Below, piece by piece: positions 1 through 64,000 of a DNA stretch of 64,000 bases. A program made the translations under genes and the position numbers. The notes beneath the pieces were generated by a model that was given only the letters and a program-made list of their open reading frames with translations, did not search any database and had not been told where the DNA came from. Each line of letters begins with the position of its first letter. The stretch's first letter is position 1. This stretch comes from Herbaspirillum sp. GW103. Lineage in GTDB: Bacteria; Pseudomonadota; Gammaproteobacteria; Burkholderiales; Burkholderiaceae_D. The stretch covers positions 1,240,001 through 1,304,000 of the forward strand of contig NZ_AJVC01000003.1 of assembly GCF_000261365.1 (NCBI RefSeq), given 5' to 3'.

Positions 1-1190
1 ATCGATACCGTCGTGCCGCTCTGCACGCTCGATGAAATCCGCACCGAGCCGCCGGATTGCTTGACGAATCCATACACCATCGACAGGCCCAGGCCAGTGC
101 CCTTGCCTTCCTCCTTGGTGGTGAAGAAGGGGTCCATCACCCGCGGCAGGATGTCGGCCGGGATGCCGGGACCGTTGTCGGTGACCGCGATACAGACATA
201 GAGACCGGGTTTGACGCCGAGCTGGATCGCACGATCTTCGGAAGTGAGGTCTTCATTGCTTGTATGGATGCGTACCGTTCCCTTGCCGGACATCGCATCA
301 CGCGCATTGATGAGCACGTTGAGCAGGGCCACTTCCATCTGGGTGGGGTCGAGGCGGCAATTCCAGAGACCCGGGGTCAGCTGGGTCCGTACCACGATGT
401 CGCCGCCCAGGGTTCGCTGCACCAGGTCGGTAAAACCTTCCGTGAGCGAATTGAGGTTGATGGTGCGGCCCTCCAACCTCTGCTTGCGGGCGAAGGCCAG
501 CAGTTGCTGGGTCAGCATGGCGGCCTTGCCGGAGGCCTTGCGGATGCTGTCGGCGCTGCGCGAGACCCGGCTCAGGTCAGGTGTATCGCTGCGCAGGGCC
601 AGGTTGATGATGTCCAGGTAACCGCTGATGACCTGCAGCAGGTTGTTGAAGTCGTGCGCAATGCCGCCGGTCAGCTGGCCCAGCGCCTCCATCTTGCGCG
701 CCTGGCCCAGCGCCTGTTCGGCATCGCGGCGGCGGCTGATGTCCAGTTGGGAGCTGAAGAAATACTTCAGCTCGCCGCGCTGGTCATAGACCGGTGAAAT
801 GAACAGGGCATTCCAGAACGTCGAGCCGTTCTTGCGGTAGTTCAACAGTTCGGTGGCCATCTCGCGTCGCTCGGCCACCGCCTGGCGGACCTGGGCCACC
901 ACCGAACGGTCGGTCTCCGGCCCTTGCAGGAAGCGGCAGTTCTTGCCCACCACTTCGGCACGGCTGTAGCCGGTCATGTTCATGAAGGCATTGTTGACGA
1001 AGATGATGGGGTTGTCCGGCTTGTTGGGGTCGGACACGATCATCGGCATGCGCGTCATTTCGACGGCGGCAAAGAAGATATCGTTGGCGTCATCGCCTAC
1101 CGCGACCTTGGCATGGTCGTTGCGTATTCCAGCATCATTGAAGTCGTCGGCAGGCCAATGCACCGTGGGGTGCCTGGCGATGTTGGGCAT
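1..1190 (-). CDS. LOV-domain sensor histidine kinase, 3' end outside window
   Basis: Blue-light type sensor kinase. An N-terminal PAS domain carries the LOV signature GKNCRFLQG, with the flavin-adduct cysteine at residue 85. It is followed by a coiled linker, a HisKA region with AHDFNN (phospho-acceptor His179), the N-box [18 protein letters not shown] and [14 protein letters not shown]. About 396 codons lie in the window and the frame is still open at base 1, inside the ATPase domain, so more sequence (often a receiver domain in this family) lies outside. The ATG at 1190 is preceded by GGAG at suitable spacing. In known LOV kinases, light forms a Cys-FMN adduct that changes autophosphorylation; light sensing here is inferred from the motif. 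About 210 non-coding bases separate it from livF. Confidence 0.93.
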
Positions 1191-1398
1191 TGTATTTTTC
1201 TCCGTTGGGCTGGGCTCGATTGCAGTGAGGAAACAGGAAACGAGCAGCGTTCAGGAGTTTGGACACGGGCCACCTCAACGGTTCCCCGCGATTTGCAACA
1301 AGGATGGGCATGCGTTGTTACATCTTGCAGGCCCTCCCCTACGGGCCTTGCCACAGGCCACTTTGGCACGGATGAGCTTGACGCCATCGGGCGTTTTC

Positions 1399-2052
1399 CT
1401 ACACCAACAAGCGGCCTTGATCCAGCACGCAGCTGCGGTCGCTGACCATGTTTGCGAAGTGCGTATTCTGTTCGCACAACAGGATGGAGAGGCCGCGCTG
1501 CTTCAGGTCGAGGATCATCCTGGCCATCTGCTCGACGATGACCGGGGCCACCCCTTCGGACGGTTCGTCCAGCAACAGCAGTTGGGGATTGCCCATCAGC
1601 GTGCGCGCGATGGTCAGCATCTGTTGCTCACCGCCGCTCATGCGCCCACCGGGGCGATGCGGCATGGCGGCCAGGTTGGGAAACAGTGCCAGCAGCGCCT
1701 GCACGGTCCAGCTCGGCACGCCCTGGCGCGGGGGCTGGCGGCCGGTCTCCAGGTTCTGCAGGACGCTCAGTTCGGTGAAGATGCGCCTGTCCTCGGGTAC
1801 GAAACCCAGCCCCAGGCGTGCGCGCTGATAGGGGGCCAGACGCGTGATGTCATGTCCGTCCAGCATGACCCGGCCCTGCGTGCCTTGCAGCAGTCCCATC
1901 AACGCCTTCAGCGTGGTGGATTTGCCTGCGCCATTGGGACCGGTGAGCGCCAGCACCTCGCCCCGCCCCACCTCCAGGGAAAGATCGAAGAGGATGTGCG
2001 CCTGTCCGTAGAACGCATGCAGGCCCTCCACTCTCAACAGAGGCGCACTCAT
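1399..2052 (-). CDS. livF: Branched-chain amino acid-type ABC transporter ATPase LivF
   Basis: Second ATPase of a HAAT-family importer (217 aa), energising uptake at the cytoplasmic membrane. Visible motifs are Walker A GPNGAGKST, the signature MSGGEQQM, Walker B LLLLDEPSEG and a switch-region CEQN instead of the common EQN/H context, which is usual for LivF. Its ATG overlaps the TGA of livG (ATGA). It is the last gene of the importer operon running from the binding protein at 5970 down to here. The substrate cannot be told from the ATPase. No convincing U-tract terminator follows on the minus strand. Confidence 0.93.
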   Translation of the reverse strand: MSAPLLRVEGLHAFYGQAHILFDLSLEVGRGEVLALTGPNGAGKSTTLKALMGLLQGTQGRVMLDGHDITRLAPYQRARLGLGFVPEDRRIFTELSVLQNLETGRQPPRQGVPSWTVQALLALFPNLAAMPHRPGGRMSGGEQQMLTIARTLMGNPQLLLLDEPSEGVAPVIVEQMARMILDLKQRGLSILLCEQNTHFANMVSDRSCVLDQGRLLV

Positions 2053-2810
2053 GCCGCACTCCCGAAACTGGCGCCGGAACCGAAATAGACGTCGCGCACG
2101 CGGGCATCCTGGCGGACTGCTTCGGGCTCGCCCTGGGCGATCAGCTGACCACGCGCCAATACGATGATGCGGTCGGCGAAGGCGAAGACCACATCCATGC
2201 TGTGCTCGGTAAAGAGCACCGACAAGCCGCGCTCGCTGACCAGGCGGCGCGTCAGCGCCATCAGTTCCTGACGCTCGCGCGGGGCCATGCCGGCGGTCGG
2301 CTCATCCATCAACAGCAGGCGCGGCGCATTGGACAGGGCCATGGCCAGCTCAAGCCGCTTGATGTCGCCATAGGCCAGCACACCGCAGGCCCGCCCGGCC
2401 TGGTCGGCCATGCCGACCTGCTCCAGCAGCTGCATGGCTTCCTGGCGCAGGCAGGCGGCCGCCGGACGCCATAACTGCCACAGCCGACGGTGATGCGAGA
2501 GCAAGGCCGCCTGGACGTTCTCCAGTACCGTGAGCGAAGCGAAAGCCGCCGACACCTGGAAGGTACGCCCCACGCCGCGCGCCCAGATGCGGCGCGGATC
2601 CAGACCGGCGATATCGGCACCATCGAGCAGTACGCGCCCGCCATCGGGCCGCAACTGGCCGTTGATGACATTGAAGCAGGTGGACTTACCGGCGCCGTTC
2701 GGGCCAATCAGTGCCAGCATCTGGCCGGCCGGCAGCGTGAAGGACAGGTCATCGAGCGCGGCAACGCCGCCAAAGGATTTGCGCAGGCCGTCGATTTGCA
2801 GCAGGCTCAT
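2049..2810 (-). CDS. livG: Branched-chain amino acid-type ABC transporter ATPase LivG
   Basis: First ATPase of the importer (253 aa). Walker A GPNGAGKST, the LivG-type signature LAYGDIKRLE, Walker B LLLMDEPTAGM and the LivG C-terminal switch FTEHSMDVVF are present. The start at 2810 (MSLLQIDGL) overlaps the stop of the permease gene (ATGA) and gives a normal LivG N-terminus. The same frame stays open far upstream inside the permease gene, but that extension is not a real protein. The ATPase pairs with LivF and the fused permease upstream. Confidence 0.94.
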   Translation of the reverse strand: MSLLQIDGLRKSFGGVAALDDLSFTLPAGQMLALIGPNGAGKSTCFNVINGQLRPDGGRVLLDGADIAGLDPRRIWARGVGRTFQVSAAFASLTVLENVQAALLSHHRRLWQLWRPAAACLRQEAMQLLEQVGMADQAGRACGVLAYGDIKRLELAMALSNAPRLLLMDEPTAGMAPRERQELMALTRRLVSERGLSVLFTEHSMDVVFAFADRIIVLARGQLIAQGEPEAVRQDARVRDVYFGSGASFGSAA

Positions 2811-4699
2811 GTGCCCTCCTCCCTGACCGGCCGGCGCAGGCGCTGCCAGGCCCCGGCGATACCGTCCGGGAACAGCAACACCAGCAACAGAATCACGCCC
2901 CCCAGCAAGGCACGCCAGTAATCGGTCTCGCGCGCCACCAGATCCTGCAGCCAGGTGAACAGGGCCGCCCCCAGCACCGGGCCAAGCAGGCTCTGTACGC
3001 CGCCCAGCAAGACCATCACCAGACCATCGACCGAGCGTCCGACACTGGACACTTCGGGCGAGATGCTGCCCTTGGAAAAAGCGAACAATACCCCGGCCAG
3101 CCCGCAGAACAGCCCGGCGACGGCAAAGCCACCCCACTGCAGGCTGCGCACGTCCATGCCCAGTGATTCGGCGCGCACGGCAGCATCGCGTGCGGCACGC
3201 AGGGCCAGGCCGAATGGCGCGTGGATCGCGCGCCGTAACAGGTAGACACCCAGCGCCGCACACCCCAGGGCCAGATAGTAGTAGGCCAGCGGCGAGGCCA
3301 GCGCTGCACTGGGCCGTATGCCGACCAGCCCGTTGCTGCCGCCGGTCAGGTCGTCCCACTGGAAGATGGCGGCCCAGACGATCTGCGCGAAGGCCAGCGT
3401 GAGCATGGCCAGATAGACACCCGACAGGCGCACGCAGAACCAGCCGAACAGCAGCGCCCCGGCCATTGCCGTGAGGGCCCCCGTGAGCATGGCCAGCGGC
3501 ATCGGCCATTGCAGCTTGAGCGTGACCAGTGCGGCAGCGTAGGCGCCCAGTCCGAAATAGGCGGCATGACCGAAGGACACCATGCCACCCGGCCCCATCA
3601 GGAAATGCAGACTGGCCGCGAAGAGGACGGCGATGAGGATTTCCACCATCAGCACCGGCAGATAGGGGAAGCGCGCAGCCAGCAGCGGCAGTGCCAGCAA
3701 GAGCAGTAGCGCGGCCCATCCCGCCAGGCGCGCCTGGCGGCCTGATGCGCGCAGCGGCGCGTCATGCCCGGCGCCATTGCGCAGCAGCGCCAGCGGCTTG
3801 CCGAACAGGCCCCACGGGCGTATCACCAGGATCGCCGCCATGACCAGGAATTCCACCACCAGCGTGAGTCGCGAGAGCGAGACTTCCAGTCCGAACAAGG
3901 AGACATTGCCCAGCGCAATGCAGAGCGCCTTGACTTCGGCGATCAGCAAGGCGGCGGCGAACGCGCCTCCAAGCGAGCCCATGCCGCCGACCACCACCAC
4001 CACGAAGGCGTTGCCGATGGTGTCCAGATCCAGCGCCAGGTTGGCCGGCATGCGCGGCCCTTGCAGCGCGCCACCCAGCCCCGCCAGGAAGCAGCCCAAG
4101 GCGAACACGGCGGTAAACAACCAGGCCTGGTTCACCCCCAGCGCGCCCAGCATCTCGCGGTCCTGCGTAGCCGCACGGATGAGCGTGCCCCAGCGCGTGC
4201 GATTGAGCAGCAGCCACAAGAGGGCGAACACCAGCGGGCCGATGACGATGAGCAGCAGGTCATATTGCGGCAGCCTGCGTCCCAGCAGATGCACGGCCCC
4301 CGAGAGGCCCGGTGCGCGCGGGCCGAAGAGGTCTTCCGGACCCCATAGCCAGAGCGCCGCATCCTTGATGATGAGTACCAGGGCAAAGGTGGCCAGCAGC
4401 TGGAACAGTTCCGGCGCGCGATAGATGCGGCGCAGGATCAGCACTTCCACCAGCGCCCCAAGCGCAGCCACCACCAGCGCAGCCAGCAGCAGCGCCCCCC
4501 AGAAACCGGGCGCACTGCTGCCCAGCCGGTCCACCAGGCTGTAGGCCACATACAGCCCCAGCATGTAGAAGGAGCCGTGGGCAAAATTGACGATGCGCGT
4601 CACGCCGAAGATCAGCGACAGCCCCGCCGCCACCAGAAACATCGCGCAGGCATCGGCCAGGCCGTTGAGCAGCTGGACGGTGAGACTGGCAAGCGTCAT
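2807..4699 (-). CDS. Fused LivH-LivM permease of a branched-chain-type ABC importer
   Basis: A single 630-residue protein joins the two permeases that are normally separate. Residues about 1-290 are LivH-like (LIFGVTRIVNFAHGSFYMLG, and a GGMGSLGGA loop). Residues about 325-620 are LivM-like (LMGPGGMVSFGHAAYFGLGAY, GSNGLVGI, and the ATPase-contact EAA-type loop RAARDAAVRAESLG). A short polar linker (GHDAPLRASGRQ) joins them. The reading frame is continuous with no sign of a sequencing join. It is flanked by the binding protein gene and livGF, so the importer needs only this one permease polypeptide, or a homodimer of it. Substrate unknown. Confidence 0.92.
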   Translation of the reverse strand: MTLASLTVQLLNGLADACAMFLVAAGLSLIFGVTRIVNFAHGSFYMLGLYVAYSLVDRLGSSAPGFWGALLLAALVVAALGALVEVLILRRIYRAPELFQLLATFALVLIIKDAALWLWGPEDLFGPRAPGLSGAVHLLGRRLPQYDLLLIVIGPLVFALLWLLLNRTRWGTLIRAATQDREMLGALGVNQAWLFTAVFALGCFLAGLGGALQGPRMPANLALDLDTIGNAFVVVVVGGMGSLGGAFAAALLIAEVKALCIALGNVSLFGLEVSLSRLTLVVEFLVMAAILVIRPWGLFGKPLALLRNGAGHDAPLRASGRQARLAGWAALLLLLALPLLAARFPYLPVLMVEILIAVLFAASLHFLMGPGGMVSFGHAAYFGLGAYAAALVTLKLQWPMPLAMLTGALTAMAGALLFGWFCVRLSGVYLAMLTLAFAQIVWAAIFQWDDLTGGSNGLVGIRPSAALASPLAYYYLALGCAALGVYLLRRAIHAPFGLALRAARDAAVRAESLGMDVRSLQWGGFAVAGLFCGLAGVLFAFSKGSISPEVSSVGRSVDGLVMVLLGGVQSLLGPVLGAALFTWLQDLVARETDYWRALLGGVILLLVLLFPDGIAGAWQRLRRPVREEGT

Positions 4700-4755
4700 G
4701 AGCGCATGGCCTCAGCGTGGGCCGGATACGAAGGCGGACACGATTGCTGCGCGGA

Positions 4756-5970
4756 TCAGTCGGCCGGACGCAGCTTCTTGACCTCGGCATCCGGCAACTG
4801 CAGGCTGGCCCCGTCGACATAGCTGAAGCTGGTCATGATGCCCTTGCCGTCCTTGATGCCGGTGCGGCCGACGAAGGCGCCCAGGGTGGACTGGTGGTCC
4901 TGCGGACGATAGACGATGGAGGCGACCGGTGTGTCCACCTTGAGGCCCGAGAAGGCTGCGGAGAGCTTGTCGGCATCGGTACTGCCGGCCTTCCTGATGC
5001 CGGCGGCGATGGACATCAGGGCGCTGTAGCCGACCAGCGACCCGTTGCGGGGGTAGTCGTTGTATTTCTTGCGGTAGGCCTCGACGAACTTCTTGTGTTC
5101 GGGTGTGTTGATGGCGTACCAGGGATAGCCGGTGACGATCCAGTTCTGCGGCGCTTCGCCCTTGAGCGGATCGAGGTATTCCGGCTCGCCGGTCAGCAGC
5201 GACACCACGTTCACCTTCTCGAACAGGCCGCGCGTGTTGCCTTCCCGGACGAACTTGCCCAGATCAGCCGCGAACAGCGCATTGAAGATGGCATCCGGCT
5301 TGGCATCGGCCAGTGCCTGGGTGACCGCGCCGGCATCGATCTTGCCCAGCGGCGTGGCCTGTTCGGCTACGAATTCCACATCCGGCTGGGCCTGCTTCAT
5401 CAGGGTCTTGAAGCTGGCCACGGCGGACTGCCCGTACTCATAGTTGGGATAGACGATGGCCCAGCGCTTCTTCTTCAGCTTGGCCGCCTCCTTGACCACC
5501 GAAGCCACCAGCATGTACGTCGAGGGACGCAGGCGGTAGGTGTACTTGTTGCCGTTCTGCCAGACGATCTTGTCGGTCAGTGGTTCGGCGGCGAGGAAGA
5601 ACACCTTGTGCTGCCTGGCGTAATCGGTCAGGGCCAGGCCGGTATTGGAGAGAAAACCGCCGAACAGCAGCGCCACGCGCTCGCGCGCCATCAGCTCTTC
5701 GGCCACGCGTACCGAGTCACCGGGGTTGCCGTTGTCGTCGCGGGCGATCACTTCCAGCTTCTTGCCCAGCACGCCGCCGGCGGCATTGACTTCATCGAGG
5801 GCCATCTCCCAGCCCCGGCGGTACGGCTCCAGGAAGGCTGGTTGGGCCTTGTAGCTGTTGATCTCGCCGATCTTGATGGTGTCCTCGGCCCGGGCAGTGC
5901 CGGCAGAAAGATTCACGATGGCTGCGGTGCAGGCCCACAGCAGGCCGCGCTGGAAGTTGAAATGGTTCAC
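4756..5970 (-). CDS. Periplasmic substrate-binding protein of the HAAT ABC importer
   Basis: Type I periplasmic binding protein (Peripla_BP_6 family), 404 aa. It has a signal peptide ending SAGTARA before the mature start EDTIKIGEIN. GTG at 5970 is chosen because AGAGGG lies at good spacing upstream and the signal peptide then begins directly (MNHFNFQRGLLW). An in-frame ATG at 6048 would add a non-signal-like stretch. It is the first gene of the importer operon with livHM, livG and livF. The ligand is probably an amino acid, amide or small organic acid, but nothing in the sequence decides this. Confidence 0.92.
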   Translation of the reverse strand: MNHFNFQRGLLWACTAAIVNLSAGTARAEDTIKIGEINSYKAQPAFLEPYRRGWEMALDEVNAAGGVLGKKLEVIARDDNGNPGDSVRVAEELMARERVALLFGGFLSNTGLALTDYARQHKVFFLAAEPLTDKIVWQNGNKYTYRLRPSTYMLVASVVKEAAKLKKKRWAIVYPNYEYGQSAVASFKTLMKQAQPDVEFVAEQATPLGKIDAGAVTQALADAKPDAIFNALFAADLGKFVREGNTRGLFEKVNVVSLLTGEPEYLDPLKGEAPQNWIVTGYPWYAINTPEHKKFVEAYRKKYNDYPRNGSLVGYSALMSIAAGIRKAGSTDADKLSAAFSGLKVDTPVASIVYRPQDHQSTLGAFVGRTGIKDGKGIMTSFSYVDGASLQLPDAEVKKLRPAD

Positions 5971-6055
5971 GTCATTTCCCTCTGATGAAAGTGCCCGGCC
6001 CGCTTCACCGCGCGGGGCGGGCGTAATGATAACCGCTGCCGACGGCATGTGCAGA

Positions 6056-6592
6056 TTACTTCACACGCTGTTTTTCCAGCTTGCGCGCCAGGGTACGACG
6101 GTGCATACCGAGGCGCCGTGCGGTTTCGGAGATGTTGAAATCGGTTTCCACCAGTACCTCGTGGATGCGTTCCCATTCCAGGGTCTTGATGGAGGTGGCG
6201 CGCGCCGGCAGTTCGAGCTCGGAAGCACCGGCCACGTGGCCGAAGGCGGCTTCGATGTCGTCGGTATTGGAGGGCTTGGCCAGGTATTGGCAGGCGCCCA
6301 GCTTGATGGCTTCCACCGCCGTGGTGATGCTGGCGAAGCCGGTCAGGACCACGATGAGCATGTTTTCGTCGTGGGTGTGCAGCATCTGCACGCAGGCCAG
6401 GCCCGAGGCATTGCCGCCCAGCTTGAGGTCGACCACGGCATAGCCGGGCTTGTGTTCTTTCAGGTGGAGGGCCGCTTCCTCCTGGCTGGCGGCCAGCAGG
6501 ACGGTGTAGCCGCGACGTTCGAAGGAGCGTCCCAAGGTGCGTGCGAAGGCGGCGTCGTCCTCGATGATCAGCAGCAGGCGATCAGCCGACAT
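6056..6592 (-). CDS. regA: Redox response regulator RegA/ActR/PrrA type
   Basis: Response regulator of the RegBA family (178 aa). The receiver has acidic pocket EDD (residues 11-13), phospho-acceptor Asp55 (VVDLKLGG) and Lys in LAKPS. The C-terminal Fis-type helix-turn-helix (ISETARRLGMHRRTLARKL) is almost invariant in this family. The second ATG (6592, MSADRLL) fits the AGGGA ribosome-binding site better than the ATG at 6598. It lies downstream of regB with a 130-base gap holding a stem-loop. Known homologues control respiration, nitrogen and carbon genes in response to redox state; control of the nearby cyo operon is an inference from position. Confidence 0.92.
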   Translation of the reverse strand: MSADRLLLIIEDDAAFARTLGRSFERRGYTVLLAASQEEAALHLKEHKPGYAVVDLKLGGNASGLACVQMLHTHDENMLIVVLTGFASITTAVEAIKLGACQYLAKPSNTDDIEAAFGHVAGASELELPARATSIKTLEWERIHEVLVETDFNISETARRLGMHRRTLARKLEKQRVK

Positions 6593-6692
6593 GGTCATTC
6601 CCTATTTTTCTACTTTGCCAAAGCCGGTATTGTAAGGCGAGACGGCACCGGACATGGCCGGCCCCTGAAGAAAAAGGAAATGATCACGGTCA

Positions 6693-6713
6693 AAGCCGCT
6701 TCAGAGGCGGCTT
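6693..6713 (-). other. Stem-loop between regB and regA
   Basis: A perfect 7-bp inverted repeat AAGCCGC / GCGGCTT with a 7-base loop lies 9 bases past the regB stop. No T-run follows on the minus strand, so it is not a classical terminator. It may set the RegB:RegA ratio by partial termination or RNA stability. Confidence 0.4.
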
Positions 6714-6721
6714 GCGGCAGC

Positions 6722-8104
6722 TCAAGCGCCGGTGGGATAGTCCGGTGCTTCGCTGGCGGGACCAGCCTGCTCCAGCGGTTCGAGGCTGATGGCCGACAGG
6801 GGCAGCTCCAGCGTCACGCGCGCGCCGCCGGCTGAACGGTTGCTGGCCCAAACGCGACCGCCCAGCTTGCGCGCAACGTTGACCACGAAGAACAGGCCCA
6901 GGCCGCGTCCAGGCTTGCCTTTGGTGGACTGGTAGGGCTTGCCGATCTGATTGATCATCCAGTCGGGGAAACCGGGACCGCGATCGCTCACTTCCATGAG
7001 CAGCAGATCGCCTTCGCGCCGCACTTCCAGGGCCAGCCATTGCGGCGAGACCTCGAAGGCGTTGTCCAGCACATTGCCCAGCATCTGCTTGATGGCCGAG
7101 TCGAAGGCCACCGGCACATCCTGCCCGATCTGGTTGCGGTATTCGAAGATCTCGACGGGACGGGTCTTGCGCCAGTCCTCGGCCACGCTGTCGAGGAAAG
7201 TATTGATCGTGGTCTTGATGGAGGATTCGCCCCGCGCCTCACCGGCAGACAACAGCACGCCGCTGACGATGGACTTGCAGCGCTGCAGCTGCGCTTCCAT
7301 CTCGGCGATGTCGTCAAGCATGTCGGCGCGCTGGCTGATCTCGGGCATGCGTTTCCAGTCGCCCAGGATCACCGAGACGGTCGCCAGGGGCGTACCGAGC
7401 TCATGCGCAGCGCCCGAGGCCAGCAGGCCCATGCGCACGATGTGGTCTTCCTCGGCGGCGCGCTGGCGCAGGTCGGCCAGCAAGGCGTCACCGGCGCGCA
7501 GGTTGCTGCTGATGCGGGTGATGAAGAAGACCATCAATCCGGCATTGAGCAGGAAGCAGATCAGCGTTCCTTCGACGTACAGGCTCAGGAGGCCGGCGTT
7601 ATGGTCCGGCGGCAGCGCCAGTGGTTCCGAAAACAGCGCCAGCCCGGCCAGGCAGAGCATGGTCACGCCGACGATGGCCCAGCTCGACCAGGGCTTGAGC
7701 AGCACCGCCGAGAGAATGATCTGCATCAGATACAGGAAGGCGAAGGGATTGGTGATGCCGCCACTGAGATAGAGCTGGAAGGTCAGTACGGCCACATCCA
7801 CCAGCAAGGCCAGAAACAGTTCAGCATTGGTGGCGATGCGCCGCTCGTGCCAGCGCAGGTGGCTGGCGATATTGAAGGCGATCAGGCAGGACAGCACCTC
7901 CAGCATGTGCGGCAGCGGCAGGTGCAGGTCGAATACCAGCACCACGAAGGCGATGGTGGACACCTGCCCCAGCACCGCCAGCCAGCGCAGCTGGATCAGC
8001 AGCAGCATGTTCTGGTGGCCGGCCGGATTCTGCTCGCCCTGGCGCAGACGCTGCCAGCGCTCGCGCAGCGTCTTGCGCTTGGCGACGGTGTCGGAGGCGG
8101 TCAT
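6722..8104 (-). CDS. regB: Redox sensor histidine kinase RegB/ActS/PrrB type
   Basis: Membrane sensor kinase (460 aa) with about six N-terminal transmembrane segments. The ubiquinone-binding loop motif GGITNPF of this family is at residues 115-121. The H-box is ASGAAHELGTPLAT (His234). The redox-box cysteine (QRCKSIV, Cys276) is the residue that controls kinase activity by oxidation in characterised RegB proteins. The ATPase has LDNAFE, DRGPGFP and GRGLGLF. It starts 3 bases after the SURF1 stop, so the pair is probably co-transcribed with the quinol oxidase operon. Confidence 0.94.
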   Translation of the reverse strand: MTASDTVAKRKTLRERWQRLRQGEQNPAGHQNMLLLIQLRWLAVLGQVSTIAFVVLVFDLHLPLPHMLEVLSCLIAFNIASHLRWHERRIATNAELFLALLVDVAVLTFQLYLSGGITNPFAFLYLMQIILSAVLLKPWSSWAIVGVTMLCLAGLALFSEPLALPPDHNAGLLSLYVEGTLICFLLNAGLMVFFITRISSNLRAGDALLADLRQRAAEEDHIVRMGLLASGAAHELGTPLATVSVILGDWKRMPEISQRADMLDDIAEMEAQLQRCKSIVSGVLLSAGEARGESSIKTTINTFLDSVAEDWRKTRPVEIFEYRNQIGQDVPVAFDSAIKQMLGNVLDNAFEVSPQWLALEVRREGDLLLMEVSDRGPGFPDWMINQIGKPYQSTKGKPGRGLGLFFVVNVARKLGGRVWASNRSAGGARVTLELPLSAISLEPLEQAGPASEAPDYPTGA

Positions 8105-8107
8105 GAC

Positions 8108-8959
8108 TCAGTGCCCGGTTTGCGCATCCAGAATGCGCTGGCGCCAGCGGCGCTCGTCGCGGATCACCCAGTAGCCTGCAGCCAGCGACATGAGAGCCAG
8201 GGCATACCAGGTCAGGGCGTAGACCAGGTGGCTGTTGTGGAAGGCAATCACCGTCAGTCCGCCGACCGGTTTCTGTGCATCCGGCGCCACGGCGGCATTG
8301 GCTTGCGCGGAAGCCTTGTCGGCATCGACGAAGTAAGGGGCCACCTGCGCCAGCGGCAGGCCACGCGCTTGCGCAATTGCCTTCACATCGCGTGAATACC
8401 AGCGGTTCTGCGCGGCGTCATTGCTGCGCAGGAAGCCGCCGCCCTGCTCGCTCATGCGCAAGAGCCCGGTCACTTCGTTCATTTGTCCCGCAGGCGCATC
8501 GGTCAGCTGCATTTCCGCCAGCTTGAGCGGCGAGACCGCTACGAAACCGCGATTGATCAGCACCACGCTGCCATCGGCCATCTGCAAGGGGGTGAGCAGC
8601 CAGGCGCCGCTGCCCAGGTCGGTACTGGCCTGCACGGCGACTGTCTTGCTGTACAGATAGCGGCCCGCGAGAACCACGCGTTTGTACTCGTCGCGTTCGG
8701 CGTTCACGCTCGGCCACTCCTGCGGACCAGGCGGCGGCGCCGGTGCGGCGTGGACGCGGGCATCGACCTTGGCGATCAGGTCCAGCTTCCATTGCAGGCG
8801 ATAGACCTGCCAGGTTCCCAGCGCAGCGAAGACCAGAAAGAAAAATCCCGCCAAAAGCGTCAGCAGCAGCAAGCTGGCCTTTGTGCGGGATACCGGGGCG
8901 GCTTGCACCGCCCCGCTTTCTTTGCCTTGCGTCACGCCATCGGTTGGCGTCGGGCTCAT
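8108..8959 (-). CDS. SURF1 family oxidase assembly protein
   Basis: SURF1/Shy1-type membrane protein (283 aa). One transmembrane segment near residues 30-50 (LLLLTLLAGFFFLVFAALGTWQVYRLQWK) and one at the C-terminus (LVYALTWYALALMSLAAGYW) flank a soluble domain with the family motif LINRGFV. SURF1 proteins help insert haem into haem-copper oxidases. Its start overlaps the cyoD stop (ATGA), so it is the fifth gene of the oxidase operon. That placement points to a role in cytochrome bo3 maturation, although SURF1 is best known for aa3-type cytochrome c oxidase. Confidence 0.9.
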   Translation of the reverse strand: MSPTPTDGVTQGKESGAVQAAPVSRTKASLLLLTLLAGFFFLVFAALGTWQVYRLQWKLDLIAKVDARVHAAPAPPPGPQEWPSVNAERDEYKRVVLAGRYLYSKTVAVQASTDLGSGAWLLTPLQMADGSVVLINRGFVAVSPLKLAEMQLTDAPAGQMNEVTGLLRMSEQGGGFLRSNDAAQNRWYSRDVKAIAQARGLPLAQVAPYFVDADKASAQANAAVAPDAQKPVGGLTVIAFHNSHLVYALTWYALALMSLAAGYWVIRDERRWRQRILDAQTGH

Positions 8960-9441
8960 TTCGATTGGGCTGCGCCGTGCTGCATATCCTGCATGCCCGG
9001 CATACCTTGCATCGATTGCGGCACCGTTTCGGTGGGCATGTTTTCAGGCGACATGGTCGGCATCATGTTGTGGTTCAGGTGATACATGACCCACAGCGAA
9101 CCGGACAGCGCGATGACCACGATGACGACGGTGAAGATCATCGCCAGCATGTTCCAGCCACCTTCGGACTTGCCGTTCATGTGCAGGAAGTACTTGATGT
9201 GTACCACGATCTGCACGGCCGCGAAGGCCAGCAGCACGATGCCCAGGGTCGACGAGCTGGAAATGGTCTTGTTCATCACCATCCAGAACGGGATCGCGGT
9301 CAGGATCACGGCCAGCACGAAGCCGGTGACGTAATCCTTCATCGTGCCGTGGGCGGCGTGGTCGCCATGACCGTGGCCGTGGCCATGGTCGTCATGCTGG
9401 CCCATCGGACGGGCCGGGTGTTCTTGGTGGCCGCGGCTCAT
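8956..9441 (-). CDS. cyoD: Cytochrome bo3 ubiquinol oxidase subunit IV (CyoD), extended
   Basis: Small subunit with three transmembrane helices (residues about 35-120: [60 protein letters not shown]). At 161 aa it is longer than the usual CyoD of about 110. The N-terminus has a histidine-rich run ([13 protein letters not shown]) and the C-terminus a methionine-rich tail ([13 protein letters not shown]); both could bind metal. The start at 9441 overlaps the cyoC stop (ATGA). A longer upstream in-frame extension inside cyoC lacks any support. Confidence 0.9.
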
Positions 9442-10064
9442 GGCAGGACTCCCATCAGATAGACAAAGGTGAAGACGCCGATCCAGACCACGTCCAGGAA
9501 GTGCCAGAACATCGACAGGCACATCAGGCGGCGACCGTTGGCTTCGGTCAGGCCATGCTTGTTGATCTGGAACAGCAGCACGATCAGCCAGATGATGCCG
9601 AAGGTGACGTGCAGACCGTGGGTACCGACCAGCGCGAAGAACGAGGTCAGGAAGCCGCTGCGGGACGGGCCGGCGCCTTCGTGGATCAGGTGCAGGAACT
9701 CATACAGTTCGAAGTAGATGAAGCCCGCACCCAACAGACCCGTGATGACCAGCCAGATGATGGTGTTCTGCTGCTTCTTGGCCTGCATGGCCAGCATGGC
9801 GAAACCGTAGGTGATCGACGACAGCAGCAGCAGCGCAGTGTTGAGCGCCACCAGCGGCAGGTCGAACAGCTCGGCGCCGGTCGGACCGCCTGCATAGTTG
9901 CGGCCGAGCACGGCGTAGCACGCAAACAGGCAGGCGAAGATCAGGCAATCGCTCATCAGGTAGATCCAGAAGCCCAGCAGGGTGCCGTTCTCCGGATGAT
10001 GATGGCGGACGAAGTAGCGCGAGCTTGGCGTCGCGTCGGCCGTGTGGTTGATTGCTTCAGACAT
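9438..10064 (-). CDS. cyoC: Cytochrome bo3 ubiquinol oxidase subunit III (CyoC)
   Basis: Integral membrane subunit of 208 aa with five predicted helices; motifs [15 protein letters not shown] ([13 protein letters not shown]), [10 protein letters not shown] and [14 protein letters not shown] are standard for haem-copper oxidase subunit III. It overlaps cyoB by 8 bases at its start and cyoD by 4 at its end. It supports the stability and proton uptake of the quinol oxidase. Confidence 0.95.
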
Positions 10065-12060
10065 GGCTATTCAACAGACGAGTGCGCTCTGCTTCGACAC
10101 GGACGACTTCGTCGGCCGGGATGTAGTAGTCGCGGTTGTAATTAAAGGTGTGGATGATGGTGGCAGCGATCAGTGCAACGAAGATCGCCACGGCCGGCAG
10201 CCACATGTGCCAGATCAGGGTGAAACCGAGTACGGCCGACAGTGCAGCGATGATGAAGCCGGCACCGGTGTTCTTGGGCATGTGGATTTCCACGAAGTCA
10301 CCCAGCGGACGCTGATACTGGTTCTTCTTCATGTCAGCCCAGGCGTCGTTGTCATGCACGACCGGGGTGAAGGCGAAGTTGTAGGCCGGCGGCGGCGACG
10401 AGGTCGACCATTCCAGGGTACGGCCATTCCACGGGTCACCGGTCACATCGGCCAGCTTCTTGCGGTCGCGGATGGAGACGGCGATCTGGATGATGAAGGA
10501 ACCGATGCCCAGGGCGATCAGGCCGGCGCCCAGTGCAGCGACCACGAACCAGATCTGCAGCGACGGATCGTCGAAGTGGCTCATGCGGCGGGTCACACCC
10601 ATCAGGCCCAGCACGTACAGCGGCATGAAGGCAAGGTAGAAGCCGACCAGCCAGAACCAGAACGAGCACTTGCCCCAGAACTCATTGAGCTTGAAGCCGA
10701 AGGCCTTCGGGAACCAGAAGTTGATGCCGGCAAACATGCCGAACACCACGCCACCGATGATGACGTTGTGGAAGTGGGCGATCAGGAACAGCGAGTTGTG
10801 CAGCACGAAGTCAGCCGGGGGAACGGCCAGCAGCACGCCGGTCATGCCGCCGATGACGAAGGTGACCATGAAACCAATGGTCCACAGCATCGGCACTTCG
10901 AAGCGGATACGGCCACGGTACATCGTGAAGAGCCAGTTGAAGATCTTGGCACCGGTCGGGATCGAGATGATCATCGTGGTGATGCCGAAGAACGAGTTCA
11001 CGCTGGCGCCCGAACCCATGGTGAAGAAGTGGTGCAGCCACACCAGGTAGGACAGGATGGTGATGACCACCGTCGCATACACCATAGAGGTGTAGCCGAA
11101 CAGGCGCTTGCCGCTGAAGGTCGAGACGATTTCCGAGAACACGCCGAAGGCCGGCAGGATCAGGATGTAGACCTCAGGGTGGCCCCAGATCCAGATCAGG
11201 TTCACGTACATCATGGCGTTGCCGCCCATGTCGTTGGTGAAAAAGTTGGTGCCGAAGACGCGGTCCAGGGACAGCATCGCCAGCACGGCGGTCAGCACCG
11301 GGAAGGCCGCCACGATCAGGACGTTGGTGCACAGCGAAGTCCAGGTGAAGACCGGCATCTTCATCATGTTCATGCCCGGGGCGCGCATCTTGACGATGGT
11401 CACCACCAGGTTGATGCCGGATAGCAGTGTCCCTACCCCGGCCACCTGCAAGGCCCAGATGTAGTAGTCCACCCCCACGTCGGGGCTGTAGAGGATGCCC
11501 GACAGCGGCGGGTACGCCAGCCAGCCGGTGCGGGCGAACTCGCCCACGAACAGCGAGGCCATCACCAGCATTGCGCCGAAGGTGGTCATCCAGAAGCTGA
11601 AGTTGTTCAGGAAGGGGAAGGCCACGTCACGCGCACCGATCTGCAGGGGCACGACGTAGTTCATCAGACCGGTCACCAGGGGCATGGCCACGAAGAAGAT
11701 CATGATCACGCCGTGGGCGGTGAACACCTGGTCATAGTGGTGCGGAGGCAGGAAGCCGGCATTGTCGCCGAACGCGATGGCCTGCTGCGCACGCATCATC
11801 AGCGCGTCGGCAAAGCCACGCAGCAGCATGACGATGGCCAGCACGATGTACATGATGCCGATGCGCTTGTGATCGATACTGGTGAACCAGTCGCGCCACA
11901 GCATGCCCCACAGGCGATATTTGGTGAGCAGGCCCAGTACCACTATGCCGCCCAGCGCCACCATGGCGAAGGTACCAATCAGGATCGGCTCATGGTATGG
12001 AATCGCTTCCAGACTGAGACGGCCGAAGATCAGCTTTATCAGGTCAAAATTGTCAGACAT
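10057..12060 (-). CDS. cyoB: Cytochrome bo3 ubiquinol oxidase subunit I (CyoB)
   Basis: Catalytic haem-copper subunit (667 aa, full length) that oxidises ubiquinol, reduces O2 and pumps protons. Visible are the low-spin haem ligand motif [11 protein letters not shown], the CuB/tyrosine cross-link motif [14 protein letters not shown], the HH pair in [10 protein letters not shown] and the haem-ligand region [19 protein letters not shown] ribosome-binding site precedes the ATG. It lies between cyoA and cyoC in the conserved order A-B-C-D. Confidence 0.97.
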
Positions 12061-12090
12061 CTTTACTTCCCGGGGAAAAAGGAAATGGGG

Positions 12091-12112
12091 GCGCAGCGGT
12101 ATTCTGCTGCGC
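12091..12112 (-). other. Intercistronic stem-loop between cyoA and cyoB
   Basis: A 7-bp perfect inverted repeat GCGCAGC / GCTGCGC with an 8-base loop lies in the 76-base gap between cyoA and cyoB. There is no T-run after it in the direction of transcription. A role in mRNA processing or stability is a guess. Confidence 0.35.
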
Positions 12113-12136
12113 TGATACGGCTACCAGGCAAGGAAA

Positions 12137-13069
12137 TCATTCGGCCTTTTGCTGGCCCGGTTTCACGTTCAGGTCGGTGGCCATCATCTTGTCCATGCAG
12201 ACCGTGTTGGCAGCCACGCAGCGGTTCACGATGGCGTGGAACAGGTCGGGCTCGACACTGCCGATGAGGCGGGCAGGTTCACGTTCGCTCGGCTGTTCCA
12301 GTTTCATGTACTCGGCACGGTCCAGCTTGCCGGCCGACGCCTTGGCTTTCTGGACCCAGGCGTCGAAGCCGGCCTGATCCAGGCCGTGGAACTTGAAACG
12401 CATGTGCGAGAAGCCGGCACCGCTGTAGTTGGCCGAGAAACCGTCGTATTCACCGGCCTTGTTGATCACGGCGTGCAGTTTGGTTTCCATGCTCGGCATG
12501 GCGTAGATCTGACCTGCCAGTGCCGGGATGTAGAAGGAGTTCATCACGTTGGAGGCGGTGATCTTGAACTGGATCGGGGTATCCACCGGTGCGGCCAGCT
12601 CGTTGACGGTGGCGATGCCCTGCTCCGGATAGATGAACAGCCACTTCCAGTCCAGCGCCACGACTTCCACCACCAGCGGCTTGACCTGGGGCGACAACGG
12701 ACGCTCGGCATCAATGCGCGAGAGCGGACGGTACGGGTCCAGGGTGTGGGTGGTGATCCAGGTCAGCAGGCCCAGGGCGATGATGATCAGCAGGGGCGCG
12801 CCCCAGATGACCAGCTCCAGGCGGGTCGAGTGATCCCAGTCCGGCTCGTAGGGAGCGGAAGTGTTGCTCTTGCGATAACGCCATGCAAACAGCAGCGTCA
12901 GGATGATCACCGGAACGATGATGAGCAGCATCAACGCAGTCGAGATGACGATCAGGCGTGCTTGCTGGTTAGCGATGTCGCCGGAAGGATTCATCACGAC
13001 GGTGTTGCACCCAGCCAACAGAAGCGCAGGAAGCAGGAGCAATCCGCGACGGAGGATTTGAGAAACCAT
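12137..13069 (-). CDS. cyoA: Cytochrome bo3 ubiquinol oxidase subunit II (CyoA)
   Basis: Lipoprotein subunit II (310 aa). The signal peptide ends with lipobox LLAGC. Two transmembrane helices (about 40-65 and 85-110) precede the periplasmic cupredoxin domain (WKWLFIYPEQGIATVNEL, ITASNVMNSFYIPALAGQIYAM). The CuA-binding Cys/His set is absent, as expected for a quinol rather than a cytochrome c oxidase. It is the first gene of the cyoABCD-SURF1 operon; the 160 bases upstream are shared with the divergent MFS gene and hold its promoter. Confidence 0.95.
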   Translation of the reverse strand: MVSQILRRGLLLLPALLLAGCNTVVMNPSGDIANQQARLIVISTALMLLIIVPVIILTLLFAWRYRKSNTSAPYEPDWDHSTRLELVIWGAPLLIIIALGLLTWITTHTLDPYRPLSRIDAERPLSPQVKPLVVEVVALDWKWLFIYPEQGIATVNELAAPVDTPIQFKITASNVMNSFYIPALAGQIYAMPSMETKLHAVINKAGEYDGFSANYSGAGFSHMRFKFHGLDQAGFDAWVQKAKASAGKLDRAEYMKLEQPSEREPARLIGSVEPDLFHAIVNRCVAANTVCMDKMMATDLNVKPGQQKAE

Positions 13070-13112
13070 GAAGGAAAATTCCAGTCGTATGTATCAGAGC
13101 GTGGTAATGTAA

Positions 13113-13133
13113 CGCCAATAAAGTGTGTTGGCG
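13113..13133. promoter_or_regulatory. Inverted repeat in the cyoA / MFS divergent promoter region
   Basis: CGCCAA and TTGGCG form a 6-bp inverted repeat with a 9-base spacer, 44 bases before the cyoA start and about 97 before the MFS start. It is a plausible operator for a dimeric regulator, but I cannot assign it to one; it is not an FNR or Fur consensus. Confidence 0.3.
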
Positions 13134-13229
13134 ATTGGACGTTTTGTCCCACCCTGTCACTTGCCACCTGCCAGGTTGGGATTTGTAGCACGTACTGCGA
13201 CTAAACCTCTAACAGTGGGAGACAAAGCC

Positions 13230-14573
13230 ATGGCAAGCACCAGCATCCACAATGCTCAGGGTTCGGGTCAACTCCGGCCTCAAGCGAACAATCCTTCCAC
13301 TTCCCACGAACACGGCACGATCGAACCCGGTGAGATCGCCGTCGGCGTGGTGATCGGACGAGCGTCCGAATACTTCGACTTCTTCGTTTATGCACTGGCT
13401 TCGGTGCTGGTGTTTCCGCAGGTCTTCTTCCCCAACGAGCCCAAACTGGAAGGCACGCTCTATTCCTTCGTGATCTTTTCCTTCGCCTTCCTGGCCCGCC
13501 CCATCGGGACCACGATCTTCATGGCGATTCAAAAACGCTTCGGACGAGAGGTGAAACTGACGCTGGCCCTGTTCATGCTCGGTTTTTCGACTGCGGGCAT
13601 TGCCTTGTTGCCAACTTTTGAACACATTGGCATGTGGGCCATCATCTTGCTCTCGCTCTTGCGCGTTGGTCAAGGGGTGGCGTTGGGCGGTGCCTGGGAC
13701 GGTCTGCCCTCGTTGCTGGCGATGAACGCGCCGCCGAACAAGCGTGGCTGGTATGCTGCGCTGGGCCAGTTGGGTGCCCCGCTGGGTTTCGTGGTGGCGG
13801 CCAGCCTGTTTGCCTACATGCTTTCCAGCCTGACCACCGCCGATTTCCTGGAATGGGGCTGGCGTTATCCCTTCTATGTGGCCTTTGCCATCAACGTGGT
13901 CGCATTGTTCTCGCGCCTGCGCCTGGTCTCGGCGCCGGAATACGCCAAGCTGCTCGATGAGCGTGAACTGGAACCGGCCGGCGTGGTTGAGCTCGCTACC
14001 ACCCAGGGCCGCAACATCATCATTGGTGCCCTGGCTGCCCTGGCCAGCTATGCCCTGTTCCATCTGGTGACGGTGTTTCCGCTGTCCTGGATCAAGCTGT
14101 ATTCGCTGCGGGAAGCGGTGGACTTTCTGGTGATCCAGATCTGGGGCGGCCTCATCATGGCGGTGGGCATTGTGGTCTCGGGCCTGATCGCCGACCGCTT
14201 CGGTCGCCGCAACACGCTGGGCTCGATGGCATTGCTGATCGCGATCCTGTCGGCCTTCGTGCCGACGCTGATGAATGGTGGCGAATCCGGCCAGAATGCC
14301 TTCATCCTGATCGGTTTCGCCCTGCTGGGCTTGTCCTACGGCCAGGCAGCCGGCGCCGTGACGGCCAACTTCAAGGCCCGCTATCGCTACACCGGCGCAG
14401 CCCTGACTTCCGATCTGGCCTGGCTGGTCGGCGCCGGTTTCGCACCACTGGTGGCACTGGGCTTGTCGGCGCACTTCGGCATGGCTTACGTGAGCTTCTA
14501 TCTGCTGTCGGGCGCTGTAGGTTCGCTGGCAGCGTTGAGTCTGAACAGGGCGCTGGAGGCGCGGGATGACTGA
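13230..14573 (+). CDS. MFS transporter of the metabolite:H+ symporter (MHS) type
   Basis: Twelve-helix major facilitator protein (447 aa) related to sugar/organic-acid proton symporters. The MFS signature after helix 2 is partly degenerate, while the helix 8-9 loop has LIADRFGRRNTLG; helix 1 begins RASEYFDFFVYALASVLVFP, typical of the MHS group. ATG at 13230 is chosen because GGGAGA lies 8 bases upstream; longer frames upstream have no ribosome-binding site. It is divergent from cyoA and ends at a strong terminator. Substrate unknown. Confidence 0.88.
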   Translation: MASTSIHNAQGSGQLRPQANNPSTSHEHGTIEPGEIAVGVVIGRASEYFDFFVYALASVLVFPQVFFPNEPKLEGTLYSFVIFSFAFLARPIGTTIFMAIQKRFGREVKLTLALFMLGFSTAGIALLPTFEHIGMWAIILLSLLRVGQGVALGGAWDGLPSLLAMNAPPNKRGWYAALGQLGAPLGFVVAASLFAYMLSSLTTADFLEWGWRYPFYVAFAINVVALFSRLRLVSAPEYAKLLDERELEPAGVVELATTQGRNIIIGALAALASYALFHLVTVFPLSWIKLYSLREAVDFLVIQIWGGLIMAVGIVVSGLIADRFGRRNTLGSMALLIAILSAFVPTLMNGGESGQNAFILIGFALLGLSYGQAAGAVTANFKARYRYTGAALTSDLAWLVGAGFAPLVALGLSAHFGMAYVSFYLLSGAVGSLAALSLNRALEARDD

Positions 14574-14613
14574 ACCGTACTGAGCAGCTCATCACTGCGG
14601 GCATGATGAAGGA

Positions 14614-14643
14614 AAAACCCGGAAGGAAACTTCCGGGTTTTTT
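14614..14643. terminator. Bidirectional rho-independent terminator
   Basis: A perfect 12-bp stem (AAAACCCGGAAG / CTTCCGGGTTTT) with a GAAA tetraloop and a T-run follows the MFS gene. The opposite strand also ends in a T-run, so it can close the convergent immunity gene at 14668. Confidence 0.93.
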
Positions 14644-14667
14644 ATTGGGCGATTCACCAGCCTCCTG

Positions 14668-15396
14668 TCAGATCAGCAGATCCGGGTAGCGCGGCAGCAA
14701 GTTCTGATCCGTCAGCCTGACCTCGATGTCATGGGCGAGGCGTACGTGAGCGGGGTTATCGATGTCGAAGATCGTATCGGCGACGCTGATGATGATCGTG
14801 CCCATCAGTTGGCCGGCAGCGTCGTGCACAAGCTCCAGTCGGGCAGCTTCGGGAACTTGCCTGGTCGACAGTTGCCGGGGCAGGTAAAGCATCCAGCCGA
14901 CTCCAGGCTTGTCTCGAAATACCGGGCGATACCGGGCAGGCTGGACAAACAGTACTTTAGGAGCAAAAAGCTGAACTGCCATTTCAATAGTTTCAACCAC
15001 TGTAGCCACAGTCCAGACGGACATATCCTGCACGGACAGAGAGATAATTTCCGGTGCCCCATCAGCGTGATTAAACTGATATGCAATACTGGCACCACGC
15101 CCCACTTCCATTTCTCCATTCCAGAGCGTCACATGGCGGCAGGATGAAGCAGGCTCCCCTCGGTAGCGCTCGCGATGAACCGCACTCAGGGCCGAGGAAG
15201 CTTTTTCCCCATCGAACGCAGGATAACGGAAGGACCCCTCCATATCGCCTGTTGCCAATAACCAGTTCTGTGGTCGCAAATTCCCATCTTGTTCAGCCAA
15301 GTTCCGGACAAATTCATGGATTGTTCCCATTCGTTGCATCAGGTCCTGTGCAACGACAGGAGCAGGCAAGAATATTTGCATGTCAAAAGGTTTCAT
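14668..15396 (-). CDS. Immunity protein for the adjacent nuclease effector (Imm52-like, TsiT position)
   Basis: Cytoplasmic-looking protein of 242 aa with no signal peptide or membrane segment. Sequence and size resemble the Imm52 family, which accompanies Tox-REase-5 toxins. It follows the effector gene by 16 bases, the usual place for an immunity gene. Base composition is visibly more AT-rich than the flanking genes, which fits horizontal exchange of effector-immunity pairs. It should bind and neutralise the nuclease in the producing cell. Family assignment is from recall of conserved features, not a search. Confidence 0.72.
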   Translation of the reverse strand: MKPFDMQIFLPAPVVAQDLMQRMGTIHEFVRNLAEQDGNLRPQNWLLATGDMEGSFRYPAFDGEKASSALSAVHRERYRGEPASSCRHVTLWNGEMEVGRGASIAYQFNHADGAPEIISLSVQDMSVWTVATVVETIEMAVQLFAPKVLFVQPARYRPVFRDKPGVGWMLYLPRQLSTRQVPEAARLELVHDAAGQLMGTIIISVADTIFDIDNPAHVRLAHDIEVRLTDQNLLPRYPDLLI

Positions 15397-15412
15397 GATG
15401 CTTGATCTGGAT

Positions 15413-16027
15413 TCAGGGAAGGTGAATGGTTTGAATGGTCGGAGAAATCTGGGCGATCAAGGGTGCCATGTATTGGAAAGACAAGGGCTCTTGGAAGTAC
15501 CATCTCAATTGCACCGGCGGGCGAGGCAGCGCAACTTCGTGCTGTTTTCGAGCCTTCTCAACCATGTCGCTCATGATTTCGCGTTGGAAGTGGTACTTGA
15601 ACTGATTCGGGGCGACAAAAAACTGGTCATATCCAGCCTTTGCATCCATCAACAAGCATTCGGTCGCCTTGAATCCATCAAACTCCCGGCCCTCGTACTT
15701 CCACTCCGTCAAAAACAGCGGCCCGGCACGCATGCCGGTAACGCGCGCCTGATAATCCATCCATGATTTGTGTTCCTTGAAATTCTTGGTGATCTCATGC
15801 CCCGCCAGCGGCGGACAATCCCGGCACTTCTCCCGCGCAGCCGCGTCCACCTCGGCCTTGGCCAGTGGTGAATTTTTGGTCTTATCTGCTTCTTCCCGTC
15901 GCTTCTCGATTCCCTCACCCGCCACCACGCCCCCCGCCCCGCCTGCGGCACGAGGCAACCAGCGTTGGATCACGGGCACGGCACGTTGCGCCGCGGCGCG
16001 CCCGACCTGAACTGCAAGACCAGCCAT
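15413..16027 (-). CDS. T6SS nuclease effector, Tox-REase-5 domain (TseT-like)
   Basis: Restriction-endonuclease-fold toxin (204 aa). Residues about 68-190 carry the Tox-REase-5 core: CRDCPP, DYQARVTG, EWKYEGREFDGF and LLMDAKAGYDQFF. Asp117, Asp128 and Lys130 fit a PD-(D/E)xK nuclease site. The N-terminal 60 residues contain an Ala/Gly-rich stretch that could be a transmembrane or chaperone-binding part. The start overlaps the stop of the small co-chaperone gene (TAATG). Gene order matches the characterised PAAR4-TecT-co-TecT-TseT-TsiT locus of Pseudomonas aeruginosa, whose effector degrades DNA in rival cells. Confidence 0.88.
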   Translation of the reverse strand: MAGLAVQVGRAAAQRAVPVIQRWLPRAAGGAGGVVAGEGIEKRREEADKTKNSPLAKAEVDAAAREKCRDCPPLAGHEITKNFKEHKSWMDYQARVTGMRAGPLFLTEWKYEGREFDGFKATECLLMDAKAGYDQFFVAPNQFKYHFQREIMSDMVEKARKQHEVALPRPPVQLRWYFQEPLSFQYMAPLIAQISPTIQTIHLP

Positions 16028-16383
16028 TATTGTTCCTCCTTCATGCGTTGTAATTCGTCGGCCAGAATGGCATCGAAGTCATCCAGCCGTTGCTCCGGCG
16101 TGGCACCTGGCCTGCTCAGGTAGTAGCGGATCAGTTCATCGCCGAACAAGCCAGGCGCCCCCGCTTCGAATGTCATCATGTAGAGTAGATGCGGCGTCGA
16201 GGTAAACCCGATTTCCCTACCACGTTCATAGGCAACACGCATGCGCTCGATCACTTCGGCACGACCGGGGTCGCTAAGCAGGTCTTCGTGGTCCGCGAGA
16301 TATTGATCCGCTGCAGCCGAAATGAAGTGTTGAGTATCGCTATCCAGAAACTGCTGGTATTGCGCAGGGGTGAGTTCAATCAT
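16027..16383 (-). CDS. Small co-chaperone-like protein of the T6SS effector operon (co-TecT position)
   Basis: Acidic helical protein of 118 aa starting MIELTPAQYQQFL, with no signal peptide. It overlaps the DUF4123 gene by 8 bases and the effector gene by 1. In Pseudomonas a small protein in the same place (co-TecT) helps the DUF4123 chaperone release the effector to PAAR. The functional call rests on position and size; the family is otherwise unnamed to me. Confidence 0.66.
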   Translation of the reverse strand: MIELTPAQYQQFLDSDTQHFISAAADQYLADHEDLLSDPGRAEVIERMRVAYERGREIGFTSTPHLLYMMTFEAGAPGLFGDELIRYYLSRPGATPEQRLDDFDAILADELQRMKEEQ

Positions 16384-16879
16384 GATCGCGTCCGATATGA
16401 ACAGGACGGCCGTCGAGCAGAAAATGCCATTCCCGGAGGGAGTCGAAGAAAACCAGGCGCTGAGCCTCATCGAGCCGCTGCGCCAGCGTCGCCAGTACGC
16501 GTGGATCCCAGAACCGGACCAGGGCCGAGCGGCCGTCAGGCAAGCGCATGTCCAGGCGCGCCTTCAAATGCGCGGCAAGTTCGGCAGTGCCAAGCGCGGC
16601 ATAAATCCAGGAAACAGCCGGCTTGCATTGCTCCAATGCAAGCAAATCGCGGCAAAGCGCTTCGGATTGCAATTGCACCGCCAGCAACCACGGACCGTCC
16701 TCCTTCAAGGACTCTTCTTCGGTACCTGCGAACAAAGCCTGAGCACCCGGCTGCTCAGCCAGGCGCGCCGGCAAGTTCATCTCCGCGTACTGAAACCCAT
16801 CGACCAGCACATGCAGGTGCTCGCCCGGCAAAGGCTTCGGCAGCGCCTTGATACGCCCATGCAGCAATGAAGCGCTCAT
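16376..16879 (-). CDS. DUF4123 T6SS effector chaperone (TecT-like)
   Basis: A 167-residue DUF4123 protein (VLVDGFQYAEMN, PWLLAVQL, VRFWDPRVLATL, FFDSLREWHFLLDGR), the adaptor family that loads effectors onto PAAR or VgrG. The WDPRVL segment is the most typical part of the domain. The start at 16879 overlaps the PAAR stop (ATGA). Translational coupling on both sides indicates one delivery unit with the PAAR protein and nuclease. Confidence 0.86.
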   Translation of the reverse strand: MSASLLHGRIKALPKPLPGEHLHVLVDGFQYAEMNLPARLAEQPGAQALFAGTEEESLKEDGPWLLAVQLQSEALCRDLLALEQCKPAVSWIYAALGTAELAAHLKARLDMRLPDGRSALVRFWDPRVLATLAQRLDEAQRLVFFDSLREWHFLLDGRPVHIGRDHD

Positions 16880-17289
16880 GTCCGCACCATCAAGGTCTGG
16901 CCAGACCGCGCGGCGGCAGCCAGGCAAGGCAGGCAAATCGAGGAAGGCAAGGATGACGCGACTGCCGCCAGGGACTGGGCCGTAACGGCATCCTCGGCGG
17001 GCGCGGTCTGGCCAGCCGTTTGCCCCTCCGAATGCGTGGCCACCCCCTGACTCGCCATCAGCGTGGCCCCACAAGCCGTCCGGTCGCCGTCGCGCGCCGG
17101 TGCCTGGCCCATGGACTTCATGTCGCCCGCACCGGATGTGATCGGAAATGTCCCTTTGCACTTGGGACAGGTGGTCAGGTCGCCGACACGCGCGACGGCC
17201 TTGCCATGAACGAGAAAGGTCTGATCGCCGGAAATGACCGTGCCACCATGGCTGGTCTTGTCGCCGACAACGATGAAGGGACGCCCCAT
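16876..17289 (-). CDS. PAAR-domain spike-tip protein
   Basis: A 137-residue protein whose first 90 residues are a PAAR domain (GDKTSHGGTVISG, VARVGDLTTCPKCKG, DGDRTACGATLMAS). PAAR proteins form the sharpened tip of the T6SS spike. The C-terminal 45 residues are low-complexity with a CLPC pair. ATG at 17289 has AGGAGA 6 bases upstream; an in-frame start at 17373 would add residues without support. First gene of the five-gene cargo operon. No T6SS structural genes or VgrG lie in this window. Confidence 0.9.
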   Translation of the reverse strand: MGRPFIVVGDKTSHGGTVISGDQTFLVHGKAVARVGDLTTCPKCKGTFPITSGAGDMKSMGQAPARDGDRTACGATLMASQGVATHSEGQTAGQTAPAEDAVTAQSLAAVASSLPSSICLPCLAAAARSGQTLMVRT

Positions 17290-17404
17290 GCAGCTCTCCT
17301 TGCCAGCACTACCGCTGGAATTGATGAGCCGCTTCGAGTCGCTCGGCGGAGAATGACTCCCCGCCTCATTCAATCAACGAGCAATAATCGAAATCCTTTG
17401 AGCC

Positions 17405-18511
17405 TCAGTCAGGAGTGCCCGCATTGACCACCTCATGCACGAAGCGCAATTTTTCCAGTACCGGCGTGGACAAGGTGAAGGGATAGGAATCGGGCATACC
17501 GATGCTGCGATTCAGGCTGTTGAGCACATAGGTCAGCGCAAACCACTCGCGGGCCAGCTCATCGAAGGAGCCAGCCGCTACCGGCGGCGCCGTGATGACC
17601 AGCTTCTGCTCGCCTTCGTGACGTGGCCGCAATTGCACGCCGCAAGCGTAGGCCGTCTCCAGCGTATCAAACATATGAAGATAATGCGCCCAGGTCTCCG
17701 CCCAGTCTTCCCAGGGGTGGCTGCTGGCATAGGCGCTGACGAAGTTTTCTTCCCAATCGGGACGTGGGCCGTTTTGGTAGTGAGTCTTCAACGCCTCGCC
17801 ATAATCCTGGCGCTCGTCGCCGAATTTGGCGCGGAAAGGCTCCAGCCATGCTGTCGGGGCCACCAGGCGATCAAAATAATAGTGGCCGCTCTCATGCCGG
17901 AAATGTCCCAGCAGCGTGCGATACGGCTCGGCCATCTGCTCGCGCGCCTGTTCGCGGTAGGCGGGATCGGCTTCGGCGATGTTGATGGTGATGACGCCAT
18001 CGGCGTGCCCGGTCAGCACCCGCTCGCCATGCGGCAGGTCCTGCAGGAATTCGAAGGCCAGGCCGGCTTCTTCATCCTCCATCTTTGGTACCGGCTGCAA
18101 TTGCAAGGTCCAGAGAGAATGCAGCAGGCGTCGCTTGGCCGTCTCCAGTCGGCTCCACAACACGCGGTTGTTGCCTTCGTCGAGATTGGGAATGACGCGG
18201 GTCAGGCGGCAGGAAGCGCACAGCTCGTGCGGTTCGCGCTCATCGAGCATCCAGTTGCAGATGTTCTCGCGCCAGTAGTTGAGACACTGCTTGAAGACCC
18301 TGCCCTCGTTGTCCGGCCTGACGCTGCGCCAGCGGCCCGGACCCGCTTCGGGCTCGGCATCTTGTGGCGGCGCCACTTCCGGAACCAGTAGCGAAAAGCT
18401 GCCAATGGCTTGCAACTCGGGCTGATAACCCAGCATCCAGCCGCAATTTCCGCACACGGTGTTTTCGAAGAAAACTTGCAGGCCGCAGTTGTCGCAGTGA
18501 AAGGTTTTCAT
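17405..18511 (-). CDS. Zinc-ribbon putative metallopeptidase
   Basis: Protein of 368 aa of the putative zinc-binding metallopeptidase family. The N-terminus has paired Cys knuckles (CDNCG, CGNCG) forming a zinc ribbon, and there are two more Cys (CASC). The central HESGHYY (HExxH) is the expected catalytic zinc site, and WAETWAHYLHMFDTLETA downstream supplies further conserved residues. No signal peptide, so cytoplasmic. ATG at 18511 has a strong purine-rich site (GGGGGAG); a 57-base-longer start lacks one. Substrate unknown. It stands between nadC and the T6SS cargo operon and need not be related to either. Confidence 0.82.
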   Translation of the reverse strand: MKTFHCDNCGLQVFFENTVCGNCGWMLGYQPELQAIGSFSLLVPEVAPPQDAEPEAGPGRWRSVRPDNEGRVFKQCLNYWRENICNWMLDEREPHELCASCRLTRVIPNLDEGNNRVLWSRLETAKRRLLHSLWTLQLQPVPKMEDEEAGLAFEFLQDLPHGERVLTGHADGVITINIAEADPAYREQAREQMAEPYRTLLGHFRHESGHYYFDRLVAPTAWLEPFRAKFGDERQDYGEALKTHYQNGPRPDWEENFVSAYASSHPWEDWAETWAHYLHMFDTLETAYACGVQLRPRHEGEQKLVITAPPVAAGSFDELAREWFALTYVLNSLNRSIGMPDSYPFTLSTPVLEKLRFVHEVVNAGTPD

Positions 18512-18536
18512 GGCTCCCCCTTTGTTTATCGTCATG

Positions 18537-18559
18537 GCCGGCGAACCATTGTCGCCGGC
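18537..18559 (-). other. Stem-loop upstream of the metallopeptidase gene
   Basis: A perfect 8-bp inverted repeat GCCGGCGA / TCGCCGGC with a 7-base loop lies between nadC and the metallopeptidase start. It lacks a T-run on either side, so termination after nadC or a leader structure is possible but not shown. Confidence 0.35.
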
Positions 18560-18656
18560 ATCTGGCATTGGAAGGGGAAAACCTCAATACGTTCCTGCAC
18601 TTGATGGCGCAGGAAAATGAAGCCCGGCGCAGGCTCGCAGCGCCAGGCGAGCGCAA

Positions 18657-19562
18657 TCAGCCGATCACGCGCAGAGAGAAATCGGTCGCCTGGATATCCT
18701 TGGTCAGGCTGCCGATGGAGATCCTGTCCACGCCAGTCTCGGCAATGGCGCGCACGGTCTGCATGTTGATGCCGCCGGAGGCCTCCAGCAGCGCCCGACC
18801 GGCATTGACGGTGACGGCCTCGCGCATCATCTCCAGCGAGAAGTTGTCCAGCAGGATGGACTCGGCCCCCGCCTGCAAGGCTTCGTCGAGCTCGGCAATG
18901 CTCTCCACCTCGACCTGGATGCTCACGCCGGCGTTGAGCTTCAACGCGGCCGCTACGGCAGCGGTGATGCCACCGGCTGCGGCGATGTGGTTTTCCTTGA
19001 TGAGGATGCCGTCATACAGCGCCAGGCGCTGATTTTCTCCACCGCCGACGCGGACCGCGTACTTCTGTGCCAGGCGCAGCCCGGGCAAGGTCTTGCGGGT
19101 ATCGAGGATGGCCGCCCGGGTGCCCTGCACCACCTCCACGTAGCGCCGGGTTGCCGTGGCCACACCGGAAAGCAGTTGCAGGAAATTGAGCGCGCCACGT
19201 TCGGCCGTCAGCAAGGCGCGCGCCGGCCCTTCTATGCGGCACACTTCGCTGTCGGCGGCCATCAGCTCGCCTTCAGCATAGGCCCAACCCACCTGCAGAC
19301 GCGGATCGAGCCGGGTCATGACGGCTTCGAACCAGGGTGCGCCGCATAGCACCGCGGCTTCGCGCACGATCACGCGGGCTTTCACGAATTCGTTTTCGGG
19401 CACCAGCAAGCCGGTGTAATCGCAATCACCCACATCTTCGGCGATGGCCTGGTTGACATTGGCATCGAAGGCCGCATGCAGCGCGGCATCGAAAGGCCCG
19501 AAGGGATTGCGCAGGTTGCTGGCCGCAATCGTCGAGGCAGTCTTGAGAGCGTGGAGAGTCAT
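18657..19562 (-). CDS. nadC: Nicotinate-nucleotide pyrophosphorylase (quinolinate phosphoribosyltransferase)
   Basis: NadC, 301 aa, converts quinolinate and PRPP into nicotinate mononucleotide in de novo NAD synthesis. Family motifs are present: [51 protein letters not shown] and LLDNFS. The usual GGGxNHR motif reads NQR here, a variant I believe is common in related betaproteobacteria. The start overlaps the nadA stop (ATGA), so nadA-nadC form one transcription unit making quinolinate and consuming it. Confidence 0.97.
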
Positions 19563-20698
19563 GCGGGGCCGATTCCTGCAAACAGTTGCTGTTCGTCTTC
19601 AAGGCGCGCCGAGGGGCGAACCTTGGCCTTGCGCCGGGCAGCGAAGTCCAGCATGCGGTCGATGCAGAGCACGGCTTTTTTACCTACTGCAGGATCGACA
19701 TGGATCTCGTTGGCACCGGTCTCCAGCACGTGCAGCAGATTCTGCAAGCCGTTCATGGCCATCCACGGGCAATGCGCGCAGCTCTTGCAGGTAGCGCTGT
19801 TGCCCGCCGTCGGGGCATCGATGAAACGCTTGCCGGGCGCCGCCAGGCGCATCTTGTGCAGGATGCCGTTGTCGGTGGCGACGATGAAGGCCGGCGCCTC
19901 GGAGGACTGCACGGCGGCGATCAGCTGGGAGGTCGAGCCAATCACGTCGGCCTGCGCCACCACGGCTTCGGGCGATTCCGGGTGCACCAGCACCAGGGCA
20001 TCCGGATGCTCGGCGCGCATCAGTTCCAGCTCCACGCCCTTGAATTCGTCATGCACCAGGCAGGAACCCTGCCACAGCAGCATGTCGGCGCCGGTCTGTT
20101 TCTGGATGTAGCTGCCCAGGTGCTTGTCCGGTGCCCACAGGATCTTCTTGCCCTGCGCATGCAGGTGCTGGACGATTTCCAGGCCGATGCCGGAGGTCAC
20201 CATCCAGTCGGCGCGCGCCTTCACCGCTGCGCTGGTGTTGGCGTAGACCACCACGGTGCGGTCCGGATGCTGGTCGCAGAAAGCGGCGAATTCATCCGCC
20301 GGGCAACCCAGATCCAGTGAACAGGTCGCGTCCAGGTCGGGCATGAGGATGCGCTTTTCGGGGCTCAGGATCTTGGCCGTCTCGCCCATGAAGCGCACTC
20401 CGGCCACCACCAGGGTCCGGGCGGCGTGGTCACGGCCGAAACGCGCCATTTCCAGCGAATCGGAGACGCAGCCGCCGGTTTCCTCGGCCAGGTCCTGCAG
20501 GTCACCATCGACGTAGTAGTGCGCCACCAGCACCGCCTGCTTCTCCTTGAGCAGCTGGCGGATGCGCGCCTTCAATTGCGCGCGTTCCTCGGGGCTGGGC
20601 GTGGCCGGTACCTTGGCCCACGCATTGGCGGTACAACTGCCGCCGGTCTCCATTTGCGGTCGCTCGAACTCGACGACCTTGGTTGCTGTTGCTTGCAT
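19559..20698 (-). CDS. nadA: Quinolinate synthase A
   Basis: NadA (379 aa) condenses iminoaspartate with dihydroxyacetone phosphate using a [4Fe-4S] cluster. Motifs: [32 protein letters not shown] and [13 protein letters not shown], which hold the cluster cysteines. ATG at 20698 is the likeliest start; an in-frame TTG at 20710 would add four residues, and neither has a clear ribosome-binding site. Coupled to nadC. No nadB lies in the window. Confidence 0.96.
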
Positions 20699-20735
20699 GG
20701 CGGTCAACAATACGGTGCTGATGCGGTTGGGGAAA

Positions 20736-22334
20736 TTATTCGATACCCTGGCTGGCCAGGTAGTCTTCGTAGCTGCCCTGGAAGTCGATCACCTGCCCAT
20801 CCTTGACTTCAAGGATGCGCGTGGCCAGCGAGGACACGAATTCACGGTCGTGCGAGACGAAGATGAGCGTGCCGGCGTACTTTTCCAGCGCGATGTTGAG
20901 CGACTCGATGGATTCCATGTCCATGTGGTTGGTCGGTTCATCCATCAGCAACACGTTGTGGCGACCCAGCATCAGCTTGCCGTACATCATGCGGCCCTTC
21001 TCGCCACCGGAGAGCACCTTCACCGACTTCTTCACGTCGTCGCCCGAGAACAGCAGACGGCCCAGGATACCGCGCACGGCCTGGTCATCGTCGCCTTCCT
21101 GGGTCCACTTGCCCATCCAGTCGGTCAGGGTCTCGCCACCGGCGAATTCCTCGGTCGGATCCTGCGGCATGTAGCCGACATTGGCGTTCTCGGCCCACTT
21201 CACCTCACCCGAATCCGGATGCAGGCCGGTAACGTCGCCGCCGATGCTGCGCAGCAGGGTGGTTTTACCCGCGCCGTTGGCACCGATGATGGCGATCTTC
21301 TCGCCGGCTTCAACCATGATGCTGAAGTTCTTGAAGATGTCACGATCATAGGTCTTGGTGATGCTCTGGGTTTCCACGGCCAGGCGGTGCAGCTTCTTCT
21401 CGCCCTCGAAGCGCACGAACGGGTTCACGCGGGAAGACGGCTTGATGTCCTCCACCTTGATCTTGTCGATCTGCTTGGCGCGCGAGGTCGCCTGGCGGGC
21501 CTTGGACTTGTTGGCCGAGAAGCGGCGCACGAAGTCCTGCAGTTCGGCCACCTTTTCCTTGGCCTTGGCATTGGCGGCCAGTTGCTGGGCGCGCGCTTGC
21601 GAAGACGCCAGCATGTAGTCGTCGTAATTGCCCGGATAGATCTTCAGGGTGCCGTAATCCATGTCGGCCATGTGGGTGCACACTTGGTTGAGGAAGTGGC
21701 GATCGTGGGAAATGATGATCATGGTGGAATTGCGCTCGTTGAGCACTTCTTCCAGCCAGCGGATGGTGTTGATGTCCAGGTTGTTGGTCGGTTCGTCCAG
21801 CAGCAGGATGTCCGGGTTGGAGAACAGGGCCTGCGCCAGCAAGACGCGCAGCTTCCAGCCGGGCGCGACATTGCTCATCGGGCCATTGTGCTGTTCGATG
21901 GGCACGCCCACACCCAGCAGCAGCTCGCCGGCACGTGCTTCGGCGGTGTAGCCGTCGTATTCGGCGAACTTGGCTTCCAGATCGGCAGCCTTCATGTAGT
22001 CGTCGTCGGTGGCATCCGGATTGGCGTAGATGGCATCGCGCTCCGACATGGCGGCCCACATCTCGACGTGGCCCATCATGACCACGTCCAGCACGCGCAT
22101 TTCTTCATACGCAAACTGGTCCTGGCGCAATTTGCCCAGGCGCTCGTTCACGTCCAGGCTGACGTTGCCGGCCGACGGCTCCAGGTCGCCGCCCAGAATC
22201 TTCATGAAGGTGGATTTGCCGCAGCCATTGGCGCCGATCAGGCCGTAGCGATTGCCATCGCCGAACTTGACGGAAATGTTCTCGAACAACGGCTTGGCGC
22301 CGAACTGCATGGTGATGTTTGCGGTGGATAGCAC
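20736..22334 (-). CDS. ybiT: ABC-F family ATPase YbiT
   Basis: Soluble tandem-ATPase ABC-F protein (532 aa) without membrane segments; ABC-F proteins act on ribosomes. Walker A motifs GANGCGKST and GANGAGKTT, and linkers with [18 protein letters not shown], are typical. The first signature reads [11 protein letters not shown] instead of LSGG, which is the normal form in YbiT; the second is VLSGGEKGR. Near-complete identity of pattern to E. coli YbiT through to the C-terminal [11 protein letters not shown] supports the symbol. It lies 37 bases upstream of nadA and may share its transcript. Confidence 0.95.
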
Positions 22335-22578
22335 TGCGAAAACCTTTTCAAAAATGTAACTTGCGTGCGCCGACCAAAGCCAAAGGGGCGGCGCGCGAAA
22401 CCGGGCATTTTACCACTGCAAGCCCGTGGCGGCTTGCGTTGCGGGCCGGGGTAGCGGCCAAAACTTGCTGAAATGCCATGTTTCTGCGCTTGCCGACCGG
22501 CACCGACTTACAATTGCCGGGGATTTTTTGCCCGTCACGGGCGCTCTGATCCACTTTGCCACTCTGGAAACAGCAAGC

Positions 22579-23157
22579 ATGAAGCAAGCCCTCATTTCCG
22601 CAGCCGCCGTCCTGGCCTTGTCTACGCTGGTCTTTGCGCCGGTATCGGCGCACGCTGCCGATACCGGCTACAACATCTGGACCAGCGAATACACCGTCTC
22701 CAGGCAGCAGCTGCAAAGCGCCATTGCGCCGCAATTTCCGCGCAAGCTGCGCTACATGGACATCTTCGATGTCACCCTGAGCAACCCGCGCCTGGGCATG
22801 TTGCCGGCACAAAATCGCATGGAGACCGTGGTCGACGCCCAGATCGCCAATCCCCTGCTGCTGCAGCGCCCGGTCAACGCGGTGCTGACCCTGAGCAGCG
22901 CCTTCAAGTACGATCCGTCCACACGCACGCTGCGTCTGGACGGCCCGAAGGTGGACAAGGTCGACAGCACTGACTTGCCTCCGCAATATGCGCAGCAGTT
23001 GACGGCCCTGGGCAATGCCGCCGCCGACCAGTTCCTGCGCGATTACGCCCTCTACACCTTCAAGCCGGAACAGTTGCAGATGAACGGCAAGACCTTCGAG
23101 CCGGGCAAGATCACCGTCGAACAGGACGCGGTCAAGGTCGACATCAAGGAAAAGTGA
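22579..23157 (+). CDS. DUF1439 exported protein
   Basis: A 192-residue protein with a clear signal peptide (MKQALISAAAVLALSTLVFA, cleavage near SAHA-AD). The mature part belongs to DUF1439 (YTVSRQQLQSAIAPQFP, VTLSNPRLGMLP), periplasmic or lipoprotein-like proteins related in fold to lipid-binding proteins such as YceB. There is no lipobox Cys. ATG at 22579 is chosen because the signal peptide begins there. Divergent from ybiT, with about 240 bases between. Function unknown. Confidence 0.85.
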   Translation: MKQALISAAAVLALSTLVFAPVSAHAADTGYNIWTSEYTVSRQQLQSAIAPQFPRKLRYMDIFDVTLSNPRLGMLPAQNRMETVVDAQIANPLLLQRPVNAVLTLSSAFKYDPSTRTLRLDGPKVDKVDSTDLPPQYAQQLTALGNAAADQFLRDYALYTFKPEQLQMNGKTFEPGKITVEQDAVKVDIKEK

Positions 23158-23205
23158 GCTTTTCTTCCGTCGCGCCGAAGGCTGCCCGCGCGTCCGCCGG
23201 GCACC

Positions 23206-25216
<2,011 letters not shown>

Positions 25217-25322
25217 GAATGTTTCTTCGAGGATGCCGGCCGCACAAGCCGTGCAGCGGGCGGGGTAAAGCCATTGTAATCATGCGGCGCGCAGCCGCAT
25301 GAAGAAAAAAGCAAAAAATCGC

Positions 25323-25958
25323 TCAGGGAATATTGAGCAGCTTGTGGGTCTGGATGCTCAGCTTCCACTTCGGGTTGTTCTTGACCATCTCGATGGCCAG
25401 GCGGGTATTGGCCGCCGCCTGCGGGCCATCCATGGGTTGCAGCAGGAAATGCCGGAAGTCCAGTTGTTCATACTCGTCCAGCGGCTGTCCGGCTTGCGGC
25501 ACCACCACCTTCAGTTCGCTGCCCTGCCTGACCTTCAATTCCGCGCCCATCTTCGGACTGACGCAGATCCAGTCCACCCCCGGTGGTACCTCGATGGTGC
25601 CATTGGTCTCGATGGCGATCTCGAAGCCGACCGCGTGCATGGCCTCGATCAGGGCCGCATCCAGTTGCAGCAGCGGCTCGCCCCCGGTGAAGACGACGTA
25701 TTTGCTGGCGGCATGGCGGACCGGCCAGAAGCTGTTGATCCGGTCGGCCAGTTCGCTGGCCGACTTGAACTTGCCGCCATTCTCGCCATCGGTGCCGACG
25801 AAATCGGTGTCGCAGAACTGGCAGATGGCGCGGGCGCGATCTTCCTCGCGACCGGTCCACAGGTTGCAGCCGGAAAAACGGCAGAACACCGCCGGACGAC
25901 CGGCATGCGCCCCCTCGCCTTGCAAGGTATAGAAGATTTCTTTGATACTGTAAGTCAC
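25323..25958 (-). CDS. queE: 7-carboxy-7-deazaguanine synthase (radical SAM)
   Basis: QueE, 211 aa, the radical-SAM ring-contraction step to 7-carboxy-7-deazaguanine. The cluster motif has the expanded form CNLWTGREEDRARAICQFC (first Cys to second Cys 14 apart), characteristic of one QueE subtype; FTGGEPLLQ and ETNGT follow. GTG at 25958 (MTYSIKEIFYTLQGEG) matches the usual N-terminus; an in-frame GTG at 26009 would add a leader. Ribosome-binding site is weak for either. Works with QueD next door; no queC in the window. Confidence 0.94.
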   Translation of the reverse strand: MTYSIKEIFYTLQGEGAHAGRPAVFCRFSGCNLWTGREEDRARAICQFCDTDFVGTDGENGGKFKSASELADRINSFWPVRHAASKYVVFTGGEPLLQLDAALIEAMHAVGFEIAIETNGTIEVPPGVDWICVSPKMGAELKVRQGSELKVVVPQAGQPLDEYEQLDFRHFLLQPMDGPQAAANTRLAIEMVKNNPKWKLSIQTHKLLNIP

Positions 25959-26222
25959 GATAGGAAAGACGAAAGGCAGGCGCGGGGCCGCACGGGGATG
26001 AATGTACACGACACGGCCAGGGCATCATCAAATAGGACCGTCCTGCATCGGCAGGCGTGACCAAGTGACTGGTACTGATATAGCAGCCCATTTTCCGCGT
26101 CAGGGGCGTCATTATAGCGGTTCCCCGGACCGATTCAGCGCCTTGATCCTCATCGACCACGCGTCTGCTGCTGTTACACTGCTGAGCTCATCGTCGACCC
26201 TTTACCGCCACGCCTGCCGATC

Positions 26223-26597
26223 ATGTCCGCCACACCCGCCATCACCCAGTTTCGCCTTGCCGCGCCCACGCCCGAATACGACCATCCCCGCGAAGACCGC
26301 CGACTGGAGGGCAATCCCCTGCGCACCACGTGGAATTACTTCACCAGCGCCAGCGGCCAGATGAACGCCGGCGTCTGGGCCTGCGAAAAAGGCAGCTGGC
26401 GTATCGCCTTCGCCCCCGACAAGGATGAATATTTCTGCGTGCTGGAGGGCCGCTGCCGCGTCATCGATGAGCAAGGCAAGGTTGCCGAGGCGGGCCCGGG
26501 GGATGCCATGGTGATCCCGGCCGGCTTCAAGGGTGTCTTTGAGGTGGTCGAGCCGGTCCGCAAGCATTACGTCATCGTCGAACGCGCCGCTGGCTGA
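26223..26597 (+). CDS. Cupin-domain protein
   Basis: A 124-residue single-domain cupin (WRIAFAPDKDEYFCVLEGRCRVIDEQG, PGDAMVIPAGFKGVFEVVEPVRKHYVI), of the Cupin_3/ureidoglycine-hydrolase-like type. Metal-ligand histidines are few, so enzymatic activity is uncertain and it may be a binding protein. Divergent from queE, separated by about 260 bases. No substrate can be assigned. Confidence 0.8.
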   Translation: MSATPAITQFRLAAPTPEYDHPREDRRLEGNPLRTTWNYFTSASGQMNAGVWACEKGSWRIAFAPDKDEYFCVLEGRCRVIDEQGKVAEAGPGDAMVIPAGFKGVFEVVEPVRKHYVIVERAAG

Positions 26598-26625
26598 CGC
26601 CGTCCGACCACTGCCCAGCGCTCCC

Positions 26626-27450
26626 ATGCCAGCCCCGTCGCCCAGTCCGGACCAGCTATTGGCTGGCGCCCTGCAGCACTACAATGCCGGGCATTTCGCG
26701 CAAGCCGAGCAGGCCAGCCATGCCGTGCTGGCGCTGGCCCCCCAACATCCTGCGGCGCATCAGTTGCTGGCCATGCTGGCGCTGAACCGTCAAGCGCTGG
26801 CACAGGCGCGCCAACATATCCTGCTGAGCCTGGCGCCGCGCCCGCAGCATGTACCCTCGTTGCTCATCGCCGGGAGAATTGCGCTGGCCAACGCCGATCC
26901 GGAAGGCGCCGTAGCTTGTTTCGAGGCGGCGGCGCACCATCAGCCCGATCTGAGCCAGGCCCATTTCCATCTCGGCACCAGCCTGTCGGCCCTGGGCCGT
27001 CATGCGCAAGCGGCCACGGCCCTGCGCCAGGCCGTGGCGCTGGCACCGCAGGCGATGGAAGCCGTCCTCAACCTGGGCAGTGCGCTGCGCGAACTGGGAG
27101 ACCTGGCCGCCGCGCGCACCGCCTTCACCCAAGCGTGCCGCCTGCGCGCGGACCTGGCCGAACCCTGGTTCAACCTGGGACTGACCCTGCAGGATCTGCA
27201 GGAGACGGCCGCCGCCGTCGAGGCCTTCGCCCGGGCGCTGCAATTGCGCCCCGACTATGCCGATGCCGCCCTCAACCTGGGCGTGGCCCTGCAGGAAGTC
27301 CATCGCATGGACGAGGCCCTGCAAGCCTTCCGCACGGCGCTCAGGCTGCAACCGCAATGGTTCGGACGCATCGCCCACGCCCTCACGGCCGGCACCAGCG
27401 GCCGCCTCTGGCTGCACATGCGTGACCTGGAAGCGGCCTTGCGGGCATGA
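26626..27450 (+). CDS. Tetratricopeptide-repeat protein
   Basis: A 274-residue protein made of about six TPR units from residue 10 on (LLAGALQHYNAGHFAQAEQ; LSQAHFHLGTSLSALGRHAQA; MEAVLNLGSALRELGDLAAA; AEPWFNLGLTLQDLQET; ADAALNLGVALQEVHRM). No signal peptide or catalytic domain. The resemblance is to the TPR part of O-GlcNAc-transferase-like proteins, but no transferase domain follows. ATG at 26626, 29 bases after the cupin stop, is the likeliest start, with a weak ribosome-binding site. Probable scaffold for protein contacts; partner unknown. Confidence 0.78.
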   Translation: MPAPSPSPDQLLAGALQHYNAGHFAQAEQASHAVLALAPQHPAAHQLLAMLALNRQALAQARQHILLSLAPRPQHVPSLLIAGRIALANADPEGAVACFEAAAHHQPDLSQAHFHLGTSLSALGRHAQAATALRQAVALAPQAMEAVLNLGSALRELGDLAAARTAFTQACRLRADLAEPWFNLGLTLQDLQETAAAVEAFARALQLRPDYADAALNLGVALQEVHRMDEALQAFRTALRLQPQWFGRIAHALTAGTSGRLWLHMRDLEAALRA

Positions 27451-27525
27451 TTACCGCCACACCATGTCGGTAACAAGCAACGTACCGTTGCCGATGAGCT
27501 GCAAAATTGCTACTATCGCCGCCAA

Positions 27526-27586
27526 GGAGATGGCATTCCTCCTCCAACCGCCACCAACTTCATGTTGGGGCTGATGATGCCTACAG
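27526..27586 (+). ncRNA. Fluoride riboswitch (crcB motif) aptamer
   Basis: The RNA matches the fluoride aptamer consensus element by element: GGAGATGGCATTCCTCC (first stem and the partner of the long-range helix), AACCGCC, a variable stem CCAAC-TTCAT-GTTGG, then GGCTGATGATGCCTAC, whose ATGCC pairs back to GGCAT. It stands about 95 bases before the CLC fluoride transporter gene, the classical target. Binding of fluoride should raise expression of that gene. Confidence 0.95.
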
Positions 27587-27616
27587 TGACCTGGCAATCC
27601 GGGGCTGTAGGCGTTC
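27579..27616 (+). promoter_or_regulatory. Probable expression platform of the fluoride riboswitch
   Basis: GCCTACAG (27579-27586), the 3' edge of the aptamer, is perfectly complementary over 8 bases to CTGTAGGC (27605-27612). The two structures are mutually exclusive. The 3' arm also overlaps a small hairpin GGCGTTCGCC followed by TTTCTGCTT. This is the layout of a ligand-controlled switch, transcriptional or translational; which one is not clear. Confidence 0.65.
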
Positions 27617-27679
27617 GCCTTTCTGCTTCGCGCGCTCCACGCTCCGTGTGCCAGGATGTTCATTCAGCACTCTGGTTAC

Positions 27680-28996
27680 ATGAAAAATCAAAATATCCCC
27701 GAACAGCTGCACCTGCTGCCTTACATTCTCAAATGGTGTCTGATTGCCTGCCTGATCGCGGTACTGGCCGGATCGGCCTCGGCCTTCTTCCTCTTCGCGC
27801 TGGACTATGCCACCCAATGGCGGGAAGCCCATCCATGGATCATCTGGCTGCTGCCGCTGGGCGGCTTTGCCGTGGGCTGGCTGTATCTGCATACCGGCAA
27901 GCCGGTGGAAGCTGGCAACAACCTGCTCATCGATGAGATCCACGATCCGCGCAAGGTGATCCCGCTGCGGATGGCGCCGCTGGTGCTGTTTGGCACCGTG
28001 ATGTCGCATCTTTTCGGCGCCTCGGTGGGCCGCGAGGGGACGGCCGTACAGATGGGGGGGGCGCTGGCCGACCAGCTCACGCACCTGCTGCGCCTGCGCA
28101 CCCAGGACCGGCGCATTCTCTTGATGGCCGGCATCAGCGCCGGCTTTGCCTCGGTGTTTGGCACCCCCATGGCAGGCGCGCTCTTCGGGCTGGAAGTGCT
28201 GGCCATCGGCCGCATGCGCTATGACGCCATCCTGCCCTGCTTCGTCGCCGCCATCGCGGCCGACCAGGTCGGCCTGGCCTGGGGGGTGCATCATACGCAC
28301 TACCTCATGAGCGGCAGTGCGCCTGTCGCGCTCTGGAGCGTGGCAGCGGTGATCGCAGCGGGCGTGGTCTTCGGGCTGGCGGGGATGGTGTTTGCCAACA
28401 GCACACACCGCCTGTCGGCCTTCATGAAGCGTCATGTCAGCTATGCGCCGCTGCGGCCTTTCATCGGCGGCGCGGTGGTCGCGGTGGCGGTCTGGGCGAT
28501 CGGCACACATCGTTATATTGGTCTGGGTATCCCGGTGATCGTGGAAGCCTTCCAGCATCCGCTGGCCCCTTGGGACTTTCTGGGCAAGCTGGTCTTTACG
28601 GTGACCTCGCTGGGCAGCGGCTTCAAGGGTGGCGAAGTCACACCACTCTTCTACATCGGCGCGACCTTGGGCAATGCCATGGCGCCGCTGCTGCATCTGC
28701 CGTTCTCGATGCTGGCGGGAATCGGTTTCGTGGCGGTCTTTGCGGGTGCGGCCAACACGCCGATTGCCTCCACCATCATGGCCATCGAACTGTTCGGTCC
28801 GGAGATTGGACCGTTTGCGGCGCTGGCTTGCGTGGTGGCTTACCTGTTTTCAGGGCATACCGGGATCTATCATGCCCAGCGGGTGGGACAAGGCAAGTAT
28901 CTGCGGCTGCCGGAGGGCTTGAAGATCGGGGAGATCGGGGCTTATCGGGCGCGCCGCCGCGCGGAGAGCGAGCAGGAGAGCGTTGCCGAGCAGTGA
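27680..28996 (+). CDS. CLC-family fluoride/proton antiporter (CLC-F type)
   Basis: CLC-fold membrane protein (438 aa from this start) with ten or more helices. The first anion-binding motif is GNNLLI (79-84) instead of GSGIP, and the gate motif is GREGTAVQ (117-124, Glu119) instead of GREGP. These changes, and the lack of the canonical central Ser, mark the fluoride-exporting CLC-F clade. The fluoride riboswitch upstream strongly supports this over a chloride channel. ATG 27680 is taken as the start; ATG 27656 in frame is possible, but neither has an ideal ribosome-binding site. It exports fluoride in exchange for protons across the inner membrane. Confidence 0.9.
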   Translation: MKNQNIPEQLHLLPYILKWCLIACLIAVLAGSASAFFLFALDYATQWREAHPWIIWLLPLGGFAVGWLYLHTGKPVEAGNNLLIDEIHDPRKVIPLRMAPLVLFGTVMSHLFGASVGREGTAVQMGGALADQLTHLLRLRTQDRRILLMAGISAGFASVFGTPMAGALFGLEVLAIGRMRYDAILPCFVAAIAADQVGLAWGVHHTHYLMSGSAPVALWSVAAVIAAGVVFGLAGMVFANSTHRLSAFMKRHVSYAPLRPFIGGAVVAVAVWAIGTHRYIGLGIPVIVEAFQHPLAPWDFLGKLVFTVTSLGSGFKGGEVTPLFYIGATLGNAMAPLLHLPFSMLAGIGFVAVFAGAANTPIASTIMAIELFGPEIGPFAALACVVAYLFSGHTGIYHAQRVGQGKYLRLPEGLKIGEIGAYRARRRAESEQESVAEQ

Positions 28997-29009
28997 GCCT
29001 GGACCAGGA

Positions 29010-29041
29010 CCGACATCCGGTCTTGTGAGAGAGGATGTCGG
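29010..29041 (+). other. Stem-loop after the fluoride transporter gene
   Basis: A perfect 9-bp inverted repeat CCGACATCC / GGATGTCGG with a 14-base loop starts 14 bases after the stop codon. No T-run follows, so it could be a weak terminator or an mRNA 3' stabiliser. Confidence 0.4.
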
Positions 29042-29048
29042 CGCCAGA

Positions 29049-29079
29049 ACTGTACAGTAAAGTGTACTGGGACTGTAAT
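29049..29079. promoter_or_regulatory. Cluster of ACTGTAC-type sites upstream of the PPC gene
   Basis: The perfect 10-base palindrome ACTGTACAGT (29049-29058) is followed at 11-12 base steps by AGTGTACT (29061-29068) and ACTGTAAT (29072-29079). Helical phasing of related half-sites suggests a dimeric or cooperative regulator. The rest of the roughly 370-base gap (28997-29364) holds no gene that I can support. Confidence 0.4.
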
Positions 29080-29364
29080 GGCCCCGGCCATGATCCGTAC
29101 TGCTGATCGAAGCTGATGTGTACGGACGGTGTCAGGGCAAGTGCCGACTTTCCGTGCGTTCCCTTTCAGAAGTGCAACTGTTCCAGGCTGCAAATCTCGT
29201 CAAACAATGGTCCGCATTATTTGATCAAGACTTTTCCGTCATGCCGGAAGATTAAAAACATTCACCCGCATGCTTGCATCGAACGCGCGATAATCCTTGC
29301 TCCCGATATGCCCAGACGGCCCGCCAAAGCCGCACCGCCCGCAGCCAGCTGACCAGGAGACCCC

Positions 29365-30234
29365 ATGCCAGTCGTCGCACCATCCTTCGCCCGCACCGTC
29401 CGTCATCCCGGCACGCCCGACCCGCAGCGCATCGTCGCGCTGGCGGGTCCGGCGATGCAGCTTGATTTCACCCTCGAAGCCGGCCTCAACCTGCGGGACG
29501 CCATCTGCATTCCCCTGGCGCGCGCAGGCCTGGAGGGCGGCACCGTGCGCTTTGCCAACCTGCCGATTGCCGCCCTGCACTTCCTCATGCCCGCGCTGGC
29601 GGTAGATGACCAGCATGCCGCCTTCTACAGTGCACCGCATGCCATGGAGGAAGGCACGCTCATCGAATATGCCTGCGCCACCGTGGGCCGCAAGGACGGC
29701 GAACCCTTCGTGCATTGTCACGCCGTCTGGCGCGGCCGCAACGGCCAGCGCCAGGGCGGGCATCTGATGATGGAAAGGACCATGGTCGCGACCAGTACAC
29801 CGGCGCAAGCCTGGGGACTGCACGACGCCACCATGGCGACCCGTTACGACCCTGAAACCAATTTCACCCTGTTCTACCCCACCCGCCTCAGCGACCGGCC
29901 CACTGCGAGCAGCGGCAAACGCGTCGTGCTGGCGCGCATCCGCCCGGACCAGGACCTGACCATCGCCGTCGAACGCGCCTGTGCAGCACATGGCATCGAC
30001 CATGCCATCGTGCGCGGCAGCGTGGGCAGCATCATCGGCGCCGAATTCGCGGATGGACGGGTATTGGAGGACCGCGCCACCGAAATCCTGATTCGCTCGG
30101 GCGAAGTTCGCGAGGGCCGCGGGCAGCTGGACATCGGGCTCATCAATCCGCAAGGCGAGGTCTGCGAGGGTGTGCTCGCACGCGGTCGCAATCCGGTCCT
30201 GATCTGCTTCGAATTGGTGCTGGAAGAAAAATGA
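29365..30234 (+). CDS. Two-domain PPC (DUF296) protein
   Basis: A 289-residue cytoplasmic protein with two PPC/DUF296 domains. The first (about 35-140) has HCHAVW and GGHLM; the second (about 185-285) has VLARIRPDQDLTIAVERAC, IVRGSVGSIIGAEF and the C-terminal VCEGVLARGRNPVLICFEL. Single-domain PPC proteins are known in bacteria and fused to AT-hooks in plants; biochemical role unknown. Translation starts after AGGAGA. It stands alone between the fluoride transporter and the chemosensory operon, and its stop codon is followed at once by a terminator. Confidence 0.82.
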   Translation: MPVVAPSFARTVRHPGTPDPQRIVALAGPAMQLDFTLEAGLNLRDAICIPLARAGLEGGTVRFANLPIAALHFLMPALAVDDQHAAFYSAPHAMEEGTLIEYACATVGRKDGEPFVHCHAVWRGRNGQRQGGHLMMERTMVATSTPAQAWGLHDATMATRYDPETNFTLFYPTRLSDRPTASSGKRVVLARIRPDQDLTIAVERACAAHGIDHAIVRGSVGSIIGAEFADGRVLEDRATEILIRSGEVREGRGQLDIGLINPQGEVCEGVLARGRNPVLICFELVLEEK

Positions 30235-30264
30235 AGCCGGCCCCTTGCGGCAGGGAGCCGGCTT
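30234..30264 (-). terminator. Rho-independent terminator of the chemosensory operon
   Basis: The arms AAGCCGGC and GCCGGCTT with partly paired inner bases form a long GC-rich stem, followed on the minus strand by CATTTTTC. It lies 20 bases after the cheY-like gene, and directly abuts the stop codon of the convergent PPC gene, so the stem may serve both. Confidence 0.75.
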
Positions 30265-30284
30265 GATCGCCCGCCAGGCAAGGC

Positions 30285-30653
30285 TTAGACGCCCACCAGC
30301 TTCTTGAAGGTCGGCAATACTGCCTCCCCCTTGAAGGGCTTGACGATCCAGCCCTTGATGCCGGCCGCCTTGCCGCGCTCCTTCATGATGGGCGAATTCT
30401 CGGTGGTCAGCATGATGATGTTCACGCTGGCATTGCCCAGTTCGCTGCGGATCTTCTCGGCCATGGTCAGCCCATCCATGTTGGGCATGTTCACGTCGGA
30501 GACTACCAGCTTGATGGCCGGGTCGCCCTTGAGCTTGGCCAGGCCATCGCGGCCGTCCACGGCCAGGGCGACGTCCAGGCCATTCTTCTTGAGGAAGTCA
30601 CCGACTTCGGCGCGCACGGTGCTCGAATCGTCCACTACCAGGATTTGTGCCAT
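30285..30653 (-). CDS. CheY-like single-domain response regulator
   Basis: Stand-alone receiver of 122 aa. Acidic pair Asp8-Asp9, phospho-acceptor Asp53 (VVSDVNMPNMDG), Thr in LTTENS and Lys in VKPFKGEAV are all in place; the VKPF/LPTFKKLV end is typical of CheY. It is the last gene of the five-gene operon starting with the CheA-like kinase, and is presumably its diffusible output. The ATG at 30653 fixes a normal CheY N-terminus (MAQILVVDDS). Confidence 0.9.
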   Translation of the reverse strand: MAQILVVDDSSTVRAEVGDFLKKNGLDVALAVDGRDGLAKLKGDPAIKLVVSDVNMPNMDGLTMAEKIRSELGNASVNIIMLTTENSPIMKERGKAAGIKGWIVKPFKGEAVLPTFKKLVGV

Positions 30654-30711
30654 CTTGAATGCTCTCTTTGCTTTGGGGGGGGAAGGTAAATCAGTGCCGG
30701 GCAGCCCGGTT

Positions 30712-31665
30712 TCAGAACAGTTCCAGTTCGCCGGATTCGAACAGTTCCTCGACAGAGGTCTGGTTCTCGGTGAAATCCTCCGGCGACCAAGACAGGTTGA
30801 AGATGAAGCGCTGCAACAGCACCAGCGGTGCACCGTCATCACGGCGCAGCAGATACTTGAAGCACAGCTGCGCATCCTCGGAACCGAAGGAAATGTAGCG
30901 ATGCTGATGATTGATGATGATCGGTACCTGGCTCAATTGATGGACGGGCGGGGCCTGGTTGATGAAGCGGTTCTTGAACCAGCCCCAGATCAGATTGGTC
31001 AGTTCGCCCAGCGCATTGTTGAGATGGCGGAAATCACCCGACTCCTCCGGGGCCAGTGCCTGCAGCGTCTTCTGTTCGGCCTGCAGCATCATGTAGCCAC
31101 GGCACCAGCTGCTCTCCAGCGGAATGAGCGTGAACACTTCGCCGAAGATGATGCGGTCGCGTACCAGGTAAGGCTGTTCGATCTCCACCTGCTTGCCGGG
31201 GAACTGGCTCTCCAGCACCATGCGACTGATCTCGGCAATGCCCCGCACCAGCGCATTGGGATAGCGTTGGCTGAAGATGGACGAGGCCACCGCCGGTGCC
31301 AGCGCATCGATATCCTCGATGCGGTAGACGGCACTGAAGAGTTCGCTGTCGCGTTCGGACAATTCACTATCCACGCTCTCGCGGCGACGGCGCAGGAAGA
31401 TCGGCAGTTCCGGACGTACCTCGCGAATGCGACGGGCCAGGCCCGACACCGTGCCGCCCAGTCCGGCCAGACTTTCCGAGAGCATGATGCCGCCCAGATC
31501 GACGTTGCTGCGCAGGACCGCCATCACGTGTTCCTCATGGGCCTTCAGGCCCACCAGATTGTGGCGATCACAAAAGGATTTGATGGTGTCGTAGCAATCG
31601 GCGTCACGATCGAGCACCAGAATCTTGCTGGTGACGGCGTCGTCAAGGCTGGCAGTGGTTTCCAT
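30712..31665 (-). CDS. Pseudo-receiver plus CheX-type phosphatase domain protein
   Basis: A 317-residue two-domain protein. Residues about 13-130 look like a receiver (KILVLDRDAD...), but the position of the phospho-acceptor is GGIMLSES with no Asp, so it is probably a pseudo-receiver. Residues about 165-305 are CheX/CheC-like with the active-site core ELTN (ExxN: NALGELTN) and a Pro 24 residues later. The protein ends ESGELELF, the same ending as the next CheX protein. ATG 31665 has a GGGGGAA site upstream; a longer start at 31842 would run into the neighbouring gene. It probably dephosphorylates CheY-P. Confidence 0.77.
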   Translation of the reverse strand: METTASLDDAVTSKILVLDRDADCYDTIKSFCDRHNLVGLKAHEEHVMAVLRSNVDLGGIMLSESLAGLGGTVSGLARRIREVRPELPIFLRRRRESVDSELSERDSELFSAVYRIEDIDALAPAVASSIFSQRYPNALVRGIAEISRMVLESQFPGKQVEIEQPYLVRDRIIFGEVFTLIPLESSWCRGYMMLQAEQKTLQALAPEESGDFRHLNNALGELTNLIWGWFKNRFINQAPPVHQLSQVPIIINHQHRYISFGSEDAQLCFKYLLRRDDGAPLVLLQRFIFNLSWSPEDFTENQTSVEELFESGELELF

Positions 31666-31696
31666 GGTGATGAGATTCCCCCGAATCGTTGATGGG

Positions 31697-32305
31697 TCAG
31701 AACAGTTCCAGTTCGCCCGTGGCATCGCCCGCTTCGCCCGCTGCCACGGCAAAGTCCAGCCGGTCGTAGGCGCAGACCGCCAGCGAGACATGCAGGCGCG
31801 GCACCTCGGGCAGGTCGATGGCGAAATGCCGTACGTGCGCACAGTTCAGTTTTTGCAGATAAGCCACACACCGGGTATCAATCACATTGGGCGTGGACAT
31901 GCCCAGGTGCGGAAAATAACGCCCCAGCTCGCGGTTGAAGATGCCGCAGCAAAGATTGCCGCATTCGGCGATGGCATCCAGCAGGGCCTGATCGTCCATC
32001 TCGCCGGCGGCGGCTCGCGTGAGCCGCGCAAAATGCGCACGGGTGCCGGCGTCGGGCCTGAAGTGGAACATCACCATCAGGCGGAACAGGTAAGACGAGA
32101 TGGTCAGCACCACCATCTTCTGATCGGTGAGATCGGCCGCATCCTCGCTCACCGAGATCTCCGCGCTGGTGTCCGCAGGTATCAGGCTGCTGCGCAGCGC
32201 CTGCAGCAGCAGGCTATCGAAGCCGTCGCGGGCGCTGGCACTGATGCGTTCGTCGCCCACCACCTCGGCCACCGCCTGCAATTCGTCCATGTCGTTGGCG
32301 CTCAT
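31697..32305 (-). CDS. CheX-type CheY-phosphatase
   Basis: A 202-residue protein whose residues about 60-190 match the CheC/CheX/FliY family. The active-site signature is complete: D-AIA-E-CG-N (Asp, x3, Glu, x2, Asn) and then Pro after 21 residues (GMSTPN). The family removes phosphate from CheY-P. It ends TGELELF, matching the neighbouring pseudo-receiver-CheX protein. The start overlaps the stop of the MCP-like gene (ATGA), so the two are translated together. Confidence 0.8.
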
Positions 32306-33027
32306 GCGGCTTCAGCCAGGGCCTGGCGGGTCTTCTTGTTGATCAGGTCCAGGCCGATGACGGCGCCCATGATCATCTTGCCGCCAGCCTGCAGGTCCTG
32401 GAAGGTGGTGGTGGTGATCAGGTCGTTCTGGTACAGGTTGGCGCGATAGCTCTTGGAAAGTTTCTCGGCACGCTGCGCCAGATCACGCACTTCCTGTGCC
32501 ACCACGGCAAAGCCACGACCATGCACCCCGGCGCGCGCAGCCTCGATGGAGGCATTGAGGGCCACGATGATGACCTGGTTCACGATCAGGGCGAACTCGT
32601 CGTTCTTGCGGTGCATCTCGCGATTGTGAGCGATCAGTTCGTTCATGTCGTCGTGCCAGCGCTCGAAGGTGCGCACCAGGCCCAGCAGCTTGCTGATGGT
32701 GTCTTGCGACTCGTCGCAGCTCTGGCGCACGCGTGAGACATGGTCGGACTGCGCGCTGGACAGGCGGGCCAGCATGGCCTCGCTCTCGCGGCGCATCGCG
32801 GCCATGTGCTCCTGGGCCGCCAGACGATCCTGCTCCAGCTGCTGCTGATGCGCGGCCCATTGCTGCTGTTGCTCGGCCAGGGTGGCCTGGGCCTGGTCAC
32901 GCACCCGTTCGAGCTGGCCGGCATCGATGAGCTGGCGCGCACGGCGTTTCTGGCGCAACCACAGCCCGGCCAGCGGCAGACCGGCCAGCACGGCGCCCAG
33001 CGCCACCAGGAGAAGAGAATGAAACAT
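32302..33027 (-). CDS. Short MCP-like signalling protein
   Basis: A 241-residue protein with one N-terminal transmembrane helix (about 3-24), a coiled coil rich in Gln/Glu (35-140), and a chemoreceptor signalling tip at 147-185 ([31 protein letters not shown]). It has almost no periplasmic part, no HAMP and little room for methylation helices, so it cannot be a classical receptor. It lies between the membrane CheA-like kinase and the CheX protein and may be a scaffold or adaptor that takes the place of receptor and CheW. AGGAAA precedes the ATG. Confidence 0.85.
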
Positions 33028-33079
33028 GGATCGGTTTTCCTGCTGTCTTGATGATGGTCCGTGATCGCAGCCCGGAAGC

Positions 33080-35506
33080 TCAGGCCACCTGCTCGTCGCC
33101 GCCCTGCGGCAGCACGACCGGTGCGGCCACGTCCTGCCCCGCCATGGGGTAAGGGACATCGATGCCGTCGACTTCCACCGCCACGTTCTCGGGCAGCATG
33201 ACGATGATCTGGAAGGTGCGGAAGGCTGCACCTTCCTCGGTATCCATGAAACGGATCTCGATCCTGCCGTGTTCGCGGGTCACGAAGTCCAACACCGCAT
33301 CCATGCCCACGCCGCGTCCCGAGACCTCGGTCACTTCGCTGCGGGTGGAGAAGCCCGGTTGCAGGATCAGCCGCGCAATCTCGGCATCGGTGAGCACCTG
33401 GTCCACCGTGATGAGCTGCTTCTCGATGCCAATCTGGCGCACCTTGTGCAAGGCCAGACCACGGCCATCGTCGGACAGGGCCATCTGGAACATGTCGTCC
33501 ATCACGCCCATCTCCAGCTTGATGGTGCCGGCCTCCGGCTTGCCCTTGGCCAGGCGTTCTTCACCGGTCTCCAGGCCATGATCGACCGCATTGCGGATCA
33601 GGTGCATGAAGACGTTCTGCAGCAGCGGCGAGGCGAAGCTGTGGACCACGTAGCCGTTGTCATCGATCAGCACGACCGGAGCCGCCTTGCCGAGATCCTC
33701 CGCCAGGGCCGGCAGCGAATCGATGACCGGAGCCAGGACTTCCTCGATGGTCTCGGTACCGAGCAGGCGCAGGGTGCGGCGCACATCGTTGCGCACGGCC
33801 ACCAGTTCATGCAGGTTGGCGGTATTGACGTTTTCCAGACGCAGCAGGCTGTCCTGGATATGCTTGCGGTCGATGGTCAGGACATGGCGCGCATAACCCG
33901 GCAGCACCGCTTCCACACCCGCAGCCGCACCACGACCCAGGGTCACGTCGTTGATACGGGCGTAACGGTCGATGATCTCGCGCACCTGCGCCAGTTGCAG
34001 CAGCAGCGCTTCCTGACTCCAGACAGCGCCGCTGTCGGCGTGGCGCAGGTCGTCGTAGTGTTGCTCTGTCTGGTGAACGACGTTGGCCAGGTGCAGCAGG
34101 CCATAGGTACGACCGTTGCCCTTGATGGTGTGCATGTTGCGGAACAGTTTGGCGATGGCAAAGGCGGTGGCTTCCGGGTTCTGGTGGACGATCTGCTCGT
34201 TCTCGTCCAGGAAGCGGCGCGCGCTGCCGATGAAGTCGGCAAACTTGGCCGGCGCGACGGCGAGGATTTCGCCGATCATTTCCAGTTCGCGCTTCTGCTC
34301 GTTGGCTTCGGCAGCCAGCTGGCGCAGCTCGGTCACGTCGCGTACGCACAGCATCAGGCGAATCACCCTGTCCTCTTCATCGGTGATGGGCGACCAGGAC
34401 AGATCGAGGATCTTCACGCTGCCATCGGCCATGGTCTTTTCGATTTCGCCGACCATGAGGTGTTCGTTGAAGGTGAAATTCATCAGGTCTTCACCGATGC
34501 AGGCACCACCGATGGCTTCGATCTGCGAGAGGGTGTCGGCGCCCAGGTTGGTGTTGGAGAAGACCAGCTCCATCACGTCGCGGCCTGCGATGTCGGTGGT
34601 CTCGAAGACGGTTTCGAGGAAGGCGGAATACTCCGGATGCACCTTGTTGCCGTCCACGATGGTCAGAATGCCCTGCGGGATGTTCTGCAGCATGGCCTGC
34701 ATGTCGGCAGTCTTCTGGCGCACCTGGGCCGAGGCTAGTTCGATCTTCTCGACCATGCCGTTGAAGGCAACGATGGAGTGCCCCACTTCATCCATGCGCT
34801 GTACCGGCAGGCGACGGGTAAAGTCCTGGCTGGTGGCGATCTCGCCCATCATGGCCGCCATGCGGCTGATCGGCCCGGTGATCTGGCGATACAGCAGGAA
34901 GCCCAGGCCACCCAGCAGCAACACCGCCACCACGGTGACGATGCTGATGGTGGTAGTGGTCTGCGCCAGCTTGTCGTTCAACGAGGCGATCGCATTGTCC
35001 TTGAAACGGTTCTTCTCGATGCGCAGGGTGTTGACGATGCCTTCCAGCTCGGTCTGGTACTGCATCACGCCGCCGAAGAACTGCGCCTGGGCGATCTCGT
35101 TCTTGCCGGCCAGCTTGAACTTGGCGGTGGTATCGATGGCGCCGAAGTAATTGTCCAGACTCTCCCTGGCCTGCTCGATCAAGCCGTGCTGGGCCACACC
35201 CTGAGCCTGTCGGGTCTGGGCCGCCAGGGCCTTCTCCAGCACCGCCTTCTTCTCGGCCAGCTTGTCGTTTTCCTGGGCCACCAGCTGCTTGTCGGTCTCG
35301 TTGACCATCACCATCGCGGCCAGCTGCACATCCTTCAACTGGCCCATCAGGTCGGCCGACGCCAGCACGCTGGGCATGACGCCTTCCGTGACCGAGCGTA
35401 CCTCGAGGGCGCTGCTGCGGGACTGCATCATGGCATAGCCGCCAATACCGGCGATAGCAACGAAGGTAAGTATCACCAAAAGCGTGATACGCATGCGGAT
35501 GGTCAT
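33080..35506 (-). CDS. Membrane-bound CheA-like hybrid: sensor, HAMP, PAS, Hpt and ATPase
   Basis: An 808-residue protein combining receptor and kinase. Transmembrane helices near 8-25 and 187-206 flank a four-helix-bundle-type periplasmic sensor. HAMP is about 207-260, PAS about 270-395, an Hpt-like helix with MHTIKGN (His459) about 415-500, and a CheA-type ATPase about 560-770 (N-box [22 protein letters not shown] and SGRGVGMD). No CheW-like P5 or CheY-binding P2 domain is present. AAGGGGAA precedes ATG 35506. It heads the operon MCP-like, CheX, pseudo-REC-CheX, CheY, and is the likely phosphate source for that CheY. Confidence 0.87.
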
Positions 35507-35556
35507 GGAATTCCCCTTGAGGTGGCGGTGAACCGGTGAAGTTTGATCATTTGCTT

Positions 35557-35577
35557 CAGTTTCTTCCCTGGAAACTG
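35557..35577. promoter_or_regulatory. Inverted repeat upstream of the CheA-like operon
   Basis: CAGTTTC and GAAACTG form a perfect 7-bp inverted repeat with a 7-base spacer, 51 bases before the CheA-like start. It may be an operator or a leader hairpin. No clear sigma-28 promoter was seen. The remaining bases of the 35507-35843 gap show nothing else I can support. Confidence 0.4.
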
Positions 35578-35843
35578 AACGAATGAACAGCCGGTCTGGA
35601 TGCGGGGCGCATTGTTGCACTCAAGTATTACTACTGCGTGACAACAAAAATTCACATCTTCGTCACTATCGGGAAACTCGCATTTGATCACCGACGGGCT
35701 CGGCGCGACAGCATCTTCCTACATCAGCTTGGGGGGCTGTCCGATGGGCGGCGATGCAGGAAGATTCTAAGGTGAAGCTTTTTGCGGCACCGTGCGCGTC
35801 GTCGTGCCGCCCTCACGCTTTCCCTATGGAGGAGCAGCACACC

Positions 35844-38153
35844 ATGAGCGACAAGATCCCTACTGCCCAGGACCGCTCGCCGGCCGGGCTGCTGCAACCC
35901 GGCCGCAATTGCTGGCGGCTGGCGCACGCGGACCGGTTCAAGCTGCTCATCGATGCGGCCGATTATTTCCGTACCTTGCGCCTGGCCTTGCTCAATGCAC
36001 GGCACAGCGTCTACATCCTGGGCTGGGACATCGATAGCCGCACCGTGCTGGTCCCCGGTGTCACCGATGACGGCTTTCCGCCGCAGCTGGGCGACCTGCT
36101 GCACGCACTGGTGGAACGCCAGCCGGATCTGCACATCCATGTGCTGAACTGGGACTACGCCATGCTCTACGCGCTCGAACGCGAATGGATGATGGCCCGC
36201 AAGCCCGGCCGCCCGCGCAACAAGCGCCTGCACTTCCGCACTGACGCGCGGCATCCGGTGGGAGCGTCGCATCACCAGAAGATCGTGGTGATCGACGACA
36301 GGCTGGCCTTCGTGGGCGGGCTGGACCTGACGCGCTGCCGCTGGGATACCCCCGATCACTTGCCCGAGAACCCGCTGCGGCGCGATCCCGATAACAAGCC
36401 CTACGCTCCCTTCCATGATGTCCAGGCCATGGCCGATGGCGATGTCGCCCGCGCCCTGGGTGAACTGGCGCGCCGACGCTGGGCCCTGGCCGGCTATGCC
36501 GAGCGGCGCACGTCCTGGTCAACGGTGCCGGCCCTGCCTGCCGACGATCCATGGCCACACGGTGTCGAGCCCGATCTATGCGACCTGCAGATCGGCATCT
36601 CCCGTACCGAACCGGCCTATGAGGACCGCCCGGGCGTCTTCGAAATCCGTGAGCTGTATCTGGATGCCATCGCGGGAGCACGGCATCACCTCTTCTTCGA
36701 AAACCAGTATTTCACCTCGAACGTGCTGTCCGAAGCCATCGGCGCACGCCTGCGCGAACCCCAAGGCCCGGAAGTGGCCGTGATCTCGCCCCAGACCCAG
36801 AGCGGCTGGCTGGAGCAGGCCACCATGGGCGCGCTGCGGGCGCGCATCCACCACCGCCTCAAGACGGCACTGGAAAACCAGGGCGAGCATGCCGCCGCCC
36901 GCTACCAGATGTATTGCCCGCACTTGCCCGGACTGGAGGATGGCTGCTGCCTTAATGTGCACAGCAAGGTCTTTGCCATGGATGACCGCCTGTTCTCGGT
37001 GGGTTCGGCCAACATGAGCAATCGCTCCATGGCCTTCGATACCGAATGCAGCCTCACTATCGAGGTACAGGGCGATGCCGCCAAAGAGGAGCAGATCCGC
37101 ACCGCCATCGCCCTCATGCGCAATCGTCTGCTGGCCGAACATCTGGGCTGCTCAGTGCAGGACGTGCGGGCCGCCATGCAGCAGGAGCACGGCCTGCACG
37201 CCGCGATTGCAAGGTTGCGCCAGGCTGGCCGGCGTGAGCTGCGGCCGATGGATCCGCGCCTGATTCCCGAACTGGACGCCTTGACCCAGGACAACGCCGT
37301 CTTCGATCCCGAGCGCCCTGTCAGCCCCGATGAGATCGTCGATGCCTATGTGCCGCGCAGTGCCAGGAAGCCGGTGCCGCGCCGGATGATCGGCCTGGGC
37401 GTGCTGGCGGTGGCGCTGGTGATCTTTGCGCTGGCCTGGCGCTTCACCCCGCTGCGCGAATGGATCAATCTGAGCGCACTCATTGCGCTGGCGCGCAGCG
37501 TCGACCAGATGCCCTTCACGCCGGCCATCGTGATTGCCGCTTTCGTGGTGGCAGGCATGCTGATGGTGCCGATTACCGTCCTGATCGCCGTGGCGGGGGT
37601 GGTGTTCGGCCCCGTCAATGGCGGCCTTTATGCCACCGCGGGTGTGGGCCTGAGCGCCCTGCTGGGCTTCGGACTCGGCCACTGGCTGGGCCACGATGCC
37701 CTGCGTGACATGCTGGGGCCGCGCATCAACAAGCTCAGCCGCCGCTTTGCCCAGCGCGGCATCGCCGCCATGGCCGTGGTGCGACTGCTGCCGATTGCCC
37801 CCTTCACCGTGGTCAACGTGGTGGCGGGAGCATCTCATCTGGGCTTGCGAGATTACCTGCTGGGCACCTTGATCGGAATGGCGCCGGGCATCGTCCTGAC
37901 GGTGGTCTTTTCGCACAATCTGGCTGAAGCGATCCGTCATCCCAGTGTGCAGACAGTGCTGATCCTGGTCGGCGTGACTGCCGCCTTGATGCTCATGGCC
38001 TTTGGCCTGCAGAAGCTGCTCAAGCCGCGCGCGGCAAGACCGTCGAACACCACCGCAAGGGCGGCGCGCCGCAGTGCGCCGCCGCCATCGACCAGCGATG
38101 ACGGCATCGCCCGCGTCAATGCCGAGCATGGCGTGGAGGCAAGGCAGGCCTGA
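35844..38153 (+). CDS. Phospholipase D-like protein fused to a VTT (SNARE-associated) membrane domain
   Basis: A 769-residue two-part protein. Residues 1-480 contain two HKD motifs (His144-x-Lys146, HHQKIVVIDD; His373-x-Lys375, VHSKVFAMDD) of phospholipase D/cardiolipin synthase type. Residues about 510-710 form a multi-helix VTT/DedA-like membrane domain (ITVLIAVAGVVFGPVNGGLYA, VRLLPIAPFTVVNVVAGAS). ATG at 35844 is chosen because GGAGGAG lies 9 bases upstream. It overlaps the following EEP gene (TGATG). It probably acts on phospholipids at the inner membrane; the exact reaction is not determined. Confidence 0.9.
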   Translation: MSDKIPTAQDRSPAGLLQPGRNCWRLAHADRFKLLIDAADYFRTLRLALLNARHSVYILGWDIDSRTVLVPGVTDDGFPPQLGDLLHALVERQPDLHIHVLNWDYAMLYALEREWMMARKPGRPRNKRLHFRTDARHPVGASHHQKIVVIDDRLAFVGGLDLTRCRWDTPDHLPENPLRRDPDNKPYAPFHDVQAMADGDVARALGELARRRWALAGYAERRTSWSTVPALPADDPWPHGVEPDLCDLQIGISRTEPAYEDRPGVFEIRELYLDAIAGARHHLFFENQYFTSNVLSEAIGARLREPQGPEVAVISPQTQSGWLEQATMGALRARIHHRLKTALENQGEHAAARYQMYCPHLPGLEDGCCLNVHSKVFAMDDRLFSVGSANMSNRSMAFDTECSLTIEVQGDAAKEEQIRTAIALMRNRLLAEHLGCSVQDVRAAMQQEHGLHAAIARLRQAGRRELRPMDPRLIPELDALTQDNAVFDPERPVSPDEIVDAYVPRSARKPVPRRMIGLGVLAVALVIFALAWRFTPLREWINLSALIALARSVDQMPFTPAIVIAAFVVAGMLMVPITVLIAVAGVVFGPVNGGLYATAGVGLSALLGFGLGHWLGHDALRDMLGPRINKLSRRFAQRGIAAMAVVRLLPIAPFTVVNVVAGASHLGLRDYLLGTLIGMAPGIVLTVVFSHNLAEAIRHPSVQTVLILVGVTAALMLMAFGLQKLLKPRAARPSNTTARAARRSAPPPSTSDDGIARVNAEHGVEARQA

Positions 38154-38950
38154 TGACGACCGGTACCCTGTCCCATCGTGAGCCGGACCACTCTGCGCCG
38201 TCTGCGCCGCACGCCGATACCGAGCTTGTCCTCACGGCGGATGTACCGCTGCGCGAGCGCGATCCCTGGCCGCTGACCGTGGCGACCTACAACATCCACG
38301 GTGCCGTCGGTACCGATGGCGTCTTCTCGCCGCAACGTATCGCCGGGGTGCTCAAGGAAATCCGGGCCGATGTGGTGGCCCTGCAGGAGGTACCGCTGGG
38401 AGGCCGCTCGCAGCCGGATGTGCTGGCGCTGCTGCGCGAAGAGACCGGTTTCCATGCGGTCGAGGGCCCCACCCTGCAAAGCGCCGAGCGCCGTTACGGC
38501 AATGCCGTCCTGAGCCGCTACCCCATCCTGGCCAAGGAGAGCATCGACCTTTCCTTCGGCAGTCGCGAACCACGCGGGGCGCTGGATGCCGATATCGACT
38601 GCCACGGTCACATGCTGCGGGTGATCGCCACCCATCTGGGCTTGAAACCTGCCGAGCGGCGCGCCCAGATCAAACGACTGCTGCAGGCCTTCGATACCGA
38701 CCAGGCACCGGTGATCCTGATGGGCGATGTCAATGAATGGTTCATGTGGGGGCGCGCGCTGCGCTGGCTGGTGTCCCACTTCGAGGCGGCACCCGCACCG
38801 CCCACCTTCCCCTCGCGCTGGCCGCTGTTGGCGCTGGACCGCATCTGGATCAGTCCGCGCCAGCGCCTGCTGCAGGTGCAGGTGCATCGCACCGCACTGG
38901 CACGGGTGGCGTCCGATCATCTGCCGCTGGTAGCGCACATCGACGGTTGA
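38153..38950 (+). CDS. Endonuclease/exonuclease/phosphatase family protein
   Basis: A 265-residue metal-dependent hydrolase of the EEP fold: ATYNIHGAVG, VALQEVP (metal-binding Glu), MGDVNEW and the C-terminal SDHLPLVAH. It has no signal peptide. Translation is coupled to the phospholipase D-VTT gene, and the same pairing is common in proteobacteria, which suggests a phospholipid or inositol-phosphate type substrate rather than DNA. This functional reading is an inference. Confidence 0.87.
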   Translation: MTTGTLSHREPDHSAPSAPHADTELVLTADVPLRERDPWPLTVATYNIHGAVGTDGVFSPQRIAGVLKEIRADVVALQEVPLGGRSQPDVLALLREETGFHAVEGPTLQSAERRYGNAVLSRYPILAKESIDLSFGSREPRGALDADIDCHGHMLRVIATHLGLKPAERRAQIKRLLQAFDTDQAPVILMGDVNEWFMWGRALRWLVSHFEAAPAPPTFPSRWPLLALDRIWISPRQRLLQVQVHRTALARVASDHLPLVAHIDG

Positions 38951-38958
38951 TTCAGTTC

Positions 38959-39297
38959 TCAGCCAGGGTTGCGCTTGCCGTTCCACAGCTTGACCGCCAG
39001 CGCGATCCAGATCAGCAGGAACAGCATGTTGCCCGGCAACCAGATCATCTGGGTCCAGACATAATCCCGCACCCACATCGATATCGCCTGGCGACAGTCG
39101 CAGACCTGATCGGCATAGAACAATTCGCCACCGTTGCGCGCGGCCGCGAACTGCAACCAGAGAAATCCCAGCAACAGCGGAATGCCGACAAAGCCGGTCA
39201 GGCACCAGCGCCGCATCGTGCGATAGCGGCGACAGCGTAGTTTTCCCTGCCCGGAGGCGTCACCGCCCCGGCATGGCTGCATTGCGTTGCTGTGCAT
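38959..39297 (-). CDS. Small inner-membrane protein, function unknown
   Basis: A 112-residue protein with two predicted transmembrane helices (WCLTGFVGIPLLLGFLWLQF and MIWLPGNMLFLLIWIALAV) and a Cys pair between them (QVCDCRQA). The start at 39297 (MHSNAMQ) follows GGGGGAAAC; longer and shorter starts are possible. Convergent with the EEP gene, 8 bases apart. I do not recognise the family. The region 39298-39715 downstream of its start shows a hairpin and no supported gene. Confidence 0.55.
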   Translation of the reverse strand: MHSNAMQPCRGGDASGQGKLRCRRYRTMRRWCLTGFVGIPLLLGFLWLQFAAARNGGELFYADQVCDCRQAISMWVRDYVWTQMIWLPGNMLFLLIWIALAVKLWNGKRNPG

Positions 39298-39528
39298 GTT
39301 TCCCCCTTGCACTGGCATATCTTGCATGTGTGGTCTGCCCCTGGGTTGCCACCGCGCCGTCATGACGACGCCCAAATGCGCTGCGGCAACCATGTGCCGG
39401 CCTCCCGAGGCGGGAAGCCGACGATGTCTGTTCGGATCAACGTAGACTGGTCAAGCGCCGGCCTGCACCGGCGCATGGAAAGCAACAGGACGCCCGGCAT
39501 GCAGGCGGCTCGCATTTCCCGTGGGCTG

Positions 39529-39551
39529 TCCTCCGCACCCTCTGCGGAGGA
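39529..39551 (+). other. Hairpin in the gap between the small membrane protein and TetR genes
   Basis: A perfect 9-bp stem TCCTCCGCA / TGCGGAGGA with a 5-base loop; TTTTT follows about 9 bases later on the plus strand. No plus-strand gene ends nearby, so it is not clearly a terminator. The surrounding 39298-39715 region otherwise shows nothing I can assign. Confidence 0.35.
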
Positions 39552-39715
39552 AGAGATGGATTTTTATCGTCGTGTGGCGCCGTCTGCTGGCGCTTCCAGC
39601 TTCTCCCGGCTGCCCGGAATCGCTGATTTTTGACGCAAAAGTTCACTTACCCAGAACCAATACGATACGTTTCGTCTCGGATTCTAGGTGCAATCAGGGG
39701 ACTGCTCAACAAAAT

Positions 39716-40366
39716 TTACGCTTGTTGGCTCGAAATTTTACTAGACGTCAAAAAGGGTTGGGACAGCGCGATGCTGCCCAGGACCAGCTTCAGTTGGGAC
39801 TGAATCTGGCGCTCGTCGATGTCGGCACTGCCGGTCAGGAGGCGCTGCAGTACGGGGGCATACAGCAGGTCGAAGACCAGGTTGAGGTCGGCATCCTCCC
39901 GGAACTCGCCGCGTTGGGCACCACGGCGCAGTACATTGACCAGCGCCAGGCGGCGCGGCTCCAGGTAGTTGTCATTGAAAATGCGGCGGCTTTCCGGCTC
40001 GAACTGGGCCAGGGCAATCATCTCGCGCACCACCCGGCCGGACTTGCCGCGCAACAGTTGGGACAGTTGCAGCATGTGCTGCTCGATGTCGTCGCGGGTC
40101 GAACCGCTGTCGCCCAGCGCTGGCAGGGGTTCCACCGCACGCAGCAGGGCTTCCATGGCCAGCGCGCTCTTGTTGGGCCACCAGCGATAGATGGTGGCTT
40201 TGCCCACGCCGGCGCGCGCCGCCACCCCTTCCAGGGAGAGCTTGTCGAAACCGATCTCCTCGAGCATCACATAAGTGGCATCGAGGATGGCGTCATGACT
40301 GACGGCATTCCTGCGGCGACCGGTGGCCGGATCGGAGATGAAGGTGAGAGAAATGATGTGCTCCAG
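39716..40366 (-). CDS. TetR-family transcriptional regulator, start codon uncertain
   Basis: TetR protein with N-terminal HTH (GRRRNAVSHDAILDATYVMLEEIGFDKLS..., GVAARAGVGKATIYRWWPNK) and a ligand-binding domain ending in a TetR_C-type segment. The frame is open from about 40378. Only GTG at 40270 is a standard start, but that would remove most of the first HTH helix. A CTG at 40366 (LEHIISLTF...) restores the full helix and is used here, giving 216 residues; the call is tentative. A CTG in place of an ancestral ATG is possible. Regulated target unknown; the neighbours are a signal peptidase and a small membrane protein. Confidence 0.72.
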   Translation of the reverse strand: MEHIISLTFISDPATGRRRNAVSHDAILDATYVMLEEIGFDKLSLEGVAARAGVGKATIYRWWPNKSALAMEALLRAVEPLPALGDSGSTRDDIEQHMLQLSQLLRGKSGRVVREMIALAQFEPESRRIFNDNYLEPRRLALVNVLRRGAQRGEFREDADLNLVFDLLYAPVLQRLLTGSADIDERQIQSQLKLVLGSIALSQPFLTSSKISSQQA

Positions 40367-40472
40367 ATGACAAAGGCATGTTTTCCGTCACTGGTAACGG
40401 CATGCTTTTGGACAACTTGAGCGATTGACAGCAAAAAAACGAAGATTATTGTGACAAAAAATCGCCGAAATC

Positions 40473-41168
40473 TCACTGCGGTCGGGTCACGGCATCCAGC
40501 CGAAGACCGAAGCGATCCGGGCGCGGCTTGAAGAAGTGGTCGGCGTCCAGGGAAAAGGCGATGCGACGGGTACGTCCCATCAGCTCGCTGCGGGCAAAGA
40601 AACCGAAATAGCGGGAATCCATGCTGTTGTCGCGATTGTCGCCCAGCATCATGTAGTGATCGGCCGGCACCACCACCGGGCCGAAGCTGCTGTGCAGGCT
40701 GGGATGCGCTGCGGACAGGCGTACCAGGTGGTTCATGCCATCGAACTCTTCATCGCGGTAGCGCGCCTGGTCGATGCCGTCACCGCTTTCGCGAGGGGCG
40801 TGGGCCGGACCGTAACTGGCGGCCCGGCCATTGATGAAGAGCACGTTGTCGCGCAGTTCCACCACGTCACCAGGCAGGCCAACGATACGCTTGAGCAGCA
40901 ATTCGCCGGCCTGCCGCGAATCGATGGTGACGATGTCGCCGCGTCGCGGCTCGCCCAGGCGCCACAGACTGATATGGGTCAGCGGCAGGCGCAAGTCGTA
41001 GGCCAGCTTGTCGACCAGGATGCGGTCCCCCACCATCACGGTCGGCAGCATGGAACCGCTGGGTACCACGTTGTAGTCGGCGATGGCACTGCGAAACACC
41101 ACCATCAGCGCGATGAAGGCCAGCAGGCCCTTGTTGCCTGCCACCAGTTCCTTGAGCGTGGATGTCAT
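40473..41168 (-). CDS. lepB: Signal peptidase I, second copy type
   Basis: Inner-membrane serine protease of 231 aa that removes signal peptides. One transmembrane helix (about 15-32), catalytic Ser in PSGSMLPT, Lys in LLLKRIVGLPGD, and the C-terminal MLGDNRDNSMDSRYFG box are present. It is shorter than housekeeping LepB, which has two helices, and is not next to lepA or rnc, so it is probably an accessory copy. ATG 41168 has AGGCGG upstream; a GTG at 41195 is in frame. Confidence 0.9.
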   Translation of the reverse strand: MTSTLKELVAGNKGLLAFIALMVVFRSAIADYNVVPSGSMLPTVMVGDRILVDKLAYDLRLPLTHISLWRLGEPRRGDIVTIDSRQAGELLLKRIVGLPGDVVELRDNVLFINGRAASYGPAHAPRESGDGIDQARYRDEEFDGMNHLVRLSAAHPSLHSSFGPVVVPADHYMMLGDNRDNSMDSRYFGFFARSELMGRTRRIAFSLDADHFFKPRPDRFGLRLDAVTRPQ

Positions 41169-41217
41169 GATGCCGCCTGCCTGCCCCGTATTCACAAGGC
41201 CATCATGTTAAACGAAA

Positions 41218-42606
41218 TCAGAGCCACTCAGGCCGCGCCGAACGCAAGGGCGAGGCCGGATGATCCCAGGCCATCTCGGCCTGGCCCACGCTGAGCGGCG
41301 CGCGCAGGCGCCGGGCCGGGCCCCAGACGGTCTGTTCCAGATGCGGATGCAGGTCGGCTGGCGTTTCCGGTGCCAGTCCGGCCAGCCCCGAGGCGGCGGG
41401 ATGATCGGCCAGCAACTGCGCGGTGCGCGCCAGCGACAGGCGGTATTGGCTGCCTTCACCGGCGATCCGGCGCAGCGTCAGACCGCGTACGGCGGCGGCG
41501 GCCATCAGATAGCCGGTGGCGTGATCCAGGGCCTGTACCGGCAGCGGCACGGGTTTGTCGCTGGCGGCGGCGCGCATGCCGGCCTCGGCAATGCCGCTGC
41601 TCATCTGCACCAGGCTGTCGAAACCGCGCCGCTGCGCCCACGGACCACTCCAGCCGTAGGCGTTCAAGGCCACGTCCACCAGAGCCGGGTTGAGCTCGCG
41701 CCGACGCTGCACGCCCAGGCCCAGGCGTTCCAGTGCATCGGCGCGATAGCCATGTACCAGCACGTCCGCCCGGCGCAACAGATTCTCCAGGCAAGCCAGA
41801 TCGGCACGCTGGCGCAGATCGAGCCCGGCACAGCGCTTGCCCAGGGTCATCTCGGGGACCACCCCGGGCTCCTCCCAACAGGCCGGGTCGATGCGCAACA
41901 CCTGGGCCCCGAAACCGGCCAGCCAGCGCGTGGCCGTCGGCCCGGCCAGCACCCGGGTCAGATCCAGTACCCGCACTCCCGCCAGGGGTCGCCGTGGATC
42001 GATGGAACCCGACGGCTGCGCGGCGGCCTCGACGCCTTGCCGTGCAACCAGCGCTTCTGCGGCTACGGCCGCACCTTGCGCATGGGTCGCCCACTGCGCC
42101 TGGCTGCGCATTTGAGCAGCGCAACCTCCCTGTGCTACCACCGCAGTTTCCAGTTCGCCCGCCTTCCAGCGCGCGACGGCCTGCCCCACTTCCTCGCGCG
42201 TGGCCTGCCGGGCGTCCAGCCCCAGCGCGGCCAGTGCCGCCGCACGATGATGGCTGGCGTTGGTGTGCAGGCGTATCCAGCCATCGGCGGCGCGATAGTC
42301 CCCCGCCACCGCATCCCACAAGGGCGGCGGCGCCCAACCCTGCGGGCGCAGGCTGCCACTGAACCACATCGCCGCCAGGCGGCGGTCACAGACCACCTCC
42401 GCAGGCGCGGCACCGTCGCTCTGGACCAGTCCGGCCAGGGCCAGCCCGGCGGCGGCCACCGAGGCCTGGGCCAGATCCGTGGTGGCGAAGACCGAGGGCA
42501 GTGCCCCCTGGCCGACGTAGCGGACGGAGGCCAGTTCCTCAGGATGGCCGTCGAGTGCGTTCCAGATCTGGCCAAGCATGGCCTGTGCGGTTGCGTGCGA
42601 AGTCAT
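41218..42606 (-). CDS. Class III CoA-transferase (CaiB/BaiF family)
   Basis: A 462-residue protein. From about residue 215 it shows the family pattern LAGVRVLDLTRVLAGPTATRWLAGFGAQVLRID, with the catalytic Asp in GPWAQRRGFDSLVQMSSG; the N-terminal 200 residues are a less conserved half that resembles a second, degenerate lobe. Class III enzymes move CoA between carboxylic acids. AAGGGGA precedes ATG 42606. It is divergent from the HTH-citrate synthase gene and probably shares its operator and pathway; the acids involved are unknown. Confidence 0.87.
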   Translation of the reverse strand: MTSHATAQAMLGQIWNALDGHPEELASVRYVGQGALPSVFATTDLAQASVAAAGLALAGLVQSDGAAPAEVVCDRRLAAMWFSGSLRPQGWAPPPLWDAVAGDYRAADGWIRLHTNASHHRAAALAALGLDARQATREEVGQAVARWKAGELETAVVAQGGCAAQMRSQAQWATHAQGAAVAAEALVARQGVEAAAQPSGSIDPRRPLAGVRVLDLTRVLAGPTATRWLAGFGAQVLRIDPACWEEPGVVPEMTLGKRCAGLDLRQRADLACLENLLRRADVLVHGYRADALERLGLGVQRRRELNPALVDVALNAYGWSGPWAQRRGFDSLVQMSSGIAEAGMRAAASDKPVPLPVQALDHATGYLMAAAAVRGLTLRRIAGEGSQYRLSLARTAQLLADHPAASGLAGLAPETPADLHPHLEQTVWGPARRLRAPLSVGQAEMAWDHPASPLRSARPEWL

Positions 42607-42659
42607 GAAAGTCCCCTTGCTGAGCAATTGAAATGAATACACTCAGGATACCCCGCTTG

Positions 42660-42684
42660 AATTAATCGTCAATATTGATTAATT
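42660..42684. promoter_or_regulatory. Palindromic operator between the CoA-transferase and HTH-citrate synthase genes
   Basis: AATTAATC and GATTAATT are a perfect 8-bp inverted repeat with a 9-base spacer, in an AT-rich island 54 and 31 bases from the two divergent starts. It is placed where a regulator would block both promoters. The DNA-binding domain of the citrate synthase protein itself is the obvious candidate, by inference. Confidence 0.6.
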
Positions 42685-42714
42685 TAATCAACCTATCCAA
42701 GCATCCATTGACCC

Positions 42715-43899
42715 ATGAGCCGCTACCTGACCTCTGCCGAGGCCGCCACCCTGCTGGGCATATCACGCCAGACGCTGTACGCCTATGTCAGTCGCGGGCT
42801 GCTGCACGCCCACCCCGGCGGGCAAGCCCGCGACAGCCGCTACCTCGCCACCGATGTCGAGCGACTGGCGGCCAATCGTAGCCGTGGCCGCAAGCCGCGC
42901 GAAGTGGCGCGCGCCACGCTGGACTGGGGGCTGCCGGTGTTGGAGTCGGCGCTTACGCTGATCGAAGACGGAAGGCTCTACTACCGGGGCGTTGATGCCG
43001 CGCAGCTCAGCGCGACGGCCACCGTCGAGGAGGTGGCCGCTTTGCTGTGGGATTGCAACGTGGAGGATGCCTTCGATGGGACGCTGCCGACCGTCTGCGC
43101 CCGGCTGGCCACCGTACAGGCCGATTGGGCCAGGGGCCGCGCCGAACAGACGCTGTTACCGTTGTTCGCCCTGGCCTGCGGCGAGGACATCGGCGCCCAA
43201 TGGCATCTGCCCCGGCCGCGGCAACTGGCCAGCTGCGGCCTGCTGGTGCGCCGCCTGGCGGCCTGCCTGCTGGGAACCGCCCCCGCCACCGGCCCCCTGC
43301 ACCTGCAATGCGCCAGCGCCTGGGGACTCGATGAGGCCGCTGCCCAGTTGGTCAGGCGAGCCCTGGTGCTGTGCGCTGATCATGAACTGAATGCTTCCGG
43401 CTTCACCGCCCGTTGTGTTGCCTCGACCGGTGCCAGTCTGCAAGCCGCCATCATCGGCGGCCTGGCCGCCTTGTCCGGCCCGCTGCACGGTGGCACCACG
43501 GCGCGCGTCGAAGCGCTGCTTGATGCGCTGGACAATCAGGCCGACCCGGTTGCCGCCGTGCAAGAACGGCTGGCACGCGGCGAGGAACTCCCCGGCTTTG
43601 GCCACCATCTCTACCCGCAGGGTGACGTGCGGGCCAGCGCCCTGCTGGCCCCCCTGCTATCGTCGCATCCGCGCTGGCAAGCCGTGATCGAGGCAGTGCG
43701 CACGCTGACCGGCCATCCTCCCTCCGTCGATTTCGCCCTGGTCGCCTTGCGACGCCATCTGCAACTGCCACCGGGCAGCGCCTTCGGGCTGTTCGCCCTG
43801 GGCCGCTCGCTAGGCTGGATCGCCCACGCCCTCGAACAAGGACGCAGCGGTGGGCTGATCCGCCCGCGCGCGGCCTACACCGGTGTGCGCCCTGGCTGA
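42715..43899 (+). CDS. Citrate synthase-family protein with N-terminal DNA-binding domain
   Basis: A 394-residue fusion. Residues 1-60 are an excisionase/MerR-type helix-turn-helix (YLTSAEAATLLGISRQTLYAYVSRGLL, DSRYLATDVERL). Residues about 65-390 are citrate synthase fold: the catalytic His in ADHELNASGFTARC, GPLHGGTT, PGFGHHLYPQGDVRA and the Asp in SVDFALVAL. Family members act on acetyl- or propionyl-CoA and a keto acid. The domain pair suggests an enzyme that also regulates, or a regulator that uses the enzyme fold to sense a metabolite. Divergent from the class III CoA-transferase. Confidence 0.87.
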   Translation: MSRYLTSAEAATLLGISRQTLYAYVSRGLLHAHPGGQARDSRYLATDVERLAANRSRGRKPREVARATLDWGLPVLESALTLIEDGRLYYRGVDAAQLSATATVEEVAALLWDCNVEDAFDGTLPTVCARLATVQADWARGRAEQTLLPLFALACGEDIGAQWHLPRPRQLASCGLLVRRLAACLLGTAPATGPLHLQCASAWGLDEAAAQLVRRALVLCADHELNASGFTARCVASTGASLQAAIIGGLAALSGPLHGGTTARVEALLDALDNQADPVAAVQERLARGEELPGFGHHLYPQGDVRASALLAPLLSSHPRWQAVIEAVRTLTGHPPSVDFALVALRRHLQLPPGSAFGLFALGRSLGWIAHALEQGRSGGLIRPRAAYTGVRPG

Positions 43900-43910
43900 C
43901 AAAATTGTCA
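43897..43910. promoter_or_regulatory. CusR/CopR-type box before the RND efflux operon
   Basis: TGACAAAATTGTCA matches the core of the CusR box (TGACAA-N2-TTGTCA) exactly, with a 2-base spacer. It overlaps the stop codon of the citrate synthase gene and lies about 130 bases before the first efflux gene. The response regulator at 50111 is of the CusR family, so autogenous control of the pump operon is likely. Confidence 0.7.
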
Positions 43911-44038
43911 TCTTGATGTCAGCCTCGCGTTGAGTGTCAACGCTTACATTGTCGCCGTAAGCCGAGGTCGGCCTTGGGCGCTGAGGGGTGCCGCAAGGCC
44001 GGCCGGTCCTTCATCCGCAAGCCATCATCGTGAGCCCT

Positions 44039-45592
44039 ATGGTCGTCCCGTTTTGCCGCGTCGCAGCCAGCGCCCGTCTTCGTCATTTCACTCATCCTCC
44101 ACAACACTTCGCCTTCCGCGCCAAGAAGGCAATGACGGTACTGGTGCTGGCTGCGCTCCTGGGCGGCTGCGCGGTCGGACCCGACTATGTGCGCCCGGCC
44201 ATCGACCTGCCCGCGGCCTACAAGGAACAGGGCCCCTGGAAAGTCGCCGTCCCGCGCCAGGTCGATGATCGCCAGCGCTGGTGGGAAGCCTATGGCGACC
44301 CCGTCCTCGATGAGCTGGTCAGTCAGGCCAACGCCGCCAACCAGACCATCCAGCAGGCTGCGGCCCAGTATCGCCAGGCCCAGGCCACGGCTGCGGCGGC
44401 GCGGGCCAGCCTGTGGCCGACCATCGGTGCGCAGGCCGGGGCCACGCGCGCACAGACCAATACCAACGGCGTACAACGCCTGGGCGACAGCTATACCGTG
44501 GGCTTGAACGCCTCGTGGGAGGCCGACCTCTGGGGCCGCATCCGCCGTGGCGCCGAGGCCGGTGACGCCGGCGCCGAAGCCAGTGCCGCCAGCCTCGCGG
44601 CTGCCCGCCTGGCAATTCAGGCGACTCTGGTGCAAAACTATCTGCAACTGCGCGTGACCGACCTGCAGAAAGACTTGTATCGCCGCACCGTGGCGGCCTA
44701 TACACGCTCCCTGCAACTGACCACGCATCAATACGAAGCCGGTACCGCCCTGCGCTCCGACGTCGCCCAGGCCGATACGCAACTGCGCGCTGCCCAAGCC
44801 CAATGGATCGATCTGGACGCCACCCGCAACCAGCTGGAACACGCCATCGCCATGCTCATCGGCAAGGCCCCGGCCGCCTTCAGCCTGGCACCGCTGCCGC
44901 CCGCCGCGGCCAGCGACCGCGGCATGGATACCAACGCCCTGCGCCTGCAAGCCAGCCTGCCGCAGATCCCGGCAGGACTGCCCTCGGACCTGCTGGAACG
45001 CCGTCCCGACATCGCCAATGCCGAACGCCTGGCCGCCGCCGCCAATGCCAACATCGGCGTGGCGCGTGCAGCCTACTTCCCGACCCTGACCCTGTCGACC
45101 AGCGGGGGCTACAACAGCGCTTCCCTGGCCGATCTGTTCAATACCCCGGGCCGCGTCTGGTCGCTGGGCGCAGCGCTGGCCGAGACCCTCTTCGATGGCG
45201 GCGCACGCAGTGCCCGCAACGATGCCGCTGTCGCCGCCTATGACGCCGCCGCTGCGCAATACAAGCAGACGGTCCTGGCCGCTCTGCAGGACGTGGAAGA
45301 CAACCTCTCCACCTTGCGTGTGCTGGACCAGGAAAGCGCGGCCCAGGCCCAGGCGGTGCAATCGGCGCAGTTGGCCGAACGGCTGGCCATGCGCCAGTAC
45401 CAGGCCGGCACCGTCACCTACCTGTCGGTCGTGACCACCCAGGCCACGTCCCTGAGCAATCAGCGCAGTGCCGTCACCCTGCTGGGCCGCCAGCTGGTGG
45501 CCAGCGTCGCGCTGATCAAGGCGACCGGCGGCGGCTGGCAGGTGGGACAGCCCGCTGCCGCCAGCGTGCAGGTACCGATGGCGGCGCGCTGA
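44039..45592 (+). CDS. RND efflux outer-membrane channel lipoprotein (NodT/OprM family)
   Basis: TolC-like outer-membrane factor, 517 aa, with two OEP repeats. It has a lipoprotein signal with lipobox LLGGC and mature start CAVGPDYVRPAI; ADLWGRIRRG, DLLERRPDIANAE and the NASWEADLWG pattern are typical. Start is uncertain: ATG 44039 is used, GTG 44030 is in frame, and the segment before the lipobox is unusually long and basic (RHFTHPPQHFAFRAKKAM). First gene of the channel-adaptor-pump operon. Confidence 0.87.
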   Translation: MVVPFCRVAASARLRHFTHPPQHFAFRAKKAMTVLVLAALLGGCAVGPDYVRPAIDLPAAYKEQGPWKVAVPRQVDDRQRWWEAYGDPVLDELVSQANAANQTIQQAAAQYRQAQATAAAARASLWPTIGAQAGATRAQTNTNGVQRLGDSYTVGLNASWEADLWGRIRRGAEAGDAGAEASAASLAAARLAIQATLVQNYLQLRVTDLQKDLYRRTVAAYTRSLQLTTHQYEAGTALRSDVAQADTQLRAAQAQWIDLDATRNQLEHAIAMLIGKAPAAFSLAPLPPAAASDRGMDTNALRLQASLPQIPAGLPSDLLERRPDIANAERLAAAANANIGVARAAYFPTLTLSTSGGYNSASLADLFNTPGRVWSLGAALAETLFDGGARSARNDAAVAAYDAAAAQYKQTVLAALQDVEDNLSTLRVLDQESAAQAQAVQSAQLAERLAMRQYQAGTVTYLSVVTTQATSLSNQRSAVTLLGRQLVASVALIKATGGGWQVGQPAAASVQVPMAAR

Positions 45593-45647
45593 CGGGCGTG
45601 CTGCATCTTCCCAATCCCATGTGCATTTTCCAGGACGAGTTTCCGGC

Positions 45648-46862
45648 ATGACCACCTCACCCAACTCCCGCAACACTTCCCCGACTGCGCAACGCTCCCG
45701 CCTGGCCCTCTTCGTGGCGACGGCACTCATCCTCACCACCGGTGCTGGCGGCTGGATCACCCTGCAGCGCGCCCGCGCCGCCGACCAGCCGGCTGCCAAG
45801 GCAACACCGCCAGTGTCGGTCTCGCTGGCCCGCGTACAGGAGCGCGATCTGCCGCTCTACCTGGCCGGGGTCGGCACCGTCACCGCCAATGCCAGCGTGG
45901 TCGTCAGGACGCGCATCGACGGCCAGCTGGACCAGGTCGGGTTCCAGGAAGGTGCCGAGGTCAAGAAGGGACAACTGCTGGCCCGGATCGACCCGCGTGC
46001 CCTGCAGGCACAGCTGGCCCAGGCCGAGGCGCAGCGCGCCAAGGACGCCGCCACCCTCATGAATGCGCGACTGGACCTGCAGCGCTATACCACCCTGCGC
46101 AGCCAGGATGCCGCGACACAGCAGCAGCTCGATACGCAGAAGGCGCTGGTGGCGCAGCTGGAAGCTGCGGTCAAGACCGATGAGGCGCAAGTGGCCTATG
46201 CCCGGGTGCAACTGAGCTATACCACCATCCATGCGCCCATCTCGGGGCGCGTCGGCGCACGTCTGGTCGATCCGGGCAATATCGTGCATGCCAGCGATGC
46301 CAACGGGCTGGTGGTGATCAACCAGATCGATCCCATCACCCTGGTCTTCACCTTGCCGGAAGACGCCGTGGTCGGCATCAATCGCGCTCAGCGCAGCAGC
46401 CAGCAGCCGCTCAAGGTGATCGCCTATGCGCGCGATTCGCAGGAGATACTGGCCACCGGCAAACTGGTGTTGCTGGACAACCAGATCAACACCGGCAACG
46501 GCACCGTGCAACTGAAGGCGCGCTTCGACAATGCCCAACACACGCTCTGGCCAGGCCAGTACGTCAATGCCCGCCTGCAGATGAACAGCCACGGCAATGC
46601 CCTGACGGTCCCGGCAGCGGCCATCCAGCGCAACCAGCAAGGCACCTACGTCTATGCCATCGACCAGGACGACAAGGCCGACATGCAGCCGGTCAAGGTC
46701 GACCGTATCCAGGACGGCATTGCCGTCCTGGCCGCCGACAGCGGCGTGAGCGCTGACCAGCGCGTGGTCATTGACGGACAGTACAAGCTCAAGCCCGGCA
46801 GCCGCATCGTCGAAAGCAAGCCGCAGTCGGCCAGTGCCCAGACGAAAGGAAGCACCAAGTGA
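45648..46862 (+). CDS. RND efflux periplasmic adaptor (MdtA-like)
   Basis: Membrane fusion protein of 404 aa: N-terminal membrane anchor (ALFVATALILTTGAGGWITL), lipoyl-like halves VVVRTRIDGQLDQVGFQEGAEVKKGQLLARIDPR and TIHAPISGRVGARLVDPG, coiled-coil hairpin between them, and a beta-barrel domain. Closest in layout to MdtA. It links the NodT channel to the pump; its stop overlaps the pump start (GTGA). ATG 45648 is preferred over the in-frame ATG at 45621. Confidence 0.92.
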   Translation: MTTSPNSRNTSPTAQRSRLALFVATALILTTGAGGWITLQRARAADQPAAKATPPVSVSLARVQERDLPLYLAGVGTVTANASVVVRTRIDGQLDQVGFQEGAEVKKGQLLARIDPRALQAQLAQAEAQRAKDAATLMNARLDLQRYTTLRSQDAATQQQLDTQKALVAQLEAAVKTDEAQVAYARVQLSYTTIHAPISGRVGARLVDPGNIVHASDANGLVVINQIDPITLVFTLPEDAVVGINRAQRSSQQPLKVIAYARDSQEILATGKLVLLDNQINTGNGTVQLKARFDNAQHTLWPGQYVNARLQMNSHGNALTVPAAAIQRNQQGTYVYAIDQDDKADMQPVKVDRIQDGIAVLAADSGVSADQRVVIDGQYKLKPGSRIVESKPQSASAQTKGSTK

Positions 46863-49800
46863 GCGTCTCGGCCACCTTCATCAAGCGCCCCATCGGCACC
46901 ACGCTGCTGGCCATCGCCCTCCTGCTGGTGGGGATTGCGGTCTGGCCGCTGCTGCCGGTGGCACCGCTGCCGCAGGTCGACTTCCCCACCCTCCAGGTGA
47001 CGGCGCAATTGCCCGGAGGCAGTCCCGAGACCATGGCCTCCAACGTGGCGCAGCCGCTGGAGCGGCAGTTCTCGCTCATCGCCGGCCTGTCGCAGATGAC
47101 CTCGCAGAGTACCCTGGGGACCACCCAGATTACGCTGCAGTTCGATCTCAACCGCAACATCGATGCCGCCGCGCTGGACGTGCAGGCGGCCATCAACGCC
47201 TCCACCGGGCAATTGCCCTCGAACCTGCCCAATCCGCCGACCTTCCGCAAGATCAACCCGGCCGACTCGCCCATCATGATCATGTCGGTGCAGTCCGATG
47301 CGCTGCCCCTGACGGTGGTCAACGACTACGCCGACAACATCCTGGCCCAGCAGATCTCGCAGATCTCCGGCGTGGGCCTGGTCAACGTGAACGGCCAGCA
47401 AAAACCGGCCGTACGCATCCAGGTCGATCCGGCCAAGATCGCCACGCTGGGCATCAGCCTGGAAGACCTGCGCGGCGTCATCGCCACCACCACCGTCAAC
47501 CAGCCCAAGGGCACCGTCGATGGTGCGCGTCAGGCCTTTACCGTCTATACCAACGACCAGTTGCTCAAGGCCGAGCAATGGAATGACATGGTCCTGGCCT
47601 GGCGCAATGGGGCGCCGATCCGGGTCAGGGACATCGGCGTAGCGGTCGATGGCCCGGAAAACAACAAGATCGCCGCCTGGGCCTTCGCGGGGGCCGCCAA
47701 TACCGCCGACCACACCATCACCAATGGCCGTTCCATCGTACTGGCCATCACCAAGCAGCCCGGCGCCAACGTGATCGAGACGGTCGGCCGCATCAAGGCC
47801 GCCATGCCCCGCCTGCGCGCTGCCATTCCGGCGGCGATCCACGTCAATACCCTGATCGACCGCACCCAGACCATCCGTGCCTCGGTTCAGGATGTTGAAT
47901 TCACCCTGGTGCTGACCATCGCGCTGGTGGTGATGGTGATCTTCGTGTTCCTGCGCAACGTCGCCGCTACCCTGATCCCCTCGGTGACGGTGCCACTGGC
48001 CATCATGGGCACGGCCGGGGTGATGTATGTGGTCGGCTACAGCCTGGACAACCTCTCGCTCATGGCCCTGACCATTGCAGTCGGTTTCGTGGTGGATGAC
48101 GCCATCGTCATGCTGGAAAACATCTATCGCTACGTCGAACAAGGCATGACGCCGCTGGAGGCGGCCTTGAAGGGGGCCGGCGAGATCGGCTTCACCATCA
48201 TCTCGATCTCGGTGTCGCTGGTGGCAGTGTTCATTCCTCTCTTGCTCATGGGTGGCATCGTGGGGCGGCTGTTCCGCGAATTCGCGGTCACGGTCACGCT
48301 GACCATCGCCGTCTCGGTCATCATCTCGCTCACCCTGACTCCCATGCTGTGCTCGCGCTTCCTCAAGAACGAACATGGTCACCAGCACGGCAAGCTGTAC
48401 CAGTGGTTCGAGCGCGGCTTCGATGCCATGCTCAACGGCTACAAGCGCGCGCTGGACGTGGTGATGCGGCACCAGTTCATCACCCTGATGAGCTTCATTG
48501 CTACCGTGGCGCTGACGGTGGTGCTGTTCATCTTCATCCCCAAGGGCTTCTTTCCTCAGCAGGACAATGGCGTCATCGTCGGCTTTGCCGAATCCTCGCA
48601 GGACACCTCATCGGCGGCCATGCACGAGCGCCTGCTGAAGGTGGCCGAGGTGGTCCGCCGTGATCCGGACGTGCTCGGCTTTGCCATGAGTGCCGGCTCG
48701 ACCACCTTCAACACCGGCCAATTCTTCATCGCGCTCAAGCCAAAGGACGAAGGCCGCACCACCAATGCCGACGAGATCATCGCGCGCCTGCGTCCCCAGG
48801 TCGCGAAGATCCAGGGAGTGAACCTGTTCATGCAGGCCAGCCAGGACATCAACGTCGGTGGCCGTCTTTCGCGTACCCAGTACCAATACACCGTCACCGA
48901 TACCGACCTCGATGAACTCAACGTCTGGGCGCCGCGCATGCTGGAGCGTTTGCGTCGTCTGCCGCAATTGACCGACGTGGCTTCCGACCAGCAGAACCAG
49001 GCGGCCGCCGCCGTCATCACCATCGACCGGGCGCGCGCCTCCAGCTTCGGCATCTCGCCCTCGCTGATCGATGCCACCATCTATGACGCCATCGGCCAGC
49101 GCCAGGTGGCGCAATACTTCACCCAGATCAACAGCTATCACGTCATTCTCGAGGTCACGCCGCAACTGCAGAAGGATCCTTCACTGTTCGACAAACTCTA
49201 CCTGACCTCGCCGCTGACCGGTCAGCAGGTGCCGCTGTCGACCTTCGTGAAAATCGATACCAGCAAGACCTCCTACCTGTCGATCAGCCACCAGAGCCAG
49301 TTCCCGGCAGTGACGATTTCCTTCAATCTGGCCAAGGGCGTGTCGCTGGGCGAGGCGGTCAACGTGATCCAGAAGACCAAGGACGAGATGGGCGTGCCGC
49401 AAACGCTGGTGGGCAACTTCCAGGGTACGGCCAAGGCTTTCGGTGATTCGCTGGCCTCGCAACCCTATCTGATCGCGGCCGCCCTCATTGCGGTCTACAT
49501 CGTGCTGGGCCTGCTCTACGAGAGCTACATCCATCCGCTGACCATTCTCTCGACCCTCCCCTCGGCGGGCGTGGGGGCGCTGCTGATCCTGATGATAGGC
49601 GGCTACGACCTGTCGGTGATTGCCTTGATCGGTATCATCCTCCTCATCGGCATCGTCAAGAAGAACGGCATCATGATGATCGACTTCGCCCTCACCGCCG
49701 AGCGCAGCCAGGGACTGAAACCGGAAGAAGCCATCTACCAGGCCTGCCTGCTGCGCTTCCGCCCCATCATGATGACCACCATGTGTGCCCTGCTCTCGGG

Positions 49801-50011
49801 CCTGCCGCTGATGCTGGGCCATGGTGCCGGTTCCGAGCTGCGTCGTCCGCTGGGCTATGCGATGGTGGGCGGGCTGGTGCTGTCGCAGGCGCTCACGCTC
49901 TTCACCACGCCGGTGGTCTACCTTTATCTGGACCGCGCCCACTACTGGTACGAACGCAAGAAGAAGGCGCGCCAGCAACGCAAGGCGGCATGCCTGGCAC
50001 AGGAGCACTGA
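46859..50011 (+). CDS. RND efflux pump, HAE-1 type (MdtB/MdtC-like)
   Basis: Inner-membrane proton-driven pump, 1050 aa, twelve helices with two large periplasmic loops. The proton-relay pair is in VGFVVDDAIVMLENIYR; FIKRPIGTTLLAIAL at the N-terminus, GSTTFNTGQFFIALKPK, and LLIGIVKKNGIMMIDFAL are typical of MdtB/MdtC. The HME-type metal-pump features are not obvious, so drugs or amphiphiles are likelier substrates than copper, despite the metal-type regulators nearby. Only one pump gene is present, unlike MdtBC, so it may be a homotrimer. Start is GTG. Confidence 0.93.
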   Translation: MSVSATFIKRPIGTTLLAIALLLVGIAVWPLLPVAPLPQVDFPTLQVTAQLPGGSPETMASNVAQPLERQFSLIAGLSQMTSQSTLGTTQITLQFDLNRNIDAAALDVQAAINASTGQLPSNLPNPPTFRKINPADSPIMIMSVQSDALPLTVVNDYADNILAQQISQISGVGLVNVNGQQKPAVRIQVDPAKIATLGISLEDLRGVIATTTVNQPKGTVDGARQAFTVYTNDQLLKAEQWNDMVLAWRNGAPIRVRDIGVAVDGPENNKIAAWAFAGAANTADHTITNGRSIVLAITKQPGANVIETVGRIKAAMPRLRAAIPAAIHVNTLIDRTQTIRASVQDVEFTLVLTIALVVMVIFVFLRNVAATLIPSVTVPLAIMGTAGVMYVVGYSLDNLSLMALTIAVGFVVDDAIVMLENIYRYVEQGMTPLEAALKGAGEIGFTIISISVSLVAVFIPLLLMGGIVGRLFREFAVTVTLTIAVSVIISLTLTPMLCSRFLKNEHGHQHGKLYQWFERGFDAMLNGYKRALDVVMRHQFITLMSFIATVALTVVLFIFIPKGFFPQQDNGVIVGFAESSQDTSSAAMHERLLKVAEVVRRDPDVLGFAMSAGSTTFNTGQFFIALKPKDEGRTTNADEIIARLRPQVAKIQGVNLFMQASQDINVGGRLSRTQYQYTVTDTDLDELNVWAPRMLERLRRLPQLTDVASDQQNQAAAAVITIDRARASSFGISPSLIDATIYDAIGQRQVAQYFTQINSYHVILEVTPQLQKDPSLFDKLYLTSPLTGQQVPLSTFVKIDTSKTSYLSISHQSQFPAVTISFNLAKGVSLGEAVNVIQKTKDEMGVPQTLVGNFQGTAKAFGDSLASQPYLIAAALIAVYIVLGLLYESYIHPLTILSTLPSAGVGALLILMIGGYDLSVIALIGIILLIGIVKKNGIMMIDFALTAERSQGLKPEEAIYQACLLRFRPIMMTTMCALLSGLPLMLGHGAGSELRRPLGYAMVGGLVLSQALTLFTTPVVYLYLDRAHYWYERKKKARQQRKAACLAQEH

Positions 50012-50110
50012 GCCTGTGCAGCAGCGTCATCAACAAGGTCCGGCCGGGAAGGTAGAATCCGGCATGGGCGAGCGCCGGGGAATGTTCCTGGCGCCGCCAG
50101 TGGAGAGCGC

Positions 50111-50803
50111 ATGAAGATCCTGATAGTCGAAGATGAGCAAAAGATGTCCGAGTACCTCTGCAAGGGCCTCACCGAGCAGGGTTGCGCGGTCGATGTGGCC
50201 GGCAACGGGGTCGACGGACAACACCTGGCGATCCAGCATGACTATGACGTCATCGTGCTGGACGTCATGCTGCCGGGCCTGGATGGCTTTGCCGTGCTGC
50301 GTTCGCTGCGCACGGTCAAGCAGACGCCGGTCATCATGCTGACCGCACGGGACAGCGTGGAAGACCGTATCAAGGGCTTGCACGAGGGGGCCGACGACTA
50401 CCTCATCAAGCCCTTCTCCTTCCTCGAACTGCTGGCCCGTCTGCAGGCACTGACCCGCCGGGGACGTGTCCAGGAAGCACCGCAGCTGCGCATCGGCGAC
50501 CTGCAGATCGACCTGATCTCGCGCAAGGCCTTCCGCGGCGGGCTGCGCATCGACCTCACCGCCAAGGAGTTCGCTCTGCTGGCCGTGATGGCACGGCGCC
50601 AGGGGGAAATCCTCTCCAAGACGGCCATTGCCGAACTGGTCTGGGACATGAATTTCGACAGCAACACCAACGTGGTCGAAGTCGCCATCAAGCGCCTGCG
50701 CGCCAAGATCGACGCGCCCTTCGAACAGAAGCTGCTGCATACCGTGCGCGGCATGGGTTACGTGCTGGAGCCGCGCGCCACCTGTGACAGCGACGATGAG
50801 TGA
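50111..50803 (+). CDS. OmpR-family response regulator, CusR/CopR/IrlR type
   Basis: A 230-residue regulator: receiver with EDE (7-9), Asp51 ([11 protein letters not shown]) and Lys (YLIKPF), then a winged helix ([53 protein letters not shown]). The [10 protein letters not shown] and [12 protein letters not shown] patterns are those of heavy-metal regulators. It follows the pump gene by 99 bases and overlaps its kinase gene by 8. It probably binds the CusR-type box at 43897. Confidence 0.93.
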
Positions 50804-52232
50804 GACGCCGATCCCGCAGGGGGCTCGCCTGAACAAACGCCGCCTGCCGCTGCAGCGCTCCATCACGGCGCGCCTGGTGCTCATGTCGGCGGTATCGGCA
50901 CTGCTCATCTTCGCCGTGGCTGCCGTGGTGCTCTACACCGTCCTCAAGGGCGAGCTGCTGCGCCATGAACGCGATTCCCTGTTCACTACCCTCAATGACA
51001 TCAGCTACCAGATCGAACGCGCCGGCACTACCGAACGCTGGAGCCGCGTACAACTGAAACTGTCCACCCTGTCGCAGGCGGACCAGCACGTATTCTTCTG
51101 GATCGCCAGCGAGGATGCACGCTTCACCTATGGCGATCTCACGCGGCTGTCCCCGGCGGCCATCAATCATGTGGATGGCAAGGAGGTCGGACGGCTGCAC
51201 CTGCCGGGGCGGGCCTATCCGCTGCACATCATGACGCGCACCCTGCCTGCCTTCGAGGAGCGCCCGGAAGTCCGGGTCACGGTCGGGGTCGACGGTGCGC
51301 CCTACTTCGAGATGCGGCGCACTTTTCTTCTGGCCACGAGCATTTCCTCACTGCTGGGCATCGTGCTGGCCGTCATTTCCAGCTACTGGATTGCGCGCGC
51401 CGGCCTGGCCCCTTTGCGCCGCATGTCGGCCCGCGCCCAGAGTTTCTCTCCGCGCAAGCTGTCGGCGCGCATGCCGGTGGAAGCCTTGCCGGACGAGCTG
51501 TCGGTCCTGGCCGATGCCTTCAACGGCGCGCTGGAACGCATCGAACAGGCCTATACGCAGCTTGAAGCCTTCAATGCCGACGTCGCCCACGAACTGCGTA
51601 CGCCCCTGGCCAACCTGATCGGCCAGACCCAGGTCGCGCTGGCGCGCGAACGCAGTGCGGGGGAATTCAAGGACGTGCTGCAATCCAATCTGGAAGAGCT
51701 GGACCGCATCCGCTCCATCGTCAACGACATGCTGTTCCTGGCGCGCTCCGACCAGGGCGAAGCCGCCACCGCACGGGTGCCGGTGCGGGTGGCCGAGGCG
51801 GTGCAGAAGACGGTGGATTTCTTCGAATTCGTGCTCGATGACACCGGCATGGCCATCACGGTGGCGGGCGACCTGGAGGCCACGGCCACCATGGAAACCG
51901 CGCTTTTCAAGCGCGCCCTGACCAACCTGATCCAGAACGCCATCCAGCATTCGCCGCAAGGTGCGCAGTTGCGCATTGACATCGCCAGCGGCGAAGACAT
52001 GGTGCGCGTGGCCGTCACCAATCCCGGCGCGGCCATCGACGAGCAACACCTGCCGCGCCTGTTCGACCGCTTCTATCGTGTCGACAGCGCGCGCCAGGAC
52101 ATCAACGGCAGCCACGGCCACGGCCTGGGCCTGGCCATCGTCAAGGCGGTGGCGCGCATGCACGGTGGACGGACCTTCGCCAGCAGCCGTGGCGGGTACA
52201 ACAGCATCGGCTTTACCATCGCGCGCCACTGA
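50796..52232 (+). CDS. Heavy-metal-type sensor histidine kinase (CusS-like)
   Basis: Membrane kinase of 478 aa: two transmembrane helices (about 28-50 and 170-192), periplasmic sensor, HAMP, H-box [12 protein letters not shown] (His265), N-box [13 protein letters not shown], and [21 protein letters not shown] 50796 overlaps the regulator stop and has support from that coupling; GTG 50784 is in frame. The periplasmic loop lacks an obvious Met/His metal-binding cluster, so the signal may not be a metal. Confidence 0.92.
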
Positions 52233-52246
52233 GGCGCCCGATGGCC

Positions 52247-53197
52247 TCAATATCCGCGCTTCAGATCCACATTGGCGAGGATCTCGCCGGTCTTGCGGTA
52301 ATGGCGGATATTGGCCGCCACGATGGACGAGGCCGTCCCCGAATCGGTCGGTGCCGAACAATGCGGCAGTACCGTCACCGCAGGATGCGACCACGGCCAG
52401 GCGTCAGGCGGCAATGGTTCAGTCGCAAAGACGTCCAGCACCGCATGCCGCAACTGCCCCGCATCCAGTGCCTGATGCAGGGCGGCATCATCGATGATGG
52501 GTCCGCGCGCGAAATTGATGAGCTGTGCATCCGGTGGCAACAGCGCCAGCCGCGCGGCATCCAGCAAACCGCGTGTCTGGGCCGTCAGTGGCAGCAGGCA
52601 GACCAGAATGTCGGTCTGTGCCAGCATCTGTGCCAGTCCCTCCATCCCGCTACAGGTCTGCATACCCGGTATGCTGCGCGCACTGCGACTCCAGCCCGTC
52701 ACCGGAAAGCGCGCCTGGCACAGGGCCGCTGCTGCCGCTTCACCCAGGGCACCGAGCCCGAGGATGCCCACGCGACGCTGCTCCGGCAGCGCGTAGTCCA
52801 GCGGCTGCCATTGCCGCGCCTGCTGCTGGCGGGCGTAATACGGCATGTCGCGGTGCAGGTAGAGGGTCCAGGCCAGTACCGCTTCGGCCATGGTGGCAGC
52901 CAACCGGGGATCGACCAGACGCGTGATCTGCAGACCGCTCTGATCGAGATCGGCCACCAGCCGCTCCACCCCGGCCCAGACGCTATGGACCCACTGCAAT
53001 TGCGGCAGCAGTTTCAGTTGCGCCGGATCGGGATTGGCGACGATGGCCACGCGGCATTGCGCGCGTCGCGTTTCATCCAGGTCGGCATAGGCCAGGATCT
53101 CTTCTTCCGGCATGGCCGCGCGCAAGCACTGCAACCAGGCGGCTACCGAGGCGGCATCGCCCTGGCTGACGAAGGCAATCGGCGTGACAGCGCTCAT
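52247..53197 (-). CDS. ghrA: D-2-hydroxyacid dehydrogenase, glyoxylate/hydroxypyruvate reductase A type
   Basis: A 316-residue NAD(P)H-dependent reductase. Rossmann motif RVGILGLGALGEAAA, the catalytic Arg in LINFARGPIIDDAAL, Glu in VFATEPLPPDAWPWSHP and His in VLPHCSAPT are those of GhrA-type enzymes. ATG 53197 overlaps the VOC stop (ATGA). It reduces glyoxylate or hydroxypyruvate in known homologues. The gene ends 15 bases from the convergent kinase gene. Confidence 0.9.
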   Translation of the reverse strand: MSAVTPIAFVSQGDAASVAAWLQCLRAAMPEEEILAYADLDETRRAQCRVAIVANPDPAQLKLLPQLQWVHSVWAGVERLVADLDQSGLQITRLVDPRLAATMAEAVLAWTLYLHRDMPYYARQQQARQWQPLDYALPEQRRVGILGLGALGEAAAAALCQARFPVTGWSRSARSIPGMQTCSGMEGLAQMLAQTDILVCLLPLTAQTRGLLDAARLALLPPDAQLINFARGPIIDDAALHQALDAGQLRHAVLDVFATEPLPPDAWPWSHPAVTVLPHCSAPTDSGTASSIVAANIRHYRKTGEILANVDLKRGY

Positions 53198-53610
53198 TTG
53201 GCGTACACCGTGGCCAGATCGCGGAAGCCTTTGACTTCGATGGGGTTGCCCGAGGGATCCAGGAAGAACATCGTGGCCTGCTCGCCTGGCTCGCCGGCAA
53301 AGCGGATCTGCGGTGCCAGCACGAACTGCAGCGCGCCGCTGGCGGCAAGACGGTCGGCCAGTTGCTGCCATTGATCCAATGGCAGGATCACGCCCAGATG
53401 CGGCATGGGCACCAGGTGATGACCGACATGACCGGTGTTGCTCACGGCAAAGGGTTCGCCCAGGTGCAGCGAGAGCTGGTGACCGAAGAAGTCAATGTCG
53501 ACCCAGGTGTCGGTGCTGCGCCCTTCGGCGCAGCCCAGCAGATCGCAATAAAAGCGGCGCGCCTGGTCGAGGTCGCGCACGTGATAGGCCAGGTGGAAGA
53601 TGGATGGCAT
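53194..53610 (-). CDS. VOC-superfamily (glyoxalase/dioxygenase-like) protein
   Basis: A 138-residue single VOC domain: HLAYHVRDLDQARRFYCDLLGC (first metal His), GHHLVPMPHLGVIL and FFLDPSGNPIEVKGF (last metal Glu). Metal-dependent small-molecule enzyme or binding protein; substrate not told by sequence. ATG 53610 gives the usual VOC start. Translationally coupled to ghrA. Confidence 0.87.
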   Translation of the reverse strand: MPSIFHLAYHVRDLDQARRFYCDLLGCAEGRSTDTWVDIDFFGHQLSLHLGEPFAVSNTGHVGHHLVPMPHLGVILPLDQWQQLADRLAASGALQFVLAPQIRFAGEPGEQATMFFLDPSGNPIEVKGFRDLATVYAK

Positions 53611-53722
53611 GAAAAGTCCCGGATCGGCAGGCTGGTTGCGAAAGCCGACTAGCATACCGCAATGGGCGTGCTTGTATGGAAACATGCCAACGATGCTTCC
53701 ATACAATCGCGCCGAAACGCCA

Positions 53723-53736
53723 TTGACATGCGTCAA
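53723..53736. promoter_or_regulatory. FNR/ANR-type binding site upstream of uspA
   Basis: TTGACATGCGTCAA is a perfect palindrome of the TTGAC-N4-GTCAA form used by FNR/ANR/Dnr regulators, about 104 bases before the UspA start. Oxygen-limited induction of UspA genes by such sites is well known. The site also lies in the divergent region of the VOC-ghrA pair (113 bases from its start). Confidence 0.65.
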
Positions 53737-53839
53737 GCAGCCCCGGATTTGCGCTGGACGCCTGCCCACGTCCGGCCTACTCTGAAGACATGGCATTCCG
53801 CTGCGGATGCCTTCCCCCACGAATCTCCGAGGAGCCACC

Positions 53840-54664
53840 ATGAGCTACAAGTCCATCCTGGTCCATGTCGACCAGTCGCGTCACGCCGCCCAGCGCATCC
53901 GCATTGCCGCCGAACTGGCCCGCGCACAGCAGGCGCACCTGATCGGCAGTGCCGTCAGCGGCATCTCCAGCTTCATCACCATGGAAGGCGCCGCCTACGT
54001 TGCGGCGCAGATGGATGGTTTCCGCGACCGTGCCCTGGCTGCGCTGGAAAACTTCGACAAGATCGCCAACAGCGTGGGCGTGCCCTCCTGCGAAAAGCGC
54101 TTCGTCGATGACGACGCCGAAGGCGGTCTGGCTCTGCAGGCGCGCTATGCCGACCTGGTGGTGGTCAGCCAGGCCGACCTCGATGATGCCGACGACAGCT
54201 TCCTCACCGACCTGCCCGAATACGTCATGCTCAATTCACCGCGTCCGGTACTGATCATCCCCAGCGCGGGTGAATTCAGGCAGGTGGGCAAGAATGCGCT
54301 CATCGCCTGGGACGGCAGCATGGAATCGACCCGCGCCATCACCGCCGCCCTGCCCTTGCTGCGGCAGGCCGACAACGTCACGGTGGTGCTCTTCAATTCC
54401 GACAAGCGCCTGGGCACACACGGTGAGCAGCCCGGCGCCGACATCGCGCTCTACCTGGCGCGCCATGGCGTGAAGGTGGAAGTGGCGCAGGAACAGACCA
54501 CGCTCGATATCGGCAATGCCCTGCTCTCGCTGGCGGCCGACAAGGGTTCCGACCTGCTGGTCATGGGCGGTTATGGTCACACCCGCTTCCGCGAAGTGCT
54601 GCTGGGCGGCGTGACGCTGACCATCCTCAAAACCATGACGCTGCCGGTGCTGATGGCGCACTGA
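53840..54664 (+). CDS. Universal stress protein, tandem UspA domains
   Basis: A 274-residue protein of two UspA domains. The first (3-140) lacks the ATP motif; the second ends with GGYGHTRFREVLLGGVTLTILK, the G-x2-G-x9-G nucleotide motif. GAGGAG precedes ATG 53840. An FNR-type box upstream suggests induction at low oxygen. Role: stress survival, molecular target unknown. Confidence 0.92.
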   Translation: MSYKSILVHVDQSRHAAQRIRIAAELARAQQAHLIGSAVSGISSFITMEGAAYVAAQMDGFRDRALAALENFDKIANSVGVPSCEKRFVDDDAEGGLALQARYADLVVVSQADLDDADDSFLTDLPEYVMLNSPRPVLIIPSAGEFRQVGKNALIAWDGSMESTRAITAALPLLRQADNVTVVLFNSDKRLGTHGEQPGADIALYLARHGVKVEVAQEQTTLDIGNALLSLAADKGSDLLVMGGYGHTRFREVLLGGVTLTILKTMTLPVLMAH

Positions 54665-54689
54665 CACCATCAGCATGACCTGCGCTGAG

Positions 54690-55940
54690 TCAGCGCGCTT
54701 GCACCACCGGCCCCTCGCGGGCCGGTGTCTTTTGGGCGGCCAGACGATCACGCTGTTGCAGGCGCGCACGGCGCTTGCGCACCCAGATGATCACGCCAGT
54801 CACCGACAACATCGCCACCAGCACGCCCATCAAGGAAATCAGCACGCGTCCGGTCAGCCCGAGAATGCGGCCCGAATGCAGCGGGAACTGGGCCTGCAGG
54901 AAGATATCGCCGGCACTGCCGCGACCGGGAATCTTGCCGCCTTCATAGGCGCCGCTCATGGCATCGAAATACAGCCAGGCATTGCCCAGCCCCACATCGC
55001 CATGGTCGTTGCCAGGCTGGAAGAAACCCACCCCATAGACGCCAAACATGCCCGAATAGAAGACCCCGCCGACCGGCTCGGTCAGCCCCAGCTTCTGTCC
55101 TTGCGCGCGCCCCAGGGCCACGGCCTGTTCGCGTGAAATACGCGGCTCCGGCACTTTGTCGGGCGCGATCGGGGTGCGCGTATCGAAGGGGCCGGCGCTC
55201 AGCGTGGAAACGCTCTGCAGGATGGGACGCATGACCTGGCGCTCCAGGTTCATCGACACCGAGGTCACCGCCAGTATCAGCAGCAAGCCCCAGATCCAGA
55301 CACCGCCCGAGCGATGCAGATCGAAATTGAGCTTGTGTCCGCCCTCGCGCCAGCGGAAGGCCAGCGACTTGCGCCAGCTGCGCCAGTTGGGGAAAGACAG
55401 ATAGAGCGCAATGAAGCAATCCAGTGTCCACACGATGCCGATGATGCCCATGAGCCAGATGCCGGTCTCGATGCCGCCCACGTCCGGCAGGTGCATCGTG
55501 TAGTGCAGCTTGTAGAGGAAGGGCAGCAGGTTTTCCCGCGCCAGCGAGATCGCGCCCCACATGCGGCGCCCCTGTATGTCGCCGGTGACCGGATCGACCG
55601 CGATCTGGTTGTAATCCAGCACCGGCAGCTTGCCGGTAGCCGGATCCAGGCGTGGCTCGACCATCATGCTGATGGTGTGACCGGGTTCGGCCTCGGTGAG
55701 CACATAGGTCACGCGCAAGGCGGGCTCGGCAGCTTCCACGCGCCGTGCCAGTTCCAGGCCCGGCAACGGCGGCCCGGCGTCGGGGCGGTCGGCGCTGCGG
55801 GCATGGAACAGTTGCGGATTGAGCCAGGCATCCAGTTCGTGATCCCAGGAGATCAACGCGCCGGTCACGCCGGCGATGAACAGGAACACGGCCACGGCCA
55901 GGCCGAACCAGCGATGGAGGAGGACGAGAATTGCACGCAT
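54690..55940 (-). CDS. PepSY-associated transmembrane protein, siderophore-uptake partner
   Basis: A 416-residue inner-membrane protein of the PepSY_TM family with four main helices: VLLHRWFGLAVAVFLFIAGVTGALISWDHELDAWLNP, IWLMGIIGIVWTLDCFIALYLSFP, GGVWIWGLLLILAVTSVSMNLE and LISLMGVLVAMLSVTGVIIWVRKRR. The His residues in LHRW and LHYTMH are typical. Related proteins reduce or process ferric siderophores at the membrane. It follows the TonB receptor gene by 66 bases in the same direction. Confidence 0.87.
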   Translation of the reverse strand: MRAILVLLHRWFGLAVAVFLFIAGVTGALISWDHELDAWLNPQLFHARSADRPDAGPPLPGLELARRVEAAEPALRVTYVLTEAEPGHTISMMVEPRLDPATGKLPVLDYNQIAVDPVTGDIQGRRMWGAISLARENLLPFLYKLHYTMHLPDVGGIETGIWLMGIIGIVWTLDCFIALYLSFPNWRSWRKSLAFRWREGGHKLNFDLHRSGGVWIWGLLLILAVTSVSMNLERQVMRPILQSVSTLSAGPFDTRTPIAPDKVPEPRISREQAVALGRAQGQKLGLTEPVGGVFYSGMFGVYGVGFFQPGNDHGDVGLGNAWLYFDAMSGAYEGGKIPGRGSAGDIFLQAQFPLHSGRILGLTGRVLISLMGVLVAMLSVTGVIIWVRKRRARLQQRDRLAAQKTPAREGPVVQAR

Positions 55941-56006
55941 GGGCTGACTTACCTGGCTAGATGGCGGAGTGATTCAGGGGCTGCTCGGAAGGCGACCATG
56001 ACCGGG

Positions 56007-58193
56007 TCAGAAATCGACCTTGGCCGACACGCTGAAGGTACGCGGGTCACCCGGCTTGATGTAGTTCTCGTACTGGTATTGCCAGTAGCGCTTGTCCAGC
56101 AGATTGTTGACGGACGCCCGGAAGGTCGTGTCGTGTTGCCCGATGCGCGTGGTGTAGCTGGCACCCAGATTGAACAGGGTGTAACTGGCCAGTTCAATGT
56201 CATTGGCTGCACGCACCATGGTGCTGCCGGTGAACTTGGCATCGGCCGACAGCTTCAGGCCGGCCACCTGCGGCACCAGGTAGGACACCCGGGCCGTGGC
56301 CATGTTGCGCGGTGCACCGGCCACACGGTTGCCGTTGTAGGTATTGCCCTGGTCGTACTTGGCATCGAGCAGCATCAGGCTGCCTGCGACCAGCCACCGT
56401 GCCGTCGGGCGATAGGCCGCGCCCAGCTCCAGGCCCTGGTAGTTGGACTGGCCATCCTGCACCAGCGCGCCATTGCGCGTGTATTCGGAAGCCCGCTCGA
56501 TGCGGAACAGCGCGGCGGTGGCGCTCCAGTTCTGCTGATCGGTCTTGGCGCCGACCTCATATTGCTTGCTCTTGAGCGGCTTCAACTGGCTGCCGTAGTT
56601 GGTGTTGGTCACGCCGGGGACACCGCCCTGCTCCAGCGATTCCACATAGCTGGTGTAGAGGGTGGTATTGCGCTCGGGCTTGAACATGAGGGCGACTGTC
56701 GGCGTCAGGGCCGACTTGTCGTAACGCGAACTGAGTGCACCGGCGGTGGTGAAGTTGTCCTGCTTGAACTGGTTGTAGCGGCCACCGGCCAGCAGTGACC
56801 AGCGTTCCGAGAAGTTCAGCGTATCGCTGGCAAAGATCGCCTGCTGGCTGATGATGGCGTTGTGATAGGTCTGCAGGCCGGTGTTGCTGTAGTAGGCATT
56901 GGTATTGGGCACATACAGATTGCCGCTGCCGATCTGCTGGTACACCGAACTGATCGAATAATCATTGACCTGCTTCTGCCATGACGCCCCCAGCACCAAC
57001 TGATGGTCGATGCCGCCGGTGCGGGCATTGCCCTCCAGCATGGCCTGCCACTGGTCGAAGGTATGGCCCTCGCGGCTGTCGGAACGCCAGTCGGCATAGT
57101 TGCCTGCCGCATCCGAGAGCATGGCGATGTCTTCATTGCGGAAGCGCTTGGCCGTGCTGTGGCTGTAACTCAGGTTGGCCTTCCAGTCGGCGTTGAGCCG
57201 ATAGGTCAACCCGGTCTGGTAGAACTGGAAGTTGGTGTCCAGATGCTGGCCGGGGCCGGCCAGGGTCTTGTCGCTGCCGCTCACTACCGAGGGCAGCGCG
57301 CTGCCGCTCAGGCTGCTGGTCACGAAGGACGGCGTCTGGTCGGTGGAATTGCTGTTCTGCCAGATGGCCTGGAAATCCCAGGTCAGGTCGCGCGTCAGAC
57401 GTCCGTCCAGCGTCAGCGAGGCCGAGTTGCGGCGCAGGTGGCCATCATTGAAGGTCTGGCCCTGGTCATGCGTGACGTTGAGGCGATAACCGAACATGTT
57501 GTCGTTGCCGAAGCGCCCGCCCAGGTCGATGTGCTCGCTCCAGATGCTGTTGCTGGTGTAGCCCACCGAGACGCTGCGCACGGGGGTGTCGGTCGGTTTC
57601 TTGGTGACGTAGTTGAGTACCCCGCCCGGCGAGCCGAATCCATACATGAAGCCGGCCGAGCCCTTGAGCAGGTCGACCCGCTCGAAGTGATCGTAGGGCA
57701 ACGTGATGCCATAGCCGAGGAAAGGCTTGCCATCGATGCGGAAGGAATTCTGCCAGTCGGCAGGGAGGCCGCGAATGGTGATGTAGGAGGCCCAGGCACT
57801 GTAACCACCGCTGTTGTCGCTGACCGAAGCCTCGTTGTAGAACAGGTCGCCAAGCTTGTTGACCTGCTTGTCGGCCAGGTCGGCAGCGGTGATGCTGGTG
57901 ACGGAGAAAGGTGTCTCCAGCAGCGAACGCGATCCCAATGCACCCGCGCTGGACTGGCTTTGCAGGTGCTGCGTTGCCTCGCCTGTGCCAGTGGCGGAGA
58001 CGGTCACGGTCGGCAACTGCACGCTGCCAGCGTCATTGGCATCGCTCTCGGCAGTGCCGGTCTGTACCGCCTGCGCCACCGCCAGTGCAGGCGCGCCGGC
58101 CAGCGCCATGCTGATGAAAACCGGGCGCAAGGCGCGATACATGGCGCGGGGACGAGCGCGCAGCGACGACTGGATCAAGGGTTTCCTCTTCAT
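56007..58193 (-). CDS. TonB-dependent siderophore receptor
   Basis: Outer-membrane receptor of 728 aa. Signal peptide at the N-terminus (MALAGAPALAVAQA), a putative TonB box region (PTVTVSA), plug domain (LLETPFSVTSITAADLADKQ, YITIRGLPADWQNSFRIDG, VDLLKGSAGFMYGFGSPGGVLNYVTKKP) and a 22-strand barrel ending with Phe (DPRTFSVSAKVDF), as required for outer-membrane insertion. It imports a ferric siderophore of unknown type. Fur-like site upstream and PepSY gene downstream support an iron-uptake unit. Confidence 0.93.
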   Translation of the reverse strand: MKRKPLIQSSLRARPRAMYRALRPVFISMALAGAPALAVAQAVQTGTAESDANDAGSVQLPTVTVSATGTGEATQHLQSQSSAGALGSRSLLETPFSVTSITAADLADKQVNKLGDLFYNEASVSDNSGGYSAWASYITIRGLPADWQNSFRIDGKPFLGYGITLPYDHFERVDLLKGSAGFMYGFGSPGGVLNYVTKKPTDTPVRSVSVGYTSNSIWSEHIDLGGRFGNDNMFGYRLNVTHDQGQTFNDGHLRRNSASLTLDGRLTRDLTWDFQAIWQNSNSTDQTPSFVTSSLSGSALPSVVSGSDKTLAGPGQHLDTNFQFYQTGLTYRLNADWKANLSYSHSTAKRFRNEDIAMLSDAAGNYADWRSDSREGHTFDQWQAMLEGNARTGGIDHQLVLGASWQKQVNDYSISSVYQQIGSGNLYVPNTNAYYSNTGLQTYHNAIISQQAIFASDTLNFSERWSLLAGGRYNQFKQDNFTTAGALSSRYDKSALTPTVALMFKPERNTTLYTSYVESLEQGGVPGVTNTNYGSQLKPLKSKQYEVGAKTDQQNWSATAALFRIERASEYTRNGALVQDGQSNYQGLELGAAYRPTARWLVAGSLMLLDAKYDQGNTYNGNRVAGAPRNMATARVSYLVPQVAGLKLSADAKFTGSTMVRAANDIELASYTLFNLGASYTTRIGQHDTTFRASVNNLLDKRYWQYQYENYIKPGDPRTFSVSAKVDF

Positions 58194-58215
58194 ATTGATT
58201 AACTTTAATGCGAAC

Positions 58216-58234
58216 GATAATAGTTCTTATTTAT
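58216..58234 (-). promoter_or_regulatory. Fur-box-like site upstream of the TonB receptor
   Basis: The AT-rich GATAATAGTTCTTATTT matches the Fur consensus at about two thirds of positions and lies 23 bases before the receptor start. It fits iron repression of the receptor-PepSY unit. The rest of the 58194-58424 gap looks like ordinary promoter DNA. Confidence 0.55.
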
Positions 58235-58424
58235 TTTAAGCAATATGACGGAAAAAAGAAAGTTTCCTGACAAGTCTTCACCCCTGCCCGCTTCGCTGTC
58301 TCGAAATAATGAGAAAAGTCTTTGGAATAACTTCGGACTCCGCTTGATCTCTTTCAGCTTATAAGCAACAAGCGCGCAACTCGGCTTACCTTCGTGTTGT
58401 TTCAACCATGAAGAGGAGCAGCAC

Positions 58425-58898
58425 ATGGCCAGAGCCATCATCCGCCAAGGCGATCCCACTTCTCACGGCGGCATCGTGCAGGAAGGCTTTTCCAACTTCA
58501 CGCTGTTTGGCAAGCCCATGGCCGGCGTGGGGCATCGCGGTTATTGCCCGCAATGTCGCAGCGTGTTCAGCATTGTCGAGGGCGCGGAGCAGTTTCGCTA
58601 TCTGGGGCGTCAGGTGGCGGTGGAAGGGATGATGACCTCATGCGGTGCCGTGCTGCAGGCGACCCAGCGGCAGGTCACGGCGGATGAGTTCACGGCGACG
58701 GCGCAGCCCGCACAGACCCGCTATGGCGATCGTTACCTCCTGCGCGACCAGCACGGCAACCCGATTGCCCATGCCGAATATGCCTTGTCGATCGCCGGCG
58801 GAGCGCCGCAGTTCGGCCTCACCGACGCGCATGGCCGCACCCACATGACTGCAACGGCGGCGCAGCGGTGGGAGGTGGATATTTATCTGGAGGGCTGA
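58425..58898 (+). CDS. PAAR-domain protein with C-terminal extension
   Basis: A 157-residue protein: residues 1-90 are a PAAR domain (GDPTSHGGIVQEG, GVGHRGYCPQCRSVFSI, MTSCGAVLQA) and 95-157 a beta-rich extension (YLLRDQHGNPIAHAEYALSIAGG...LTDAHGRTHM). This extension resembles the adaptor parts found behind some PAAR domains. GAGGAGC precedes ATG 58425. It is followed 2 bases later by the putative effector gene, so it probably carries that effector on the T6SS spike. It has no flanking T6SS structural genes. Confidence 0.88.
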   Translation: MARAIIRQGDPTSHGGIVQEGFSNFTLFGKPMAGVGHRGYCPQCRSVFSIVEGAEQFRYLGRQVAVEGMMTSCGAVLQATQRQVTADEFTATAQPAQTRYGDRYLLRDQHGNPIAHAEYALSIAGGAPQFGLTDAHGRTHMTATAAQRWEVDIYLEG

Positions 58899-58900
58899 CG

Positions 58901-59515
58901 ATGGATAACCCGCTGCGCTCGCCCAGGACCGGCAAGACCTTGCGCAAGGTCGCTACCCGGACGCTGACGCCGATGACCGATGTCGGCGAGAAGGTCGTCA
59001 CCGTGAAGAGGGAGTTCATCGAGGTCATCATTGGCGACACACGACTGCCCGGCAGTGGGGAGCAGTGGGGTCATGCGGCGATCATGATTGATGGAACCGT
59101 CTACTTGCGCGCGCATGACGAATACCTGGTCATGAGCAAAACCGTGTACATGAATGGTGGCAAACTCGAGAAGGCTCTCAAAATCCTGAGCATCAGAGGA
59201 CAAAGCTATCGCGACAGTGTTGGCCTCGTCCTTTGGTTATCGGCAAAGGAAAAGCAGATGCTGGACGTCGAGCTCAAACGAAGAGTGGCACTGGACAGGC
59301 AGCTGATCCTTCAAAGCAATGGCACCCGGAGCAGCTACAGCATTCTCGACAATTCATGTTCGACCAACGTTGCCGATGTCCTTGAGTTGATTGGCATCCT
59401 CGCGCATGATCCGCGCTGGCCACCCACCCCGGTGACTCCCGCGGAACTGCTCGCGGCGCTGGAGAAGTCGCGCCGTCTGGTCAGGAAAAATTTCTATCCC
59501 AGGAAACCATCGTGA
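58901..59515 (+). CDS. Putative T6SS effector, permuted papain-like (NlpC/P60-LRAT-like) fold
   Basis: A 204-residue protein with no signal peptide or membrane segment. The order of likely catalytic residues is reversed from classical papain: His58 in EQWGHAAIMIDG, then Cys153 in YSILDNSCSTNVADVL, about 95 residues later. That order and spacing suit circularly permuted NlpC/P60-LRAT-like hydrolases. It is 2 bases after the PAAR gene, so it is probably its cargo. No candidate immunity gene follows on the same strand. Assignment is by motif only; a non-effector role is possible. Confidence 0.6.
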   Translation: MDNPLRSPRTGKTLRKVATRTLTPMTDVGEKVVTVKREFIEVIIGDTRLPGSGEQWGHAAIMIDGTVYLRAHDEYLVMSKTVYMNGGKLEKALKILSIRGQSYRDSVGLVLWLSAKEKQMLDVELKRRVALDRQLILQSNGTRSSYSILDNSCSTNVADVLELIGILAHDPRWPPTPVTPAELLAALEKSRRLVRKNFYPRKPS

Positions 59516-59531
59516 CACCGCCCCGCCCTCC

Positions 59532-62500
59532 TCAGGCCATGGCAATCCTGCTGAGGATCTCCTGCAACTGATCGATATCGTAAGGTTTGGGCAGGGAGTG
59601 CGAGGCAAAGCCGACGTTGCGCGCCACCATGGTGCCGTAGCCGGAAGCGAAGATCACCGACATTTCCGGAAACCGCTCCAGGGCGTGCCTGGCCAGGTCC
59701 ACCCCGGACATGCCCGGCAGATTGACGTCAGTGAAGAGCACATCGAAACTCTGCTCGTCCAGGGCCTGCTGCGCATCTTCCGCACTGACCACGCCGCGTG
59801 CCTGGTGGCCCAGCGTCTCCAGCAATTCACACACCAGTTGCTGGGAATCGATGTTGTCTTCCACCACCAGCAGACGCAATCCGCTGGAAGATGCCGCCGT
59901 CGGCTCAGGTATCGCAGGTGTTGCCGTCGCGGCAGCGGCGCTCCCGGCGTCGGCCTGTTCGAAATGCGCGTCCTGTCCCTCGGGCTGGCGCTGGGGATCC
60001 CCCACCGGGAGCACATGCAGGCTGGCGCTGGCATTGGCCTGGTCGCGCTCGCGCGTGAGCTGGGCCAGCTCGATGCGATGGGCCCGGCTGGAGAGCATCT
60101 GCCGGATGCGCTGGGCCAGCTGGTTGATGCGATACGGCTTGGAAAGCAGCTCCACCCCCGCATCCAGGCGTCCTTCATGCACAATGGCATCGCGCGGATA
60201 GCCGGACGTAAACAGAATCTCGATCTCCGGCAACAGCTGGCGCGCCTGACGTGCCAGTTCGGTCACGGGGACACTGCCCGGCATGACCACATCGGTAAAC
60301 ATCAGGTCCACTGCAATGCCGCTCTGCAGGATGGCCAGGGCGCGCTCGCCATTGTCGGCCTTGAGCACCCGGTAGCCCAGCGAGGACAGGGTATCGATCA
60401 CCGTCAGCTGCAGATTGGGATCATCCTCAACGACCAGGATGGTCTCGTCACCACCGCGCACCTCCATGTCGCGGTTGTCGTCGATCAGCACTTCCTGATC
60501 GATGCAGCGCGGGAAGTAGATGCGGATCGTGGTGCCCTTGCCCGCTTCACTGTGCAGGCTGATGTGGCCCCTGCTCTGCTTGACGAAGCCATAGGCCATC
60601 GACAGGCCCAGCCCGGTGCCCTCGCCTTCGCGCTTGGTCGTGAAGAAAGGTTCGAAGGCGCGCTCACGTACCTCGGGCGACATGCCGGCGCCATTGTCGG
60701 AAATCTGCAGCTCCACGTAATCGCCCGGCTGCAGGTCGGCCTGCGAGAGGAAGGCCGGATCACTCAGCTGCACGTTGTCGATCTGCAGGGTGAGCCGTCC
60801 GCCATTGGGCATCGCATCGCGCGAATTGATGGCGGTGTTGATGATGAGGTTCTCGACCTGGTTGGGGTCGAGCATGGTGTTCCACAGGTCATGCGTAATG
60901 ACGGTGGAAATCTCGATGTTTTCACCCACGGCACGGCGCAGCAGATCATCCATATTCTGCACCACCCGCTCCAGGTTGATGCTGCGTGGCTGCAGCGGCT
61001 GGCGGCGGGCGAACGCCAGCAGTTGCGAGGACAGCTTGGCACCGCGATCAACCGCGCCGATGGCCGTGCGCACACGCTGACGGCTGCGGTCGTCCAGGCG
61101 CGGATCGGTCTGCAGCAATTGCAGGTTGCCGCCGATGATCTGCAATACGTTGTTGAAGTCATGCGCCACACCGCCGGTGAGCTGGCCGACCGCTTCCATC
61201 TTCTGCATCTGGCGCAACGCTGCTTCGGCGCGACTGCGCTCAACGATTTCCTCGACCACACGCTGCTCCAGCGTATCGTTGAGTTCGCGCAACGCGTCTT
61301 CCGCACGGCGGCGTTCAGTGATGTCGGTCGACACCGCGATCATGGCCTGCGGCCTGCCCTCGCCATCGACGATGCGACTGATGTCGCTGGAGACCCAGAA
61401 CGAACTGCCATCCGGACGCAGGTAGCGCTTTTCCAGGGTGAAGGAACTGCCGTCGGTAATGCAGCGATTGAACAGAGTCATGTTCATCGGCACATCGTCA
61501 GGATGGGTGACGTCGGCCAGGGTCATCTGCAGCATCTCGGCCTCGGTGCGTCCGAGCATACGGCACAGTGCCTGGTTCACGCGCAGATAGCGGCCTTCCA
61601 GGTCCAGCTCCGAGAAGCACACCGAGGCCTGGTTGAAGATGGCAGTGAGACGGTTCTCGCTCCATGACAGGGCCTGCAGTCCGCGTCGTCGTTCGGTCAG
61701 GTCGACGAAGGTGCACAGCGCTCCCTGCAGCTGGCCATCCTGCCATACCGGATGGGCCTGGTACTGCACGGGGAAACTGCTGCCATCGACACGCAGGAAA
61801 TCCTCGCTCTCCACATGGGCCGCGAGCCCTTCTCGCGCGGCCTTGAGCACGGCGCATTGGCCGCGCGTACCGGTGCCGTCGTCAGCCGTAGTCAGGATCA
61901 CCTCATGGATGGAACGCCCCAGCACATCCTTCTCGCCGGCATAGCCCAGCAATTGCAGGAAGGCGGCATTGCAGAGCGTGACGATGCCATCGCGGTCGAT
62001 GGAGAAGAAGCCCTGGTCGGTCGAGTCCAGCAATTGCCGCACGAAGGCGTTGTTGGCGCGCACGCTGGCTTCGGAAGCGGCCAGTGCCTGCTCCACGAGC
62101 TTGCGCGAAGTGACGTCGAAGACCACCCCGACATAGCGTGAACCGGTACGTGGATCATCCTCCACCACCTCACCCTTGCGCGCCAGCCAGCGCTGCTCGC
62201 CGTCGGGGCGGGTGATGTGGTACTCGGTGTATTCGAGCGGATTGCGCGGTCCGCCCTCCTTGATGCGAGAAGTACCGAGATTGGGGTGGAATTCCTCATC
62301 GATCATGTCCACCAGTTGCTGCGAAGTCACTTCGCCCTCGGCAGGCAGGCCCCACAGGCGGCGGAAACGGTCCGAGACCGCCAGCTTGCCGGAAACCGGG
62401 AACCACTCGAAGATGCCGATTCCGCCAGCACGATCGACGATGCGCAGACGCTCTTCGGCCACGAAGCGTTCGGTGACATCGTTGCCCTCGATGAATATGC

Positions 62501-63332
62501 CGGCTACCCGGCCATCGGCACCCTTGATGGGCTGAAACACGAAGTCCAGCACCGCACCCGCAAAGCCGCTCTGGTGCTCGCGTCGCAAGAACAGACGTGC
62601 GCCGCGTTCGGTATAGGTCTGGCCGGTCTGGTAGACACGGTCCAGCAGTTCGTAAAGATTTTCGTCCAGCAATTCCGGCAGCGCTTGGCGCGCCGGCAGG
62701 CCCAGCACCGGGCGATCGCCGAACAACTTGAAGTAGGCACCATTGACACGTTCGAACACGTGCTGCGGACCACGCACGATCGCCTTGAAACTGGGCGATT
62801 GCTCCATCAGGTCACGCAACATGTCGGTGTGCGCCAGTGCGGTATCCAGGCCCGAGGCGCGCACAAGCGTACAGAACACGCCGGCCACCTGCGCCGGCTC
62901 ACCCTCCGCAGCGTCTTCCCACACCGGCAGGCAGGACAGATCCCATTGGCCGGCCCCACCGTCTGTCGGGCTGGCATCGGCAAACAGCGACACGCGCGGC
63001 AGCTGCTGTTGCTGGCCATTGAAGGCCGCCCCAATCGCCGCCTCGCACAGACGTGCCGCGCCACGCCAGAGCGGCGACTGACTCAGGCGCGTACCGAAGG
63101 CCGCCGGATGGGCCGCTCCGATGCAGGCGGCGAACGCGTCGTTGTAGAGCATCTGGCGCGCCGCACCCCACACCAGCAGACTGGGCAGCGGCGAGTGCAG
63201 TGCGATGTTGAGCGAGGTACGCAAGGTCGGGGACCATTGCGCCGGCGCTCCCAGGGGACTTGCCGTCCAATCGGTTGCCGTGACGATCTGCGCGGCCAGG
63301 CCTGTGCCGCGCAACCAAGAAATGTCTGCCAT
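59532..63332 (-). CDS. Multi-PAS hybrid histidine kinase with two receiver domains
   Basis: A 1266-residue soluble kinase. The N-terminus (DWTASPLGAPAQWSPTLRTSLN) is the usual leading domain of this class, followed by three to four PAS/PAC units (about 150-680), coiled coil, HisKA with VAHDFNNVLQII (His724), ATPase ([36 protein letters not shown]), then two receivers (Asp1014 in MFTDVVMPG; Asp1202 in LFTDVNLPG). ATG 63332 is preferred; GTG 63368 is in frame. Input and output are unknown. Of the same HDFNN kinase class as the LOV kinase at the other end of the window. Confidence 0.9.
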   Translation of the reverse strand: MADISWLRGTGLAAQIVTATDWTASPLGAPAQWSPTLRTSLNIALHSPLPSLLVWGAARQMLYNDAFAACIGAAHPAAFGTRLSQSPLWRGAARLCEAAIGAAFNGQQQQLPRVSLFADASPTDGGAGQWDLSCLPVWEDAAEGEPAQVAGVFCTLVRASGLDTALAHTDMLRDLMEQSPSFKAIVRGPQHVFERVNGAYFKLFGDRPVLGLPARQALPELLDENLYELLDRVYQTGQTYTERGARLFLRREHQSGFAGAVLDFVFQPIKGADGRVAGIFIEGNDVTERFVAEERLRIVDRAGGIGIFEWFPVSGKLAVSDRFRRLWGLPAEGEVTSQQLVDMIDEEFHPNLGTSRIKEGGPRNPLEYTEYHITRPDGEQRWLARKGEVVEDDPRTGSRYVGVVFDVTSRKLVEQALAASEASVRANNAFVRQLLDSTDQGFFSIDRDGIVTLCNAAFLQLLGYAGEKDVLGRSIHEVILTTADDGTGTRGQCAVLKAAREGLAAHVESEDFLRVDGSSFPVQYQAHPVWQDGQLQGALCTFVDLTERRRGLQALSWSENRLTAIFNQASVCFSELDLEGRYLRVNQALCRMLGRTEAEMLQMTLADVTHPDDVPMNMTLFNRCITDGSSFTLEKRYLRPDGSSFWVSSDISRIVDGEGRPQAMIAVSTDITERRRAEDALRELNDTLEQRVVEEIVERSRAEAALRQMQKMEAVGQLTGGVAHDFNNVLQIIGGNLQLLQTDPRLDDRSRQRVRTAIGAVDRGAKLSSQLLAFARRQPLQPRSINLERVVQNMDDLLRRAVGENIEISTVITHDLWNTMLDPNQVENLIINTAINSRDAMPNGGRLTLQIDNVQLSDPAFLSQADLQPGDYVELQISDNGAGMSPEVRERAFEPFFTTKREGEGTGLGLSMAYGFVKQSRGHISLHSEAGKGTTIRIYFPRCIDQEVLIDDNRDMEVRGGDETILVVEDDPNLQLTVIDTLSSLGYRVLKADNGERALAILQSGIAVDLMFTDVVMPGSVPVTELARQARQLLPEIEILFTSGYPRDAIVHEGRLDAGVELLSKPYRINQLAQRIRQMLSSRAHRIELAQLTRERDQANASASLHVLPVGDPQRQPEGQDAHFEQADAGSAAAATATPAIPEPTAASSSGLRLLVVEDNIDSQQLVCELLETLGHQARGVVSAEDAQQALDEQSFDVLFTDVNLPGMSGVDLARHALERFPEMSVIFASGYGTMVARNVGFASHSLPKPYDIDQLQEILSRIAMA

Positions 63333-63546
63333 GTCGTGAAACTTACCTTTAAGCCTAGCTTTGAGCACCGAGGTCGGTCGAGCGGGAAAGACGGACTTGC
63401 GCCGTCATCCTCCCGCGGGTCCCTTCATTGTTGTTCGCATCCGCTTGGAGCAGGCGCTTGCCGAGGGGCGCGAACGCCCGGCGCACCTGCTGCGTGCCGC
63501 CGGTGATTATACGGGAAGCCCATGCCGCTTCCGGAGGCGCTCTCAA

Positions 63547-63568
63547 CCGACGGCAAACCAGCCGTCGG
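63547..63568. other. Stem-loop in the 63333-63704 intergenic region
   Basis: A perfect 8-bp inverted repeat CCGACGGC / GCCGTCGG with a 6-base loop. No T-run is next to it on either strand. The 372-base gap around it has no supported gene and presumably holds the promoter of the hybrid kinase. Confidence 0.35.
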
Positions 63569-63704
63569 CCGCAACCCCGCTCGGCACAAGCGTGAGCGCA
63601 GACTTCCTGCTTTCCTACACGAAATTGCGCCACGCACCTACACGCCCATGTCCCTGCACAGGGTGCTTTTTCGCAAAGCCTGCATGTGACTGGCGGGGTG
63701 TGAT

Positions 63705-64000
63705 TCAGCTGTCTGAGCGGCTCTTCTTTTTCTGCGCCCGTTCCTCGCGCAGCAGACGGTTCAGTTCGGCCAGCTCCTGCACCGCTTCCTGAGTCAGGAT
63801 CACCGGTTCATTGGCGCGATAGGCCCGCCCGCCCAGGCGCCCGTTCATGCCGATGTAGGCACGGGCACAGCGGCGCCGGTAAGCCAGGATGTCCTCCTCG
63901 CCGTGCAACGGCGGTCCTGCGCTGTCCTGTGCGGGCTCGGGACAGGCCGGCGGCGGTTCGGCGTCCGCCTGGGACTGCGCGGCGATATGGTTGCGATATG
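63705..64000 (-). CDS. Unidentified protein, 5' end outside window
   Basis: The last 98 or so codons of a gene whose frame is open to base 64000. Reading from the window edge, the protein shows YRNHIAAQSQAD, a Pro/Glu-rich linker, then GEEDILAYRRRCARAYIGMNGRLGGRAYRANEPVILTQEAVQELAELNRLLREERAQKKKSRSDS, a basic tail with a helical LAELNRLLREERAQ. A TTG at 63908 would give a 67-residue protein, but the upstream frame looks coding. No family recognised. Confidence 0.5.
   Translation of the reverse strand, partial: YRNHIAAQSQADAEPPPACPEPAQDSAGPPLHGEEDILAYRRRCARAYIGMNGRLGGRAYRANEPVILTQEAVQELAELNRLLREERAQKKKSRSDS

Follow-up and report, generated by a model that had tools for sequence, protein, structure and literature searches.

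A conserved chemosensory-like gene module of Burkholderiales with a CheA-like receptor-kinase lacking P5, a short MCP, CheX-fold putative phosphatases and CheY

Introduction

The closest described relatives of the locus reported here are the canonical CheA chemosensory systems, the transmembrane sensor histidine kinases with their response regulators, the CheX/CheC phosphatases of Thermotoga and Borrelia, CheZ, and CheY4 of Vibrio cholerae. In classical chemotaxis, peptides of CheZ and FliM dock on the alpha4-beta5-alpha5 face of CheY. According to the available part of a survey of 13,673 CheA sequences, the P5/CheW-like domain is present in 100% of them (PMC10782961), whereas the kinase described here has no P5.

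The window analysed is a stretch of 64,000 nucleotides from a Herbaspirillum-like genome. A preliminary description of it had pointed out a minimal membrane chemosensory operon whose layout is not known from any described pathway; in agreement with this, we found no description of the layout among the literature searched.

Results

Gene layout and conservation

ORF calling gave five genes, all on the minus strand, in the order kinase, short MCP, CheX1, CheX2 and CheY, with positions and strand as first reported (Table 1). A scan for promoters and terminators at the operon found nothing exceeding shuffled sequences, and the operon status therefore rests on gene spacing and conservation.

Table 1. 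Positions in the window of the module genes and of features within them
Feature	Position	Strand	Remarks
Receptor-kinase	33080..35506	-	808 aa
Short MCP	32302..33027	-	241 aa
CheX1	31697..32305	-	202 aa; start overlaps the end of the short MCP by 4 bases
CheX2	30712..31665	-	317 aa
CheY	30285..30653	-	122 aa
Kinase domains, N to C			TM1, four-helix-bundle-like periplasmic sensor, TM2, HAMP (aa 204-256), PAS (aa 268-391), Hpt/P1 (aa 424-509), short P3-like stretch, CheA-type P4 (aa 628-763); from Pfam, hydropathy, PDB matches and hhalign
Codon of His459, expected phospho-accepting His	34130..34132	-	invariant in 12 aligned kinases
MCP signalling tip	32458..32586	-	aa 148-190; lNa.IEAAR.G..GRGF.vVA..vR.La conserved, nearly invariant
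Base motif on C-terminal helix of short MCP	32371..32427	-	aa 201-219; NDL.TT.TFQD.QA.GKMI, conserved
GELELF tail of CheX1	31700..31717	-	C-terminal hexapeptide
GELELF tail of CheX2	30715..30732	-	C-terminal hexapeptide

Relatives were sought in evenly sampled genomes, 294 of the family with CheX2 as query, and 399 of the order and 369 of the class with the kinase; the order and class searches, in which at most two candidates per genome were scored, may have missed carriers, and the order-level orthologues numbered 18. Genes for a short MCP and CheX1 occurred together at 37 loci (some possibly one species met in two collections), in the Burkholderiales and in four genomes of the same class outside that order. 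CheY and a kinase were present at nearly all of these loci, in shuffled order. CheX2 was adjacent at 26 of the 37 and not at the other 11, and is an optional rather than an obligatory member. In one genome (G916, locus L139) a core of MCP, CheX1, CheX2 and CheY stands without a neighbouring kinase, and two GAF-type kinases are encoded on other contigs. The five-gene operon is a conserved module. The genes had initially been called coupled, and a search for the same five-gene order had been proposed: the same set does recur across families, but its order varies, CheX2 can be missing from it and the kinases can be unlinked. The variable order and the occasional absence of CheX2 might suggest unrelated che-like genes that are neighbours by chance and have no joint function; however, the pairing of short MCP and CheX1 at so many loci in many families, the tail common to both phosphatases, and the four-gene core kept in G916 despite kinases elsewhere are comparative data that rule this out.

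An all-against-all BLAST of 300 ORFs lying at most 6 kb from the module in 36 sources gave no firm sixth conserved gene (20 of those 36, lying outside Herbaspirillum, contributed; L104-L141 were left out). One family of 241-281 aa, apparently transporter-like and several kb away, was found in more than two non-Herbaspirillum loci (five), and the other shared families joined pairs of loci only, most of them in one related pair. That the neighbourhoods share no family except this common one argues against a type IV pilus or other surface machine as the output. PilT-family proteins over the cut-off were found in 19 of 21 carriers, as such an output would predict, but the contrast with the non-carriers, that is, the 34 genomes without a match in the order-level kinase search, is not significant (25/34, p 0.17), and the carriers G541 and G570 had none over the cut-off. 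We regard an output of either kind as improbable.

The kinase

Pfam and hydropathy confirmed that receptor and kinase are merged into one protein. HAMP, Hpt (PF01627) and HATPase_c exceeded the Pfam cut-offs, and the 4HB_MCP_1 and PAS matches fell below them. Aligned with a CheA profile by hhalign, the kinase is homologous over P1-P3-P4 (Prob 100, E 2.6e-51; columns 414-771), the alignment stopping before P5, and 10 of its 11 sequence matches in the PDB were to CheA in the P4 region. P3 had no Pfam match at E<=1; the hhalign alignment runs across it, with its first helix gapped. Neither P2 nor P5 was found, and no CheW domain (PF01584) was matched in the kinase by Pfam at E<=1. A CheW domain hidden at the C-terminus was considered and ruled out, as Pfam gave no match there and the approximately 32 residues following the CheA-aligned part are unconserved. 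His459, correctly placed from the outset, is invariant in the alignment of 12 kinases, as are the residues of the N, G1 and G2 boxes. The sensors on module kinases are of several types (4HB/HAMP with PAS; 4HB/HAMP with GAF; PAS without HAMP), PAS being the sensor in the class-mate locus L107. As judged from these alignments, the kinase lacks P2 and P5 and is a CheA-type unit of P1, a probable P3 and P4, joined to sensors that can be exchanged.

CheX1, CheX2 and their common tail

CheX1 matched the CheX profile PF13690 below the cut-off (20.7 versus 27), and the fold predicted for it agrees with CheX structures that have been solved; E114 and N117 of its ExxN motif are invariant in 20 rows. CheX2 exceeded the PF13690 cut-off, its predicted fold also matches solved CheX, and E221 and N224 are invariant in 15 rows. 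Two CheX-type phosphatases had been proposed, and the predicted fold and ExxN motif of both are consistent with putative phosphatases; CheX2, however, is more than a simple CheX, its CheX domain being fused to a receiver-like domain lacking the phospho-Asp (approximately aa 13-130).

Both proteins end in GELELF. With conservative changes allowed, this type of tail was found in 37/37 CheX1 and 27/27 CheX2 proteins; one count gave 36/37 because of a misplaced start in CheX1 of L104, whose tail was read separately. The mean column identity of CheX1 is only about 40%, yet the tail is kept in all. A strict pattern, which did not admit Met or Phe in the middle of the hexapeptide, occurred twice in the genome, on the CheX1 and CheX2 genes only, and the reversed control gave three matches, so that the lack of further strict tails in this single genome is only suggestive. 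In the predicted model the CheX1 tail has a pLDDT below 50 and is therefore probably flexible; the last blocks of CheX2 have pLDDT 64-69 with a short strand drawn, and its tail is not clearly disordered. The tail is probably a docking peptide, with CheY as its putative partner. It also resembles QLxLF, presumably the beta-clamp-binding motif, but this reading was dropped for want of a link to signalling.

The short MCP and the array question

The short MCP has one TM (aa 4-22), a long stalk and an MCP tip, as judged from hydropathy and Pfam; the match to MCPsignal (PF00015) covers only positions 45-93 of the 172 in the profile, and the tip also matches MCPs in the PDB. No sensor or HAMP domain was found in it. 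The protein had been described as having only the signalling tip, which overlooks the stalk and a second conserved site at the base; this site probably faces ERWH, which is conserved on the N-terminal helix, as the two lie at similar distances from the tip. Only 71-78 residues lie beyond the tip, a length that would leave no room for methylation helices, and this is consistent with the earlier proposal that adaptation by methylation does not work here in the classical way.

The base TFQDLQA resembles the helix ...AQDFQDLTGQ... of the CheZs of the same genome. Where CheZ has its Gln, short MCPs have Gly, Ser or (L107) Val-Gly, and homology to CheZ was rejected (hhalign Prob 0.1, E 0.73). Like the two CheX proteins, the short MCP of L107 ends in an acidic-hydrophobic sequence, ...DFELDF.

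CheW, CheR and CheB had been reported missing. Among 20 other proteins of the window no member of these families was found at a threshold of E<=1e-5, and together with the five module genes this covers 25 of the 55 window ORFs, but the genome has 12 CheW-domain matches, all outside the window, and CheW was present in 21/21 carriers versus 24/34 non-carriers (p 0.009). A hidden dependence on CheW is thus possible, and the module may borrow CheW from elsewhere in the genome. The claim that arrays cannot form was therefore too strong, the tip also being nearly invariant. Perhaps the tip binds canonical CheW/CheA, and the module is an array accessory that brings in CheX and CheY and links pathways. 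Such a role would account for a conserved tip in a module that encodes no CheW-fold partner, and it is consistent with the distance from TM to tip, which is 143-161 residues in those short MCPs, 26 of 32, whose TM is clear; as one helix this would span about 21 nm or more, roughly the normal receptor reach (with usual values for helix rise and array distance). However, the kinase has no P5, and CheW co-occurs with FliM, so that its presence may only mark motile, chemotactic species. We consider the accessory role doubtful.

CheY and the flagellar motor

CheY is a stand-alone Response_reg protein (Pfam) in which the phosphorylation residues D8, D9, D53, T83 and K105 are kept, Asp53 having been correctly identified in the preliminary description. 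It is the most conserved member of the module: in the set of loci compared, the values against the CheY of this window are 70-84% when the cut L087 copy is left aside. Its alpha4 face is basic (K91, R93, K95), Trp102 stands at the beta5 switch position, and K91, R93, K95, K100 and K118 are invariant in 20 representatives.

A motor-directed side pathway, in which CheY-P would bind FliM and switch the flagellum, is suggested by the presence of FliM in 21/21 carriers versus 22/34 non-carriers (Fisher p 0.0017), and by the paralogues nearest to the module CheY, which include the CheY beside CheZ (43%). The FliM contrast is lost, however, among CheW-bearing genomes (21/21 versus 22/24, p 0.49). Aligned by hand, the FliM-contact residues I95, A99 and K119 of E. 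coli CheY are replaced by K91, K95 and T115, whereas the CheY beside CheZ in the same genome has I, A, Y and K at the contact positions. The closest solved CheY by sequence is 4h60/4hnr, which we take to be V. cholerae CheY4. The available portion of the CheY4 study states that this protein fails to bind FliM in pull-downs (PMC3774744), and direct motor switching by the module CheY is by this resemblance unlikely. Trp102 alone decides nothing, since E. coli CheY Y106W still works on the motor, as stated in an excerpt of that work. Of the outputs first suggested (motility, secretion or surface behaviour), motility as a direct output is thus disfavoured by the CheY surface, and the pilus contrast was not significant. 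The motor pathway as a whole appears unlikely to us.

Discussion

The reading that we favour, with moderate confidence, is that of a phosphosignalling module derived from chemosensory parts, in which one protein is both receptor and kinase, CheW is dispensable, the MCP is a scaffold, the phosphatases are tethered to CheY by their tails, and the partner of CheY-P is encoded elsewhere. The kinase would sense through its periplasmic domain, its PAS domain or both, and its CheA-type P4 would direct autophosphorylation at His459, from which the phosphoryl group would pass to Asp53 of CheY. Lacking P5, it would work as a receptor-kinase dimer of the ordinary kind, with no need of CheW. CheX1 and CheX2 would take the phosphoryl group off CheY-P, both held by their GELELF tails, most likely on the basic alpha4-beta5-alpha5 face of CheY. 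The short MCP may be a membrane-anchored scaffold for CheY and CheX and not a sensor, although its nearly invariant tip, with no partner inside the module, is a counterpoint to this. MCP, CheX1, CheY and, where present, CheX2 would form a constant core fed by one or several kinases with differing sensors. The partner of CheY-P is probably not FliM.

More tentatively, the module could represent a separate, undescribed branch, in which a constant membrane unit of MCP stalk, CheY and tail-tethered phosphatases is served by interchangeable CheA receptor-kinases without CheW or methylation. The MCP remnant would then be a phosphatase and response-regulator platform on which several kinases converge. 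The kinase may be a relict or a breakaway CheA without P5, and it bears on the control of CheA catalysis where CheW and arrays are absent. The GELELF tail is a candidate docking code for CheX phosphatases, and the separable core suggests a rewiring of chemosensory parts, with many kinases acting on one CheY.

The module shares with the canonical CheA systems (F1-F17, ACF and Tfp) CheA-type P1 and P4 with a P3-like stretch between them, CheY, an MCP tip and CheX-family phosphatases, but its kinase has no P5 and itself carries the sensor, the receptor is reduced to a one-TM stalk and tip, and no CheW, CheR or CheB was found with it. Like an ordinary transmembrane sensor histidine kinase with its response regulator, it has sensor, HAMP, PAS and kinase in one chain and one likely cognate regulator; unlike it, the phospho-His is in Hpt/P1, catalysis is by a CheA P4 and not HisKA, the CheY stands alone, and two CheX and an MCP remnant are added. 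The CheX proteins resemble CheX/CheC of Thermotoga and Borrelia (1squ, 3hzh) in predicted fold and ExxN motif, and differ in the GELELF tail, in the receiver-like fusion of CheX2 without phospho-Asp, and in being two in one operon. With CheZ they share the nature of a phosphatase with an acidic-hydrophobic C-terminal peptide ending in Phe, the two CheZs of this genome ending in ...VDDLLESLGF and ...VDDLLDSLGF; the peptide differs, the fold is presumably unrelated, and we take CheY docking to be the role of the CheZ peptide. The presumed CheY4 of V. cholerae is the nearest solved CheY, likewise with Trp at the beta5 switch and Lys on alpha4, but it sits, according to the available portion of its description, in a cluster with CheA, CheW, CheR, CheB and CheD (PMC3774744).

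Organization of the module and its receptor-kinase

The five genes of the module are separated by short gaps (52, -4, 31 and 58 bases, from the kinase through the short MCP, CheX1 and CheX2 to CheY), in agreement with the preliminary description made from the sequence. They are flanked on one side by a PLD/VTT protein and an endonuclease/phosphatase-family protein and on the other by a PCC-domain protein and a chloride channel, and not one of these four is a chemosensory protein. The claimed absence of CheW, CheR and CheB beside the module was supported, in that none was matched at E ≤ 1e-5 in 20 further window proteins (with the module, 25 of the 55 window ORFs), and all 12 CheW-domain matches in the 5.05 Mb genome lie outside the window. 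An all-against-all comparison of module neighbours found no sixth partner gene. Elsewhere in the window are an efflux operon and a citrate synthase fusion.

Coordinates of the module and of other features
Feature	Sequence	Coordinates	Strand
Receptor-kinase, short MCP, CheX1, CheX2, CheY, in that gene order	window	35506 to 30285	minus
Short MCP, base motif containing TFQDLQA	window	32371-32427	
Citrate synthase domain fused to helix-turn-helix domain	window	42715-43899	
Efflux operon (outer-membrane protein, HlyD-type, AcrB-type), then response regulator and sensor kinase	window	44132-52232	
Short MCP ending in DFELDF	L107	7186-7902	minus
Weak CheZ-profile match	G686:C30	15367-15804	
Region with shortened module CheY adjoining integrase gene	L087 (Ideonella dechloratans plasmid)	9018-13425	

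Receptor and kinase are indeed merged into one protein, the same chain having two transmembrane helices by hydropathy (residues 1-28 and 180-210), HAMP, Hpt and HATPase_c domains over the Pfam cut-off, and 4HB_MCP_1 and PAS below it. Its closest relatives, at 94 and 93% identity, are the kinases of H. huttiense and H. aquaticum, respectively. Ten of the 11 PDB sequence matches are to the P4 region of CheA, the remaining one being weak and unrelated. When a profile of 20 homologues was compared with one built from eight CheAs, the two aligned over columns 414-771 (Prob 100, E 2.6e-51). This alignment takes in P1, P3 and P4, the first two being separated by long gaps, and ends before P5. Pfam gave no CheW domain in the kinase at E ≤ 1.

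Distribution and gene content of related loci

Kinase orthologues were found in genome contigs at 14 loci, 13 from Herbaspirillum and one from Oxalicibacterium (L022 is cut by a contig end), and the kinase is present in 25 of the 27 genomes of the genus. In the family sample CheX2 was found in 16 of 294 genomes, all 16 of which have the kinase. For the order and class kinase searches at most two candidates were scored per genome. Of the 399 genomes sampled from the order, 30 gave a kinase match at E ≤ 1e-30. According to the match table, 18 of these hold whole or contig-cut orthologues, spread over 11 families; in the remaining 12 the match is confined to P4, to the N-terminus or to part of the kinase region. 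The class sample gave matches in 241 of 369 genomes at 1e-40, nearly all of those listed being through P3-P4 only, as with ordinary CheAs. Real kinase orthologues, or parts of them, were seen in four genomes that do not belong to the order (G686, G909, G910 and G916).

The short MCP and CheX1 were read together in 37 loci (the window, L009-L022, L069-L078, L080, L081, L083, L084, L087-L089, L104, L107, L139, L140 and L141), which supports the module as a real unit. Lacking this pair, a lone CheX2 (L085) and two lone kinases (L105, L106) were left out, as were kinase pieces at contig ends (L079, L082, L086). CheY is whole in 35 of the 37 loci (cut in L087, none found in L141). A kinase is adjacent in all but L139, hence in 36; that of L141 is truncated, and contig ends cut those of L022 and L078. 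When the five-gene order was sought in other genomes, the gene set was found to recur but the order varied, with, for example, kinase-CheY-MCP-CheX1 in L069, L070 and L073 and kinase-CheX2-CheY-MCP-CheX1 in L072, L075 and L078, and CheX2 was adjacent in only 26 of the 37 loci. Whole-genome searches at 1e-12 detected no CheX2 in three genomes with the four-gene form (G390, G582, G620), nor in twelve Herbaspirillum genomes, ten of them kinase-bearing. CheX2 is unlinked from the remaining module genes in G185, and in G916 one contig (L139) carries an MCP-CheX1-CheX2-CheY core, while two kinases, called GAF-type, lie on two others. From this variable adjacency, the unlinked copies and the CheX2-free genomes, we conclude that kinases and CheX2 are attachable to a nearly constant MCP-CheX1-CheY core. 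The module is more widespread and more structured than was visible from the window sequence, and the original observation of it as a whole was right.

The kinases also differ in their sensors: the domain scan gave HAMP and GAF in L080 and L105, PAS without HAMP in L107, and no input domain over the cut-off in L104. The two G916 kinases (L105, L106) are P5-less, CheA-type and unlinked to the core, and L105, the one domain-scanned, has a GAF input domain. In G909 (L108/L141) the kinase frame, comprising sensor, HAMP and part of PAS, ends after about 300 residues and adjoins the short MCP and CheX1; CheY was not found within the 9-15 kb read. In L087, diversity-generating-retroelement genes (Avd, reverse transcriptase) lie just past the integrase.

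The short MCP and the CheX proteins

Of 31 called short MCPs, 28 show a clear transmembrane helix; two of those that do not are short calls, and the third, L075, has its full length but scores weakly. The nearly invariant tip lies 143-161 residues past this helix in the 26 of 32 short MCPs where the helix is clear, and 71-78 residues follow the tip, a length that would leave no room for methylation helices. A second conserved site is found at the base, with ERWH in the first helix and NDL..T.TFQD.QA.G.MI in the second. The TFQDLQA motif there resembles the CheZ catalytic helix; a CheZ-like short MCP was not supported by profile comparison. Separately, a CheZ-profile match below the cut-off (E 4e-4) was seen in G686, inside a 443-residue frame on a contig other than that of the module.

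The predicted CheX1 model (pLDDT 87) had as its top structural match 3hzh_B, from the Borrelia CheX-CheY complex (E 3e-8, TM 0.54 on query), followed by other CheX, CheC, FliY and FliM. The CheX2 model (pLDDT 78) matched CheX-like structures, with TM 0.77 on 3h4y, as well as receiver proteins, RssB among them, and by consensus its receiver-like part has Ser-Glu at the expected phospho-Asp place. ExxN is invariant in the alignments of CheX1 (20 rows) and CheX2 (15 rows). At the extreme C-terminus the pattern G-x-[LM]-[ED]-[LMF]-F was found in 37 of 37 CheX1 proteins (exact GELELF in 28), whose column identity averages only about 40%, and in 27 of 27 CheX2 proteins (exact in 22). A strict version, [DE]-L-[DE]-L-F-stop, has two occurrences in the genome, in CheX1 and CheX2, as against three for the reversed control pattern. 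The models predict disorder for the CheX1 tail and, less clearly, for that of CheX2. No mention of GELELF was found in the literature searched. In L107, which comes from a genome of the class but not of the order, the short MCP carries an additional acidic C-terminal stretch with a CheX-tail-like end.

CheY and comparison with known systems

The module CheY has complete phosphorylation residues and is 70-84% identical to the window's copy across the compared loci, excluding the cut copy in L087; the closest paralogues encoded in the genome share 47, 44 and 43% identity with it, each beside che genes. No variation was seen among 20 representatives at K91, R93, K95, K100 and K118, and such a basic face would suit the acidic CheX tail. 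The scheme, plausible in outline, is that the receptor-CheA would pass phosphoryl to CheY and that tethered CheX phosphatases would reverse this.

FliM (21/21 carriers versus 22/34 non-carriers, p 0.0017), CheW (21/21 versus 24/34, p 0.009) and PilT over the cut-off (19/21 versus 25/34, p 0.17) were compared between 21 chosen carriers, a subset of those known, and non-carriers picked at regular intervals from the sampled genomes of the order, with statistics that ignore relatedness and genome size. Among CheW-bearing genomes the FliM contrast is gone (21/21 versus 22/24, p 0.49). The closest solved structure to the module CheY is 4h60/4hnr, which we take to be V. cholerae CheY4. That protein fails to bind FliM, according to PMC3774744. 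In a hand alignment the module CheY differs from E. coli CheY in having Lys at two hydrophobic FliM contacts and Thr in place of K119.

No published description of the module was found in the literature searched, where most subscription journals were thinly covered, so that an undetected account is possible; within that coverage the view that no described pathway has this layout was borne out. The module is a new variation on chemosensory signalling. In the survey PMC10782961, a CheW-like domain is present in 100% of 13,673 CheAs. With none found in it, the module kinase is a CheA by homology and yet falls outside that definition.
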